A stretch of 64,000 nt of DNA from Lasiosphaeria ovina (Eukaryota > Ascomycota > Sordariomycetes > Sordariales > Lasiosphaeriaceae), in the NCBI GenBank assembly GCA_033439765.1, contig JAULSN010000001.1:8866001-8930000 (forward strand). Reading direction: 5' to 3'. The position numbers were made by a program, and so were the translations under genes. This document shows, one piece after another, positions 1 to 64,000 of this stretch. Under the pieces are notes generated by a model, which made no database searches, was not told the origin of the DNA, and saw only the letters and a program-made list of their open reading frames with translations. Numbering within the stretch: position 1 is the stretch's first letter; the number at the start of each line of letters is the position of its first letter.

Positions 1-474
1 TATTCCAGAGAATGGAGAAATTGATCCTTTTAACCACTCAAAGAGCTAAGGCCGAGGACCTCCGGAGTCAAGAGGCACTCCTGGCGCCGCATTCAGGAGT
101 GGTCAGTAGGGAGCTCAAGAAGCGTTGCATCATGATTCCCAGGTGGCTAAGTGAGCATATATTCGTTCACCCTGCCTTCAATCTCCTAATCGCGGGGGTT
201 ATGCGTTCTAGCCCACGAAGTCCCTCAGCGACCCATCCATGAAGATCCGCTCGCCAGGAAATACCATGTCTCCAACCCCTTCCGAACTCAAACAATTTTT
301 TTTAGGACCGTCACCCTTGCTCGACTTTGCAGCACATCCGACCACCAGAATTACTGATTCCCCGGACCTGCACGACCAACGTCGACTACCTACGGCCCTC
401 CCCTCGGCCTGTCACCCTCCCGGAAGGTCCACACGCATCCTCCACGTCCCCTGAAGTCATCGCCAACCTTCGCA
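1..474. other. No gene seen; left edge
   Basis: Short open frames only, none with recognisable motifs or splice structure. Its position next to Gag and transposase remnants suggests degraded transposon flank, but nothing in it proves that. Confidence 0.4.
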
Positions 475-654
475 ATGACCAAAGTCACGGTTCCTGTATT
501 GAAGGGCGACGAGAGCTTCGTCGCCTGGAAAGCAGCCATTCGCAACGCCCTCGGTTCTACAGGCCTAATTGCACACATCGAACCGATCACACCAAAGCAC
601 CCCGACAACCGCGACAAGCCTCACGACAAGCCCGCCCAAACGGCTAGTCCTTAA
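475..654 (+). pseudogene. Copia-like Gag N-terminus, fragment
   Basis: An ATG-started frame of 59 codons ending in TAA. It begins MTKVTVPVLKGDESFVAWKA and continues with an ...ALGSTGLIAHIEP-like stretch. The pattern 'L-x-G-x-x-[FY]-xx-W-K-xx-[IL]-xx-x-L-x-x-x-GL-xx-[HY]-I' is the usual start of Ty1/copia-type Gag proteins, where this region packs RNA into virus-like particles. The frame stops after 59 residues, and no protease, integrase or reverse transcriptase frame follows, so this is a remnant. LTR-like promoter sequence at about 1060-1210 may belong to it. The family call rests on the motif only. Confidence 0.5.
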
Positions 655-1055
655 GCCTACGACAAGCCTCCCTTCAAGCCAGTCACCCTACCCATAGGGA
701 CACTCAATAACCATTCGGAAACCACGCCTCCATTCAGGACCATAAGCCCTCGATCAGAGGCCGGCACAAGAGACCCTCTTCTACTAGAGAGGGTGGCCAG
801 TCATGCCCACGGCAAAACAACCAACCAACCACACACGCACCACCTACTGCTCCTTTCAGGGGAATACACACACGATGTATGATCACAGACATCGGGAACA
901 CAAGGCGAGAGTCATCGATACCAGGGCCGGGAAGACACGTGCCCCTAAGGAAGGGGGGAAACAACGGGTGGAAGCTGAGAAGCGACTTTGCAGACTTTGC
1001 AGGCGGTGTGGAGCCGCCTTTTGGAGGGCCCACAACACCAAGAAAACCAGGATTT

Positions 1056-1250
1056 TGTATTCCAGACCTATATCTGTAGCCTCATTTTGTTCGGTTCAGG
1101 CTGTGTGGCTCGGGTCCACTAAGTGGTCCCTGCCTCGGCCCTCGGCCTCCGGCCTCAGGGATCCACCAGATCCATGGTCCAGTCCTTCACCTATATATAG
1201 CACCTTTCCTGCCCTCTGCAGTCTTCCATTCTGTAGAGCGAATACACATC
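1056..1250 (+). promoter_or_regulatory. LTR-like promoter segment (TATA) of decayed element
   Basis: GC-rich sequence repeating 'cctcggcc' leads into a TATATATAG box near 1191-1200, followed by a short pyrimidine-rich leader. This composition (TATA box followed by a short transcribed leader) resembles the U3/R part of fungal LTRs. No second copy was found in the window, so LTR identity is an inference. Confidence 0.25.
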
Positions 1251-1573
1251 GCTTTCCTGCTCACAAATTTCGATACTACTTGGATATTGCCCGATGCCAG
1301 GAAGCCTTTAACAATGGCGTCACAATCCTCTTTGACGGGTGTGGCATCTTTCAGGTAGGTGCCAGCCATTGATTCTTGTCGTCTAAGACCACCCACCCCC
1401 TAGTCTCGATTTTCGCCTACTACGTGGTCGCTAATCTAGCCTATCCGCCATATACAGTTACCTGTTTGAGACGGCCAACTACACCAACCTTGAAGACGTT
1501 CTATTAGTCGCAGGGTGGGCGTTCGATCTCCTCACGGATGCGGGGAAGAAGCAAGGCGAGTCGGTTTATTGCT

Positions 1574-1873
1574 CGATTCTTAGCAACACTGGCCTTATTT
1601 ATGCCCACAGGGGATTTTTTGACCTGAGCCTCCTCAAGATTGAGGAGTGCTACAGTCTCCGATGCAACTCTACATCGCCGTCGCCGCGGGGCCACAACAC
1701 GCCGCCTGGCTCACCGCTCGGCACAGCTCCTGACCGATGATCAGGAAGCCCGCCTAGCAGGCTGGATTGTCGAAATGGCTTTAATTAGAAGCCCTCCCCC
1801 GTATGAGGCGGCCAGGCATCTGGCGGGCCGTATCGCCCTGATCGCTGGGAAGGAAAAAAAGGTCGGAAAATAA
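1574..1873 (+). pseudogene. pogo/Fot1-type transposase N-terminus, broken
   Basis: Two neighbouring frames together resemble the DNA-binding head of Tc1-mariner pogo/Fot1 transposases. A helix-turn-helix-like stretch (VSDATLHRRRRGATTRRLAH) is followed by the CENP-B-type second helix start (LLTDDQEARLAGWIVEM), then 'PPPYEAARHLAGRI' and GK. In intact proteins this region binds the terminal inverted repeats and is followed by a DDE catalytic domain of about 300 residues. Here the frame ends at about 1873 and no DDE domain follows. A stop near 1625 separates the upstream helix. Clearly dead; the family call is fairly secure from the LT-xx-[QE]-E-xx-L-xx-WI signature. Confidence 0.55.
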
Positions 1874-3106
1874 TGGACACAGCGCTTTACCGCCAGGAAC
1901 CCTCAAATTAGCACCCAGCTCCACCACCCCTTCTCCCTTCCCGCGGGCTCTATTAAACCCTACTTCACGGCCCCCGTTAAGCCTCCATTCCTACCCTGTC
2001 ATTTACGAGAGTACGTAAGTCCCACCATCAGTCAACCTCCTTTAAATTGAGACACTCCTATGGTGAATTACCCTATCTCTATTCATTCAGTTGCAAAACG
2101 TTTGAGGATCGCTTCTTAACCCAGTGGCAGCCGACTCTGAGAATGAGTAAGGAAAGGACGGTAGAAGAGAGAGGTTCTGGCTTCACCGACACCACCACTG
2201 CCAGCCCCACGACCGAGACCGACACAATGACGGCTACGGCAGCGATAGCGGATACCAAGCCCGGCATGGCAACCTATACGCAGACGGACACTTTCACGTC
2301 GACGCAGCAGGCGGCAGCCGCATATAACAGCCTCACACGAGCTCTACTACATCCGGCCTACTGACTACTACGACTAGCACCTTAACCCGCACTCTCATCG
2401 CGGATAACCAGCCTCTCCGCGCTCCAAGACGTGTCGAGCAAGTACGCTGGCTCCAAAGCAGGACTCGTGTCTATCGGGGCGGCCGGCTCAGCACCGCGCC
2501 CGCAGCACAAGCTCTCCTTTGCCAGCGCGCCTGGCAGTGGGTCGTGGAATGCCATGAGCGACACCAAATAGGTTCCTTTACTCGGTCAGCCGCGCGGGGC
2601 AGCGCCTCCTGAGAGTGCCACCGGCGCCGCCGGCGGGCTGTTCGTCGCCGACGACGTCACGGCCACGGTACTCTAGTGTCTTCGAGTTGGGGGTTGATTA
2701 GCTGCCTGGGCCCGCTCGGTATGTACTTGGGTGGTGCGAGTGTGAGGAGATTGTTTTCCTCTGTGCACCGACTGGAGGCACTTGTGTGTGACTGGGCACC
2801 GCGATTGGTTTGATTGATAGGTTCTGTACATTGGTGCTACTGCGAACCAGGTCTCGACAGCTCCCGAAGGGCGTGAATGCCGTGGTGCCATGGTCCTACT
2901 TGGAACTGAACTAACGGTAATAGCTTGAACAACTCCGCGACGGAGAACAAGAAACTACGTAGAGGTAGATATTTGGCCTCCTCCACTCTAACCGCCCTCA
3001 TCCACCGCTGAGGGGTAATTAATTACTCACTCGAGAAGCAACAACCAAGACCAATACCTTCTCGCCTCGCCAGTCTATGTCGGGACCCGAGTCAATCAGA
3101 GCCGTT
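1874..3106. other. No supported gene; decayed sequence
   Basis: Open frames at 2047-2364 (Thr/Ala-rich) and 2390-2610 have no recognisable domain, and several overlapping frames are open at once, as expected of GC-rich non-coding DNA. The 3' side (about 2650-3100) would hold the terminator of the minus-strand TPR gene. Confidence 0.35.
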
Positions 3107-6100
3107 TCAAAATGGCGCTACTTGATCCGACAAGTGTCTCGTGATTCCCGGGACGAGAGGCTGCTGGTTTTCACCCTCTTCATCGCCCCGAGCGTTTGCT
3201 GCGTACCTCGACCGCAGATACCGCGTCTCGCGACTATCCAACCCAGTCATTCTCGTCGATATTTCAATGGCAGACTTCAGCAACGGTGATGCTCTCTCCG
3301 GCCGGCCGCTTGCAGAGTATGTACCGGCGAGGGTGGCCATCGCGGCCAGCACGAGTGCGTGGTCTTCTCCGTACATGCCTTGCAGCTTCTCCAACGATCT
3401 GGCGCCAAGCTCTTCAGCATCCTCCAGCATCCCTTTCACCCGTAGCGCTCGAGAGAGAGACACTTGGACCGAGATCGAGTGGGGGTGCGAGTCTCCGAAT
3501 AGGCCCTGGAGATCCTCTATCCCCCCCGAGATCAGTTCGATGGCGCTGTCCACGCGGCCCAGCGATCCCAGGATCTCCCCCAGTCTTGTCCGACGTCCTA
3601 TCGTGGTGGGATGCTGGCTGTTGAGAGTGATTTCGCTTTTTTTCACGACTGCGTCTTGTAACTCGAGTGCCGAGGTGCAGTTTTGAAGATCCATGTAGCA
3701 GCCGGCCAACGTCGCCTCGCTCGCAAGTGTGTCCGAGTGCGACGGTCCCAGCAAGGCTGTCTGCTTCTCGATAAGAGTCTTGAGACTGTTGACCGACTCT
3801 GACGCGTCATCATCTAGCCAAAATTGAATTTTGGCTAGCAGCATTTCGCTTTGGAGAGTTTCGCCATCATTTTCCCCTTTAAGCTGCCGTAACCGCTGAT
3901 TGATGACCTTCGCTACCTGGAGGGCATCGACCAAAGCCCCCTGCTTGATGAGTGAAGCCGCAAGTGAGCCCATCGCTGCAATTGTGCTGAGGTGTTGTTG
4001 TCCAAGATGCTCTTCAAATCCCCCAACCACTTTTCGAAGAGTATCAACAGCCAGGTTATACTTCCCTTGGCCGTGATAGATGCTTCCCATTTGATGCAAC
4101 ATTCTGAGACGTACTTGGATTGTTTCCCCTGACGCCCTTCTCATCGCCTCGATCTCGTCTCTCATCATTTCTAACCGCGACACGTGTTCGGTGCCTTCGT
4201 ACTTCTCTATCAGCATTCTGTTCTCATCTGCCAACTTATCAACCGTCTCTTTGACGTCGTCGAGCTCTTTCCTTGTTCTTTCGATTTCCCCGGCTAGGAG
4301 ACGCTCTGCTTCCGTCCATCTTCCTTGATTTGCATTGATATTGGCCAGCATCTGAATTACGCCCCTGGCGTTCCGAATCGCTCCAAGCTCCTGGTTTGAT
4401 TGAAGAACTTGCTGTAATAGTTCTGCAGCCTCGTCCCGGCGGTAGAGGGCCGACAGTATGGAAGCAAGCTGGATCTTGGCATCCCGGGTCAAGACATGCT
4501 CGTGTCCGAGAAGACGGGTTCTAGCCTGAACCTCATTAGTTAGGTGTTTTTCTGCCTGGGCCAGTACACCGTCCGCCCGGTAAGCCTCGACCAGCGTGGA
4601 ATCCCGAATAGCCTGGTAATCATTGATGGGCCGTTCAACTCGAATTGGAGGGTTGACGTTCTGAGAGATACGTTTCGCCTGAACCCCAAGTTGGTTAGAT
4701 GAAAGGCCAATTCTCGGAAGGTACTTCTTAACCACTTCGTCGTTGTCAGCCAGGAAGAAACCGGTTTTCCACCCGAGAACCAGAGTCAATGCGGCTTGAG
4801 CGGCACATCCTGGGCATGATTTGTCCTCGGCGACGGACATCAACTGCTCCTGGAGAAATAGACGGATCCTATAATCGAAACCACCTAGGTAGACGAAGTG
4901 GGTAGCGATCTATCATGGGACTGAGCTGTTTGGCCAATTGATCATCAAGGTGTCTTACTCACCGACGCCAGCTCATGAGCTTCCGGAACGACGAAAGGAT
5001 CTTTTTGCCCTCCATTGACCAGATCGAAATCCTCGTCGAAGGTAAGTAGGCGGAGGAGACGCTCGAAATTCTGTTCCCGCTGTTCCGGCTCTTGGCACAC
5101 AGTCGATTTGAAGAACTGCGAGATGCATTCGTTCTGCTGTGGCGTAAGGTCAAACCACTCATGAAGAGCTACCTCCACGACGCTGGTTATTTGGTTCGCA
5201 GACTTCAGCTGGGGCAAGGCTTGGACGATGTTCGTTGCTTACAATTGTTAATCATCGTGAGCTGAACGAACATGGCGGAGTCTTACTAAACACGGGTTGG
5301 AAAAGCGTAGACCAAACGAGTAGATGTCAGTTTGCTTTGCGCCCTTGATTGTAAAGCACCTGGTGTGCCATTCGGGGGCATCCCACGGAACCGTCCTTCC
5401 GAGTTTGACAAGGTCATCGTCTGATGAGCTAATGCAAGATGCCTCGAAGTCTGTGAGTTTGGCCTTGTAAAGTCCTCTTTCTTGCGATACGAGTATGTTT
5501 TCGGGTTTGATGTCGCCGTGTATAATTCCTAAACACACCTCGGATTAGCATTCACGCATAGGATGGAGCGAGTGGGGGAGCTTCTACCGTTCCGGTGCAA
5601 GGCTTCGAGTCCAAGCCCGCACCCTGCGCAGATGCGAAGCAATTCCTCTAACGAAGCCGTTTTGCCGCCTTCTCCTTGAATAAAGCTGGCGAGGCTTCCA
5701 TGGCTTGCCTCTGGAAAGACAAGCACCGGCCAAGCCACGCCTTGGTAGAACTCCCAGGCAATGCCCTGCAGACTGGTAACATTTGGGTGCTCACGGACGG
5801 CAGGATGCCTGAGAATAAGCATTTCGCATATGAGACCCCTGTAGAGCTTAGCTATCGCTTCGGGGCTGTTATCAGTTAGCTTACGCCGTTTGAAGTTGAA
5901 GGCAAGTTGGCTCGTACTGCGGTTGGAGAGACTGATGTGGCTCGACCCGCCCGCGCCTAGTGTGCCCAAAGCCGGCTGCCATGTAGCTTCTAGAATGTCA
6001 ACCTTAAGTTGATGTGCAGCAGAGAAGATCGAGATGAAGTTGTGGTGATATCTGTCTGGTAGAGTTGAAGTGGAGTCTGGTTCGCCGCTTGCGGAGGCGT

Positions 6101-6164
6101 AAGTGACGTAAGACTCTGTGGTATAACCGCCACTTGCAGTTTCGTTGGTGTTGGCATCGGCCAT
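3107..6164 (-). CDS. Kinase-like/TPR fusion protein (probable pseudokinase)
   Basis: Multi-exon gene. I start it at ATG 6164 (MADANTNETAS); the frame upstream has only a TTG. Exon 1 (6164-5588) holds the kinase N-lobe and ends before a 59 bp intron (5587-5529, donor GTAGAA, branch CTAAT). Exon 2 starts with IIHGDIKPENILV (catalytic loop intact) and the activation-segment start is KLTDFEAS, so DFG is DFE. The beta3 position reads LAFN where the divergent neighbour has LAFK, so the usual ATP lysine is lost. After DIYSFG the C-lobe is disrupted: about 45 residues present in the neighbour have no clear counterpart and exon borders near 5300-5220 are unclear. An exon at 5217-4963 restores the distal C-lobe (QFFKSTVCQE), ends at a GTGAGT donor, and a large exon from about 4852 to 3107 encodes kinesin-light-chain-like TPRs plus a charged helical segment. 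Likely a scaffold rather than an active enzyme. Confidence 0.7.
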
Positions 6165-6739
6165 GATCAAGAAGTACGCTGGGATGGGTTCGAAGAGTTT
6201 CGGTGTTCCTCTTTCGTGATCTGGTCTGGTTGATCATATGCGTGAAAAACTTCGGTGATGTGCGGATGCTCGTTGCCTGAGGCAGGACGGCTGCGCGGGG
6301 TTAGCCCGTTCATCAGCCAAGTATTTAGGTATACATAATTGCTCTTTGTACTGTACGGTGAACCTGCCAGCATCGCAGAGGGCTCCCCTCCCGCCACTCG
6401 GAGGCTGAAGCTTCGAGAGATCGTCCCGGATGAGAGTCAACAAATCCGGGGACTTGCGAACTGGACCGGGACTCCACGCTCTTGACCTTAGTATGTCTGC
6501 GAAAGCAGAATACGGGTAGCAAAGCCTGTCATTGTCGGTTAGGTACATAGAGGCATACGTAGTACAATACATGGATGTGGCAGCCACACTATTGCGTAAG
6601 CGCCAAGACAGTGCGAGTCGAAGGAGAGAGGAAAAAAGAACGCACGAAATCTCACGTAAACTGCGCAAGAGGTCGGCATGAACGACATATCGATCTCCCC
6701 CTCAACAGCTCCTCATCAAAGTAATCGGTAAAGTGCAAG
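6165..6739. promoter_or_regulatory. Shared divergent promoter region of two kinase-TPR genes
   Basis: The 575 bp between the start codons of the two head-to-head genes is the only room for both promoters. No strong TATA box was identified. Minus-strand frames crossing it (6234-6668 and others) have no domain content and are taken as chance. Confidence 0.5.
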
Positions 6740-9700
6740 ATGGCTAGCCGCCACACTCCATTCGTGCTGTTAGACACGGATTGGGACAGCGGCTCTCTTG
6801 CATCAAGTCGTTTTACGACGCGCCTGACAGGAGGCGCCGCTCCGGTGATACCGGGAGATCGATACGCCAACTACGACCTCATCGACACCCTCGCTCTCGC
6901 CCAACGACTTGGCGTGCATTTCCTTCCCATCGCATGGCAAGCCCCCTACCGGCCACTTGGAAGAGGGCGCCAAGCGGCGATCAATCAGACTCTGGTCAGC
7001 TTGCAGACGAGCCTTGCCTTTAAATCATTTGGGCTGAGCGCCCAGGGCAGCGAGTCCGCCATGCAAGAGTTGATCAACGAGATGGTGGTGTTAAGCCTCC
7101 CCGACGTCCACACGCATCCCCACATCGTCCAACTGCAGGGCCTCTGCTGGGAGGTGTCTTCAAATGGCCAGGTCTCACCGGTCCTCGTGTTTGAGAAAGC
7201 AAACTTGGGCAATCTGGGGCATTTTGTCGAGTCGGCAGGAGGCGACAGTGCCCTCTCTCTTGAAGACAGGCTGAATTTATGTGTTGATATTGGCATTGCT
7301 GTTAGGGACATGCACTCACTCGGTCCGTACTCCGCCGGGCGGCGCCCACCGCATTAGATTATCTGCAGCTGACTGACTGACTGACCCACGATAGGGATAC
7401 TTCACGGTGACCTCAAACCTGGTAATATGCTCGTGTTCCAGGATAGATCTGGCAAGCGAGTCGTCAAGGTGACGGATTTTGGTTATTCCACTCGGTGCTA
7501 TGACGACCAGGATCTCGTCAAGGTACCAGAATCGGTCCCGTGGACTGCTCCTGAGCACCACACCCGACACTTTCTGGCGTCTGGGGCTCGGAAGATGGAC
7601 ATTTACTCCTTTGGGGTTGTTTGTCTGTGGCTTCTCTTTGAGGGTATACCGCTCAATTCGACTGCGGGCTTGGGGGCCGACACTACATCGAGCTTCAAAG
7701 ACGTCCTTATGAATCGCGCAAATGGTGAAGGCTTCCTACAACTCTCACTCGAAGTTGTAGGTCAAGATGGTCGCTTCTCCAACGCTACAAAAGGCAATCT
7801 CAACCAATTTTTTGCCTCAACGCTAGCAAAAGACGCGAACAAGCGAAACAGCGATTTGAACCACCTTTTGCACCTCCTCGTTCCAAATAGGTCAGTAGCC
7901 ACCGTGATCTATTCAACCCACCTCAGGCCTCCGCTCACCTCTACCGTAAGACAATTACCCAAGCCGCTGCATCGATCTGCATTGGACGCAGCTCCAGAAG
8001 CCCCAGACGTGGAGCTTTTTGAGGTTCGTTCTTGAACCACATCTCTGCAGCGAAAAGGGCCCCGTGCTAACAATAGCATCTCTAGCTTGAGTCCTCCTTC
8101 TACGAGTTCTTCTTTGCCGATTTTCGTCTCCGCGACGTCATAGCCGCAGAACTTCGGTCGAAATCCTCAGCCCATGCCTTCACTTCAGAGTCTGATCAAT
8201 TCACTGCATCGCGTCATTACGCGCTGCAGGCAGCTCTGTGCTACCAGGTTGGATTTGGCGTGCCAAGGGATCCCGAAAAGGCCAAAAGCTACGTGGAAAA
8301 TCATGGGATACTTCAAGAGGAACTGAACCTCCGAGTGGCAGACCTAAAGGATGTCAGCAAGCAACGCCAGCTTCGAGACGGACTGTTCAAAGACCTAGAT
8401 CGTGAAGGCTACTTGGCACAGGTCTGTCTTGCGCAGTACTACCGGGACTTGGGTCAGTTGGAACATGCCATACAAGTTCGTGGAAGGGAAATCCGCGATC
8501 TAGAGGACGTCCTAGGACTCGTGCATCCTTTCCTCCTAATGCTGAAGAGCCAGCTGGCCAAGATATTCAGGGATACAGGAAGCCTAGTCGAAGCCGAACT
8601 GCTGGAAACGGAAGTCCTCTTGGTCGCCAAGTCCTTCGAAACCCTAGACCTAGACAGCCCATTTATTTTGGATGCCATGGCCAACTTGGCATTGACACTC
8701 CAGGAATTAGGAAGACTGCAGGAGGCAGCGGATCTGAGGGAGGAAATCGTGGCAAACCTGAGGTCGAGGGAAGACCTCGGTCCAGACCAGCCGAGGAGGC
8801 TAGGTGCACTCGCCAATCTAGCCTCGTCGTATCGGATCCAAGGACGATGGAAACAAGCTCAAGATCTGGAAATTGAAGTCCTAAACGAGAGAATGACCAC
8901 CCTTGGCCCAGATCACGTGGATACTCTAACCAGCAAGGCGAATCTGGCTAGCACACTTTGCAGGCAAGGTGAATGGGCCGAGGCCGAAAAATTGGAAGGA
9001 GAGGTGGTTGGGGCCGGAGTGAGAGCACTTGGGCCGGACCACCCTCTGACAATAACTTGGATGTCGAACTTGTCTACCACGTACCACCATCGCGGCCGAT
9101 TATCCGACGCTCTGAAACTGCGGACGCAAGTGGTGGGAATGATTCAGAGACTGCACGGCCCCGAACACCCCATGTCTCTGACGTGTGCGGCTGAAGCCGC
9201 ATCGCTGCTCCGGGATATGGGGCACTGGAGCGAAGCAGAAAAGCTCTTGCAGTATGTTGTGAGGACAAGGGTGAAGGTGCTGGGCACGGAGCACCCTTCC
9301 ACTCTAGTCAGCATGAGCAATCTGGCATCGACCTTCCAGAAGCAAGGAAAACTGGAGGACGCCGAAAAGCTAGAGCTTATCGTGATCGAGTTAGGTTCAG
9401 AGGTCTTGGGGAAAGATCACAAGGACGTCCTTGCCAGCCAGGGAAACCTAGCGGCAATCTATCGAAAGCAAGAGCGTTTCAAAGAGGCTGAAGACTTGGA
9501 ACGACACGTGCTGGAGGTCAGGGTGAGGGAGTTTGGCCAAGACCACCCGGACTCCCTCGTTAGCATGGCGAACTTGGGTGCTATTCTGTACCTCCAAGGG
9601 CGGTATGGCGAGGCCGAGGACTTTCTCTCGACAGTTGTCGCGAAGCGAGAGCAAAGTTTAGGGCATGACCACCCTTCCACCTTGCTATCGAGGGGCAACC

Positions 9701-9951
9701 TCTCGCTGGTTTACCAGGGTCAAAAAAGATGGGCAGAGGCAGAGGTTCTGGAGAGACAGGTCTTTGAGGCGCGGAAAGCTTTATTGGGAGAAGGCCACCC
9801 CGATACCCTGACGGCTTTGGACAACCTGGCGATGAACTTGAAGGCACAAGGCCTCACTGAGGAGGCGGCGGAGCTGATATCGACGCACGCGCTGCACCAG
9901 CAGGATTCTTCGTTAACACCCTCCGCCTCAAGGGAGACACGGTCAGCATAG
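6740..9951 (+). CDS. Protein kinase-TPR fusion protein
   Basis: Three exons: 6740-7322, 7395-8023, 8086-9951. Introns are 72 bp (donor GTCCGT, GACTGAC branch repeats) and 62 bp (donor GTTCGT, branch GCTAAC). They join in frame to about 1025 residues. Residues 1-390 are a kinase fold: LAFK beta3 lysine, Glu in the ELINEMVVL helix, catalytic loop ILHGDLKPGN, VTDFGYS magnesium loop, PWTAPEHH activation end and MDIYSFGVVCLWLL helix F. All catalytic residues visible in the family are present, although a glycine loop is not obvious. After a linker, about 12 TPR units run from residue ~500 to ~1000 with the kinesin-light-chain/NPHP3 pattern LG-x-DHP-x-TL-x-S-xx-NLA-x-xx-xx-QGR-xx-EAE. TPRs bind partner proteins, so the likely role is a repeat-guided signalling kinase, possibly in self/non-self recognition (inference). 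Paralogue of the divergent upstream gene. Confidence 0.85.
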
Positions 9952-10156
9952 GTAGGGAGCTTCGCTAGCGTTTTCTTCTTCAACATCGTGTCCCATTCTT
10001 GGAATGATCAACTGTCCAATTTTGTGTCATTTCTCGTGCTATGCTATTTGTCAGTCGCAACCGCGGCCCCGTTCCTCTCCTAGAGGTGGCCACCACATTG
10101 TGTTCCGTGAGGCCCAATGGCGAGCGGGAGAGAGCCGGATTAGAAAGTATTAATTA
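9952..10156. terminator. Convergent 3' flank
   Basis: A short spacer between the ends of the plus-strand kinase-TPR gene and the minus-strand CorA-like gene. It must hold both polyadenylation regions. No distinct signal beyond AT-rich patches was seen. Confidence 0.35.
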
Positions 10157-11690
10157 CTAGGGGCCCCTGTACCACTGACATCCGCGTCTCCACCGGTTCA
10201 AGAGCAGATACCAGCACCCAGTGAGCAAGATCAGTACGAGCATCGCTACTAAGGCGACCCATACTTGTTCACGCACTAGAAACCTAGGACCGGTCCTCTC
10301 GCCTGAGGATCCCTCTTGCGAGGCAAACTCGACGAAACTCGTGCTGAAGAAAGACTGCCGAGCGTCAGCGCTGCAACGTGCGTGTAGATGCGACAGTCGG
10401 GTGTCTTGCGTCAGTAGCGATGGCAAGTGACATACCAGAACAAGATTTGCCGGCAAATAGACGAGTCCAATGGTGGTTGCTATGCGCGTTGTCCGAGAGT
10501 CTCTGTAGCTCCACTTGGCTAGGCTCGTCATCGAAGACGTCTCCCTTGAATTGACCTCGCCGATGCGACGAAGTTGCTCTCCGCTGTCGGTGACCATCTC
10601 TTGACTGCGGAACTTGAGGATGGAATTTGTCTATACGTTGTTCGGATACAAATCCTAGATCAGCTTTGATCCTTTTTTTTTTTTCCCGCAAAGATGTGGC
10701 GGTGCATACCGTTGACCTAATGTCTGCCGAGCGGTTTACAAGTATCTCCGTCATCGACTGATATGACAAGAGATCGCGTGAGATATTGGCCATTTCTCTC
10801 ATGAATTTGTCGTGCGTCAATTTCGGACTGTCGCACAAATCCTGAATTTCCTTGGCGTGGACGCAAAGCGCGGCTACAATCCGAAGCATTCCCTCAATAA
10901 TCCCCTTAGCTCGGAAAAGGTTCTTACGAAGTACATGGATATCCTGATTTAACGTGCAGTCGAATTTGTACTCCCTGGTCGGCTTAGGGAATGTGACGCG
11001 CTGATCCTAGAAAGTGAGATTACATCAGCTAAATAATTTAGAGGATGGATAGCCCGGACTGGACTGGACTGGACTCATTGCGGCACTTGGGGGAGGACAA
11101 CCAACCAATAACAAAGTTTCCCCGCTTAGGTATTGTAGGTACTCCCACGTGTTTGCAGAGGCCGATGATAAGGATCGAAGGTGTAGAGAGAGTGGGTGTG
11201 TTTGCTTGTCGAGGTCCATGTCATCGAGGCTGGCGTTCCACCGCTCCGGAGGCTGGATGATGATCCAGGACGACGTTGCACAATCCAAGTCGTAGTCATG
11301 ATGGAAGACAGATTGTCTCCACGACCATGGGTCCCGAGTATCTCGCCCGTGCTTTTCAAGATAGCGAAGATTATAACTGACAACTGTCATGGTAATTATC
11401 AGCTGGTCTCGTCCTTCTAAAATCCGGGCACAGGAGTGGTCAAGCGTACTCGATCTCGGAGCCCCGTCTTGGAGAGTCTTCTTTCCCGTTCTTGAATCCG
11501 TGTTGACCTAGCAGTAGCAGCTCATGAAGTACTCGTCGTCGGATCGAGTTTTGTATCCCATGCCCCGGATAAGGTCTAGGAATCTTGGCTCAACTCGGAA
11601 GCTCTGGCAGAGGTTGTTGAACATTTCAGTAGTGATTTTTATGCGGCTCCACGAGTTTGCTCGATAGATGGTATTTGATGTCGGTAATTA
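10157..11690 (-). pseudogene. CorA-like fungal membrane protein, interrupted by a stop
   Basis: Pieces in order on the minus strand match a fungal family often annotated CorA-like Mg2+ transporter domain. They are NSWSRIKITTEMFNNLCQSF with FLDLIRGMGYKT (about 11660-11560), VVSYNLRYLEKHGRDTRDPW (about 11390), then helical segments, and a C-terminal pair of membrane helices (IGLVYLPANLVL and VWVALVAMLVLILLTGCWYL). Introns that restore frame are visible: 10709-10631 (donor GTATGC, acceptor TATAG) and 10435-10355 (donor GTATGT, branch CTGAC, 81 bp). An acceptor ends at 11007 before DQRVTFPKP; its donor is undecided. A TAG at 11510-11508 lies inside the conserved region after DDEYFMSCYC, where no intron can be placed, so the gene is probably broken. 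Transport activity of this family is not established. Confidence 0.6.
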
Positions 11691-11867
11691 GATTGGGTGC
11701 GGCGCTCAAGCTAAGCAGGTGGTCGTACTTACATAAGGCTGGTGCTGCCTGGTGGTAGGCTTTTCTAAATGACAGACAAGTCCGTTAGCGAATGACTCCG
11801 AGGAGTGGGATCTCTCAGAGGAGACTGTTTTACGTTGAGGACAGCCTGAAGAGCTGCTGCCGAGTTG

Positions 11868-12059
11868 ACAGACCTGAGCCTGAAGTCCCACTTCTTTGCC
11901 GTTCTCGACGCATTGGCCGAGTTTGTTGGCCCCGCTCCTTCCGAGCTGAGCTCCTCGATGAAACTCTGGTTCGAGAGGGAGCGGTTTCGAGCCATCGGTG
12001 GCAGTCTTCACATGTTCGCGACAACCCTAGATCAGTCGATCCTGGAATTTGTTGGTTAA
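11868..12059 (+). other. Upstream coding-like segment in frame with the HeLo-type pseudokinase gene
   Basis: Open from about 11850 and ending in TAA at 12057-12059. It is in the same reading frame as the 449-codon frame that starts at 12084, with only eight codons between. The peptide (for example SSSMKLWFERERFRAIGGSL and FATTLDQSILEFVG) is helical and resembles the N-terminal HeLo-type region expected ahead of such pseudokinases. The missing 5' part would overlap the start of the CorA-like gene on the other strand. Either an N-terminal exon cut off by a nonsense change, or chance coding likeness. Confidence 0.4.
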
Positions 12060-12083
12060 CAGTATACCAGGACTGTCGAACTC

Positions 12084-13433
12084 ATGGCAGACCTATTTCA
12101 CAAACTTCGTGACAACACTGATACGGGTGACGGCGCGGTCAAGTTGGACGAAGTGGTCGAGGCGAATGTCCGAAGACTCGTTCAGGAGCTTTGGAATCTT
12201 CTTCCAAAGGCTGAGATGCGGAATGCAGAGCAAGGATGGGTGAGAGCTATGCTCGACACCGAAAGCGTCGAACGACTCGGCGGAATCGAAACAGCATTGA
12301 CCTCCGATGGGCCTGGTATCTATGACGAAGTCGCGGCAATGGCCGGAATGAGAAAGATACGCCTCCAGCTCATGCAAGACTTGGCTTCTGATGCATTTGA
12401 GCTTCGGGAACTCGAGATCCCAACCGGCGATGTTGTCGAGTCAGGACGGTATTGCGGGCACCTAACTGGTGTATTCGACGGCGCAGTCTCTGTCCTGATC
12501 GAAAAAATGCTTTGGGTGGAAAGCTGGGACCAAATCCCAGCGCCGGAACGAACCGTCGTCATGGCGCTCAGAGCGAAGGGATTCGGTATACATCCAAAAG
12601 CCCCAAACCTCTGCCTCCTCGACTGCCTGGGCTTCTTCGAACTACCTGGCCCGCGCGCTGGTTTCGGGTTCGTTTACAGAACCCCAAAGCCAGCGCCTGG
12701 ATGCCCGCTGCGGATATTCTCCTTGATGCATTTGCTGCGGCTTCCAAAGAAACAACCCAGGGATCCGGTGACAAAGGCCGGCCCTGACCCAGGAGCGTAT
12801 GAGCCTAGTCACGAGGACAAATACCAGCTTGCTAGCAGGCTTGCAGATTTCTTGGCATCGTTCCACACTATCGGCTGGCTCCACGAGAACTTCCACTCGA
12901 ACAACGTGTTCTATTTTAACTCTTCTGTCGACGAAGGCAACATAAGTGTGGCGCAAAGCGGCATCCTTCGAGAACCGCATATTGTCGGGCTGAACAAGAG
13001 CCGTCCTGGCAGCAATGCATGGCACACGGAGGGTCCGCTACCTGACTCGGATTACCAGGAGTATCAACATCCTCAGTATCAGAAGACGAAGCGTTTCCGG
13101 ATAGGCTACGATTACTTCAGCCTAGGAATGGTTCTCCTAGAGATCGGCCTCTGGACTCCAATTAGCACGTGGACAAAGTCATCAAAAGAGCGCATGTTAC
13201 TCGATCCGAGCAAGTTACGCGACCTCCTTGTGGATCGCTGCCTGCCCCGCCTTGGTCCGAGGATGGGGAGAGAGTACCAGAAAATAGTGAGGTTGCTGCT
13301 AACGGACGAGCTTGATCCTCACCCTGAAATGCCGAATCCGGATCCACAAAGCGAGCACAGCGCTTTCGACGAGTTTATCAAAAGAGTTGTGGAACCCCTT
13401 GCGAGACGAGCAAGTGTGTACGCCGAAGTATAG
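12084..13433 (+). CDS. HeLo-type / pseudokinase-like protein (possibly 5'-truncated)
   Basis: An intronless frame of 449 residues. It has the layout of a large fungal family with an N-terminal helical HeLo-type (prion-inhibition) region and a C-terminal kinase-like domain. The first ~100 residues are helical. The kinase-like part includes DKYQLASRLADFLASFHTIG (helix E), WLHENFHSNNVFYF where the catalytic HRD..N should be, and RIGYDYFSLGMVLLEIGLW as helix F. Aspartate of HRD is replaced (HEN), and no DFG is seen, so catalysis is not expected. HeLo-class proteins in other fungi act at membranes in heterokaryon incompatibility; a similar role is an inference. An in-frame TAA 27 bases before this ATG cuts off further coding-like sequence, so the visible protein may lack its membrane-active N-terminus. 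Confidence 0.65.
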   Translation: MADLFHKLRDNTDTGDGAVKLDEVVEANVRRLVQELWNLLPKAEMRNAEQGWVRAMLDTESVERLGGIETALTSDGPGIYDEVAAMAGMRKIRLQLMQDLASDAFELRELEIPTGDVVESGRYCGHLTGVFDGAVSVLIEKMLWVESWDQIPAPERTVVMALRAKGFGIHPKAPNLCLLDCLGFFELPGPRAGFGFVYRTPKPAPGCPLRIFSLMHLLRLPKKQPRDPVTKAGPDPGAYEPSHEDKYQLASRLADFLASFHTIGWLHENFHSNNVFYFNSSVDEGNISVAQSGILREPHIVGLNKSRPGSNAWHTEGPLPDSDYQEYQHPQYQKTKRFRIGYDYFSLGMVLLEIGLWTPISTWTKSSKERMLLDPSKLRDLLVDRCLPRLGPRMGREYQKIVRLLLTDELDPHPEMPNPDPQSEHSAFDEFIKRVVEPLARRASVYAEV

Positions 13434-14855
13434 ATAACATACCTCATGCACCTATACCTACACATATTGGTTACCTACAGTTATCCGAATGGAAGGGTCC
13501 GGAAGTGACGGAACCGGGGGTCTGTAAGAATTGCCACAGGTAGCCGCGCGGCTTTTCACTATTCACAACTATAAAGAGGTTCTCTAGCAAAGCCAGAGAA
13601 CCGCGCAGAAGGAATACAATCGCATTTTTTGCAACCCCATCAATTCCATTGAATCATGTGTTCCGTGTTTCTGACAAGACGAGTCACACGCACACCCAAT
13701 ATACGCGTACATTGTAATTGGAATTGTTGCCTGGGAGCCATTCTTATGGATGACGCGGCATCTGCGTTCCATCGAAAGGAAACCTTAGCCGGGGGACTGA
13801 AAATGGGCCTCTGAGGCTGTGCAGTGACCGCGTATGGGATTACCCTAGCTCAGGGCGAATCAGCTACAGCTCACCCTAACTCAGGATTACCAACGAAAAA
13901 GGAAATTTCGTGAGTCGAGATTTGTCTCAGACAACCAAGCTGTTTCTCGTTTATATCTACTTGCCATGATTCTTTTCAGTCTAGTGGTACATGAACAATC
14001 AAGAGGCCAGAGTAATACTCAGGAAAACATTGAGTTGCAATAATAATGCTAGCTATTTTGGGTGGGAAGGGGGGGAGGGGTTCCCCTATACATAAGCTGG
14101 GCAGTGTTTCCATCTGATGGCTGCTGTTTTTTCTGTAGGTGGAGACCTATCCTGCCTCCCAGGCTTGCCCAACTCACTTGCTCGTCCCTCCTGTTCCCGC
14201 CTCACTCGGCAGAGCAGAACGCTCGGCAGTTTAGGAGCCGCCATTACTCCGGCGTCGCGCGGCGACCACTCGCTCACAATCATCACGACCGGCAGCGCGC
14301 GATGCCTTCTTCAGAGCCGATACCTTACCGCCGATGAGCCGGTCGCATCCGAAACGAGCACACCGAAGGCTCTCTTCCTATCACCACGTCCCGTTATCCC
14401 GCCACCTACTTACGATCCGGGATCATGGGCGAGTGCAACCAGGCCTCCATCTTCGCTTCCTATCGACGCAGACCCCCACCCCCCCCCCCTGCCGAGTGAA
14501 ACCTTCCAGCCCTTACTCAAGGTACAGCAATCCACGCACTATCTCAAACGTGAAGAACAAATAGCTTTGGCGGGAAATCGTTGACCGTCGAGCACAAGTA
14601 GAATCAAACTCGGTTCGGCACCAGCCTACGCTCGCACTTTGCTTCGATCGTGGCTCTCTCCGCGGAAGAATGAGGCTGCACACAACACAGAGCAGAAGAA
14701 GTTGACGGCCCGAGCCGTAGTAACGGTAGCTCCCTTTATAGGGCACGGAACTATAGGTACCCGGCTGTTGAAACGCCGGACGCCCCGGTGTCGGGCATGA
14801 TGCGGTGGAATTTCGTAGCTGAGTAGCGCCCTTCAAAGGTGAAGATCGAAGTAGG
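13434..14855. other. No supported gene
   Basis: Mixed-composition sequence with short frames in several phases (for example 14117-14584). None has a domain, signal peptide or credible introns. The right end abuts retroelement remnants. A C-run at about 14477-14488 and G-run at 14070-14080 are the only simple tracts. Confidence 0.4.
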
Positions 14856-16035
14856 TTGGTGTTGGCCTCCTTCCCCGCTATGCTCAAGAGCCGCGCCCTA
14901 ACCTGCTGCAACGACCGGCTCCATGGGCGTAAATACGGCTTCGCCAAGTTGATCGCCCAGACCAAGGCCCAATTCGAAAGCGAAGAAAGCAACCAGTTAC
15001 ACCTACTAGAGTGGGGCAGTACAACGCTACGTACGGTCATCGACGAAAACCTAGGGAAGCCAAGGATCGAATGCCTCGAACTGCTACTTAGGAGGCTTAC
15101 CAAGATTCAACGCACCCTCCCGACTACTAGTTAATTAGAGGAACTACTCCGCATACAAGTCCTTAACGCCTGCCGAGGACTCCCTGAATGTACACTCTGT
15201 CTATACAACCCGGCCGCAACCTACGAAGGCGTATGCAGCCAACTCCGGTTGGCAGTCAGTATTGCAGCTGAAGCCCAGAACCAACAGTTCAACACCTCCG
15301 CCCCTCAAGAAGCCCAGCAGCACTGGACTGACCGAACGTTCAAGGGCAACGGCCGAGACGCCCGCTTCGGACGTAGGGACCAGGGAAGACCACGACGTAA
15401 CTTCCCGGCCTGAGGACCCTCGCACGGTAAGCAGCGCTACGTGTGCGGCAAGCCCGGCTGTTGGTCGACAACCCACACAACGGAAGAAAGGCGCCAGGCC
15501 TACGACCGCTTCAGAAACAACAAGCACATGGAGAGCATCCAACTGTGACGGCGGGGCACAACACCATACTACCGCTGCGCTACACCTTCCAAAAGGATGC
15601 CAGAATTGCAAGCTGCCAAGCTTCAATCCTGTAGTAGGTTATAGTATGGTCACGCACCCGAGGCCTGCTCACAGTACCTCGGTACCGTGCCGTGACACCA
15701 ACCGTCGGACACATACGCCTAGTTCCTAGCTTGGTACGGAGGAACGAACCCAAAGCTTTGACGATAACGACGAAGACCGACAGCACCTCACAGTTCCTAC
15801 AGGCCCACGAAGACGACCAGTCCGAAGGCAGTGAGGAAGATGGATTCCAGAGTACCTTCTTCAACGACTCCACGCCGGCCGACGGCAACGTCATCGTTAC
15901 CCTACTTGCCGATAGGTCAGTCCGCTACGGCCTAACCAAAATAGACCCCTTCCTACAGGCCGAGGATCAGGACCGCTACGTCGTACTGACCCTGGGTAAT
16001 GGCCAGGCGTTGGCAGCAGTCCTGGAAAATCACTA
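14856..16035 (+). pseudogene. LTR-retrotransposon Gag/pol-start fragment, plus strand
   Basis: The conceptual frame runs through Gag-like helical sequence (RKYGFAKLIAQTKAQFES-like), then NACRGLPECTLCLYNPAATY, and a Gly/Arg-rich basic stretch. A zinc-knuckle-like motif follows, RYVCGKPGCWSTTHTTEER (about 15435-15510), in the CxxxxGCWSxxHTxxE form found in fungal Ty-type Gag. A further conserved-looking stretch near the protease start (VRYGLTKIDPFLQ, about 15920) follows. Stops (TGA after NFPA near 15411, TAG near 15130) and frame changes break it. No LTR was identified for this piece. It points toward the minus-strand fragment at 16.0-16.9 kb, so the two are not one element. Confidence 0.6.
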
Positions 16036-16039
16036 GCTT

Positions 16040-16880
16040 GGAAGCGAACACGTCATATGTATCGCCGCCGTACTTCACCTCGTCGTTGTAGTGCTTGGCC
16101 AGGTCTGTAAGCTGCCTCACGTTCGGGAGCTCTTGTGGTACGAGTGGGTACTCGAACTGGGCTTTGGATCGAGGGTACTGGAGGCCTTGGTGAGGGCCGT
16201 CTGCAGGACTGCGTTGGTGGGGGTACTGGGGGTCTTGATGGGGGCCGTCTGCAGGACTGCGTTAGTGCCCTTCGGTGAGGGGCTCCCGAGGTAGCGTAGG
16301 AACTTTTTCGGGTTCTTCCAAGCCGTCGTTAGGCTCTTGGATATCCCGGATGAAATCAGGGTTCAAGGCTGTTAACTTTGAAGGTTTTGCTTCGTCCTTT
16401 TTCCTACTTGACGTCCGCGTCGGACCAGATATGGAACTCCTTAGCCGTAGCGGTCTGTAGTAGGTTATTGTGGATCCTATCACCATCCATAGCAACGAAG
16501 ACTCCGTTCCCCCGGAGCCAGTTGCGGAGGGTAGTCTGCGTTCGACCCGGGACCTTCGCCCAGGAGTGCTCGAATTCCTCGGTGAACTGCACCCACGCGT
16601 ATCTCCCTGTTAGGGCCTTGCTCTGCCAGCAACGTAGTATAAAGTGGATATAGCCGTTGATCTGTTTGGCGAAGCGAGCTGATCGAACGCGGTCAGATCG
16701 CCCCAGGCTGTAGGGTCCACCTCGCCCTGAAGGTCGGGTGGGACCGAGGGTCCGGTGGTAGGACTGCTGAGGGGTTCTGAGCGGGCCAGTTGGCTAGGCG
16801 TGGGGTCCGGGGACGCGATGACGTTCGTCTTCAGCCCCTGTTGCCATCTTGGATGTAGGTGGGGGTTGTCGGAATGAGCT
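16040..16880 (-). pseudogene. LTR-retrotransposon Gag N-terminal fragment, minus strand
   Basis: About 75 residues are continuous on the minus strand from roughly 16670 to 16415: AKQINGYIHFILR, then GRYAWVQFTEEFEHSWAKVP, GRTQTTLRNWLRGNGVFVAM and FHIWSDADVK before TAG. This is a recognisable N-terminal Gag segment of fungal LTR retrotransposons. Beyond the stop the same strand shows Pro/Arg-rich remnants with short direct repeats (about 16180-16270). The LTR at 17418-17620 lies upstream in the correct orientation and may be this element's 5' LTR. Confidence 0.55.
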
Positions 16881-17417
16881 GTGGAAGGTCGGAATGAGCC
16901 GTTAGAATGCCGAAAAAGAGAAGCAAAAATGAAGGTTAGGCTACAAAAGGAAGGGGGAAGCGAAGGGTGTTGTTGAGCTACGCTAGATTTGGAAAGGTCG
17001 ATTGAGGGTCGGAAATGAAGGTCGGAGGCTGGTTACCGAAGAAAGCCGAAAAGAGGGGAAAAGTCGAAAAGGAAGGTCGAAGAAATGAAGGAAGGTTGGT
17101 TATTGCTTTGTCCTGGTCGGTTGTTTTCCGGAGGGCTTGCGTGGGAGACGCTCTACGGCTAGGTGACGCCAGGGAGACGTTCACGGCCACTTCTTCCGTT
17201 GATTTGAAGGTCCTCGGGCTGCGGTCGAGATTCGAGGCACGAATGCTCCGTTATACCGTCTCTTCCGTAGGCGGGGATACCTTCCTTAGACAAGTTCGTA
17301 GGGAGGGCTGACTTACGGGTCGACCGTTCTCTACGGTACTGTCTCTTCTGCTGAACCTTGCTGATCTGTGGCGTTGGACCGTTGTCTCAAGAAGTGGTGA
17401 GTTTAACCACTGATCAG

Positions 17418-17620
17418 TGTTGGAATCACCAGGGTACCGGTACTGGAATCAACAGGGCGTTACTGTACACCGAAAAAGCTGGTGGTTCAAGTGATGGATT
17501 GTAGATGTGTGTAGAAGGAGAGGTTCGGTGGCCGAAGGCCGCCCTATTATAGCTGGGGGTCCTGAACTGCGCCTCCACCGCCACCTCTCTTCTATGTCTG
17601 ATTAGCGCGTCATTTCAACA
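17418..17620 (-). repeat. Probable solo/5' LTR of decayed minus-strand element
   Basis: The segment runs TGTTGG...TTCAACA, with TG/CA termini and a CTATTATAG TATA-like box near 17545. Immediately left of it is TTTAACCACTGATCAG, nearly the same as TTTGACCACTCACTGATCAG left of the LTR at 24282. That shared primer-site-side motif ties it to the same LTR superfamily and sets orientation (internal region to the left). No partner LTR was found, so the element is incomplete. Confidence 0.5.
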
Positions 17621-18314
17621 GTATGAACCACGTATACTCCGTCCTTCTGGACATGTCAATTCTCGCTTTACTAACATACAACCACGAGCCCAGTTCAAAA
17701 GCGGCATAAGGCAGTAGGGCCGCCTTCGCGCCGCGCAAGCCTGTGAACAGACAAAACGGAAGCGCCCACCACGGGGCGGCCCCAAGAACGCCACAGAAGC
17801 GGGACGACGGCTCGTTTCTGAAGCAAATCGACCGGCTAAACGACGAGTACGAGCTGGGGATTGAAGCCCCCTGACGGCAGCCTCGCCCCTCATTCGAGGA
17901 TCGAGACGCCCGACGCAAGCCTCACCCCCCACTCGGATAGGGGCGCCCGGCGGCGTCACTCCGCTCCAACGCCAGGAGAGTCAGAGGACCGTTTAGCCAA
18001 CTCATTCACATCTTCATAGGCAAGGGCCATGATTCGCAGTACAATCATTACGTGATATTGTGCTACTTAACAGCCAATCTCCCTTCTGAGAGAGCTTTCG
18101 CTAAAAAAACACTAGCACAATCCATGTAGGTCTACATCCCTTACTCGCTACGGCTCCCAAAAGGCCCAGATACGCTCGGATAGCCATTTATTGGGGTTCC
18201 CGTCTCTCCTAGTCCCGAGAGACGATAGTCAACCCGAATAGACACCCGACACTCAACAACCCCCTGTCCCTCCTCCCAGAATCCTCCTCCCCAAATCCTC
18301 CGATAGTAGCAATC
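17621..18314. other. No gene seen; 3' flank of ankyrin gene
   Basis: Two overlapping minus-strand frames (about 17610-17960) are rich in Arg/Pro without domains. The last part before 18315 is pyrimidine-rich and is probably the 3' untranslated region of the ankyrin gene. Confidence 0.35.
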
Positions 18315-20120
18315 CTACCAATCAAACAGAGCCACAATGTCCTCGTCGCCGCGGTCGCGGGCGTACATCTCGGGCGTCTTGCCGCGGTGGTCGCACGTGC
18401 CGCCGTCGACGCGCGGGTCGTGGAGCAGGCGGCGCACCTGGGCCCTGCAGCCGCTCCGCGCGGCGTGCGACAGCGGCGTGCGCCCGTCGACGTCGGCCAG
18501 GTTGGCGTCGACGACGTGGTGGCGGTTGCCGTCGTGGCCGTTGCACCGCAGAAGCGCGTCGATAACTAGTGTGTTGAAGACGTCGTGGTGCCGTTTGGTG
18601 GCTGCTGGGACGAATTGTGTTGGTGCTGGCGGGCTTGGTGGGCGGTGGCTTGCGTTGTTGTTGTTGATACGTATAGGCGGGTGGGCGAGGCCGAAGGCTT
18701 CTCTGGCGAGGGTGGCCGGCGGCTCGAGAACCGCGTGCGCCAGCGGCGTGCGCCCGAGCATGTCGGCGCGGTTGACGTCGGTCCGCCGGTCCGCGAGCAG
18801 GCACCTCACGATGTCTATGCTCTTGGCCCGGCCCACAGCGTAGGACAGCGGCGTGCGGCCGTGCGAGTCCTGCGTGTTGATGTCGACGCGCGGGTCGGCC
18901 AGGAGCGCCGTGACGAGCTTGTACCTGGCTGCCTCGAATGGCTGCGGCTGTGCCCTGATTGCCAGGGTCAGGGCCGTCTGTCCCTGCGAGTCTCTACTGT
19001 CTGGGTCGACGCGGGGGTCGGCGAGGAGCAGGGTGGTTGTGTTGATGAGGTGGCGCGCGGCCGCGTAGTGCAAGGTTGTCGAGCCCAGGGCGTCGCGGTG
19101 CGTGGGGTCGACGTTGGGGTGCTTCAGGAGCATGGCGGCGATGGTCTCGCGGCGTGCTATGACGGCGCAGAGCAGCGACGTGCGGCCCATCTCGTCTACG
19201 CTGTCGGCAACCGCGACGTCTCTGTCCAGTGCAAACCGGACAATGTCTTCGTGTCCCTGGGCTGCCGCGCTGCGCAGCGTGACGCCGAGGGTCTGCTTGG
19301 TGCCGTAAAGGTGTAGGGATGGGTCTAGCAGCGCGTTCACCGTGTCCGTATGGCCTTGCTTGATGGCGTAGAACAGCGGCGTGCGTCCGCGGGCGTCCGT
19401 GTCGTTCGGCCCGTAACAGCCCATCTGTACCAACAGCCTCGCGACGCCCTCGAGGCCGTAGAAGGCAGCAATGTGCAGGCCCGAGAAGCCCTGGATGTCG
19501 TCGGCAGGGAACGACCAGGCCAAGATGTGGCGGTGCAATTTTCGAAACCCGCTGAGGACCAGCACCTGGCCCGCGGCGTCGGCCGGGCGGCGCTTGGCGA
19601 GGAAAACGTACATGTCGAGGTCTGGCGTGCGGGCGCGGAGAGCGTGGTCGACCCAGTGCGTGGCGGCGTACATGTACAGCGGCATTTCAAACAACCTCTC
19701 GCGCAGCCCTTGCGCAGTCCTGCACCTGCCGCTCATGACCGGGTCGAACGACATGTACGTCAGGAGGGTCTTTGTGATGTACTGCTCGGCCTTGGGAAAC
19801 CATTTGGTCAGGTTCTCCTTGAACCAGGCCTCGGTGGTGAAGTGGCTCCAGCCTAGTTCGCCATGGTTCTTGATGCTGACCAGCCCTCCGCAGACATCAA
19901 CGATGTCGTCGATGTCGTAGGAGAGGCCGTCGAAGAAGCCGCTGTTCCGGTCGCCTTCCTCGACGGCGACAATTTCGGCCATGTATAGGTCGGGCAGCGG
20001 CATTTGGACAAGGGTCATCCAGGCCAGAAGGCGGAGAGCAAGCTGCTTCAGCCGTGCGTTGTCGATGCTAGTGATTTTCTGCATGGCAAGGCCGTAGTGT
20101 CCTCGCGCATGGTGGTCCAT
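18315..20120 (-). CDS. NLR-derived ankyrin-repeat protein lacking the NACHT domain
   Basis: An intronless frame. I choose the ATG at 20120 (MDHHARGHYGLAMQKI), giving 601 residues; 30 extra in-frame upstream codons look like leader. Residues ~5-170 match the post-NACHT helical/winged region of fungal NLRs: LKQLALRLLAWMTLVQMPL, then IDDIVDVCGGLVSIKN, SHFTTEAWFKENLTKWFP and ITKTLLTYMSFDPVMSGRC. That block normally follows a P-loop NTPase. From ~235 to the end are about ten ankyrin repeats (GRTPLFYAIKQGHTDTVNAL, GRTPLSHAARSGCRAQVRRL and others). No Walker A or B occurs, and upstream sequence encodes no NACHT, so this is a sensor half without its switch. Possibly a decoy or remnant of an incompatibility-type receptor (inference). 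GC-rich third positions suggest real coding. Confidence 0.8.
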   Translation of the reverse strand: MDHHARGHYGLAMQKITSIDNARLKQLALRLLAWMTLVQMPLPDLYMAEIVAVEEGDRNSGFFDGLSYDIDDIVDVCGGLVSIKNHGELGWSHFTTEAWFKENLTKWFPKAEQYITKTLLTYMSFDPVMSGRCRTAQGLRERLFEMPLYMYAATHWVDHALRARTPDLDMYVFLAKRRPADAAGQVLVLSGFRKLHRHILAWSFPADDIQGFSGLHIAAFYGLEGVARLLVQMGCYGPNDTDARGRTPLFYAIKQGHTDTVNALLDPSLHLYGTKQTLGVTLRSAAAQGHEDIVRFALDRDVAVADSVDEMGRTSLLCAVIARRETIAAMLLKHPNVDPTHRDALGSTTLHYAAARHLINTTTLLLADPRVDPDSRDSQGQTALTLAIRAQPQPFEAARYKLVTALLADPRVDINTQDSHGRTPLSYAVGRAKSIDIVRCLLADRRTDVNRADMLGRTPLAHAVLEPPATLAREAFGLAHPPIRINNNNASHRPPSPPAPTQFVPAATKRHHDVFNTLVIDALLRCNGHDGNRHHVVDANLADVDGRTPLSHAARSGCRAQVRRLLHDPRVDGGTCDHRGKTPEMYARDRGDEDIVALFDW

Positions 20121-20940
20121 GGCGCCGAAAGTGGGTTTGATTGTCGCGAAAGGAAAAAAGAAAAAACAGAGAGTGGCCGTGGGAGGTAGTACGCAAGATG
20201 GCGTGCGCAAGGTTGAAGGGGGTTGAGTGAAATGCTGGATTGGATTGCGTGAAGAATCATCAGCAGCGTTCCGCCCACCAGTGCAGAAAGTATTTGGTGA
20301 AAGACAGTCTGTGTGCGCGGGGTTGATTTCCGGCCGAGTAGATGATTGCTGTTACGTACCGTATTCAGGACTTGGTACATACGTGGATGGGACTGTGTCC
20401 CGTATTGAAAATAACAGAAAGGTGCTGGACGGAAGCTATATCGCGGTCGAGGCGTGAAAACTGAACAGTCGATGCTTGGTCGGGCGTGAACAATGAACAA
20501 AGACGCCTGTTTTGGTTTGTACGGGGATATTGCGTTGCAGTAACGGGTAAATGGAAGAATCCGTGATTTAACGTAATGAAGCTCCCCCTGAAGCGAGGTA
20601 CGAGCGTAGGTAGGGAGCAAATGGAGTTGATCCTATTTTATATACCTTACCTACCTATTAGACCCTCCCCTGTCATATAGTTAGGTTCGTGTGTACTCTA
20701 TTTGTGCTATTTCTCTTTTATAGCTTTCGTATTCGTTCTAATCGTGCATGGCCTGGTTAACAGGAGGTCAGCTCCGTTAATCGGAAACTGGCCTACTTTT
20801 ATTGCCGACTTCCCTTGGTAAAGTGAATTTTACGACGGTAAAATGGAATGGGCCTGCTTCTAGATTGCAAAGTTTTCGAGATCCATAGGCCGGCCCTTTA
20901 CCTTCCTACCCTCTATAGTTCCTTAGTTCCTTCTCCATCT
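20121..20940. promoter_or_regulatory. Upstream region of ankyrin gene, AT-rich to the right
   Basis: Promoter side of the minus-strand ankyrin gene. A minus-strand frame across 20048-20620 has no domain. From about 20640 the sequence becomes AT-rich with no coding signal and repeated 'accttacctacc' motifs. Confidence 0.35.
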
Positions 20941-21185
20941 ATTTTGACTGACTGGCTTGACTGCCCGGCTTGATTGCCCGGCTTGATTGCTCAGCTTGAC
21001 TGCCCTACTTGACTAGTTAGCTTGACTAACTGGCTTGACTAACTAGCTTGATTGATTGCCCTGACTACCCTGACTACCCTGACTGCCCTGACTGCCCGGC
21101 TTGACTGTAAGACCCTGATAACTGCCTTGTAATTGACAGCTTGACTGACTGACTGCCCGGCTTCACTGCCTAGCTGGCTGAATTC
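20941..21185. repeat. Degenerate short tandem array (cttgactgcccgg-type)
   Basis: About 240 bp made of 8-13 bp variants of CTTGACTGCCCGG / TTGACTAACTGG / CCCTGACTA. The unit drifts along the array, as in an old minisatellite. No coding frame uses it. Confidence 0.7.
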
Positions 21186-21592
21186 GGACTGTTCAACTGC
21201 CATTCGGCTTTAGTACGTTGATGCCTTCCCGAGCTTTGCTCTAGTTACATATAAAAAACACCACACCAGGTAGCTAACGGTGCGACTCCCCCATTTTATT
21301 CTACGGCACGTGTGACGCGCAGAGCGCAGAGGCTACGGCAACGCGTCAAGAAGACACGGCGACACACAATGCTCACGCGGGGCACCGTCACGTCCATTCC
21401 GCAACACAAAGCCCACAGTTTCCTAGAGAGGAGCACTGCACAAGAGTCACAGGTTCTTCTTCGCATCTCGAGTAAGGACCCAAGACTGCAATGAAAAAAA
21501 AATGCAAGGTTCGCATCTTCTGGAGGCAGTGTAATACCAGAGATACAGTGGAGTGTTGCCACTCCGGGTTTCAAAAATTGAGAAGTGTTTCC

Positions 21593-21821
21593 TGTTCGTG
21601 GTTCTCAAACCACGTAGGGATCCTACAGGTCTAAGGGTGGTAGATCTACCGTTGGGGGGGTGCAATGTTGGTTCTATTCTGTCTAAGGAACTAAACTAGG
21701 TTCTAGGGCGACCGGGGTTTTGTGTGTGCAGGCGGGAGGTCTGCGCGCGGCACGTGCCTTCACACGTGCGCGGTCACGCGACCTCCGCTAGTGTGCGGTC
21801 ACCAATGTCGCTATTCCAACA
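21593..21821 (-). repeat. Left LTR (3' LTR of the minus-strand element)
   Basis: 229 bp, TGTTCGTGG...TTCCAACA. Contains an internal inverted pair around GTGGTTCTCAAACCAC and a GCGCGCGGCACGTGCC GC-rich stretch. Identical to the right copy. Confidence 0.9.
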
Positions 21822-22545
21822 CTGGCAACTCTTCTTTTGTGACCGCACGCCTCCGGTCTTCCTTCCTATCGTAGACAACGCCTTCTCATCTCTCTCATAT
21901 AACTCGGAGATGAGTCCCTCTCGAAATGACCTGTTTCCGTGGTTTGCTTGACGTGATCGTGCTCTCGGTGTACTTCTTCATCGGATCATTGTTTGCCCTA
22001 ATCGTACGCTGCCTTGATCGTACGCTACCTTGTTTGCTCATCCAGGTGCGTACGTAGTGGAGAAGTGAGCCGTGCCGGCTTGCCTTGTCCAATGGCCGGC
22101 GCCGTGTAAGATAACGGTAAGATGAGTGGCCCGCTCCGTGCTCGCGTGCCGGGTCGTCCGATAATATGTTTGCCTTTGTGCGACGACGAGATTGAGTTCG
22201 AGGTCCGTACGGAAGGGGCAGTAGGTCCGGGCCTTGCCCTCTCGAGGCTGGCCGCCCGGCCATCAACGTACGATACCCTCGGGACTCTTTCTTTTGTCGT
22301 ACGATAAGTTAACTCGTACCTAGGACGACGAGCGTCGTATCGCCGCGATGCCCTCGGTCGACACCGAGGTACGCGTGAACGCCGAAGACTTCGCCACCTC
22401 AATGCCTTCTTTGGTGAATCTATGCTGGTATTGTGGCCGTCGTGATATGTTGGTATATGGTATGCTCTCCTCCCTCTACTCGTCCTCCTCCTTCTTCTCC
22501 AATCTATCTACGAATGCCTCGATTCGTACGGTAATCTTACCGTCC

Positions 22546-23706
22546 TTACTGGGGTGCGTCCTTGTCCTTCGGGTTGATCAAGCTTAGTTGCTTGGCCTGA
22601 CCCTTCTGCTTGACGGTGATCTCGTGTCCTTGAAGTTGGATCCGGCATCCGTTGAACTCGATCTGGGTATCGTGCGTAAGGTACGACTTCGGCTTGGCCT
22701 TCAGCCCTGCTTCTTCAAGCTTAGCTTCCTCCTTCGTCGACGTGCGTATACCCAGCTTCTCGATATGGTGCTGGGCGTACGTCTTGAACCAATGTACTCC
22801 TAACTCTGCCAGTCTATAGAGTGGCCTTCGGATCCAGAGTACCGTTCCCTCCGGTGGTCTCGTAGTATTGAAGTACGTATCTAGCATAACGTACACCTCG
22901 TTCCAACGCTTGTCCGGACTAATGTGCGAGAGGTAGTAGTCCTCCGTACGATCGGATAGGATCTCCGGGAAGACTACGAAGTACATATCCTCCGGGATCT
23001 CCAATCGCTGGCAGATACTGACGAAGTGCTTGGCCTTGTCGTAGAGGATATCGTACGGTCGGCCAGTGTAGTTACGCGATGACTTCCACGACTTGCTAAA
23101 TGCGGTGACCTTCGATGGGGTTGGAGTCGGTGATCCTCTCAGACCCTCTCCTCCGGGCGTTAGGTGGTATGGAAGTGCTATCGTCACCTTCGGCGGTGGT
23201 GGTGGAGGGGGCTGTAGAAGATCAGGCTCTGGGAGTGCCGCCTCCATAATGTTCATGATTTGGGGAAGTGCCATCGTCACCTTCGGCGGTGGTGGTGGAG
23301 GGGGCTGTGGAAGATCAGGCTCTGGGAGTGCCGCCTCCATAATGTTCATGAGTTGGTCCGAGATTCGGGCGCCGGCAATCCGTACGCCTTTCTTCGGTGG
23401 GATCGGCAATCCTGCCTCATCAAGTTCCTGTGTTCCGCGGGACTGAGAGCGCCGTGGATCCGGTAGCGGTAGAGTCCTCCGTACGGTCCGCTTGGGCGGG
23501 GGAACTAATCCCATAATGCTCATGATCTGCTCTGAGATTGTCTTGCCGGTAACTAGGACACCGTGCTTCTCGGCGATCGTGATCATTTCTTTTCTGAACG
23601 TACGATTGACTTGGTCGAATTGTACGGTCGTCCATCCCTCAAAATCTTCGCGGAAGGATGCTTGGATGTCTTCCTTGGATGGAGAGAACCAAATGATCTC
23701 CATCAT
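22546..23706 (-). CDS. Gag fused to residual reverse-transcriptase segments
   Basis: 386 residues from MMEI. Residues ~1-215 are a Gag head with two proline-rich tandem units (PQPPPPPPPKVT type). Residues ~215-290 are the Gag core: YTGRPYDILYDKAKHFVSIC, then FPEILSDRTEDYYLSH and a YVMLDTYFNT end. The frame then jumps directly to PEGTVLWIRRPLYRLAELGV and HWFKTYAQHHIEKLGIRTST, which resemble the late RT region of fungal retroelements. It jumps again past the catalytic region to KLEEAGLKAKPK and IEFNGCRIQLQ. The zinc knuckle, protease, integrase and the RT aspartates are all missing. The frame extends upstream to an ATG at 23901 but is cut by TAG at 23781-23779. The protein could still form or enter particles; enzymatic activity is excluded. 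Confidence 0.75.
   Translation of the reverse strand: MMEIIWFSPSKEDIQASFREDFEGWTTVQFDQVNRTFRKEMITIAEKHGVLVTGKTISEQIMSIMGLVPPPKRTVRRTLPLPDPRRSQSRGTQELDEAGLPIPPKKGVRIAGARISDQLMNIMEAALPEPDLPQPPPPPPPKVTMALPQIMNIMEAALPEPDLLQPPPPPPPKVTIALPYHLTPGGEGLRGSPTPTPSKVTAFSKSWKSSRNYTGRPYDILYDKAKHFVSICQRLEIPEDMYFVVFPEILSDRTEDYYLSHISPDKRWNEVYVMLDTYFNTTRPPEGTVLWIRRPLYRLAELGVHWFKTYAQHHIEKLGIRTSTKEEAKLEEAGLKAKPKSYLTHDTQIEFNGCRIQLQGHEITVKQKGQAKQLSLINPKDKDAPQ
23171..23356 (-). repeat. 93 bp tandem duplication inside Gag
   Basis: Two adjacent, almost identical 93 bp units (23171-23263 and 23264-23356) encode 31 residues each, including IMNIMEAALPEPDL and a run of seven prolines. The length is a multiple of three, so the frame is kept. 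Confidence 0.85.
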
Positions 23707-24281
23707 CGTACGTGCGAAGTAAGTTGTGGCTTCCTTGTCTTGAAGGGGTTGGGCAATATCTGGGGTCTGAGCCTCGTCCTAGAGGTCCCAGTCGATATTT
23801 GCCTTCCATACCGTACCTGGGATGTTGCTCTTCTCCCAGATATCTTCGCGCGAGTCGTTGCCCTTGCTCGGGCCTTTTCCCACGCCCGAGGCTGATGCCA
23901 TCTTCGGCGATAGCGGGGTGTCGATGATGTTGATGAAGTTATTGATGATTGGTCGCGATCGTGCGACCGGGGTGTATGTGGGGGAGTTTAGTGGGTGTGG
24001 CGGGGTTGCACAGTGGCGTGCAATGCAGGTTCCAGTTGTACGTACGTCGCTCCCGACCTATGGCCGTGAACGTCGCTGTACGCTTAGTTCCTTTATTCTT
24101 CTAGATAGAGATCCTTCTCTTTCCTCGAAAGTTCAAAGAAGGGCTCCGTCTAGGCAGTAGCACGAGATGCTGTCGCACGCACTTTCGCACCTCCCTCGAA
24201 AGTTCGGTGCGCGTACGTCGGTAGCACGATCTCGTCTCTTCACGTTGCTTCTCTGTGAGTGTTTGACCACTCACTGATCAG

Positions 24282-24510
24282 TGTTCGTGGTTCTCAAACC
24301 ACGTAGGGATCCTACAGGTCTAAGGGTGGTAGATCTACCGTTGGGGGGGTGCAATGTTGGTTCTATTCTGTCTAAGGAACTAAACTAGGTTCTAGGGCGA
24401 CCGGGGTTTTGTGTGTGCAGGCGGGAGGTCTGCGCGCGGCACGTGCCTTCACACGTGCGCGGTCACGCGACCTCCGCTAGTGTGCGGTCACCAATGTCGC
24501 TATTCCAACA
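24282..24510 (-). repeat. Right LTR (5' LTR of the minus-strand element)
   Basis: 229 bp identical to 21593-21821. In the element's own direction it is followed by CTGATCAGTGAGTGGTCAAA, the expected primer-binding side. The same motif borders the LTR at 17418. Confidence 0.9.
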
Positions 24511-24684
24511 TTTCCACATCCGGTATACGGCAGAGATACTCCTGCGGAATCTGGAAAAAAAAAAAAAAAAGAGAAAGAGGAAGGGAAAGGGAGAGTGGAG
24601 GGGGTTTTATAGAAAATATTGGTGGTCCTTGCACGACTGCAGATTTCAGAAGTGGGTCCTCAGGCCTCCCATCACGTCACCCCC

Positions 24685-24732
<48 letters not shown>

Positions 24733-25060
24733 TCCTAAGGTGTGGGGCCATAGGTGAGGTAGAGGGAAAGAGGCTAGCCAAGTGCTTGCGTAAGCCTAGG
24801 GCGGCCGCCAGTGGCTGATTGTTGTGCTGCGTTGCCCGGTGCGAGGAACAGGCGGGAAAGACGCGGGCGCGCGTCTGGTTTGGTGGCTGCTTTCCGCGGC
24901 TTGGTGATAGACGTAGTCACATATTCAAAGTGTGCTTGAAGACCGGCAGAGGTAGGGCACGAGGACACCTGGAAGGAGGGGATATGCGCTAGTAGGACGA
25001 CATCAAAGGTGCCGACTATCTGATGCTGCCTCTCGTGAGGAGGGAGGCAAAGAATCCTCC
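24511..25060. repeat. Decayed repeat with A-run and (CCTG)n, related to 26.1-26.4 kb
   Basis: From about 24530 to 24700: an A16 run, purine-rich stretch, 'gttttata.aaaat' and 'cacgactg.a.at'. The same order reappears at about 26160-26280, so both are diverged copies of one repeat. A CCTG microsatellite of about 11 units occupies 24686-24733. No gene. Confidence 0.5.
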
Positions 25061-25079
25061 CTCAAGTCCTTTCCATGCA

Positions 25080-25930
25080 GTCACTGCCTGGCGGTAGCCC
25101 CTCGCGCCAGAGAGGCCAGACAGTTTTCACGTTCGTACGAGGGCGCCGCGGGCATGTTGTAAACTTTTGCGTGACTGACTTACGCAAATATTGATGCCGA
25201 TCTTCGCGTCCGGGCCAGGGTTCACCTAGATCACAGCAGAAACCGCTTCGATAAATAGCGTCACGCTGCTGTTCTTTTAGACGCGTCTTTTCTAGTAGAT
25301 AAGACTCCCAATGCAATGACGATAGCTTCTCGCGCCAGAGGCCAGACAGTGTTCACGTTTGCAGGAGGGCGCTGCGGGCATGTTGCAGATTTTCGTGACT
25401 CGCGCTGCGATAGCGATAGCTTCTCGAGTTTAGCAGTTGGGCCATTATTCTAGGCAAGGCACCTTGGCAGTTTGAACGACATTCACAGCAGAGCGTCACG
25501 GGCTGCTGCAGGCTCTCGACTTTCTCTTTCGACCGCCCAAGAACCCATCTCGGGGTTTTGGCTTCGAGCACCCAGGTTGCTATCCACGCAGCTGGAATCG
25601 ACGTGGCGTCAAGCTGATCTCCACTGACCACGTCTTTTCTAGCAGACGAGATTATCGCTGCGATGACGATAGCTTCTCGCGTTTGACTGTCAGATAATCA
25701 CTCTACGCAAGCTCATTGGTGGTTTGAAGCACATTCACAACAGGGCATCACTGGCTGTTGCAGGCGTCCGACTGTCTCTCAAGACCGCTCATGAATCTAT
25801 CTCGGGGTTGGCCTCGTGAAACCAGGCTGCTAGGCACAGTCAGTCTAACGACACCGTTGGAATGGATGCGGCGTCAACGGTCCAGCTACGCTTTCATGGT
25901 CGCGTACTGTCTAGCAGACAAGACTGACTG
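25080..25930. repeat. Imperfect tandem repeat, about 250 bp unit, three copies
   Basis: Unit landmarks recur: GACGATAGCTTCTCG near 25318, 25417 (variant) and 25665; CGTCTTTTCTAG[TC]AGA at about 25285 and 25633, with a variant at 25905; CATTCACA[GA]CAG..CATCAC.GGCTG.TGCAGG at about 25480 and 25732; ATCTCGGGGTT at about 25546 and 25798. Copies differ by many substitutions and small gaps. A minus-strand frame (25353-25631) spans one copy but has no recognised domain. Confidence 0.6.
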
Positions 25931-26129
25931 TTACTGGGGACAGATACATAAAGACGCAAATTACAGCGAGAATAGAGGCTTCTTCCCCATGGCACCACTC
26001 TTAAGCGGCGATCACAGTGAAAAAGATGCAGAAGAAATGGGTGGGTTATCAAAAATTACAGCCCCAGCGGCCCCGAAGGACAACAGATAGTAGAGAGCAA
26101 CCGCGGAGTGCAATGCAGGCTCTCCACTA

Positions 26130-26307
26130 TGGAGCAAGGGAATCTTGATCTCCCTGCCCCGAGCTACGGTAAGTATGAGGGGAAAAAAGAGAAAGGAAGA
26201 GGAAGAGAGGGGCGTAGCAGCTTGTTTTATAAAAATCCCAGCTGGTTCGTGCACGACTGTAAAAATCGAGGGATCCACTCTTGAAGGCAATTGTGGGCCG
26301 GGCGTTG

Positions 26308-26345
<38 letters not shown>

Positions 26346-26400
26346 GGAGGAGGACCCACCCAGGCAGCCTGGCACCCAAGCAACCCACCCAGCAGCAAGA
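26130..26400. repeat. Diverged repeat copy with (CAG)11
   Basis: A purine-rich stretch then GTTTTATAAAAAT parallels 24.5-24.7 kb. It is followed by a perfect CAG run at 26311-26343. The run would encode Gln, Ala or Ser depending on frame, but no credible gene contains it. Confidence 0.55.
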
Positions 26401-28706
26401 CCCAATTGGGATGAGGCACAACCGGGCCAAGCCAGACTCGACCTTGGGACCGGCGCGGTGGTGAAGTCGTTCAGGCCTTGTTCTCCTGTTTCACTCTTGT
26501 ATCTTGTCTTCTCGATCCAAGCACCACTCGGATTACCTTGGGCTACCATCTCTGCGACGTATGATTTGAATACGGCGTGATGCCTCGTTGTGAGCACGCA
26601 AAGCACCCAGCCTCCATCCTGAATCCAATTTCAGCAGTCGGCAGTAAGATCCCTCAAGCCCCTTGTTCTTCAAGTCTGACGGCTTCTAATCGGACCACGG
26701 CAGCAGCTTTGCTGTGGACGGCCAATGCTCGCGGCTCGCTTCCTCGTCGGCGGTGCTGAGGGTTGCGACAGCACCCTCAATCTCTCGAAAAGCGACCAGA
26801 AACCAGGTTACTAGAAGATGATCCAAAAGCTTCTCAAGACACCATGTCTCTCGCCGCTACTTTCATCGGTCATCCTCCACACGGCACACACTATAGTACA
26901 AACCGCCAAACATATACCCCCCCAGCTTCAGGTCACGATCAAACCGCCAGACGACTTGACGATCTTGTGTCTTTTCTTCTCGGGGACCTCACACAGGCAC
27001 GGCTACATTATCCTCGGACACGACCGCGAAGAGGACATCCAATTCACGAGTCCCGGGCTCGCAAATATCAGAAGATTAGCATGCTGGAAGACCTAACTTC
27101 TTCAAAACTCTCGAAATCAATGCAGTTGGCGAGCCGTCTGACCTCGATCTGCTGGAGCGGCAAAGACGGATTACTCCTAGAAGTCTAGGTACACGCCTCT
27201 GTTCTCAGTCATGTAAGCGGCATCCTTAGTCATTCGTTGCTATTTCACCACAGCCAACCCTCATCTATATCCCTTGATAGCAAGGCTGGAAAGCTTTGGA
27301 GAATAATTTTATTCATTTCGGAGGCCAGCGCGTGCAAATTGGTTAACTTCCAGTTTCACAGCAAGCCGGTTCTTCACGAGATCTTCTCCAACACTTCCAT
27401 AAACGGTCCTTGTCGATACTCTGCCTCTTTACCCGCTTCATATTCTGGCTCGAAACGCCGATGATGTCTTCTTGTCATACGAGATTTCTTTCCTCGTTGA
27501 TTTGGACGTCAACTCAGTATCCTCTAGGTAACCCCCCCTAGATCTCTATACTGGTTTCTACGTGTTTTATTAACGCGACTGCCGGTTTTCCATTAGATAT
27601 TCCTTCAAACGATTGCCGTCCATGGTTGTTCACTGCCAGACTGGGTTGCAACGCTACCTCCGACAGATTTGCGAACCTCATCCCTCTACGACAGCATGAA
27701 GACGAAGAAGAGCACAAGGGGCATATCACTCGGTAGCCATTCCGGAAGCTTCTGTTTAAGAAACAACTCATCAGCTCGGCTTGCGCTTCGGCTCCCTTGC
27801 TGCCTTTGGCTTTCGAAATACCTCTCGAAACGACCCTGTTCTCTAAACCACGCACGAGAATGGGGACAAGAAGAAGACTAAGCAAAGCCGAAAGAATGAA
27901 CCAGATCAGCTTTCTGCAGAACAATCCTAGACCACCTTCCTTGCTGTCGGTCGCCTAAACAAGAGTACCGACTACTACCGAGATCGAGACCGGCGGAATC
28001 GCAGGATGAGAGCCACGAGAGAGTGCGTCGAGAAAAAACCTTCGGGATTTCAAAGGTTCCCTTGTCTATCTCCGGCTGAGACTCCCGCGGCAGCTCGATA
28101 GGCGGGAAGAACTACAAGGACTATGCCTCGAGCCAGGCAACACGATCACTCATGGCCCAGGCGGCGGTGGAGCATGTGGCTCAAAAACCTTTCTTGTTGC
28201 TCTCTCACCTATACAGCTTCATTTTTCGACAACGATCACAGCGAAAGCCAACGCAGCCACTCATTCCCGCTGTTCTCGAGCCTTGGTGGGATTTCTGCGG
28301 CGGTACTATCCGACAAAGCCGATAAAGCCGACGCAGCCTCGCTCTTAGCCTCACCGTCAGCCTTGCCGGAACTTCCCGCAGCCTCTCGATGTTCGTCTTG
28401 GAACTAAGTCTAGTGTTGAGCCGGAAGAGTTCAAAGTATGCTGGCTTGCCTACCAACTCCTTTTCGTTTCCACGCTCTTGAGGAGCGCACAGTAGCTGAG
28501 CTAACTTTTCCTTTTTCCAGAACGAGTTAAACAGCTTGAATCATCACGGCGTCCATCGAGCTAACGAGAGAATCCGCATTCAATATATCCGCTTCTCCTG
28601 CATGGTCAGAAGTTCAACAGCAAAAAGAACATAAACCGAAGAGAGAGGTGGTCGGTCACCAAGAGGATTAGGAGTTCAACAGAAAAAAAGGAATAACCCG
28701 AAGAAA
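26400..28706. other. No supported gene
   Basis: Frames at 26763-27188 (plus) and 27538-27924 (minus, with a hydrophobic N-terminus LIWFILSALLSLLLVPILV) are the longest. The minus-strand one could be a small membrane or secreted protein, but it lacks family features and continues into low-quality sequence. A ~60 bp near-duplication (gagttcaacag.aaaaagaa..aacccgaag) lies at about 28608-28705. Confidence 0.3.
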
Positions 28707-28906
28707 ATGGCGGCCGCCAAAGAGAACGAGGCGGTTCACAACGAGACACCAGGGGATGGTCAAGGTATGTAAGCATCTCATCACAAGAGTTCCCTTGACC
28801 CGGTTCGCTGCCTCAAATAGACAGCCGGCACGCTCTAGGAGAACTGACTGTTCATAAGGAAACAAGAACTCGCCAGAAACGACAGAGTCGCTTCCGGAAC
28901 AGCTAG
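28707..28906 (+). CDS. Possible small two-exon gene, 47 residues
   Basis: The ATG sits in good fungal context (GAAAATGGCGGCC) and opens a 58 nt exon (MAAAKENEAVHNETPGDGQ) ending at a strong donor, GTATGT. A 56 bp intron follows (28765-28820) with acceptor AATAG. The second exon ends at TAG 28904, giving a basic, hydrophilic 47-residue product rich in Arg/Lys/Gln (for example RTRQKRQSRFRN). The splice signals are good, but the size and lack of a known family keep this tentative. The second exon may instead splice onward. Confidence 0.25.
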
Positions 28907-31900
28907 CCAACAGCCTCTTGAGAGGATTGCCAGCTCAAAATGCCAGACGCTCAATGCGTTTTCTGACCGAGCGTCAGCCCGGCTGATCACCCAACCTTCG
29001 TACTGCCTGACTCTGCAGTATACCCACGTTCCTTCATTATCTTTATAGGAGCTCGAGGAATACCATGGCAAGGATCTCGAGATACCAAGTCGCGGGTAAA
29101 ACTCCTACCGAAAAGACGCAGTTCTTCCCCTTGAGCTCTTCCGACATCGATAAAGCAGCACAAATAGATGGAAGATGAATGATTACCAATTCCTAGGCAG
29201 ATTCTCCAGACCATCCGCAAGTTTGACACGGTTTCTCAACGGCTACTCAGAAATGACCTTGACCGGGACCCGCTACTTGTCGTTCAAGGGGAAACTTGTT
29301 TGGGAAACAAAACTTCAATATCTAGCAAAAGTACAAAGTAGCGCAGCGTGGAACAAGCCCCTGGTCCGGCTCGCTACAGCCAGAGCACCACACACCCAAC
29401 CTTTGAAGTTCCCGGAGGCGTCAAGGTTCGGCACAATTTTAACCCTAACAGTGACGCGCATGCTTGTTGATCCGAGGCGGGCAACACGGAAGAATCCGTT
29501 TTGGATCCAAAGCTCGAGTTGGCCGTGATTAGATTTCGAACCAGCTCGCTTCAAGTCGGGTCAGAACGCCACACACTTGTCGGCTTCCGGCATTCTCTCC
29601 GACAAAGTCGGTTGGTTGATCTCTTTTCCGGTCCCTTGAAGAACTAGCGGAGCAGCAACCTTTCAAAATAAGTGATTCAGATCAGACTTTGCTAACAGTA
29701 TCGTTTCATTAACAGACACAGATCGAATCCACTATGGAAGCTGCTCCTCGACAAAGATGATGGATAAGCGAATAAATCGAACCTCGACCTAGTTCAAAAG
29801 GGAGAAGAGGAAGGATGGAATGAAGGAAGAAAGAAAGAAAGAAAGAAGCTAGGAAAGAAGAACTTGGGGTCGCAAGAAGACGATACTCTTCAGCTTTTGC
29901 GCTCTGGGCTTGGTCCAAACAAGCCACCTCTGCTCGGGCACACCACGGAGCAGGAGACAGCACCGCGTTCCACAACAACGATAAAACCACCAGCACTATT
30001 TTACAACGAGGTCGAAGGCAGGGGCGGACGAACCGAAGGCCCGCACAAGGAAGTGCAAGGTGGATGGTGACGAAGCGGTGAAAAGGCACCACAACACAAC
30101 AACAAGAACAAAAAGTAGGGTGAGGGCAAGCCGTAGGCTCGGAAGAAAGGTGCAAAGATCGATATTTTCTAGAAAAGAAGAAGACCCCGGAGCAGAGGTT
30201 TATCGTCATGCGAATGGTGTCGTGAGCTACCACTACACTAGCCAGACAAAACAGATACCTGCTGCCTGGAGGTCTGGGCAACAGTACATGCATGTACTGT
30301 AGGCTGTAGGCTGTAGGCTATCCCAGCACAGATGGGGCCGCGGAGCGGGAAGAGAGGGCCATGATTGAATATCGAAATGGGTACTTCGAGTCAACTTGGC
30401 GGGCCACGAGCATGTCACGGCTTGCAGCAAGCCGCTCAGACAGGTTCTGTTGGTGACCTGACAGTTAGAGAATCCTATTTTTATACACTTCTGCTGCACT
30501 GGCAGACAATATATCTGCTTTCTGGCGCGTTGAGTAATTAACACTGGTTATATGGCACCCCACGGCAAACACTAAGAGGGTCTCTCTGGTGAAATACGAT
30601 GATGGGCAATATCGGTGCCGTTCAATCTTTTTAACTTTTTGCCGTCCAGCGGCTAGTGTCTTGAAGGAAATGGGTATAAGGCGTATTAAGCTTGGTAATA
30701 GCTCTATCTTGTGTAAATCGCCCCTAGAGTAGACAAAGCAAAATAAGGTGATAGATAGGATGTTTCGTAATCTAAATATCAAAAGTTGTTTTAGTATCAC
30801 CGTAGCTTTTTCCTTCTTCCAAATGTTAGATGATAAGATCAATAATCATAGGCATAACAATTTGCAAATAGATCTAATTAGTAAACAAGAGATAAGGCGT
30901 GTTTGTCCTTAAGTACGGTCATTAAGCAAAGACATGAGCTCATGGGCAACATAATTAGGGTCAACGACTCGAGCAGCGAACTAATAGAAAAATGAAGGGG
31001 TTTTATTTATGTTTTAATACATAACGATTTAATTACACCACTTAAGTAGCGGAAGAATAGACTTATTCCTCAACACAAAACTTCCACCGCGGCTCATTAG
31101 GCATGTAGGTAATTAAATGAACTGTTCAAAGCACTATTATTTCTCCGCTCTCGAGTCCAAGAGTCCAAGATCCAAACCAGTTGTTTTTTCCGCCCCGCCG
31201 TTGTCTAAGCCTCGCCTGTAGCACAGCAACTCCCGTCTTTGTTCATTAAAAACCGAGCTTGCTCGGGACTGGAAACAGATTCTGCATCCCTCAGGCGATG
31301 TGGGGTGTTTGACCTGATCCCGGCAGAAGTGCTAGCTCTCTCCATTTCTTACCCTTCTCTCCTCTCCGTCTCCCTCCTTCTCTCTTTCTCTCTCTATCTT
31401 TCTCTCTCTCTCTCTCTCTCTTCTCTATGTGTGTGTGTGTGTGCGTGCGTGTTCAGGCAGGAGGTGCTTTGTTGCTCGGTTTGGTGGCCCGGAAGCTGTT
31501 GGCCCGACTGGTTCAAGAAATTGATGCTGAGAGGGGAGTTCTCGCGCGCGATCGATATGATATCGGGGCCATATCATTATGGGGAGAGCGGTTTGGTCTA
31601 TTGCTGTTGAGTCGTCGGTTGTAGATGCATTTCGGCCAGGGCTTCTGGCTCGGGAAAAGTAGCGGCTCGACTCTTGGCCTTCTGATCGATCGACTTGGTT
31701 TGATTCCCGCATAATACTTCCGCAAGAATGACTCCCACGAGAGGTACGTGATCCCTAAGCTGTGCCGTGGTGGATAGCAGCTCAATCTTTTAATCACAGG
31801 TATACTAGTAAGGGGTTCTCAAGGAGAATCTTTGTAGCGTTTGCAACAGCACAGCGTGCGGCTCGGTGTTCCAGTGTGTCTGCGAGGACCGATATCCTGC

Positions 31901-34500
31901 ACTGGGGGATATATGGGCGTGTCAAGCGACTAGTCCGGGGGTGTTGCTTATTACTAAACCGTGGCCGCTGCACCGCTAGGGTCAGCGGCTGTCAATCGTT
32001 GCAGCTCGAGAACAAGAGAAGCAGGGCGGGTTGGAATCTGTTTCTTTTAACTGTCGATTCCGTTGGATCCGTGTATCGCAGTCGGGGTCAAGGAAGAATG
32101 ACAAGACGGCCTGTGGCTTGGAGATATAGACAAGAGGACTGTGTGGCAGCAGCCAAAGTACGTTAGCTTAACTGTTCCCGCTTTTGCGCTTGTTCCAAAA
32201 GCCCAACTTAGTGAGGCCTGCCAAGGAATTACTGAACAAGCTTCTTCAGCCTTGCCGGGCGTCTTCAGCCTTGCCCCTGGCATTGGACCCAGCCTCTCAA
32301 ACTAGGCTGCAATATCTTTCAAAAACCAACCCGGTAGATCCTTATTCCCGCACGGTCTTTCGAGTCTCGAGTAGTTGGGTTCTCATTCTCAGCCAAGCAA
32401 GGCCGAGATGGGCTCGCTTTTCAGCCGTTTTGCGAACATCAAAGCCATAGACTCTGGATCAACAGAGGTTTCCAGTCCGAGAGAGGGAGGTCGAGGGTAG
32501 AACAAGGAGACAGATTAGCATGAACTCTCATCCTTGACTATGTGCAACGTGCTTGGCAGTGGAACGGTCCTTGGGAACAGCAGTCTTTGTTCCCATCCAA
32601 CATTGCGAGTGTATGAGAGTCCGAGAACGGTAACTCAAAGCGGCACGCGCCAGTGGTTGTTCCGGAAGTCGTCAAGGAGACCGAACAAAGAAACTCTTGC
32701 TTAGGTGGGTGGGTGTACTCATACGAAGAATAACCTGCAGAACCAAAGTTGCTTCGAGTCTCCCTCGCCAGTAGTGTGTCCAGAACAAGGAATTGTTCCT
32801 GCCAGAGTTCAGCCTCGCGAGTTCAGCCTCGTCGACTGCCATCCCTGTTCCAGCCAAGGCAAAGCTTCATGGTTTGATTTCCACTCCTCTCTTCTACCGC
32901 GTTTTTGTTCCTTGTAGCTTGTGTGTGTCTGTGTTATGTGTAGGTGTAGATGACCGAGGCGCTTGAAAAGGCTTTTCTCTGTGTCGAAGCGTAGTGCCGC
33001 TCGTCGAAACTCGAAGAGGGTTGTCTATGTTGAATATCGAGGTGGTGGTGCTTGGCTCAACCTCCGTTGCAGGCACAGGCGTCTCTGCTGCTGCTGCGCT
33101 TGGGTTAGTCCATCTACTTCTAAGCTGGCAGGCCAGTCTGCATTGGAGCAGTTCTGGCCTTTGAAGGAGAGCTTCCTTACTTAGGTCGTGCGTGTGCCGC
33201 GAGGTTGAGGGCGTGGCGGCGGCGCCTGTGGTCTGCCAGATCAGGGATCGGTGTGCTGTTTTCATTGCAGTAGCGAGCGTTCCGCGCTGGTAAACTAGTA
33301 GAGGAAAGTAATCAAACACGAGGTGCTTGGTTGATCACGGCGATTCGTTCTCGCAATCTTGAGACGGGTTGTTCACGATCGAGGCTTGACACCCGTAGGA
33401 GGGGTCTGCTAGACAGAAGACGAGTTTTGGGGCGCCTGGCCGCGCTGCCACGGGTGCCGCTAGGCCGCCTGGAAGCCCCAAATCCCAGCAGCCTGGCTCC
33501 CATCCAATCCTTCCGGTCTGCCAACCACCCCAAGCTAGGTCCCTGTCCTCCAGCAGCGGCACAGCCCTTTCCCCGCTCCCTCAGTGATGCACTTTGTGCC
33601 CTTATCTAATCTGGCTATCTACTGCTATCTCTATATCTATCGATTCGCGCCTGCCGCCGCTGTCTCTCGAAGCTGCCTTCCTCGTGCTGCCTCGGATACC
33701 CTCGTAGAATCAAATCCACTCCGGAGGGCAGCTGCTCAGACGTGCTTCCTGAGCTGCTGCTGTATGCCCTCATCCTACTGCCCTCTCTTTGTCGTCCCTT
33801 CCCTTGATCCCGTGCTTCGATCTTGAGCTCCTACCCGCGTTGCTCGCTCCAGTTTCTCCCGCAGAGCCTCTCCACCACAGCAGTGGCCATATCTCGAGCA
33901 TCTACGTATTACATCATGCAGCCCGTAACGCGTCAGCGAGATTCCTTTGAATCTTGATGCCCGCTTCACTAGATCTAATCAAATGCCAGCCTCGCTGCCC
34001 TCGAGAAACGCGTCCCTGTCCCCTCGGAACCACCACCAGCCTTGGAAAAGAACAGATACACACAGACAGCCTGTTCCCTTGAGCCGTGCAGCGATACAGA
34101 GGCAGCAGGAGCTTCGGGGCGCGTGGTCCTCGTCTCGTTCCTCACAGATTCGCAGCAGGCACAGCACATCACAGCACAAGAACCTTCACACATCTTGCCT
34201 GCGCGGCAGCAGCACGTCATCACACACAAAAAAAGGCACTTATCAAGCTGCTCCTTCTTCTTCTTCTAATCTCAAGCCCGTCTGTTACTCGGGGTGAATC
34301 AAGCAAGTCCGCAGGTAGCTAGCAGCTCCACCTACATCTCCTCCCGTGTGCCCTCTGCAGGCCTCTCGTGCTCCCCAGAACCTGCTTATCGGGCTTCCTA
34401 TCGTCCTCCGAACTTGCGTTTCCCTTTCAGAGCCGCCCTGCGTGTGTGTAGTGGACCCACCGGCCTGGCAACGGGAGGTGATCGTGCACGGTCCACGCCC
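28907..34500. other. Gene-poor, AT-rich intergenic stretch
   Basis: No frame here has a domain or convincing introns. 29.6-31.2 kb is AT-rich. A CT-rich tract (31368-31425) runs into a (GT)n tract (31427-31450), and short direct repeats (tgtaggc x4) occur at 30298-30318. The plus frame 29175-29528 (117 residues) and minus frame 29709-30293 are open but featureless. Confidence 0.4.
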
Positions 34501-34641
34501 AACTTCTATTTAGCCTCGCGTCCTCTGCGCGGTCCTCTCTCCTCCTTGACCTCCCTCCTACAACTCTTTTCTTCTTCGCTTTGAGAGGGCACGCTTTTGT
34601 CTACCTAAATGTGCCTTCGGCATCCGCGATCGGGGCTTTGA

Positions 34642-34712
34642 TTCTTCTTCTTCTTCTTCTTCTTCTTCTTCTTCTTCTTCTTCTTCTTCTTCTTCTTCTT
34701 CTTCTTCTTCTT
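34642..34712 (+). repeat. (TTC)n microsatellite
   Basis: About 23 uninterrupted TTC units in the pyrimidine-rich 5' part of the putative host locus. Confidence 0.95.
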
Positions 34713-35526
34713 GCTTTCTACATCATGAGCTTTGCAAGCTTCCTCTTCTTCTTCTTCTCTTCTTTGATTATTCCTCCTTCTCCAGCCTCGCCGCGGCTGC
34801 AACCTTTTCAGCATCAGCATCATCTTCGCGAGCTTCAGTTTCGTCAACAGTAGTGTAGCCGGCACACGCGTGACTGGTAAGTTTGCATTTCCTCTTGTCT
34901 TTCTTTTGCTGGTCGTCGCCGGCAACCGTTGCTCCCGCCTTTCCGCACAGTGGCACACACAATTTGGAAAAAATTTCCCTTCATCTTGTGTCTGGCCTGC
35001 GGTGCCCTACCCTTCTTCCCTTTTCTTTCCATTTCCCTCTGCGTGTGTGGGCCCGCCCTTCCCTGGCCTTCCTGCACGCCTATATATTCTTTCTTCCTGC
35101 TTCGCCCTCGGCTGCCCGACTTCTTCCTTCCTACATCAAACTTTTTTCTCGAGGCTGGCTTTCTCCTTCAAGCCTTTTTGGTTGCTCGCTTCTTCTCTTC
35201 TCTTTTCTTTCCTACATCATCGCCTGCATGCCTTCCTACCTCATCTGGCCTCTGCCTCTTGAGAGGTATGCTTCCTTCTTTTCCTTTGCTTCGCTATTCG
35301 CGCCGCTCAAGAGATCGCGCTCTTCCGATCATCTTGCTTTTCTCTTCCTTCCTGCCTTTGACAACACAACATCCGTTTAACACCTCTAACATCGGCGCTG
35401 AACAGGTCCTCTTCTGCAGATTTCGACTTCTGATAAACCTGGCATCTTTTCTTTTGTTTCTGCAGACACACTCACATGCAAAGGTAAGCATGCTCTGGTT
35501 TCTGTTTTCCATTTTTTCCTTCCAAA

Positions 35527-35598
35527 GCACATGATGATATCCTCCACACACTCGAGCCTCCCAAGGCAATGCGAGTTTGATTCGTCGATTTGAACGTC
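35527..35598 (+). ncRNA. Box C/D snoRNA-like unit 1a (weak box D)
   Basis: Box C ATGATGA at 35531-35537. The box D position reads TTGA (35590-35593) rather than CTGA, and the closing arms pair poorly. Otherwise it is close to its neighbours in the ~216 bp array (GCGAGTTTGA.TCGTCGAT core). Probably a decaying copy. Confidence 0.35.
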
Positions 35599-35738
35599 CA
35601 TTTCTCGGGCTCCATCTCACTTGCAATCCTTTCTAGGATTCTACTGGCCGCTTTTCATTCCAGACTTTTCTCCTCTAGAAATTCGCCTCGGGCGCCAGCA
35701 AGGTAAGCATGCTCTTTTTGCCCCTTTTCCATTTTCTC

Positions 35739-35816
35739 TGCACATGATGATATCTCCTCTACATTCACTCTAGCCTCCCAAGGCAATGCGAGTTTGACTC
35801 GTCGATCTGACATGCA
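35739..35816 (+). ncRNA. Box C/D snoRNA candidate 1b
   Basis: Box C ATGATGA at 35744-35750, box D CTGA at 35807-35810, and a TGCA/TGCA closing stem directly outside them. It lies inside an intron (35703-35881). The stretch before box D (GCGAGTTTGACTCGTCGAT) is kept across the family and is the likely guide; its target was not identified by eye. Confidence 0.6.
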
Positions 35817-35960
35817 TTTCTCGGTCGCCAATGACATTTGCAATCCTTCTCTTGCATTTTGCTGACCGCTCTCAATTCCAGACTTTTCTCTAGCAAGCCA
35901 TCTCTCGGGCGCCAGCAATGTAAGCATCATCTTTTCCCTCCTTTCCATTTCCCTTCACAA

Positions 35961-36031
35961 GCGCATGATGAAAACTTCTACACTCTAGTCTCCCTGGCGA
36001 TGAGAGTTAGATTTCGACGATCTGACGTGCA
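35961..36031 (+). ncRNA. Box C/D snoRNA candidate 1c
   Basis: Box C ATGATGA 35965-35971, box D CTGA 36023-36026, and closing stem GCGC/GTGC with one G-U pair. Intron 35920-36094. Pre-box-D sequence TAGATTTCGACGAT has changed from the sister copies, so its target may differ. Confidence 0.55.
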
Positions 36032-36169
36032 TATCTCGGGCTCCACTGTCACTTGCAGTTTTTCTGGGATTTTACTGACTGCTTTCAGCTCCAGGCTCCA
36101 TTCTCTCCACCGCGGTTTTCAAGTGTAGCAAGGTAAGCATGATCACTTTCTTCTCCATCTTCATTCACA

Positions 36170-36245
36170 AGCACATGATGAGATCCTCTACAACTCTAGC
36201 CTCCCAAGGCCGTGAGAGTTTGAAATTCGTCGATCTAAGCGTGCT
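36170..36245 (+). ncRNA. Box C/D snoRNA-like unit 1d
   Basis: Box C ATGATGA 36175-36181 and a perfect 5 bp closing stem AGCAC/GTGCT, but box D reads CTAA (36235-36238). Intron 36133-36329. A stem without a proper box D suggests recent loss of function or a tolerated variant. Confidence 0.4.
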
Positions 36246-37115
36246 CCTCCATTCAATCGGACACTAGCATTCGTACTTTGGGAATCGCAGGACACTTTGC
36301 TAATGCTGTTGTCGGCCTCAACTCTTTAGGCAGCATTTTCGGGACATGAGAAACATGATCGGGGCATTACAAGCATACCTGGCCCAAAGGATTTCGCCTC
36401 CCATTGAATAATACCTTGTCGCGCCCGGCGACTTTCCACATACACACCGGGTCCAGGATTCTTCACTCCTCCTTTTTTTCCCCCTTCTTCTTCACATCTT
36501 TCAGTGGGTTTCGTGGGCTTTTGATGTTCCCCTCCGACAATCTCACCACATGATGCAAACAAACTCTCAAAACCACCTGGTAGCCATTTGGCTTGGACTT
36601 GCTTCGGCACGGACATTCCTTCTGGCCGTGACCCATTTCGGTTCATAATGAGAGCGGTCAATTATCAACTGCGAGGCTTTCTGGTGACAGAAGTGACCAT
36701 CAGTTTGATAGACCACTAGTCTGACGAGATGGGGCGACATCCGACAAACGCTTTCGACAAAACTTCGCCAACTTTCGACACACGCCAACTTTCGATCGGG
36801 GATGCCGTCGACGGCGACCTACTAACCAAACGAATGAAACCTGGTCCAATCTCTTTTCCTTTTGTGGCCTCCACGTCCGGGGGTGGCCGCCCGCAGCCTG
36901 CGGGTAGATTTCGGGTGTGCGTGCCTCTGGACTGCCCGTACCCTAGCAAGGCAGCACCTTCCCCTTTTCCTTTCACGTCTGATTCACACTGCGCCCCTTG
37001 TATGTCCGAAACCGCGGGGGACTCCTTCGGGGAGTGTTTTTTTTTTTTTTTTTCGTGGGTCCTTGGGGGGTCTTTGAGCATATGCTGGAGTGTCTTCGGT
37101 CGAAGCAAAACCAAT

Positions 37116-37211
37116 CCCTATGATGACCAGCATTTATATTGTGTTCTCGCACAGAGAGCCGAGTTCATCCTTTGGGTAGAGCTATGATCCAAACAATCCG
37201 TGTCTGAGGGG
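37116..37211 (+). ncRNA. Box C/D snoRNA candidate 2 (single copy)
   Basis: Box C ATGATGA 37120-37126, box D CTGA 37204-37207, and arms CCCT/GGGG with one T-G pair. There is no tandem sister copy and the short stem makes this a weaker call. Confidence 0.35.
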
Positions 37212-37524
37212 TCTTTTCTCGGGGGAACCTTGCTTTCCGTTCCCTCTTCGGGGGAGCTGGCTTCGACCTTCAATTTTGTGGGCTTCGTGGGATCTTTGCG
37301 TCTTTCATGGGTTTGGCTTCGGCCTTCATGCATGTGGGCTTTGTGGGGTTAGCTTCGTGGGATTGGCTTCGGCCTTCATGTGGGTTGGGAGTATGGTTCT
37401 TGTCATTCTTCCGGGGGGGGTTGAGCATGGTCTTCATGCCTTTTCCCTCCGGGAGAACTGGCTCTTACCTTTGCGGGTATCCAGTTCTCCAGTGGGTTCT
37501 ACGCGGACTTCTGGGGGTTTCAAT

Positions 37525-37648
37525 GACAATTTCAATGATGACTCAACAAAACGACACCCACACAATGGCCGGACCTTTCTCCGTCTCCGGACGGAGGCAC
37601 CAAGTGGTGTGGTCAATGGCCGAAAAACCACATTCTGAGAAATTTGTC
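37525..37648 (+). ncRNA. Box C/D snoRNA candidate 3a
   Basis: Box C ATGATGA 37535-37541 and box D CTGA 37635-37638. The arms GACAATTTC and GAAATTTGTC pair over nine bases with one bulge. The region ahead of box D contains AATGGCCGAAAAACC, shared with 3b and 3c. The long stem makes this one of the best candidates. Confidence 0.65.
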
Positions 37649-37710
37649 TTGCTTCCTCTTTTTTCATTTTATCTTCATCATATCACATCCTCTCCCATCC
37701 ACTCCTGTCA

Positions 37711-37753
37711 CTGCGGGGGGGCTGTCTGGGCTCGCCTAGGCACCTCCCCGCGG
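37711..37753 (+). other. Conserved hairpin between snoRNA units, copy 1
   Basis: Outer arms GCGGGG.../...CCCCGC and an inner stem TCTGGG/CCTAGG around CTCG. The same fold recurs after units 3b and 3c with paired sequence changes. Candidate processing signal. Confidence 0.5.
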
Positions 37754-37758
37754 AGAAG

Positions 37759-37878
37759 CAATTTCAATGATGAGAGCTGGACAGATGGCTGGACCTTTTT
37801 CCGTTTGCATACGGGCGCCAATGGCGTGTCAATGGCCGAAAAAAACCATACACTACTGAGCATTTCACTGAGAAATTG
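37759..37878 (+). ncRNA. Box C/D snoRNA candidate 3b
   Basis: Box C ATGATGA 37767-37773, box D CTGA 37868-37871, and a perfect 7 bp closing stem CAATTTC/GAAATTG. Tandem sister of 3a at 232 bp spacing. A second CTGA upstream near 37855 could serve as an alternative box D. Confidence 0.65.
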
Positions 37879-37937
37879 ATCTTGATCCCGCTTTTCCTTC
37901 TGTCTTCATCACGTCACGTCCTCTCCTTCTCCTGTCA

Positions 37938-37980
37938 CTGCGGGGAGGATGCCTGGGCTTGCCTAGGCACATCTCCGCGG
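37938..37980 (+). other. Conserved hairpin between snoRNA units, copy 2
   Basis: GCGGGGA/TCTCCGC outer stem and CCTGGG/CCTAGG inner stem around CTTG. Base changes relative to copies 1 and 3 keep pairing through G-U pairs. Confidence 0.5.
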
Positions 37981-37985
37981 GACAA

Positions 37986-38100
37986 CAATTTCCATGATGA
38001 CTCCTGAGTACAGACCGCTTGGCAAGACCGTTCTCTGTCTGCGGACAGAGGCGTCAAGTGTCGCGTGTCGATGGCCGAAAAAACTCGATCTGAGGAATTG
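37986..38100 (+). ncRNA. Box C/D snoRNA candidate 3c
   Basis: Box C ATGATGA 37994-38000, box D CTGA 38090-38093, and arms CAATTTCC/GGAATTG pairing with one bulge. The stem's last pairs differ from 3b on both sides (TTC/GAA to TCC/GGA), a compensating change that supports a real RNA stem. Pre-box-D sequence: ATGGCCGAAAAAACTCGAT. Confidence 0.65.
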
Positions 38101-38155
38101 CCCTGCTTCTTTCCTTTGGTCGGCGTCACTTCACACTCTCTTCCTTCTCCTGTCA

Positions 38156-38199
38156 CTGCGGGGAGGCTGTCTGGGTCCGCCCAGGCACCTCTCCGCGGG
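38156..38199 (+). other. Conserved hairpin after snoRNA 3c, copy 3
   Basis: GCGGGGAGG/CCTCTCCGC outer stem with one G-U pair and a CTGGG/CCCAG inner stem closed by the loop TCCG. Best-formed of the three copies. Confidence 0.55.
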
Positions 38200-38289
38200 C
38201 GTTTTGGACTGGCGTCCGGTCTAGCAGAGTTCTCCAGGTTTCGACACAGTGGTCGGCGGAGAAGAGACGAAGCCAAGGTGATTGTTGGT

Positions 38290-38351
38290 CTTGCTGCGAG
38301 TACGAGTTCTTCGCGCTTGCAGCAAGGCCTGCCGAGGCAGGAAACCAAACT
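38290..38351 (+). other. Two adjacent hairpins
   Basis: CTTGCTGC (38290-38297) pairs perfectly with GCAGCAAG (38329-38336), directly followed by CCTGCC-GA-GGCAGG (38338-38351). Placed between snoRNA families 3 and 4; may be processing structures. Confidence 0.5.
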
Positions 38352-38390
38352 TTCACAGAGGGCAACAGAAGTAAGGTAGCCAAGTCCAAG

Positions 38391-38446
38391 GGGCCAATGA
38401 TGAAGCGTCATCCGACTGTAGGGTCGAAGGCTTCATGTCTGAGCCC
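38391..38446 (+). ncRNA. Box C/D snoRNA candidate 4a (short)
   Basis: GGGCC, box C ATGATGA 38397-38403, box D CTGA 38439-38442, and closing stem GGGC/GCCC. Only 35 nt lie between the boxes, short for the class. A donor-like GTAAGG lies about 20 nt upstream. Confidence 0.45.
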
Positions 38447-38517
38447 GCGGTGGGATGGCGGTGCCTTGAAACAACTCCCCTCTCCGAACGTGCCAAACGA
38501 AGATTCATAACGGGTAC

Positions 38518-38800
38518 GTGATGAGGGGGCCGGTGGCGCAATGCCATCCGGCCGAGGGGAGATGGCACTGACTGAGGCCTCTCAAGAACTTGTGGGTTTT
38601 TGGGTTTTTGGGTTTGTGGGCTTGTGGGCTTGTGGGCTTGTGGGCTTGTGGGCTTGTGGGCTTGTGGGCTTGTGGGCTTGTGGGATCTAGGGAAAACTCG
38701 CTCCTCTCCTGAACGTACAAACTAGGACTACATCGTACGTGATGAAGGGGCCGGCGATGATTCATCGTCGGCCAAGGGGAGGCGAGACAACCCGCCTGGG
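38518..38800 (+). ncRNA. Two degenerate copies of the family-4 unit
   Basis: At 38518 and about 38738, GTACGTGATGA (a good 5' splice site overlapping a box-C match) is followed by GGGGCCGG and a changed box C (GTGGCGC; GCGATGA). The first ends with CTGAGGCCTCT (38572-38582) as in intact family members; the second lacks CTGA. The 10 bp minisatellite (38596-38685) separates them. Likely dead or retargeted copies. Confidence 0.35.
38596..38688 (+). repeat. 10 bp minisatellite GGGCTTGTGG
   Basis: About eight perfect decamers preceded by two T-rich variants. Probably in an exon of the host transcript. Confidence 0.95.
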
Positions 38801-38855
38801 GCAATCTCAGGAAAGATCCGGAGTGGGCGTGGGCATCATGAGAGTACAATTTTCC

Positions 38856-38924
38856 AAAGGGGCCAATGATGAAACCATCGTCGACTGCCATGCGCAGCGC
38901 GGCGATCCCAAACTGAGGCCTTTC
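38856..38924 (+). ncRNA. Box C/D snoRNA candidate 4b
   Basis: AAAGGGGCC, box C ATGATGA 38866-38872, box D CTGA 38913-38916, then GGCCTTT, which pairs with the 5' arm. The guide-side sequence ends GGCGATCCCAAA before box D. A GTACAA donor-like site lies 25 nt upstream. Confidence 0.6.
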
Positions 38925-39073
38925 AAGAACTTACCAGTGGGCGTTGGGTTACTTCGGAAGTCCCCTGGACTATCCTGTGACAAGTCGAGTCCAGTGGGTG
39001 TTGGCCTCTCATTTGAGTCGCCTGAAAGATGGCACTCAATTCACCCTCTTCTGAGCCTACAGAGCGAGGGTGG

Positions 39074-39112
39074 CCTCCCGATTGGAATATTTCCGACGAG
39101 TCAATCGGGAGG
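39074..39112 (+). other. 11 bp perfect hairpin
   Basis: CCTCCCGATTG (39074-39084) pairs with CAATCGGGAGG (39102-39112) across a 17 nt loop. Lies between two snoRNA candidates. Confidence 0.6.
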
Positions 39113-39350
39113 TTGGGGGATCCGCGATAATGAATTTTCTACATATCATATCGCGTGGGTTTTGCGAGTTGACCCAACTGAGTCATTCTCAGAAACACTC
39201 ATGAAGCAAGCATGAGTGGGCTGTCCCGAAGCGCACACAGAGCTGAGCATATTCATAGCACTGTTGCGGACGACGGACTAGTCACACATATCGTGGGGGG
39301 TTGAGGCGAGCAACCCAGTGGGATGGAGACCGGCTTAATTGCGAACACAA

Positions 39351-39417
39351 GGGGCCAATGATGAGACCATCGTCGGTTGCCAGCTGCGCAGCGTCGACGA
39401 TCCGAACTGAGGCCTCT
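39351..39417 (+). ncRNA. Box C/D snoRNA candidate 4c
   Basis: GGGGCC, box C ATGATGA 39358-39364, box D CTGA 39407-39410, and closing arm GGCCTCT. Sister of 4b, sharing ACCATCGTCG after box C. The pre-box-D guide is GACGATCCGAA rather than GCGATCCCAAA, so the pair may have split targets. Confidence 0.6.
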
Positions 39418-39738
39418 CAAGTACGTGGGCAACTGAGGGAGTGGGCAACCAAGGGACAGAGTCACACGCAACTCTCGAAAGCATGACCTTCCGAGGCGCA
39501 AATGTGGACAACCCGGAGGTTTGAGGCACCCTTGACGGCCTGGGTCGGCAAGGGAACCACGGAGCGCTCACGGGGGAGTTCCGAGACCGCCAGCATTCAC
39601 ATCTACAACTCGTTAGTCGTGGTGGGTAACGAGAGTGAATGTGTCCGCCGACGGTGACAGCGTGACAGCGCGGCCTTGGGCCCTCCCTTTGCCCGAGAGT
39701 TTGCAGGCCGACAAAAACAACGGGTACAATGAAACACA

Positions 39739-39822
39739 GGGCCAATGATGACAGGCCGTGGGGCTGCGTTGCGGTTTCCTTCGGGTTGTCGAGCGCGGAA
39801 AGATGGCACTTTGCTGAGGCCC
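39739..39822 (+). ncRNA. Box C/D snoRNA candidate 4d
   Basis: Perfect 5 bp stem GGGCC (39739-39743)/GGCCC (39818-39822), box C ATGATGA 39745-39751, box D CTGA 39814-39817. Guide-side GCGCGGAAAGATGGCACTTTG is shared with 4e and 4f. Upstream donor-like GTACAATG at 39724. Confidence 0.65.
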
Positions 39823-39875
39823 GCAGGAATCAGAGACTATACCTAAGGGACATCAAAGCAATAACAGTAAACACA

Positions 39876-39923
39876 GGGCCAATGATGAAACGCCGGCGGA
39901 AAGACGGCGCCTTGCTGAGGCCC
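39876..39923 (+). ncRNA. Box C/D snoRNA-like unit 4e (shortened)
   Basis: Same stem and boxes as 4d (box C 39882-39888, box D 39915-39918) but only 26 nt between boxes, after an internal deletion relative to 4d and 4f. Probably too short to assemble a normal particle. Confidence 0.45.
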
Positions 39924-39976
39924 GCAGGAATCACAGACCATACCTGGGGGCCATCAAAGCAATAACATTAAACACA

Positions 39977-40039
39977 GGGCCAATGATGACACGCCGTGGA
40001 TCTGCGTTCGCGCGGAAAGACGGCACCTTGCTGAGGCCC
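39977..40039 (+). ncRNA. Box C/D snoRNA candidate 4f
   Basis: GGGCC/GGCCC stem (39977-39981, 40035-40039), box C ATGATGA 39983-39989, box D CTGA 40031-40034. 4d, 4e and 4f form a ~100-140 bp tandem series with common spacers (ATCAAAGCAATAACA). Confidence 0.6.
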
Positions 40040-40157
40040 GCAGGAAACCAAAAGACCATACCGGGGGCAAAGAAGAAACACAGCTGGAATCGAGAGAGCT
40101 CGTTGGGACTTTGGAAGGAAACATGTCTCGAGGTGTAGATTAATTAGATCGCGAATC

Positions 40158-40283
40158 GGGGCCGGTGATGACTTTTCTTTTCGAGAAGAAATTGTTTCAA
40201 TGGCGAACGGATGGACGGACTCGCGCAAGCAAGCCCGCTTTCTTTTCTGCCACATGCGAATAGCATAACAATGCCTGAGGCCC
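40158..40283 (+). ncRNA. Box C/D snoRNA candidate 4g (long)
   Basis: GGGGCC (40158-40163), box C GTGATGA 40165-40171, box D CTGA 40275-40278, then GGCCC closing the stem. The interior is unlike the others, which argues that the boxes and stem are conserved for function and not through recent copying. Confidence 0.55.
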
Positions 40284-40815
40284 TTGGTTAGCATTTACAC
40301 TTCGTCGTGGCGGTGTTGGGGGAGGTGGGTATGGGGACAGGAGGCGTGTGTGTCTTGTGTTATTGGGGAGGGAAGAGGAAATATTAATTATGGGATGTGT
40401 TTTGGGGTGTAACCGTCGATGGCCGGGGCTTGGAGTTTGTGTGTAGGATTTGAGGCTTGAGGATAGTTAATTATCTCAAGAAACTGGACGTTCGCAAACC
40501 ACCACAACATGCATTGACTTTATCATGTCTGTTTTGCTTCCAGGTTCTTGGCGATACGATATGTGCCTCCTTGGCGTGTGATTTCTAATTACCGCCCAGC
40601 AGAAAAATAATGCAAATCCCAATCCGGCCCAGCTTGACCCGGGGGGGGGGGGGCAGATTGCCACAGGACGCGGGTTCCTCCTTCTGCAATAATTAAACAA
40701 ATTGACAAACCTACAATCAATCCCGGAAGTCACTCCTGCCCTGTCTCACCCACTATCTTCTTTATACACCTAAGCTCCTCGGTCTTCTCTCTCTCTCTCG
40801 TAAACGTAAACATGG
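40284..40815. other. Intergenic; 3' flanks
   Basis: G/T-rich then AT-rich sequence with a G12 run at 40641-40652. No gene seen. Holds the 3' end of the snoRNA locus and of the minus-strand membrane protein gene. Confidence 0.4.
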
Positions 40816-42494
40816 TCAGAACCGCCACCAAAGGTCGTTAATGTATCTCCTCACCGACTTTATCGGCGCCCACTCCAGAAACGGGAATATTTCGACGATG
40901 TCCATTGGGAGCTTCTTGCGGTTGGCAAAGTCGCGCGCGCTCTTCTCGCGGTACTCGTGGACGAGCTCTTTGAGCGGTCCCCTGAGGCTCTCGGCCAGGG
41001 CGTTGAGCTGGGTGGGCAGGTCGGGCCGCAGCGGCAAGTAGTACCGCTCGAGCATCCAGTGCTTCTTGCCGTCATCGTCGTCGTCGGTGACGTACCGGAT
41101 CAGCCGCGTCCACCCGCGGCCGGCCACGAGCCCGTCGATCCACGCCTTGAGGTGCGCGACCTCGGGCCCCGTCACCGAGAGGCCCTCGGCGGCCGGCCCG
41201 GCGAAGCGGTCGCCTGCCTCCCTGAGCCGCGACAGCGCTGCGCGCGCGTCCTCGTGGTTGCGGGCTATCTTCTTGAGCAACCTCCACGTTTCCCAGTCGG
41301 GCGCTGGTCGGCCTGGTGGCTCAAAGGACCAGTGGTCGGCGCACCACTGCTCCAAGGACGGGCCCAGAATCTCGTCGGCCATCGCCACCACCCGCGGCAG
41401 GCTTTTCTGCAGGTCCATGAGGTTGACTATGCCGGTGGCGCTGTACCGCTGCGGCCAGGTGACCCATCTGGAGAGCTGTTGCAGGACCGGGATCGCGAAC
41501 GACGAGTTGAGGCTCCGGTCGCCGCCGTGCAGGCGCTCGGCGCCCATGGAGAACTCTGCTTTGGTTACATATCCCTCTACCGACGGATATGCATTTGCGT
41601 CGTCGCCGGCGCCGCCGGCAAAGATTTCGCCTATGGTGGTCGCCGCGCTCAGCAGCCCGGTGATGGCCTCATTGCCCCAGAACAAGCCCATGTCGGCATG
41701 CAGCGGCACGACTTCATTGTAGGGCACCAAGCCAATGAAATCATCGAATCCGTAGCACAGTTCCAAGACTCGGTCATGCGCGGGGCCGTAGTACACCTTG
41801 CCCTCGGCAGTCAGGGTGTCCCATTCGTAGTCATCGTCAGGGGGCGGTTTCCGTCCTTCCGCCAGTGCCTTTCTCCGTCTCTGTTCGTATTCCCGTCTCC
41901 TTATCTCTCTCTCCGAGTCTCCGTAGTCGCTAGCCATGTACATCCCGAGATTCATGCAGTACTCTGCTACTGACCATCGCAGGTTGTAATAGAGATTCCA
42001 GTCGGTGGCGCCGGATGCAATAATGGCGACGGGCGCGAGGGCGTGGCGCTCGAGGAGCTGCATGAACGCCGTGACCGGGCTCGGGTTGAAGGGTTTGACG
42101 ACGGTGTAGTCTGGTTCCGGCGGCGGTTCTAGTGGCAGCATGAACAAAGCGGCGACCGCGGCGGCGACGACAAGGACAAGGCCCAAGCTGCCAAAGCTGC
42201 GGGATCTTTGTTGCCCTTGCGCGGCGTGGCCTCCCTTCTTTTGCACGGCTGGTTTCTCGTCGGCCTTCTTCTTGGCCTGCCCTCGCTGGTTTTCGTGCTG
42301 GCGTAGTTTGCCATGGCGGGGAACGTCAAGCGTGCCAGCTCGGTCACTGTATCGCGGGCTATCCCTATCCGTCGCAGCCCTGTCGGCATGTTTGGCCTTG
42401 GATCTGGATGAAGCAGATTGGTCGGCCAAGGCCGCTTCCCGCGACGACGTCGAGTAAGCGTCCATGGAGCTCCAGTGGGCGCTCAGGTTGTTGC

Positions 42495-42555
<61 letters not shown>

Positions 42556-42570
42556 ATGAGACGATGCCAT
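40816..42570 (-). CDS. Unrecognised single-pass membrane protein with poly-Asn head
   Basis: Intronless, 584 residues from ATG 42570 (MASSHNNN); a further 30 in-frame codons upstream are Pro-rich and likely leader. After a run of about 20 Asn comes a charged, Ser/Lys-rich segment, then one membrane span (about residues 125-147: GLVLVVAAAVAALFMLPL) with basic residues before it, so the large C-terminal part (~435 residues) probably faces the lumen or outside. That part is mostly alpha-helical with Trp-rich patches (WNLYYNLRWSVAEYCMNLGM; WVTWPQRYSATGIVNLMDL) and ends FLEWAPIKSVRRYINDLWWRF. I recognise no family. Neighbouring genes at 43.2 and 44.6 kb also have one N-proximal span, suggesting a related set. 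The Asn run comes from a TTG (plus strand) microsatellite and may vary in length between strains. Confidence 0.75.
42490..42555 (+). repeat. (TTG)n microsatellite inside coding sequence
   Basis: About 20 units, almost uninterrupted; encodes the Asn run on the minus strand. Confidence 0.95.
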
Positions 42571-43231
42571 ACATATATGGCGGGGTGGAGCTGGCAAAAC
42601 CCGCTCCAAAAAAGAAAGGGGAAAAAACGAGGTAGGGCATGGAGGTGGTTGCAAATGCAATTCCCCGGCCCGTTGAGTTGTGAAGCGCCGCCCTTCTGGG
42701 AGCGTAGGCTCGCTGTAGGTCTGTTTGCGCAGGCTTTGTTAGGCGCTTCTTTGAAGGAAGTGCAGTGGCTTACGCTAGGTTCTTTCAGTTGGGCCCCCCC
42801 GTCTGTCTCTGAGGAATGTTCGGATCCGGAAACGACAGTACTGCCCCTGGGTTGGTACTGTACAGTACATACTGTGCCATGCCATACATGCCTCGGCACT
42901 TTTTCTTGGACAGGCGGCTGTTACGCGCCGCGAGGTGGTCGGTCGAAGCATGGCCTAGTTCGTATATTGTTTGATTCAAGGCCAAAGAAAAGGAAATGAC
43001 CAAGGCCCAGCATCCGCGCCAGGTCTGGAGGGCAGATGGTCCTTTATTTGCATACCAAGTAATAATCACGTCACGGATAGGTTACTGCCAAGACAGCAAT
43101 GGTGCCGCTAATGAAGTCTACTTACCTCTATCTAGTATTCTATAGGTGCAGTACTTACTAATGTACATGGTACATTGGACATAGGATACTACCCCCGGCT
43201 TCTCATGGTATAGTATGCCTGCCTACCTTCA
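42571..43231. other. Intergenic between two minus-strand genes
   Basis: Promoter side of the poly-Asn gene and 3' side of the next. Contains AT-rich 'acctacc/taggtag' motifs (43120-43250) common in this genome. No gene seen. Confidence 0.4.
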
Positions 43232-44031
43232 TTAGGTAGCTACCGTAGCTAGGTTTGGACAAAGCTCTCTCAACCGCGCAGCTCTCGAATGCTCGTCATC
43301 CAGCTCTGCCGCTCCCCCGGCGAGCCACTTCAAGTGGCCCCACAGGCTCCCTCCCCTGGCCATCCTGCTCACATATATCTTCCACGTCTGGTCGTCGGCG
43401 AGTGCCGCCCCGGCCCTCCCTACCATATTGATGAGCTGCTCCTGGAGGGTCGAGTAACCGCCTCCCGACGGCCCCTTTCCACCCCACCACTTGCTGCCGC
43501 CGTCGCCGCCGGGCCCTCGCCGCTGTTCGATATGCTCGGAGCGCGCCTCCCAGGCCTCCGTGAGGAACCACTCGCGTGCTTTTGGTTTCAGCTTGGCTGC
43601 GTGTGCGAGGTCGATGGCCAGCAGCTCGTGCGGGAGGACGGGCCAGGTCAGGCTGGGCTGCGCGTCCGTAGCCGGGTCCGGGTTGGACTTGGTGGTGGCA
43701 CTGGCACTGGCACCGGGACGATGATGCGACAGCCAGGCCGGCGGGTCTGGCGGGTCGAGGAGGACGGTGCATGCGAGCTCGCGCTTGAGGGACCAGAGGT
43801 CGGCCTGCAACCGGCAGAGCTTGTTCTGCAGGTAGGCAATCAATCAATGTCCCGCGTCAGCAAAAAGAGGGCTCCTTCCAGAGTTGACCTGCAAGTTAGG
43901 TATAGAACTGGATGGATGCTTTTGCTCATCTGCGGAGACACGCGATCCCCGCCATCCGCCGCACCTCCGTCCCACTGAGAGCCAACCCACGCCAACGCCG
44001 CCGCGCCGAGGCTGAGAATGGAGGCCAACAT
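43232..44031 (-). CDS. Unrecognised protein with N-terminal hydrophobic segment
   Basis: Two-exon model: exon 1 44031-43942 (MLASILSLGAAALAWVGSQW..., 30 codons), intron 43941-43826 (116 bp, donor GTGTCT, CTGAC branch, acceptor CTGCAG), exon 2 43825-43232; about 227 residues. The join is in frame and skips stops in the intron, but the donor is weak. The hydrophobic start could be a signal peptide or anchor. The body is helical and basic, with LQADLWSLKRELACTVLL, HAAKLKPKAREWFLTEAWEA, and a Trp-rich end (TWKIYVSRM, WGHLKWL). No known family. It shares strand with the poly-Asn gene and is divergent from the gene at 44645. Confidence 0.55.
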
Positions 44032-44644
44032 CGCCGGTCTTGGTCTTTTGTTGTGTACGCCTTTGGAAGCCGCGATACCGTCTCTCTCCCGAAGACGAAG
44101 AGGTGCAATTGCTTGTGGGAGAGAGATTGAGAGAGAGACGGGACGGGCTGGAACCGAAAATTGTCGCCTTTGAACGGCCACCCACTGTTTCGTGTTGGCC
44201 GGTAGCTGAACCGCCTAGGCCGAATACGGAAATCCCCAACAAAGGAACAGCGCAAGCTGAAGCGCCATTACAGGCCACTGCCTGCGCGGCCGTGGCAGAA
44301 ACACCTAGGCGGCTGTTCGAGGGATGAGGGGGGGAGAAGAGGGAAAGGGAGAGAAAGAGAAGAAGAGAGAAGGCGTCGTAACATAAGGTGGTATCCAGCC
44401 GAGACAACTGACTCTGTCTGCTGCGAGTCTAGGTTTTTAGATGCTGCTGCGCAGCCGCAATAAGCAAGGCAAGTAACTACCTATCTCAGTGTCGGTTTCA
44501 GTTTGGAAACGGAATGATGTGTTGTGTTGCTAACTGAGGGTCCAGACAAACAAGCAGCTCCAAGATATTAAATACTCGCTTCCCCTCCCTCCCTCCCACA
44601 ACGACGAGTCCCAGCCACGACGTAGTTGGCCAGAACTCCCAACA
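44032..44644. promoter_or_regulatory. Divergent promoter region
   Basis: 613 bp between the start codons of two divergent genes. Minus-strand frames across it lack domains. AGAGAGA-rich tract at 44332-44370. Confidence 0.4.
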
Positions 44645-46290
44645 ATGTCTGCGCCCGGACCGGATCCGCCTCCTGCTCTGTCGGCACACCATGACCCCCC
44701 TCTCCAACCGGCGCCTGACCCTGTACTGGAGGATCCATCAGAGAATCTCGGTCGAGAGCTCAAGCGCGTCCCAAAGCGCATCCTCATCTGGGCTATACGC
44801 AGCGCACCTGGGAGCTTGGTGCGGTTACTGCGGTATCGCATCGTGAGCTACTTTATCATCGTCTCCTTAGGCCTCCTTGTGATTTTATTTCTTGGACTTT
44901 GCGGTCGATTGGCGTGGGCAGTCATTCTCAAATATGTCGTCAGGGGCATCGTCGTCGACACCAAGAACTTTGCCGCGTCCTTGCTTGCTGGGTGCTGGGA
45001 CTGGGCCTGCGGAACAGCCGCCAACATGGGGTCCTGGGTCTACAGAACAACCGGCAGCATATGGACCGGGGGCCAGGACACACTCTGGGCGGTCTCGACT
45101 TTCTGCAGCGGCGCTTTCTACGCCGTCGGCTCGAAGATGGGCTGGGTCCCGCCCACAGTCCTGCCGCCGTTGGACGACGGGCAGTGCGCCGGGGCCGCGC
45201 CGATACGGAGCGAGCCGTTCTTGCACGTCAACGGCATGGTCATGGCCCATCGACAAGCAGAGCCCCGCACACACGAACTGCAGCTGCTTCGCGCCAGCTC
45301 CGACTCCAGCTCCGAGCCCGGCAGCGGTGGCGGTGGTGGCGGCTCCACGTCTCGGGACCAGCAAGATCAACCAATACGCCTCCCGGGCGGGGTGACCGTC
45401 GAGCCGCCACCCGAGCTGTTCAATGCCACTATCGCCTCAAAACTCAACGCTATCGCGGCAGACAATGGGCGGCTGGGAGCGAGCATGCGCCGCAGCCTCG
45501 ACGACGAGCGCGGCCGCATCTGCGAGTTTCGCGCGGTCCGGTCCTGCGAGACCAGCCCCCCGCTGTGCTGCTGTGGAAGCCATCAGCGACACGGCCGACG
45601 GGACCGTGGTGGACCTCGGTAGCGCGAACAGCGTGGGAGGCCGTTTGGAGAGTGTTTGGAGCCTCGGCGCAGGGCCGCCTGCTCAGCCAGGTTGCCAGGC
45701 TGGAGTCGATCGTCCGCAAGAGCCTGGCCACGCGGTGGGAGTGGACACTGTTTCTGGACAGGTCCGAATTGTACGAGTTGGGGGACTTGGAAGGGCCCGT
45801 GTGCAAGGTGTCGGTCAAGCTGACCAACCTCACGTGGGAACTAGATCGAGCGATAGACAACTTGTTGTTGTCCCCACCCAGTCCCACCGGTACCACCGCT
45901 ATCATCGGCGGTGGCGGTGGCAACCATGACGACGGGGACGACTTCAACGGCCACTCGCCGCCGCCGACCATCGCCAGGGATATCATTGCGCTGCCTGGTC
46001 TCGCCCAAGGCCCCTCGGCTATACAGGTCCGAGATGTCATGCAGGATCTGCAGGCCAGCTACTGGCACATGTGCGGGTTTGCGTCCAAAAACCGCGAGGC
46101 CGTCATCAAAATCTGGTCCAAGGTAGTTGCCGATATACACCAGTTGACCAAATACAGCAGAGACCTCGAGGGCATGCGAATAAAAGTCAAGGCCAGGTCG
46201 CCTACGGAGGCCGCAAAGGTTCTGGAGTTCCAGTCGAAGATGGACGACATCGCCGACGGCATGCTCAAGGGCATAAAGTACTGGGGATGA
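44645..46290 (+). CDS. Unrecognised membrane-anchored protein; frame change mid-gene
   Basis: Starts at ATG 44645 in good context (CAACAATG). Residues ~70-100 form a membrane span (YFIIVSLGLLVILFLGLCG), followed by an amphipathic Trp-rich region and a Gly run (GGGGGG). The first frame stays coding-like to about 45540 and then ends at TAG 45620. A second frame (+2) carries the rest to TGA 46288: LLSQVARLESIVRKSLATRW, VCKVSVKLTNLTWELDRAID and IWSKVVADIHQLTKYSRDLE, typical of long helices. An intron or a one-base shift must lie between about 45520 and 45660, but no GT-AG pair there restores frame cleanly. About 545 residues in total. Function unknown; layout (short head, one span, long helical tail) resembles the neighbours. 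Confidence 0.6.
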
Positions 46291-47019
46291 AGAACATGGC
46301 CGTTATTGAGGCCCTTTCATCATGAATATTGTGTTTTTTCCCTCCCATGGCTACCTACCTACAGAGTGATTGTGTCTAGACTACCTAAATAGATGGGTAA
46401 ATATACATAACTAGGCTACATGTGTGCATAACAGGGTGCCGGATCCCTTCACAATGATTACCGTAACATCTTGATCCTGTAGAACTACCAGGTATCTACC
46501 TAGGTAGACAACCCAGGCAAGTTCTGAAAGCGCTTGCGTGACATCTGGTTATAAATAATGAAAAAGGGGTGGGCGGGCTGTTTGTTCGTTCCGAGTCCAG
46601 ATTTCTCGCCGAGTGGCCTCCAGGCCATGTAAAGCTGTGAAGAGCCGGCATTGCACTTTAGGTTTGTACGGGGGCTGTCGCAGCAGGCAGGGCAGGCAGG
46701 GCAGGCAGGGCAGGCAGGGCAGGCAGGGCAGGCAGGGCAGGCAGGGCAGGCAGGGCAGCAATGCCTCGTAAGATGTTGCTAGAGAAGATGTAGCCGAGCG
46801 AGCATTTGCCCATAGAACGGGGGTCGCAAGACCGGTAACTATAGAGGCCAAGTACCGAATATAAAAAAGACTAGCTCAAATGAAATTCCGTCCGTAATTG
46901 TAAGGTAGGTCCTTCCCTCTTCCCCTCCCCTCCTCCGACCCCGACGAGCCGCGATATAGATACGCCCCACCCTCCTCCCAGAAGACAGCCTCAACTCCAC
47001 CAACTCGAAGAATACCAGC
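46291..47019. other. Intergenic with a 9 bp minisatellite
   Basis: Convergent 3' flanks. A CAGGCAGGG minisatellite of about eight units occupies 46684-46758. AT-rich elsewhere, with 'acctaccta/taggtag' palindromes. No gene. Confidence 0.6.
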
Positions 47020-47682
47020 CTATGGCGAAGGGATGGCCGGAGGGGCGACGGTCGTATAGCCCAAGTGGCCCTGGGTGGTCGTGGCCGAGGCCGCGGCCGT
47101 GGCCGCCTGTGTGGCCCAGCGGGTGCCGTGGTATTCGCCGCCCTTGGGTGCGAAGCTGATCCTACGGTCGACCTGGATCGGTACCCCCCTCGTCCACTCG
47201 TTGTTTCTGTCGCAGGCCAGGGCGACAGGGTCGTAGAGGTTTCCGCAGCGAGAGCCGGACCCGCCCGGGCACCACCTATCGAAGCCAAAGTAGAAGCCCA
47301 TCTCGCGGCTCGTCTGTAGCTTGGTCCATCCCGAGGGGGACCCCGTCTTGCGGAGCAGAGCCAGCGTCTTCACGATCTGGTACCCCGAGCACCGCGCCTT
47401 GCCGCCTAGGTTGCATACGAAGGCGACCATGGCCTCGCCGCCGGCCAGCGTCGCCTCCGTCTGCGTAGAGCACCGCATCTTGCCCGTATACGCGTCGAGG
47501 AACTCGTCTTCATTGCACCACTGGTCGATGCACTGGGCCGCGAGGAGCATCTCCGTATCGTTGATGTAGTTGAAGGTAGGTATGGGGGTCATGATTGGAT
47601 ATTCTTCATCCATATTGGCCTGGGCTAGAGACGCGAGCGCGAGTGCGACTACGACGAGGCCGATGGTGATATTGAACCTCAT
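47020..47682 (-). CDS. Small secreted cysteine-rich protein (effector-like)
   Basis: Single exon of 220 residues. Residues 1-22 are a clear signal peptide (MRFNITIGLVVVALALASLA) with an AQA cleavage site. The mature part has eight cysteines (QCIDQWC, KMRC, FVC, ARC, RWC, SRC, ALAC), enough for four disulfides, one glycosylation sequon (NDT), and an Ala/Thr-rich tail. No enzyme motif is seen. Fungal proteins of this size and make-up are commonly secreted effectors or surface proteins; that is inference. It stands alone, with AT-rich sequence upstream. Confidence 0.75.
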   Translation of the reverse strand: MRFNITIGLVVVALALASLAQANMDEEYPIMTPIPTFNYINDTEMLLAAQCIDQWCNEDEFLDAYTGKMRCSTQTEATLAGGEAMVAFVCNLGGKARCSGYQIVKTLALLRKTGSPSGWTKLQTSREMGFYFGFDRWCPGGSGSRCGNLYDPVALACDRNNEWTRGVPIQVDRRISFAPKGGEYHGTRWATQAATAAASATTTQGHLGYTTVAPPAIPSP

Positions 47683-48462
47683 TGTCCGTTGGCGTGTTTG
47701 ACGTATTAGGAAATAGTCGAAAGAAAGGGTAAAGTGGTAAAATTCTCAATATACGAGAGAAACTAAAGGAGGAAATAGCCCAAGGAGGAAACGGTGGTGG
47801 AAGAGAAGGACCCTGGCATTTTATCGGCCGAGGGAATAACAATAAATAGATGATAGATATACGGCTGACTACTAGAATAGAAAATTAAATTCAGGTTTAT
47901 TTAGCTTCGGAAAACCCATTAACGTTAGGCCAAGTCATTTAACCTTAATCGAAGCGCCCAAAAGGCTTCTGAACGCCTCTATTAGCCGGCAGTATCTCTC
48001 CGTATACGTAACTACCACAATATACAGTACATTACCACGGCGGCGAAGGTTAGGAAATGGCCTGAGATCGTATATTAGACTTTTTTTCTCTCCTCGGGTA
48101 ATTCCACTAGAAACCCGCATTAGCTGATATGAACTCCGGTGTTATACATCTAACTCAACCTAAGCAGAAAATAAGATATTCTACGATTTCGTGACTCGTG
48201 TTCCTTGTTAGTTGTTACCCCTGAGAAACCGAAACCGAGGACAAACTGCATCAAAAGGAAAAGGAAAAAGAACGGTAATTATCGGAGCAACCTGCCTAGC
48301 TGCCAGTTGGCCTCCCACAAAACAGCTCCACCAGGTGAACGTTACCAGATGAAATTAAACGTCACGCTATATCAAAATACGGACAGGGAGCCGGTGCGCA
48401 CGAACAAGAATGTGGCGTAGGCGCCGAACAGCGTCGTGAAGCCAAGCTAGAAGACGGAGCTA
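47683..48462. promoter_or_regulatory. AT-rich upstream region of secreted protein gene
   Basis: AT-rich, no coding signal. Probably holds the promoter of the minus-strand secreted protein gene. Confidence 0.4.
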
Positions 48463-48515
48463 ACTTGGGGGACTAAAATAAGGTACCCCGGCTACCTTAT
48501 TTCAGTCCCCAAAGT
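48463..48515. repeat. 23 bp inverted repeat with 7 nt spacer
   Basis: Arms 48463-48485 (ACTTGGGGGACTAAAATAAG-) and 48493-48515 pair with two mismatches around CCCCGGC. Could be a foldback MITE remnant or a transcript hairpin. No target duplication was seen. Confidence 0.7.
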
Positions 48516-51500
48516 CAAACGAACGAAAAGAGGCGGTGGACCCCGAAAGAGAGCCAGAAACCTCTTTTCCGGGCTTTGGTGGCGCTCAGTGGAGATCCAA
48601 CACATGCGAGGTCGAATGAAATAACCGTGGAGAATACTCAGAACGTACCTACACTGTGCCTGCATGGAAACATGTGCAACCCCGGGAACAGCGAATTGCT
48701 TGTGGGCCACCCATGGACATTTGATGGATGGGCCAACTTGACGTCCATGGAAGGAAGCTCCAAGATTTAGTATTTTGGCAGGGCAGGGCGCTCTTTCCTT
48801 CCCCCAAAGATGAAGCCGAAGTCCGGCCTCGCTTCCCGTGTCTCGTCTTGACCCCGCATCGGACCCAATGCTTTTCTCTGTCGGGTGGCTCCTGCCCCTC
48901 TTAACTCTTTCCTGTCCCAAATCAATCAATCGCCGGTCCTCTCGGATCAAAGCAGAGCAGACCAGCCCAACTATCAATTCACCATCATCCCTCCTCACCA
49001 CTAACATATACTTACTGACTACTACAGACAGACTGGTTACCTACCTAGGTAGTTCCACGTCTCCTCAACCTCGCGCGAGCTGCTCGCCTGTTTCGGTGCC
49101 GACAAGTGTCCCGGCTGCTGATTCTCCCCTCCTCGGCCATCCAATATCTAACTCCTGATTCCAAACGCGCCAAGCTCAAACGGCACGTGCTCTGCATCTC
49201 GGCCCAGCTCAAACAGCCTGGTTTTCTAGTGGTACGTGACGATGCAGTGCCATTCTACACCCTCCCAAGACGGATGAGCCAATCTGGCATTTGCCCTGGC
49301 ACTCCGAACTCGAGCATGATGAACATCACAACATTCACTTTCTGGCCATCTGAGTCTTGCCGTCGCACTCGACCGTCGCTGGCATACGGCGGGTTTTCTG
49401 CCGCTGGCGTTGGTCACTCGCGGCCCAAGCATGATGACGATTGAAGAGTCTGATCGAGCTCCCAAATACACGCGAGAAGAAACGACTGGCATATTATGAT
49501 CTCAAGGTTGATGCTAACGCCTGGTTTCTTTTCGCTAGGGATATCCTAAACGCCCTCGATCAAACCAGGGTTTGCTCCCTGTATACCTAGGCACCCACGT
49601 GAAGACCGCAGCCGTTGACGGCATGAGAAGGCCCTGTTGCTGGATCTACCGAGCCTATCAGTCGGGACAGGGCCCGTACTGTTCTTCAACAAGAGATCTG
49701 AATGTTTTCTAGCACACTGGTAGACAGAAATAAGACAAAGAAGCACAGTTCATGCACTCGCAGGGCTCAGGCAATACACATTTGTACCAGATAGCTGCAG
49801 CATGGCGGGGAATAAAATTCCCACCACATGGCACATTATCAATTGAGTATTCACGGGCCTGTTCTCTCATATATCGGTGGAGCTCCAAGAGTCCAAGCTA
49901 CAAGTTCTGGAAAGTCTTGAGTCATTTAAATTGCTAGTCAAAGCGGGCCCCGGTCAGCGAGTTAGCCCTCAAGGTTAACTATTCAACTCATCAGAGACAA
50001 TCTAACTCGTACACCAAATGCTATAGATTCCCATCTCCATAAGTCATAGCAACACTATACTTCCAACAATCGGCAACTTTCGGGAGAGCATAAACCCGGA
50101 TTTTACAACTCAAAACACGAACATGAGTTACGAACCGCAGCTCGGGCGAGAGGCTGCCTAAGCTGGGGAACCCAAAGTAATCCAGGCCTGAAATGATAAT
50201 CATCAAAGGACGCAAAGTATCTCGGATAAGACCCCAGCACAAGCGAGGTACGACGGCACTCCGACCAAGGAAGGGGTCGGGGTATGAGAGTCACAAGCTC
50301 AATGAACAGTGAATCCTGATAGGTGACCAAAGTGTCTAAATTCTAGGCAGCAACGGTTCCTCACCGGAAGCCTGCAGACGAGGCTGTCGACCGCCCGCAG
50401 TCAGCCAGCCAGTCAAGCGTACCGCCACGACAGCTCCTCCAGACACCGGACCCTGAAGCCTAAAATGCTAAACACAAGAAGCTCTCGCACGAACCCAAGA
50501 GGCTCTGTCCTCAGCTTAGGTAACAACACCAAACCGGGACGAGAGCCGCCATGCAGCGAGGCCTTTCTCTGCCCGACCCTGACGGAGGGAGGACAGCCAT
50601 TGTTACACCGCAGCCAGCACCTGGGCAGCCTTACCCGGCGGGCCGCAGCGACTGGACGGATGCAGTTTCAGCACGCGGCTAGACCACAGTAAGGCAGGCA
50701 GACAGCGGGAGGATACATGAAGGAAGGAAGCGGAACCGAGACGGGGCCAGCGCACAACTGCAAGTGAAAGACAGGTCTCGGGGACAAGAGCAAGCCGACA
50801 ACTGTCAGGAAGGACAAGGCTACGTATAAGCAACGAGCCATGCGCCAGAGCGGAGCAACAGCCCCGGAACCCTGGGCCGACGACGACGATGGTGACGGCG
50901 ACGGCGAGCGGCCAAGACAAAAGAACGGGCCTCTGCTGCACAAACCGCCAACCGCCAACCGCTCCCTCAGCCTGACCCGAAAAGCGCACTTTTGAAGCGC
51001 CAGAGCCGCGTGGGGATGGGGGGGGGACGAGACGGATGGCTGGATACAGCGACAAGCGGCTCCGCATCTACACACTGCACACACACACACACACACCCTC
51101 GCACACACGCAAAAGGACGAATGAAACGAGCGCAACGAACAAAAGGACCTCTGCTTACCTGCTTAGCCTATCATATCCCGACTTGACTTGGCTGCCTATC
51201 TGCGGGTGTGTGTGTGGGTGGTGTGTGGGGAGCAAGTATGCATGCATGCATGCATGCTGCAGGAAAAAAGAAGCAAAAAGGACGAACAGGCTGCCGCGGC
51301 TGACATGGTTTCGCTCATTCGTCCTTTTCTCTTTCTTTTTTTGAGGACGGCAGCGGCAGCCAGCCAAAAGGACGAAAGTGGTGTTCTTTCCGAGTAAATG
51401 GAAAGGAAGAAAATAAACGAGACCACAGTCGTGGTATGTGTGTGTGTGGACGTGTGCATCCAATAAGCTGTGTCGTCTGCATCATCCCGAGTCCGTCTCA

Positions 51501-54500
51501 AGCTTCGCACCTTTCCACTTCACCGTGCTGCACTGTTTACTGGTTGGTTGCTTGGTTGGCGGGGATGGCAGCTTCGGGGAACACCAGGCTAGGTATCAAG
51601 GTAGGTTAACCACGAACCAGGCTAGCCCAGCCAGCCGACCGAGACACGCCTCCAGTGCATCCGGGGAACATCATCTCTCTGTGCCAGGCCAGCCTCGCCA
51701 GGTAGCTGCTGGCTGGCTAGTTGGATGGATGGGATGGGATGGACGGGAAAGCGCCGTTATCGACTCCCCACCCCCACCCTCCACTGCCGGCCAACCAACG
51801 CACCCACTCACACACACACGCACACATCCATGCTTGTTTCTCTACGGTGCATATACATACTCAAGCAGTCCAGTGCCGGACGCCCTACGAGGAGGACCTA
51901 CGGGGCACGAGGCTGCGGGCAGAGATGGAACTACCATCGCGAGACCATTCGTTGCCTCTTCGGTGACGACGGCCCAGAGTGTCGAGTTTGGTAGTAGAGA
52001 GGAGGCCTCCCGCCTCGACGTGAGGGACAGGCAGGCAGAGCGAAACAGAGGAGAGCGGCGGTGGACGAGCGAGCGAGTGAGTCACGGTATGAGGATCCAT
52101 AGTGTGCAAGTGGAAGATCATGACCCTCAGGGATAGGTCTGGGGTGTGTGCACCGACAATGCCCTGGGAGATACTCCGTAATCAAGAAAAGCGAACGGTT
52201 AGAATCCATCTAGGACTACCTACAGCTACTACGCGAGTTTGGAAAACTGCCCAGCCTTGCGAGCGTCTCCGACAGGATGGATGGATGGATGGATGGGGGA
52301 TGGCAGTGGAGCCACTAGCAGCATGCATGCAGACAGACACAGCACTCACAACGAGAATGATAGACGTGTAAACGTCAGCTCTCGGCCGAGAAAGTTTGGC
52401 TGGCTAGGCCTGCAGAGGAAGGAAAAGACAAGCCCCCCACGGCAGCCACCGCCAGAGCCGCAGCGAAACACAGAAAGACAAACGGAGTCATATCTGCTAT
52501 TGTACATTTTGTGTGGGGTATGTGGTGTGCGGGCGACAGACAACTTCTGCACAACAATGCCCACCGACCACAGCACGAAACAACAAGCAGCAATGACAAA
52601 AGAGGGGAAGAAGCAGATCGTCGTCGTCCTCTGAGGTCCCGTGATGGGCTCCCTCCGTCGATCCACCGAGAAACAAAGATACAGGCTCTGACTTACACAG
52701 CCTTCTGTCTCTAGATGCCCAACAAGTCCACAGTGCGGCAGAACGACCCTCGACATTCCCACCTCGAGACGTCATGCTCCCCCGTGTCTGAGCAATAAGC
52801 AACGGACCTTCCATGGAGTGGGAGGGCGTGAGGATATCATCCACCGCGGTGAATCAGAGAGAGAGGAGATACAGCACAAGGCAAGGCTCCGCCATGATGT
52901 GCGCATATGTGTGTGCTACGATGGCTTTTCGCGGCTTTGCAGCTACATTGAGGGATAACGTCACTAGACATTGTTGTTACTGGGCAGAGCGTTAAGGCTT
53001 CGGCCGAATAATGAAGAGCTTCCAGAAGAATACGAAAGAGAGAAGAAAGGGAAGAAAAAGTGAGGCGGCTGGGGAGACGCTGCCCTATGACTGGGATATC
53101 ACCCAGAGCATGCGCGCACCTCTGGGTGGCGGGGAAGGGGACGATCACGATGACTGTCCTGACTGACAGAGTCGAACTTCCTGGGCTTGACTCGCAGGGC
53201 CCCATGTCTTCCCCAGACTGCACGGAAAGGAACTGGTCGAGTCCTCGCCAATAGCAAGACCGGACACCGTGGTAATGAGCTTTGCCTGGCACCGGCTCAC
53301 CCAAAGAAACAGGCAAGCGAGGGGACCTTTCTCTGCTGCAGGAACAAGGCCGTCTGCCGTTGGGTAGGAAAAACAGCCTCCTGCCACTGACTCCCTATGA
53401 CAACACGCTGGCGCTGGCTGCTTGCTGCCTGTACAGCCACACTGCTTTTCCTCTGCGCATCTCGGATACGCGGAGAAAACAGACAGACACGAAAAGCCCG
53501 TAGGAGCTGGAAGATCGCTGGGGCGCCGGACCGATGAGGACCCTGCGCTGGTTCGACATAGAGGGAAGGGGCGCTTTGCCTCGTTCCGGGAGCCCGCGTC
53601 GCCCAAAGTGGCAAAGCAAGCCAGCCGGGACGAGATAGGGATACGCGCCATGGTAGGCTGCCGAGACAGCGCGTGCATTTCGTAACGGGGCGCGGGCAGG
53701 GCGCGTCGAGGTCCCTGTTTGCTGTCTTAATTCTTGCGATAACGATGGGCGGCACGCGCACGAGGTAGGCGAGTCGAGAGGTATGAGTTGTAAGTCTGTT
53801 CGTGCGTGACTCACAATAGCAAGTGCTCGCCGTCGGAGAACCAGTAGTATCAAGCGACTTGACATCCTCAGCCACACTTGAGAGCCTCAAATCGCCAGCG
53901 ACAAAAGCGCCAGCCGTTCGCTCCAGCCCAGTTGGTTACCGAGAGGCAAAAACAACAATCCCTATCTTATCTCCGAAGAGAAGTAGCAGACGGTGCGCAT
54001 GTGTGGTCAGTGAGGTAGTCGGAGTACCCCGTGACCGACATTCCGTGGCCTCGGGCGGACAACGGCGACCACAGCAGCGGGTGTTTGCAACGCGGTGAGT
54101 CAGTCCTGCTATGTCAAGTGCTTGGGTGCAATAGGGGCCGGGATGTAATTGCCTCAGCCACAACCCAGTTGCGGCCTTAGGGGAAGTTCCCGCGCCATAA
54201 ATCCGATGCGCCGGGCAAAAAGGGGCGTGTCGTTAACAAATTGAGAGATAATTCCAAATGAATCATATCACGGTGTAATTTATGACAAAGACCTGCGTGG
54301 GTGACGTAGTGTTCGGTGGATGCCTCAGTTGTGAGTCTTCGTTGTGCTGCATGGGCGTTGACAGGAAAGAGCTCGCGGGAGGCAAACAGAAAGAGAGGGA
54401 GAGTTGGGCAAAAGAGGAATTGGTCATGCCTGATTTTGGGTCGAAGTCAGAAGAAGATGCTGGACCGTGCGTCAAGGTGCCCGACTCTGCTCGACTTGAC

Positions 54501-57500
54501 TGGCTGCTTGGGCCTTGCCTTGGGCCTTGGGGGGATCCCGGCCTGCCACTAAGGTCAAACGGGAAATTCCCGGAAGAATGTCCGAAAATCCCACGGGTTT
54601 GTTTTTCCTGGGGGTGGCGGTGCCTGCGAGTCCCGAGGTGAGGAGTCGCCCCTGCATCTCACAACGCCACCGTGTGGCTTGGTGACCCAGACCCTCGGAT
54701 CAAGCCCAGCCCAAGGCAGAACCTGAGATGTGAGGCCCCCACTCGACGCAGGCTCCATAGGATCTGCCCTTTCCATTCTGGCTTCTAGCGCAAACGGGCC
54801 CTTGGCACCACGCACCACGCACCACGCACCACGCACCACCCACAACCCACGGCGGCAGAGCAGCAGCAGCAGCAGCAGCAGCAGCAACGCAACGGGTATG
54901 CTGCTACCGCGTGCATTGGGTCCATCTGCCCGTCTTCCTTCACACAGACACTTGCTTGCTTCTGCTTGCTTGCTGCTGCTGCTGCTGCCGCTGCCACTGC
55001 CGCTGCTCTGACAACAACGCTACCGACACAACTGGCATTGCATCGGGAATGCACGCATGCACATGTCTGGGCGCAAGTAGAGAAGGGAAAGCATGGCCAA
55101 AGCCGGAAAGCGTCGTTGGGCATGAGAAAAAAAAAAGTCGACGATTGAAACACGCTTGCTTGTTCAGGGCCTCCTTTCCCAAGTCGCCCCTCCCTCCGCT
55201 GCACAGTGCCCGTCGACGACAACCGTCCAAGGGTCCCATTGGGCTCCCACACACGATGTCGAAAAAGATAAGGAGGCCGACTCTGTGAGGAAGAAGCGAG
55301 GCTGAGATATCCGTAGTGGTCTGTTGTTCTCGCGAGGTTACCTTGGGGAAGGGTGCCCAAGATCGGAGATTTCGACATCTCATTGGGCACTGAGGGCACA
55401 GATTCCTCGCTCCTTCGAACTCCCAGAGGCCGCACAAAAGTGACACCAGACACCAGAGCCACCTGACTGAGACTTTTGGGCTCTCCACACGAGCGTTGAA
55501 CAGCTCCCCCTTATTCCAGACTTCTAACTGCCGTACTCGTCTCCCCCGCCTGACCTTTGACATCGCCGCTTCCGTCTTACTCGTCGTTTCCGGAGCCAAG
55601 AGCGCGATGATGGAGGGGCAGCTGAGACCCCCCTGGAGACATTAGGGTATGGTTACGCAGGGGGGCCTGGCATGTGAGTGCCCCAGCGCTGTTCGCCAGC
55701 TCCAACACGTGCAGCACAGCAAGGTGTGCAAGTGGGAAAGGGGGTGTGACATGGGCCGTGACATTCAATGCCCACGATGATAGGATATTTTTGCCCGTCA
55801 CACATGTTTTTTTTCCTTTCCGGTCTATTTTTTTTTCTCTTTGTCGGTCTGTTGTCAGTGAGAGATGCCCAACTAGAGTCTAGTCTGATCCGGCAGGCTG
55901 CTCGTCTTGGCCTTTGAGAGTCGCGCCATGGATCGTCGCAACTTCGCAAGGGATTAAGGGGCAATAAGACAGACGAAAAAGTCATCTTCCGTCCGTCGGC
56001 AGTCCCGCTGCCGACAGCATCAGCCGTCTTTTGTCTTCCCTCGTCTTCTGCAATGGCCGCCTGCCCAGCACGACATTGGACAGAGATATCGTCAACATCA
56101 GCATCTTTGATGTTTTTGTGGGCATCGCGCTACGTCAGAGGCCGCGTTCAGGGCCGAGCCGGGCAACCCACGTATGGGAGGCTGCCGCGCATCGCGACAC
56201 GCCCCTCCGGGCATAATGAAGCTGCAGGCAGGCCATGCAATGCTCCGGCGGTTCCCTTCTTTCCAACTCCTGAGAAGTGTCGGTGAGATGCATGAGGGCA
56301 GCGAGATCGGTCCATGTCGTCCCATAGCCGTCTGTCTGTCGATTTGCCTCTCCTTGTATGGCTCCGAGAGGAGGTCTAGAGGGGGCTCCCGACTCTTGGA
56401 GGGGCTCTCTGTAGTGGCTACGGCCGGCTCCATTCACCTTGGAGACGGTCTGGTAAATTTGTAGGGGTAATGGGCCGCGACGGGCCAGTCGATTCGCTGC
56501 GGGTCCCGAGCTGGCAGATCGACTGGCTGCAACGCGCACGCAGCGCAGACCCGTCTCCAATCGGGACAGAAGCCTCTGCATCCCACGGCAAGCTTTGGTG
56601 GGCCCATTGGCCATTCAGCAGCCCGCACCAAACCAGACGGCTGACATTGGACATCAACGCAGCAAACAATGGCACCAAGGGAGAACCAGTAGGGCAGCAG
56701 AGCATACATCATACATGACGCTCCGTCGTCTCTCGTGTGAGTCACGTCCACCATAGGGCAGACGGGAGCCCTCTGGGAGACGGAGACGGCAGCCGCCCCT
56801 TTCTTTGCTGATTCCCATCGCTTCTCTGGCGAGTGAAATGAAAAACGAATATCCAACTGGAAAGCGAGTGAAAATTTTCACGGTGAGCCGAACGGGAGCA
56901 AATCAAAGTGGAAGGTCGCTGGGGTCGTGCCGCGCCAGACCAGGGGCGTGGGAAAGCCACTGGGCGGGCGGACGTGACGCTGCAGGGAAGGGGGTGGCAT
57001 TCTGGAAAACAACACGCCCGGGATCAGGGAATGGAGGACCAGGGAGGCCAAGGCCCGACCGGAGCGAAGGTGAGGACTCGGCGGTCCACTCTGGGCGCTA
57101 GGATAACAAGCCCGTATGTGATGCGCTCTGCTTCTTGCATGGCGGACTGGCATCGTCTCCGTCCTAGCATGTGCTTGATGGGTTGACCCGCGGCGGTGGG
57201 CGTAATCTCCAGCCCGGGGGTGCGAACAACAAAAACAGCACTCCCCAAGGCTCCCTTGTCGTGGTCAAAAACCACGGGCGGCCAACATCAAACGGTGCCG
57301 AAATACTGTATGGAGCCACTCCGGGACGATGATCCGCAACGTTGAGGCAAACGACGGGCGGCCACCCAAAACGAGATGGAGTCTGCGTACTGTACGGAGC
57401 GCTGATTTCAGTGCTGGGCTGAGCAGATCGCGGTGGAACAGACCGACGCTGATCAAGGGTCTAGCCTAGCCCCCCAGCTGAACCGCCGGCCGATGGCAAC

Positions 57501-60500
57501 TTCGGACTCTGCGGAGGGTCATCCGCATTCTTGCCTTTATAGTAGCGCGCATCACACTGAGTAGAGTGTCCTCCAGACTTGAGAATCCACTGGAATGGAA
57601 GGCCCCGACACTCTTCCAGACCACAGCACGCTTGCCCGAGCGAATATCGAGGGCCACGCCCAAATTGTCATGGCACGGCAGAACTGGCAGGCGAGCAGAA
57701 ATGGCGAACCATCTGCCAGGCGGCGGCCCGGCAAGCGCGGAGCAGCCACTATAATTCTCCAATTCGGTACCGGCAAAATGATTGACGGTGACGGTGACAC
57801 GGCCTGGGCGGCAGCCAACCTGTTGCAGCCAATACCCGAGACCACCGTGCTTCCAGGCTTGTTGGACTCTGCGCTCTTGGACTCGTTCGAGTCTCGTCCA
57901 GACGGACACGAGGTCACGGTCACACCCATCCGCTGCCACTGGTGATATTGGTGCTGTAGTTGCGCTGTAACTTCCCCGCGGCGGCCAAGGGGCAGGGCCC
58001 GGAATGAGGTTGGACAGACCAGAGAAACGAGCCGGTCGACGTGACACAAACCCGACCGCCGTCACTTGTTGCCTCGCACCAGGTCTTACTTTTATAGTGC
58101 AGGGGCCTGTGCCTGCCGAACATGGTCGATGCGGAGGCACGGAGAAGCACGTCGTCGAATCGCGGGTTATTAACCTACGTACGAATACAGAATACCTTGA
58201 TAAGGTACGAAGTAGGTCGGGAGATATCTGGTAGTTACGGACTGAGAGAGGAACAGACATCCCAGATCAGACTCGATAGTGGAAGAGGATGGGCTATTCC
58301 CATTCGCCAATTGTGCCGTATTGTTCCTTGTAACTGGAAGACTCCCTACCTAGGTCAGTACGGCATGCAAGGTGAAGGTTCACCTTAACCGCCGTTGTGC
58401 TCGGGGATCCTGCTGGGACTCTTGGGCCAGCCAACCCGTCGCATTGACATGGGATCAAAGCGGGCATCCATTACATGGAATCCATCACTGCCACTGCACA
58501 TACAGTACAGTACGGCGCAACTGGATGGACGTTGGGTTCTGCACGCACAAATACTGTTTGCGTATACGCGTCGACTGGAGAATTGCGTATATTGCGAACT
58601 CCAAGTTGGCGTGCACGAATTTGTTCTGTGACTTGATGGAAGCAGAGACACGTAGCATCCTCGAAATGACTGAAGTGGGAAAGATGGGAGCCGTGAGGCC
58701 TCGTCTGGTGCCTGGACTGGCCTCGTTCGCTCCACACCAGCTGAAGCGAGACCTGAGAGGTGCCCCGTCATTGGCTGCGCAAGCACTAAAGTTTAGCTGA
58801 ACTGCATGCACTATCCAAGGTTCCTCCTGCCAGATCAATCAACCCCGCGCTGAAGGGCTGCAGGGTGGCAGCCGCGACCGTGAACGCCTTCACAGGATGC
58901 GACGAACTGGACGACGGATGAACCTGCCCAGCACGGCGCCCATGGGAAGAAATAAGAAACACCAAGAAGATAGCAGCGCCGTCTTGTCCCGATTATCTAC
59001 AAGCAGCTGTGTTGGTGTTGTGTTGGTCCTGGCACCCCTCAGCTCCGGGCTTTTACAGCAGAAATTACTGGTTGCATGTATAATACGTAGACATTAACAT
59101 AGGTGATAGGTGAACTTATCGCAGTGCATGGAAGCGTCTCGACTGGAAATATCGGCGTTTTCCTGTTATTAGCGCTGAGATCTGGATTAGGACTTCCGAA
59201 CCGGGCCACATGATGGTATTCTGCGGGTGGGTGTGCAAAGTCACGGCCATCGCGCATCGAGCCATGCCCGTTTGACGAGAGGGGTTCCTGCCTTTCTGGG
59301 ACGAAGAGGAGGGGCAAAAGAGGCGACTCTCACCCACACGCACGTATGCGCACGCAGTAAGACACTCGCGGGCAAATGGCCGCGACGAGGCGAACCGTCA
59401 CGTCAGCTGCAGTCGTCTTCGCCGGCTCTTAAAATCCTTGAGTCGGCCGCTTCTCTCTCCCCACTCCGAGCATCTCAGCCAGCTGTTTCTCCCCGTCATC
59501 CGGGAGGGTTTGCTTTTGCTGCCGTCGACGCTCCATCGCCACTTACAACTCGGTCGCAGGCATCGCAGGCACCGCTGTGGCATCATCGCATCGCAGGCGC
59601 ACATTGGCCTTCGCTTTCCTCCAAAGTCCGACTCCGAATTCCGCGTTTGTCAGTCACCAGTCACCACCCGGCTTGATTGCCTTCTAATTTGCGCCAGAAG
59701 CCCGTCGCGCACCCAGGAGGTCGACGCGCACGCATCTTGCCGACTCTGCCGGCCTTCTAGTTATACCATCCGCGGCAGGCTTCCGGTGGAACGACAACAC
59801 ACCCCGCCATCCTCGAGCGGGAACGAATTGGCCGTCATCAACTCTGGGTCACACTTGTGCGAGCCGCTCCTGTGATCCCGCTGCCTTGATACGAACAGCC
59901 AGCCCGAGTGCCGCTCGCTCGGCAGTGCCATTCACAGGACAGACTCGCGGGGCGATAAGATTGCGTGGGCTCTCGCAAAGCAGAGCACTCTGTCTACAAA
60001 AGCCATCCCGTCGTGGTCTACAAATTGGAGGGAGCTGTTCCAGTCGATATATTGTCGCCAACTTTCGCAACGCTTCGTTTACACGGCCGCCGCATTTGAT
60101 ATCAAGCCGCGGCACGTCGTCTGGCGTCACTTCCGCCGCATCGCTCCCGCCGCTCCGGAACCCTAGCCTCCCAGGATGACAATTGCCTAGGTTAGGTTGC
60201 AGCCAGAGCCGCGACGAAAGAGTCATCGTGGGTGAAAGAGAAAATTTTCCACGGGCCGTTACGCACTGAACTTCAGTCCCCTGCCGCGACGTTGGAACTT
60301 CCAAGCCGTCGCGTGAAGCAATTTCGCTTACCCGGACGTGGCAGATTGGCCGAGTCAAGGGCTTTGAGGCGTCCAGCGACAGAGAATCCGGGACCACAGG
60401 AATCGAAATTTGGACAATCCCACAAGACACACACACCGCACTTGACGATGGAAATTTGTTGAGTGAATCATTCTGAAGAGAATAGCGCTGCCATATTTCT

Positions 60501-61419
60501 GGTCGCTATTGCTCCCTAGACAGAGCTGCGTTGCCCTGCCTCACTCGGGTCTATTTTCAGGAGCTGGCACAAACTCCGACGCTGCGCGCTACCCAGTTGC
60601 TTCTGGCCCGACACCAGCGCAAAGCAGCTTTCAACGGCACTCTTCTCCCTCCGCCGTCCGAAGTGGCCATTGGCGGACAGGGGTCGAGCTGTATACAGTG
60701 CCAGAAGAATCCAGCTCAAACGGAGCGAGGGTGTGTGGCTACTTCGACCCAGCGCTGACGAGGGCCAAAAGGGGTGACTAACCACGCTAAGGTCGGGAGC
60801 AGGGGTCAGACCTGCTGCTGCGCCCACCCCCCCTCCATCAGTTTCCACGAGGAAGCGACAGGGAAGAAGATTCCCACCCACTTTTCCTCATCCCCTGGCA
60901 TCCATGTCACTCTCGGCCTGATTTCGCTCTGTGCGCTCGCACACCCACACCCACACCTTGGCTGGCCTTTACGGGGGAGAACGCTGTACGGGTTATAAAG
61001 CATTGCCAACCACCCAAATTTTCCATTTTCTACCAACCTCCATTCCATCGTTCTGCATCGAGCACTATCGTCACGACTTCTTTTAATATTATTCAGCCTG
61101 GACCGTCGAAGCGTCCAGCAAATTCCAGATCTCGCCATCAAGGTCGTCGACTCACGACTTTGATGCCCAACTCTGCGTGTCGGGGAATATCAACACCAGT
61201 GACATGTTCTCAGACAGAAGAAGGTTTTCCTCCCATCTTCCTACCGACCACAGACCAAGGTGACGGGTTGTCGCCTTCTCCCGCGTCACGACACCGGCGC
61301 GATTGAGCTCCAATTTTGAGGAAACAACGACAAACGACAAAAACAACATCAACACCCCTCGCAGCGGCTGGGGGGGGAACACACGACATCTCCGAGTCGA
61401 GAGAGAGAAAGAGATCTGG
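48516..61419. other. Long gene-free stretch with microsatellites
   Basis: Many frames of 60-265 codons are open in several phases at once, as expected for GC-rich DNA. None shows a domain, signal peptide or consistent introns. The longest (minus 57466-58260, 264 codons; minus 54785-55462) are low-complexity or Arg/Ser/Pro-rich. Tracts: (CA)n 51079-51096, (GCAT)n 51238-51256, (GGAT)n 52276-52297, a CACCACGCA repeat 54811-54845, (CAG)n 54861-54888, (TGC)n 54971-54986. The right part (about 60.5-61.4 kb) is pyrimidine-rich and likely the promoter and leader of the gene at 61420. Confidence 0.45.
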
Positions 61420-62682
61420 ATGTCTCGCAGGACATCGCAAGAGCCTGAGAGGATGGCCAACTACTCGCCATATGGGTCTACTCCGGCCCAGGAGTTCTTC
61501 TTCGACGAGAAGAAGTTTCCGAGCCCGTCGCCGACGCCATCTCCCCGCGGCCCAGGCTACTACTTCGGCGCGACCCAGCAGCGACCTGCGACGCGAGCTC
61601 ACTTCCGCAACGGAAGCACAAACACCAACGGCTTCAACTACAGCAGTCCCCGTGGCCCTTCGTTCTCGCCTCGTTACACGAGCGACGGCCAATACGCCAC
61701 TGCTAATGTGAGTTCATCGCGGTCAACGCGCAAGCCAAGTTTTTCGGGTCCGCGCCCCAGGCGCGAGCGTCGCAACTCATATTCCTACTATCGGGCCTCA
61801 GACTCTCATGGGGAATCCGACGAGGACGAGTTTATCGAGATCAACGGCGTCACCTACGTGCTGCCTGCGCGATCGAAGTCGAAGCGATACAGGGAATACT
61901 ATACTGTCAACGCTGGAGGGCACCCCACTGATTACCACTACTATGCACAGGGCGGTCCTTCTTACTTCGACAGAGACTCCGGGTACGCGTCGCCGCGCTA
62001 TGAGCCAGAGCGCAAGCCCGTCGTCGGACACTCGCGGCGCAACTCGACGTCTGTGCCGCTTCAGCGGCCTCAGACGGCCCGTCCCGCAAGTGCCAGCGCG
62101 CACAAGAAGCCGCCTCCGCCTCCGGCCGCACGCCAAGCCACCGAGCAGGATGCCAAGGACAACGGAATCCCGCCAGGATACTCTTTGAAGAACTGGGACC
62201 CTGCCGAGGAACCCATCATGCTTCTCGGCAGTGTCTTTGACTCCAACTCCCTGGGCAAGTGGATATATGACTGGACCGTCTACCATCATGGACCTGCCAC
62301 TCCCATCTCGGATATGGCCGGCGAGCTTTGGCTTCTTCTGATCCAGCTGGCCGGAAAGATCAAGCGCTCCGAGGAGATCATTCGTGACATCCGATCCAAG
62401 GACAACCGGGAGATGGTTGATGAGTTCATCCAGGCTGGCGAGCGCATCACCGACAAGCTCCAAAAGCTGCTCAAGACTTGTGAACAGCCCATGCTTCGGT
62501 CCACTGCCAAGAGTCGCAAGGATTCCCAGTTAGGCAAAAATGCCGGTGTCGAGTTTGTTGAGACTCTGTTCGGCCGCGAGCGCGAGCTCGAGAAGACTGA
62601 GCGCTTCATGGCCTCTGTCCGCCTTTGGAACTTGCGTTTCGACACCAACTGCGAGGAGATCCTGAGGAACCCGACCATGTAA
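61420..62682 (+). CDS. Conserved fungal 'vegetative cell wall protein gp1-like' protein
   Basis: Intronless, 420 residues from ATG 61420 (MSRRTSQEPERMANYSPYGS). The frame is open 39 codons further up, but that part is leader-like. Residues 1-250 are disordered, rich in Ser/Pro/Tyr/Arg, with a short acidic patch (ESDEDEFIEINGVTYVLPAR) and a Pro run (KKPPPPPAA). Residues ~250-420 form a conserved helical domain: GYSLKNWDPAEEPIMLLGSV, then FDSNSLGKWIYDWTVYHHGP, AGELWLLLIQLAGKIKRSEE and ERELEKTERFMASVRLWNLR. This domain is common across Sordariomycetes, where the protein is usually labelled 'gp1' because of its low-complexity half. There is no signal peptide, so a wall role is doubtful. The true function is unknown. 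The long upstream gap is consistent with a regulated gene. Confidence 0.85.
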   Translation: MSRRTSQEPERMANYSPYGSTPAQEFFFDEKKFPSPSPTPSPRGPGYYFGATQQRPATRAHFRNGSTNTNGFNYSSPRGPSFSPRYTSDGQYATANVSSSRSTRKPSFSGPRPRRERRNSYSYYRASDSHGESDEDEFIEINGVTYVLPARSKSKRYREYYTVNAGGHPTDYHYYAQGGPSYFDRDSGYASPRYEPERKPVVGHSRRNSTSVPLQRPQTARPASASAHKKPPPPPAARQATEQDAKDNGIPPGYSLKNWDPAEEPIMLLGSVFDSNSLGKWIYDWTVYHHGPATPISDMAGELWLLLIQLAGKIKRSEEIIRDIRSKDNREMVDEFIQAGERITDKLQKLLKTCEQPMLRSTAKSRKDSQLGKNAGVEFVETLFGRERELEKTERFMASVRLWNLRFDTNCEEILRNPTM

Positions 62683-64000
62683 AATCATTCACCCACCTGG
62701 TCTCATCTATACCGCCAGTGTCGGTTGCTTCCTCTCGCCACATCACACAACACACACATACACGCATATACCCACTAGCCAGGTTGTACGATTAGGTCTC
62801 TTTTCAGGGTCATTTGGTCATCCGTCATATGCATCGGGGGTCTCTTTTCGTCACGTCTGTCTGGAGGCTTTTCTGCCTCATCGATAAAAGAAAGCCGGGA
62901 GCAGTCCCGCAGCATGGTGGCCGTCATTTTTCTCGGTCTTTCAGAGATACCCAATGTTCTCGTTTTCGGCAACGACATCATACCAAGAACACAAGCCGAT
63001 GTTGATGAAACAGGATGGGACATGAGCACAACAAAAGCGAGTCAGCGAGGAAGCTGTAGCGCAAGAGGAGGAATGTACAAGATTATTTGGAGGAGTGGTC
63101 TCGGTTGTTGAGTGGGCGGTCTTCTGCAATTTTTCTACGCGATGAAATGTGTCGCGGGACAGGGACTCGATGGTCCTGCCGCCCGGCACACACTGTTTAA
63201 TGGCGATTGTTTTGGGACTGGGAAAGAAGGTTTCATTGTTTTTGGATTATCCTGTTGAGGCACCGCTGGGCGTACATGAGCCTCGTTCGTTTTACCCTGT
63301 TTCTGGGTGGCTCATACATTTATAGCGAGCCGCCCATTTTCTTTCTGTTTCTTTGGGGTCTCACAGGATGAAGGATATACCCAGCTTTTGACATTGAATT
63401 TCGGTGCAAAGGATCATAGACTATTTTACAACGAGGAGGATTTCTAGGTTCAATCAGATTGCACCCCTTCAATCGCTGCTGCCATCTCGGTGACTCTTTG
63501 GTCCAACGTGTTGCACAACCCTTTTTGGGGGCATCACGGAATCGGTAGCCCACATTCCTGTAGTGAAATGGTGGGTTCCTCAACTATCTAGATCACAGCA
63601 TTTGCAGTCGCACAGCATAATCTTTATTCATTAATTTTGTTTGCACCTCTCTATTCTTTTCGCATCTTGTGCTGCGTGAAACTATTTCGTGTGTAGCCTG
63701 TACCAAACAAACCCTACATTTGAGCCCTAATGGATAAATGTCGAAAAGTTTGATGATTTGTTGTTTCCAATATTTCGCGCCACAAACCAGAGAACCAGGG
63801 GGGGTGGTTGGAAGGAATTAAAGACTGAGGGAAAATTTTTCTCTCCCCCCCTTCCAGGTAAGATGAAACAACCATCCCACACCCGCACATGAAATCCTAT
63901 TGAGGCAGGGGATCAGAGATCAGGGAAAAAAACTTTACTTTTGCGAATTACGGCACGGATAGTCCGGGTTCTGGTTCGGGTTCTGGTTCTGCCTGATGAA
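62683..64000. other. 3' flank; no gene seen
   Basis: Short frames only. T-rich and A-rich patches after 63.6 kb and a short direct repeat (GGTTCTGGTTC, 63969-63990). No domain or RNA signature recognised. Confidence 0.45.

Follow-up and report, generated by a model that had tools for sequence, protein, structure and literature searches.

Box C/D units at the locus

Seventeen box C/D snoRNA-like units, some of them decayed, lie within about 5 kb. They form three tandemly duplicated families (A, B, and C) and a singleton, X1; the families are mutually unrelated, and the box C/D anatomy is common to all three and to X1. The window (the whole 64-kb stretch of DNA that was analyzed) holds 20 plus-strand RTGATGA boxes, of which 17 are at 35531-40165. 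On both strands of the window, units were sought that combine RTGATGA, a CTGA 25-156 nt downstream of it, and a stem of 4 bp or more abutting the boxes. In 34500-40290, both the D box and the stem are present for 12 of the 17 C boxes, compared to a mean of 0.059 complete units (maximum 2) in 1000 order-2 Markov sequences of the same region. On the minus strand of the window there were 9 C boxes, 0 of them with a partner. The C4 unit (C box at 38866) was dropped because its stem has two G-U pairs, which the script does not allow; judged by eye, it is a 13th unit. The remaining failures were of the D box in A1, A4, and C3 and of the stem in C2. Copies of one unit cannot be counted as independent, which leaves four kinds (A, X1, B, and C) as a fair tally.

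A stricter scan (stem score of at least 4.9, one box mismatch tolerated) gave 8 plus-strand and 0 minus-strand C boxes in the 5.8 kb of 34500-40290, versus 1 and 2, respectively, in the remaining 57 kb of the window. Terminal stems of 4-7 bp adjoin the boxes in 12 of the 17 units, which is above shuffles, and are weak or broken in A1, A2, and C2. As a positive control, the scanner recovered the C/D unit adjacent to the U14 of this genome; it missed U14 itself. The dense cluster described in the original prediction is thus real, and its three arm families (GCAC/GTGC, CAATTTC/GAAATTG, and GGGCC/GGCCC) are all present, as are the degenerate copies (A1, A4, C2, and C3). Its proposal of tandem duplication is supported as well, including by repeat searches that are blind to the boxes.

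There were 0 Rfam matches in the locus at the gathering cut-off. This genome's own U14 scores 58.6 bits against a cut-off of 64, so an Rfam match is not required of a box C/D snoRNA; a second U14 match of Rfam (E 0.7) was disregarded. Matches to CRISPR, UCA1, FTX, engA, mir-8186, and sR47 at a lax threshold were all below the cut-off and were taken as chance. Of the 9 frames of at least 150 aa that overlap the locus, 7 gave no Pfam family; this argues against coding exons and fits the earlier description of the locus as non-coding. A search with the adjacent 640-aa frame matched the window's own protein only.

Genome-wide, the family A and family C patterns matched at this locus only. BLAST of 35400-40320 against the genome, in a search that leaves out simple repeats and evaluates a limited set of candidates, returned the region itself and a hairpin (described below), with no second copy of any unit, and a dispersed repeat or transposon was rejected on this result. 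Plasmids gave no match, and the C pattern had 0 matches in viral contigs.

Family A lies in four consecutive introns

The first module carries the four A units and their introns:

35484..35663, plus strand, intron 1 of module 1 (GTAAGC ... TCCAG), contains A1; identified by aligning it to the other three A introns
35527..35603, plus strand, unit A1, degenerate (C box intact, D box TTGA, stem broken)
35703..35881, plus strand, intron 2, contains A2; from the consensus scan (GTAAGC, GCTGAC, CAG)
35740..35816, plus strand, unit A2, boxes intact; 12-nt D-guide pairing (one G-U) with LSU near A256
35920..36094, plus strand, intron 3, contains A3; 3' end at 36088 or 36094; from the scan (GTAAGC, ACTGAC)
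35961..36031, plus strand, unit A3, boxes and stem intact; guide altered, without LSU match
36133..36329, plus strand, intron 4, contains A4; from the consensus scan (GTAAGC, GCTAAT, TAG)
36171..36242, plus strand, unit A4, D box degenerate (CTAA)

Each of the four introns has one unit, a GTAAGC 5' splice site, and a branch site; the exons are 38-39 nt long, and each unit starts 37-43 nt from the 5' splice site. Alignment showed that the splice sites are kept in 4 of 4 copies. The consensus scan found 3 of the 4 introns, missing intron 1 because its branch site is degenerate. The boxes and arms of family A were not significantly conserved relative to the interior (14/18 versus 32/49 invariant ungapped columns, p = 0.25). 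Family A resembles the snoRNA clusters of N. crassa in having one unit per intron at a similar distance from the 5' splice site, which for intronic units of N. crassa is described as mainly 41-60 nt (PMC2780460).

The consensus scan detected no intron around X1, B, or C, which is most of the cluster. This is not proof of absence, because the same scan missed one of the four A introns. The multi-intron structure that had been proposed therefore holds for the four A copies and was not recovered by the scan for the rest.

X1, family B, and a hairpin common to the rDNA

The first part of the second module contains the following features:

37116..37211, plus strand, unit X1, single C/D unit, arms CCCT/GGGG; from the box/stem scan
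37527..37645, plus strand, unit B1, arms CAATTTC/GAAATT; from the box/stem scans
37706..37756, plus strand, hairpin after B1, related to the hairpin that precedes 18S in the rDNA
37759..37878, plus strand, unit B2; from the box/stem scans
37933..37983, plus strand, hairpin after B2, same hairpin family as after B1
37986..38100, plus strand, unit B3; from the box/stem scans
38151..38201, plus strand, hairpin after B3, same hairpin family as after B1
36504..39762, plus strand, region with 33 GTGGG motifs, all but one outside the units

In family B, 23 of 26 ungapped columns in the boxes and arms are invariant compared to 41 of 72 in the interior (p = 0.003). The terminal stems are intact, with one G-U change, and the D-proximal sequence varies among the copies. 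The GTGGG motif has a strong strand bias in 36400-40320, with 33 occurrences on the plus strand versus 1 on the opposite strand.

Hairpins alternate with the B units, each with a stem of 19 bp plus a bulge and with a loop that is not AGNN. The same hairpin recurs in the rDNA, approximately 520 nt upstream of 18S. Genome-wide, the hairpin pattern was found in 7 places (three in family B, three in rDNA, and one in a stray rDNA-derived fragment), and the reversed pattern, as a control, had 0 matches. These sequence data indicate that the B-unit and rDNA hairpins are related, with no further genomic site found at the sensitivity used. Two viral contigs also matched the pattern, and these were taken as chance. 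The hairpin model had no match at this genome's U14 locus, so the hairpin is not a general snoRNA signal. The Pol I promoter-like rDNA motifs were matched in the window with 3 or more mismatches at best. Across the cluster, strong hairpins above the window's 5% value were present in 5 of the 12 gaps between units; the other 7 did not exceed it: four contain no strong hairpin, and the remainder include one that is unit C3 itself.

Family C

Nine C units and a short tandem array make up the remainder:

38391..38448, plus strand, unit C1, short, with a shifted 4-bp stem; from the box/stem scan
38511..38581, plus strand, unit C2, degenerate, without adjacent stem
38589..38684, plus strand, 12-copy array of CTTGTGGG between C2 and C3; from a repeat search
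38732..38803, plus strand, unit C3, degenerate, without D box
38859..38923, plus strand, unit C4, arms GGGGCC/GGCCTT
39351..39416, plus strand, unit C5
39739..39822, plus strand, unit C6
39876..39923, plus strand, unit C7, 48 nt
39977..40039, plus strand, unit C8
40158..40284, plus strand, unit C9, the longest unit, 114 nt from C to D; from the box/stem scan

C1, C4, C5, C7, and C8 are 48-66 nt including arms, and C6-C8 are recent copies (a 101-nt repeat). For C4-C8, all 21 ungapped columns of the boxes and arms are invariant versus 5 of 26 in the interior (p = 5e-9), a result that is favored by the choice of these five of the nine units as complete copies, with C1, C2, C3, and C9 excluded before counting. 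The same comparison gave p = 0.006 for C4 with C5 and p = 0.04 for C6-C8. Most C units are short, with an interior that folds at the guide position only weakly better than shuffles do; in 6 of 7 folded interiors, at most 7 nt are left before D.

Guide targets

The guide of a box C/D snoRNA is a stretch of 10-21 nt upstream of D or D' with complementarity to rRNA or snRNA. Guides were scanned against 18S, 5.8S, U6, and, for the LSU, approximately 1 kb of the genome's own sequence and three stand-in LSUs. Two of 16 D guides reached a score of at least 9.3 as LSU matches, compared to 0.4 expected and a maximum of 2 in 20 shuffles. Three A units can pair with one LSU site around A256 (12 nt for A2, 10 nt for A1, and 9 nt for A4). 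The guides of B, C, and X1 had no match above chance in the rRNA covered or in U6. D' guides gave scattered matches without a pattern in a scan run without a null. When the pre-rRNA spacers (upstream of 18S, ITS1, and ITS2) were used as targets, C3 and C5, of 17 units, beat all 15 of their own shuffles. Family A is thus the only candidate rRNA guide, predicted from pairing to act at LSU A256; the lineage-specific guides that had been suggested have a lead in A alone and find no match above chance for the other units.

Alternative explanations

These results could have more than one explanation. B, C, and X1 could be ordinary guides, rearranged housekeeping snoRNAs that methylate LSU, snRNA, or tRNA sites. 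The targets covered outside pre-rRNA were limited to U6, and the part of the genome's own LSU that was scanned is approximately 1 kb; X1 and C7 do reach 9.3 in the stand-in LSUs, and 53 of the 55 C/D snoRNAs described for N. crassa have predicted targets, leaving 2 orphans (PMC2780460). However, the stand-in LSUs gave 2 of 16 D guides at 9.3 versus 1.4 expected, the D-proximal sequence is unlike between B copies, and the folded C interiors leave little room before D. We consider ordinary guides improbable, although they are the best of the alternatives.

Slightly less probable still is that the units are remnants, tandem copies of snoRNAs whose production has ceased and which are alike through recent duplication alone. 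The broken boxes or stems of A1, A4, C2, and C3, the lack of significant box conservation in A, and the recent origin of C6-C8 would fit such decay, whereas the lower variation of boxes and arms than of interiors in B and the complete C copies, the intact B stems, and the preserved A splice sites would not. A single structured long RNA or local repeat family, with kink-turn elements serving as protein-binding modules rather than snoRNA genes, is very unlikely: the lack of detected introns around B and C, the alternation of B units and hairpins, and a GTGGG strand bias outside units, such as a long RNA with numerous sites for proteins would show, agree with it, but the terminal stems adjoin the boxes like those of mature C/D RNAs, family A is intronic, and dispersed copies were not found in the genome.

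Proposed model

We favor, at a probability of roughly 60%, a non-coding plus-strand snoRNA host locus of two modules that evolves by birth and death, the second module being released at hairpins. Module 1 (35.5-36.3 kb) would be spliced, its 38-39-nt exons separating four introns with one A copy each, and the A RNAs would be freed following splicing. A2 may then guide 2'-O-methylation of LSU A256, with A1 and A4 decaying. Module 2 (36.4-40.3 kb), not visibly spliced, would carry X1, the three B units, and the nine C units (two decayed) in one long stretch, from which an RNase III-like nuclease may release the units at hairpins, three of them relatives of the rDNA hairpin. For B and C, which lack a detectable guide target, the preserved part is the C/D kink-turn and terminal stem, while interiors vary; these two elements would be enough for binding of the snoRNP core proteins. 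Box C/D snoRNAs are stable small RNAs to which Nop1/fibrillarin, Nop56, Nop58, and Snu13 bind. Copies would be born by tandem duplication and then decay.

The locus is like the intronic clusters of N. crassa in UHG-like hosts, in which C/D units stand in a row in a host of low coding potential; CD6 of cluster III is exon-encoded, so that units outside introns have a precedent there as well (PMC2780460). As described there, N. crassa snoRNA genes are mostly singletons, with CD46A/B an isoform pair, and orphans are rare; in contrast, this locus has three tandem-expanded families, mostly without a detected target. The shortest unit in Table 1 of that report is 69 nt, longer than the five short C units here. 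Mammalian SNORD115/SNORD116 are likewise repeated in tandem, across successive introns of a non-coding host, with orphan targets and birth-and-death evolution under constraint on functional elements (PMC4063771). They were not homologous to this locus by any test run here, and, as those clusters are described, the present one differs in its three unrelated families (one intronic), far fewer copies, and rDNA-like hairpins.

RNase III (Rnt1 and Pac1) also cleaves polycistronic snoRNA precursors that have hairpins between their units (PMC5934358, PMC8421224). Rnt1 sites in yeast are described as having an AGNN loop (PMC5934358), unlike the loops here. Fission yeast Pac1 is described as acting on the rDNA 3' ETS and on snoRNA genes and as requiring a stem of at least 20 nt, with bulges and loop variation tolerated (PMC8421224). 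Unlike the Pac1 3' ETS site, this hairpin is on the 5' side of 18S, and it has a 19-bp stem with a bulge in addition.

A more speculative extension, which we hold to be possible but doubtful, is that the locus is a fungal equivalent of the tandem orphan snoRNA clusters of mammals, with a hairpin borrowed from the pre-rRNA 5' external transcribed spacer, such that release of its RNAs could be coupled to early pre-rRNA processing or compete with it. Among the C units, the short ones might then be C/D particles that have no guide and a self-folded interior and that act by binding core proteins, not by methylating. The three tandem-expanded families would make this an unusual place to study the role of orphan C/D RNAs and the origin of new guides, and the hairpin common to the rDNA and the snoRNA locus raises the question of whether one nuclease or binding protein may serve both precursors through the same signal.

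Locus and repeat families

The window that holds the locus spans 8.87-8.93 Mb on a contig of 9.16 Mb, in a genome of 51.7 Mb. Both strands of the window were scanned for a C box (RTGATGA) followed at 25-156 nt by a D box (CTGA), with a stem of 4 bp or more abutting the boxes. In 34500-40290, 12 of 17 C boxes belonged to complete plus-strand units, compared to a mean of 0.059 and a maximum of 2 in 1000 order-2 Markov sequences, and the minus strand yielded no units across the window. These counts uphold the dense cluster of box C/D candidates in the original prediction. The boxes and stem by which box C/D RNAs are recognized were present in most units. Repeat searches blind to the boxes recovered the same groups as the scan, which bears out the tandem duplication also proposed.

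Copy groups of the plus-strand units (families A-C from box-blind repeat searches)
Family A: four copies, spacing ~217 nt
Family B: three copies, spacing ~225 nt
Family C: nine copies, not equally complete, with a spacing of ~101-137 nt in three
X1: 37116-37211, single unit

A perfect (TTC)23.7 microsatellite occupies 34642-34712 at the start of the locus, and CTACATCA or near variants were seen by eye about 4 times in a T-rich stretch 5' of the family A introns (34715-35245). The same window holds two more plus-strand C boxes at 49316-49453, one with a D box and short stem, which is about chance level, as well as TPR and ankyrin repeat genes at 3107-4909, 8086-9951, and 18315-20351.

Rfam and the U14 locus as controls

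Rfam reported no match in the window. Elsewhere in the genome, its U14 model scored 58.6 bits (E 1.2e-10) against a cut-off of 64:

C27:104966-105069: U14, Rfam match below cut-off

We identify this candidate as U14 because of its low E-value and its words complementary to 18S, which we take to be those of U14, although at a lax limit sub-cut-off matches also occurred in 6 of 14 control genomes. Since U14 falls below the cut-off in its own genome, the silence of Rfam in the window is weak evidence. Directly 5' of U14, in an apparent intron, the scanner found a single C/D unit with 121 nt from C to D, and it overlooked U14, whose C box is degenerate; its success at a known kind of locus was thus 1 of 2 units. 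U14 with an upstream unit in a likely intron has the order of N. crassa cluster V; in the excerpts of PMC2780460, CD16 (the snR190 homologue) adjoins U14. U6 had nine matches above the Rfam cut-off and one below, on several contigs. Nine is presumably many for a fungus, and part of them may be pseudogenes.

Family A introns and a candidate LSU guide

Each A copy lies within an intron starting GTAAGC. Branch and 3' splice sites were located by consensus scan in introns 2-4, and intron 1 was assigned by alignment with the other A introns. The multi-intron host first proposed is supported for the four A copies; in the rest of the cluster the scan (34400-40400), which also missed intron 1, found no intron ending beyond 36329. 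The units start 43, 37, 41, and 38 nt (A1-A4) from the 5' splice site; two of the four are within the range of mainly 41-60 nt given for N. crassa in excerpts of PMC2780460, and two are slightly below.

The boxes are intact in A2 and A3, but not in A1 (TTGA) or A4 (CTAA). 5' of the D box, A2, A1, and A4 could pair with a single LSU site over 12, 10, and 9 nt, with one G-U each, making A256 (numbered by Rfam bounds) the predicted methylation site; A3 cannot pair there. Table 1 of PMC2780460 lists no N. crassa 26S site below 356. Guides scoring at least 9.3 numbered 2 of 16, where 0.4 were expected and none of 20 shuffles gave more than 2, and a pattern of A guide plus C box matched A2 alone in the genome (control, 0). 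The intronic module may guide LSU methylation, which we regard as a lead and not a result. The guide function originally suggested survives to that extent. With three stand-in LSUs from other eukaryotes, guides of at least 9.3 were 2 of 16 (X1 and C7) versus 1.4 expected. Eukaryotic LSU words also occurred in records L006-L010, labelled bacterial MAGs, and Rfam confirmed eukaryotic LSU in L006, L007, and L010; these bins are therefore contaminated.

Conservation and folding of the B and C units

Considering ungapped columns alone, boxes and arms were invariant in 23/26 columns of family B compared to 41/72 of the interior (p = 0.003), and in 21/21 compared to 5/26 for C4-C8 (p = 5e-9), a result favored by the choice of five complete copies of nine and by the copies having first been spotted through the C box. 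The same comparison gave p = 0.006 for the pair C4 and C5 and p = 0.04 for the recent copies C6-C8, and was not significant for family A (14/18 and 32/49, p = 0.25). With arms, C1, C4, C5, C7, and C8 measure 48-66 nt, whereas Table 1 of PMC2780460 lists no N. crassa C/D snoRNA of less than 69 nt. Among the folds of C1, C2, and C4-C8, at most 7 nt were unpaired before D in 6 of 7 (18 in C2), and z-scores were -0.15 to -2.0, so that C units fold weakly better than shuffles. Family B retains an unpaired A-rich stretch before D, its sequence varying among copies. The pattern GGCCRRTGATGA-N24-54-CTGAGGCC had 4 genome matches, all at the locus (C4, C5, C7, and C8; control, 0).

A hairpin common to the B units and rDNA

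A hairpin follows each B unit (37706..37756, 37933..37983, and 38151..38201). BLAST of 35400-40320 against the genome returned, apart from self, one kind of hit, the hairpin 3' of B1 (~47 nt, 88-89% identity), in four places.

Places of the hairpin found by BLAST
rDNA, upstream of 18S
Two more rDNA copies
Contig 1 fragment, C1:2303700

By Rfam, the rDNA contains 18S, 5.8S, and the 5' portion of LSU, all of eukaryotic type, and it has one exact match to what we take to be a fungal 5.8S core; we judge the rDNA to be that of an ascomycete. Rfam also placed a Group I intron in the 18S gene (2005-2371 of rDNA record L003). The match ends ~520 nt upstream of 18S; because it is downstream of promoter-like 130-bp repeats, we infer that it lies within the transcribed 5' spacer. 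The fragment is isolated, 218 nt long, and 95% identical to rDNA 5' of 18S, hairpin included. A looser pattern matched 7 places, namely the three B hairpins, 3 sites in rDNA, and the fragment, and its reverse matched none. The B hairpin folds into a 19-bp stem with one bulge, and the rDNA fold is much alike. In the alignment 97.4% of cells were paired; no pair changed on both sides, giving no covariation support. A covariance model found no hairpin match at the U14 locus.

The best 60-nt fold in each of 12 gaps between units (36400-40320) was compared with the window's 5% value (-29.7 kcal/mol), roughly given unequal gap lengths, and 5 gaps fell below it: those preceding X1 and B1 and the three that follow B1, B2, and B3 (-31.9 to -38.8 kcal/mol). 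Three more reached -28.6 to -28.8 kcal/mol, one being unit C3 itself; gaps after C1, C6, C7, and C8 had no strong 60-nt fold. Excerpts of PMC8421224 describe fission yeast Pac1 as cutting stems of at least 20 nt, tolerating bulges and loop variation, with the rDNA 3' spacer and snoRNA genes among its targets. Because of this tolerance and these targets, cutting at the B hairpins by a putative RNase III-like enzyme is a reasonable candidate mechanism. Yeast Rnt1 sites, by contrast, have an AGNN loop in the excerpts of PMC5934358, and the B hairpin loops are not AGNN.

GTGGG strand bias and nature of the locus

GTGGG occurred 33 times on the plus strand and once on the minus strand of 36400-40320, compared to 59 and 69 in the remaining 57 kb. 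Ten of the 33 are within an 8-base array; with this masked, 23 to 1 was still the widest strand difference among all 5-mers. GGGGG was near behind at 21 to 1, and the bias may therefore partly be a general G bias. Outside the units, which make up 28.5% of the interval, lie 32 of the 33. GTGGG is possibly a protein-binding motif of the transcript; the phrase 'GUGGG motif' had no match in the literature searched.

Searches of a mostly non-subscription literature, which are no proof of absence, turned up neither a tandem expansion of orphan C/D units in any fungal cluster nor an rDNA spacer hairpin at any snoRNA locus. Taken together, the sequence features indicate that the locus is apparently of snoRNA type, with an intronic module and a second, unspliced-looking module of tandem orphan C/D units.
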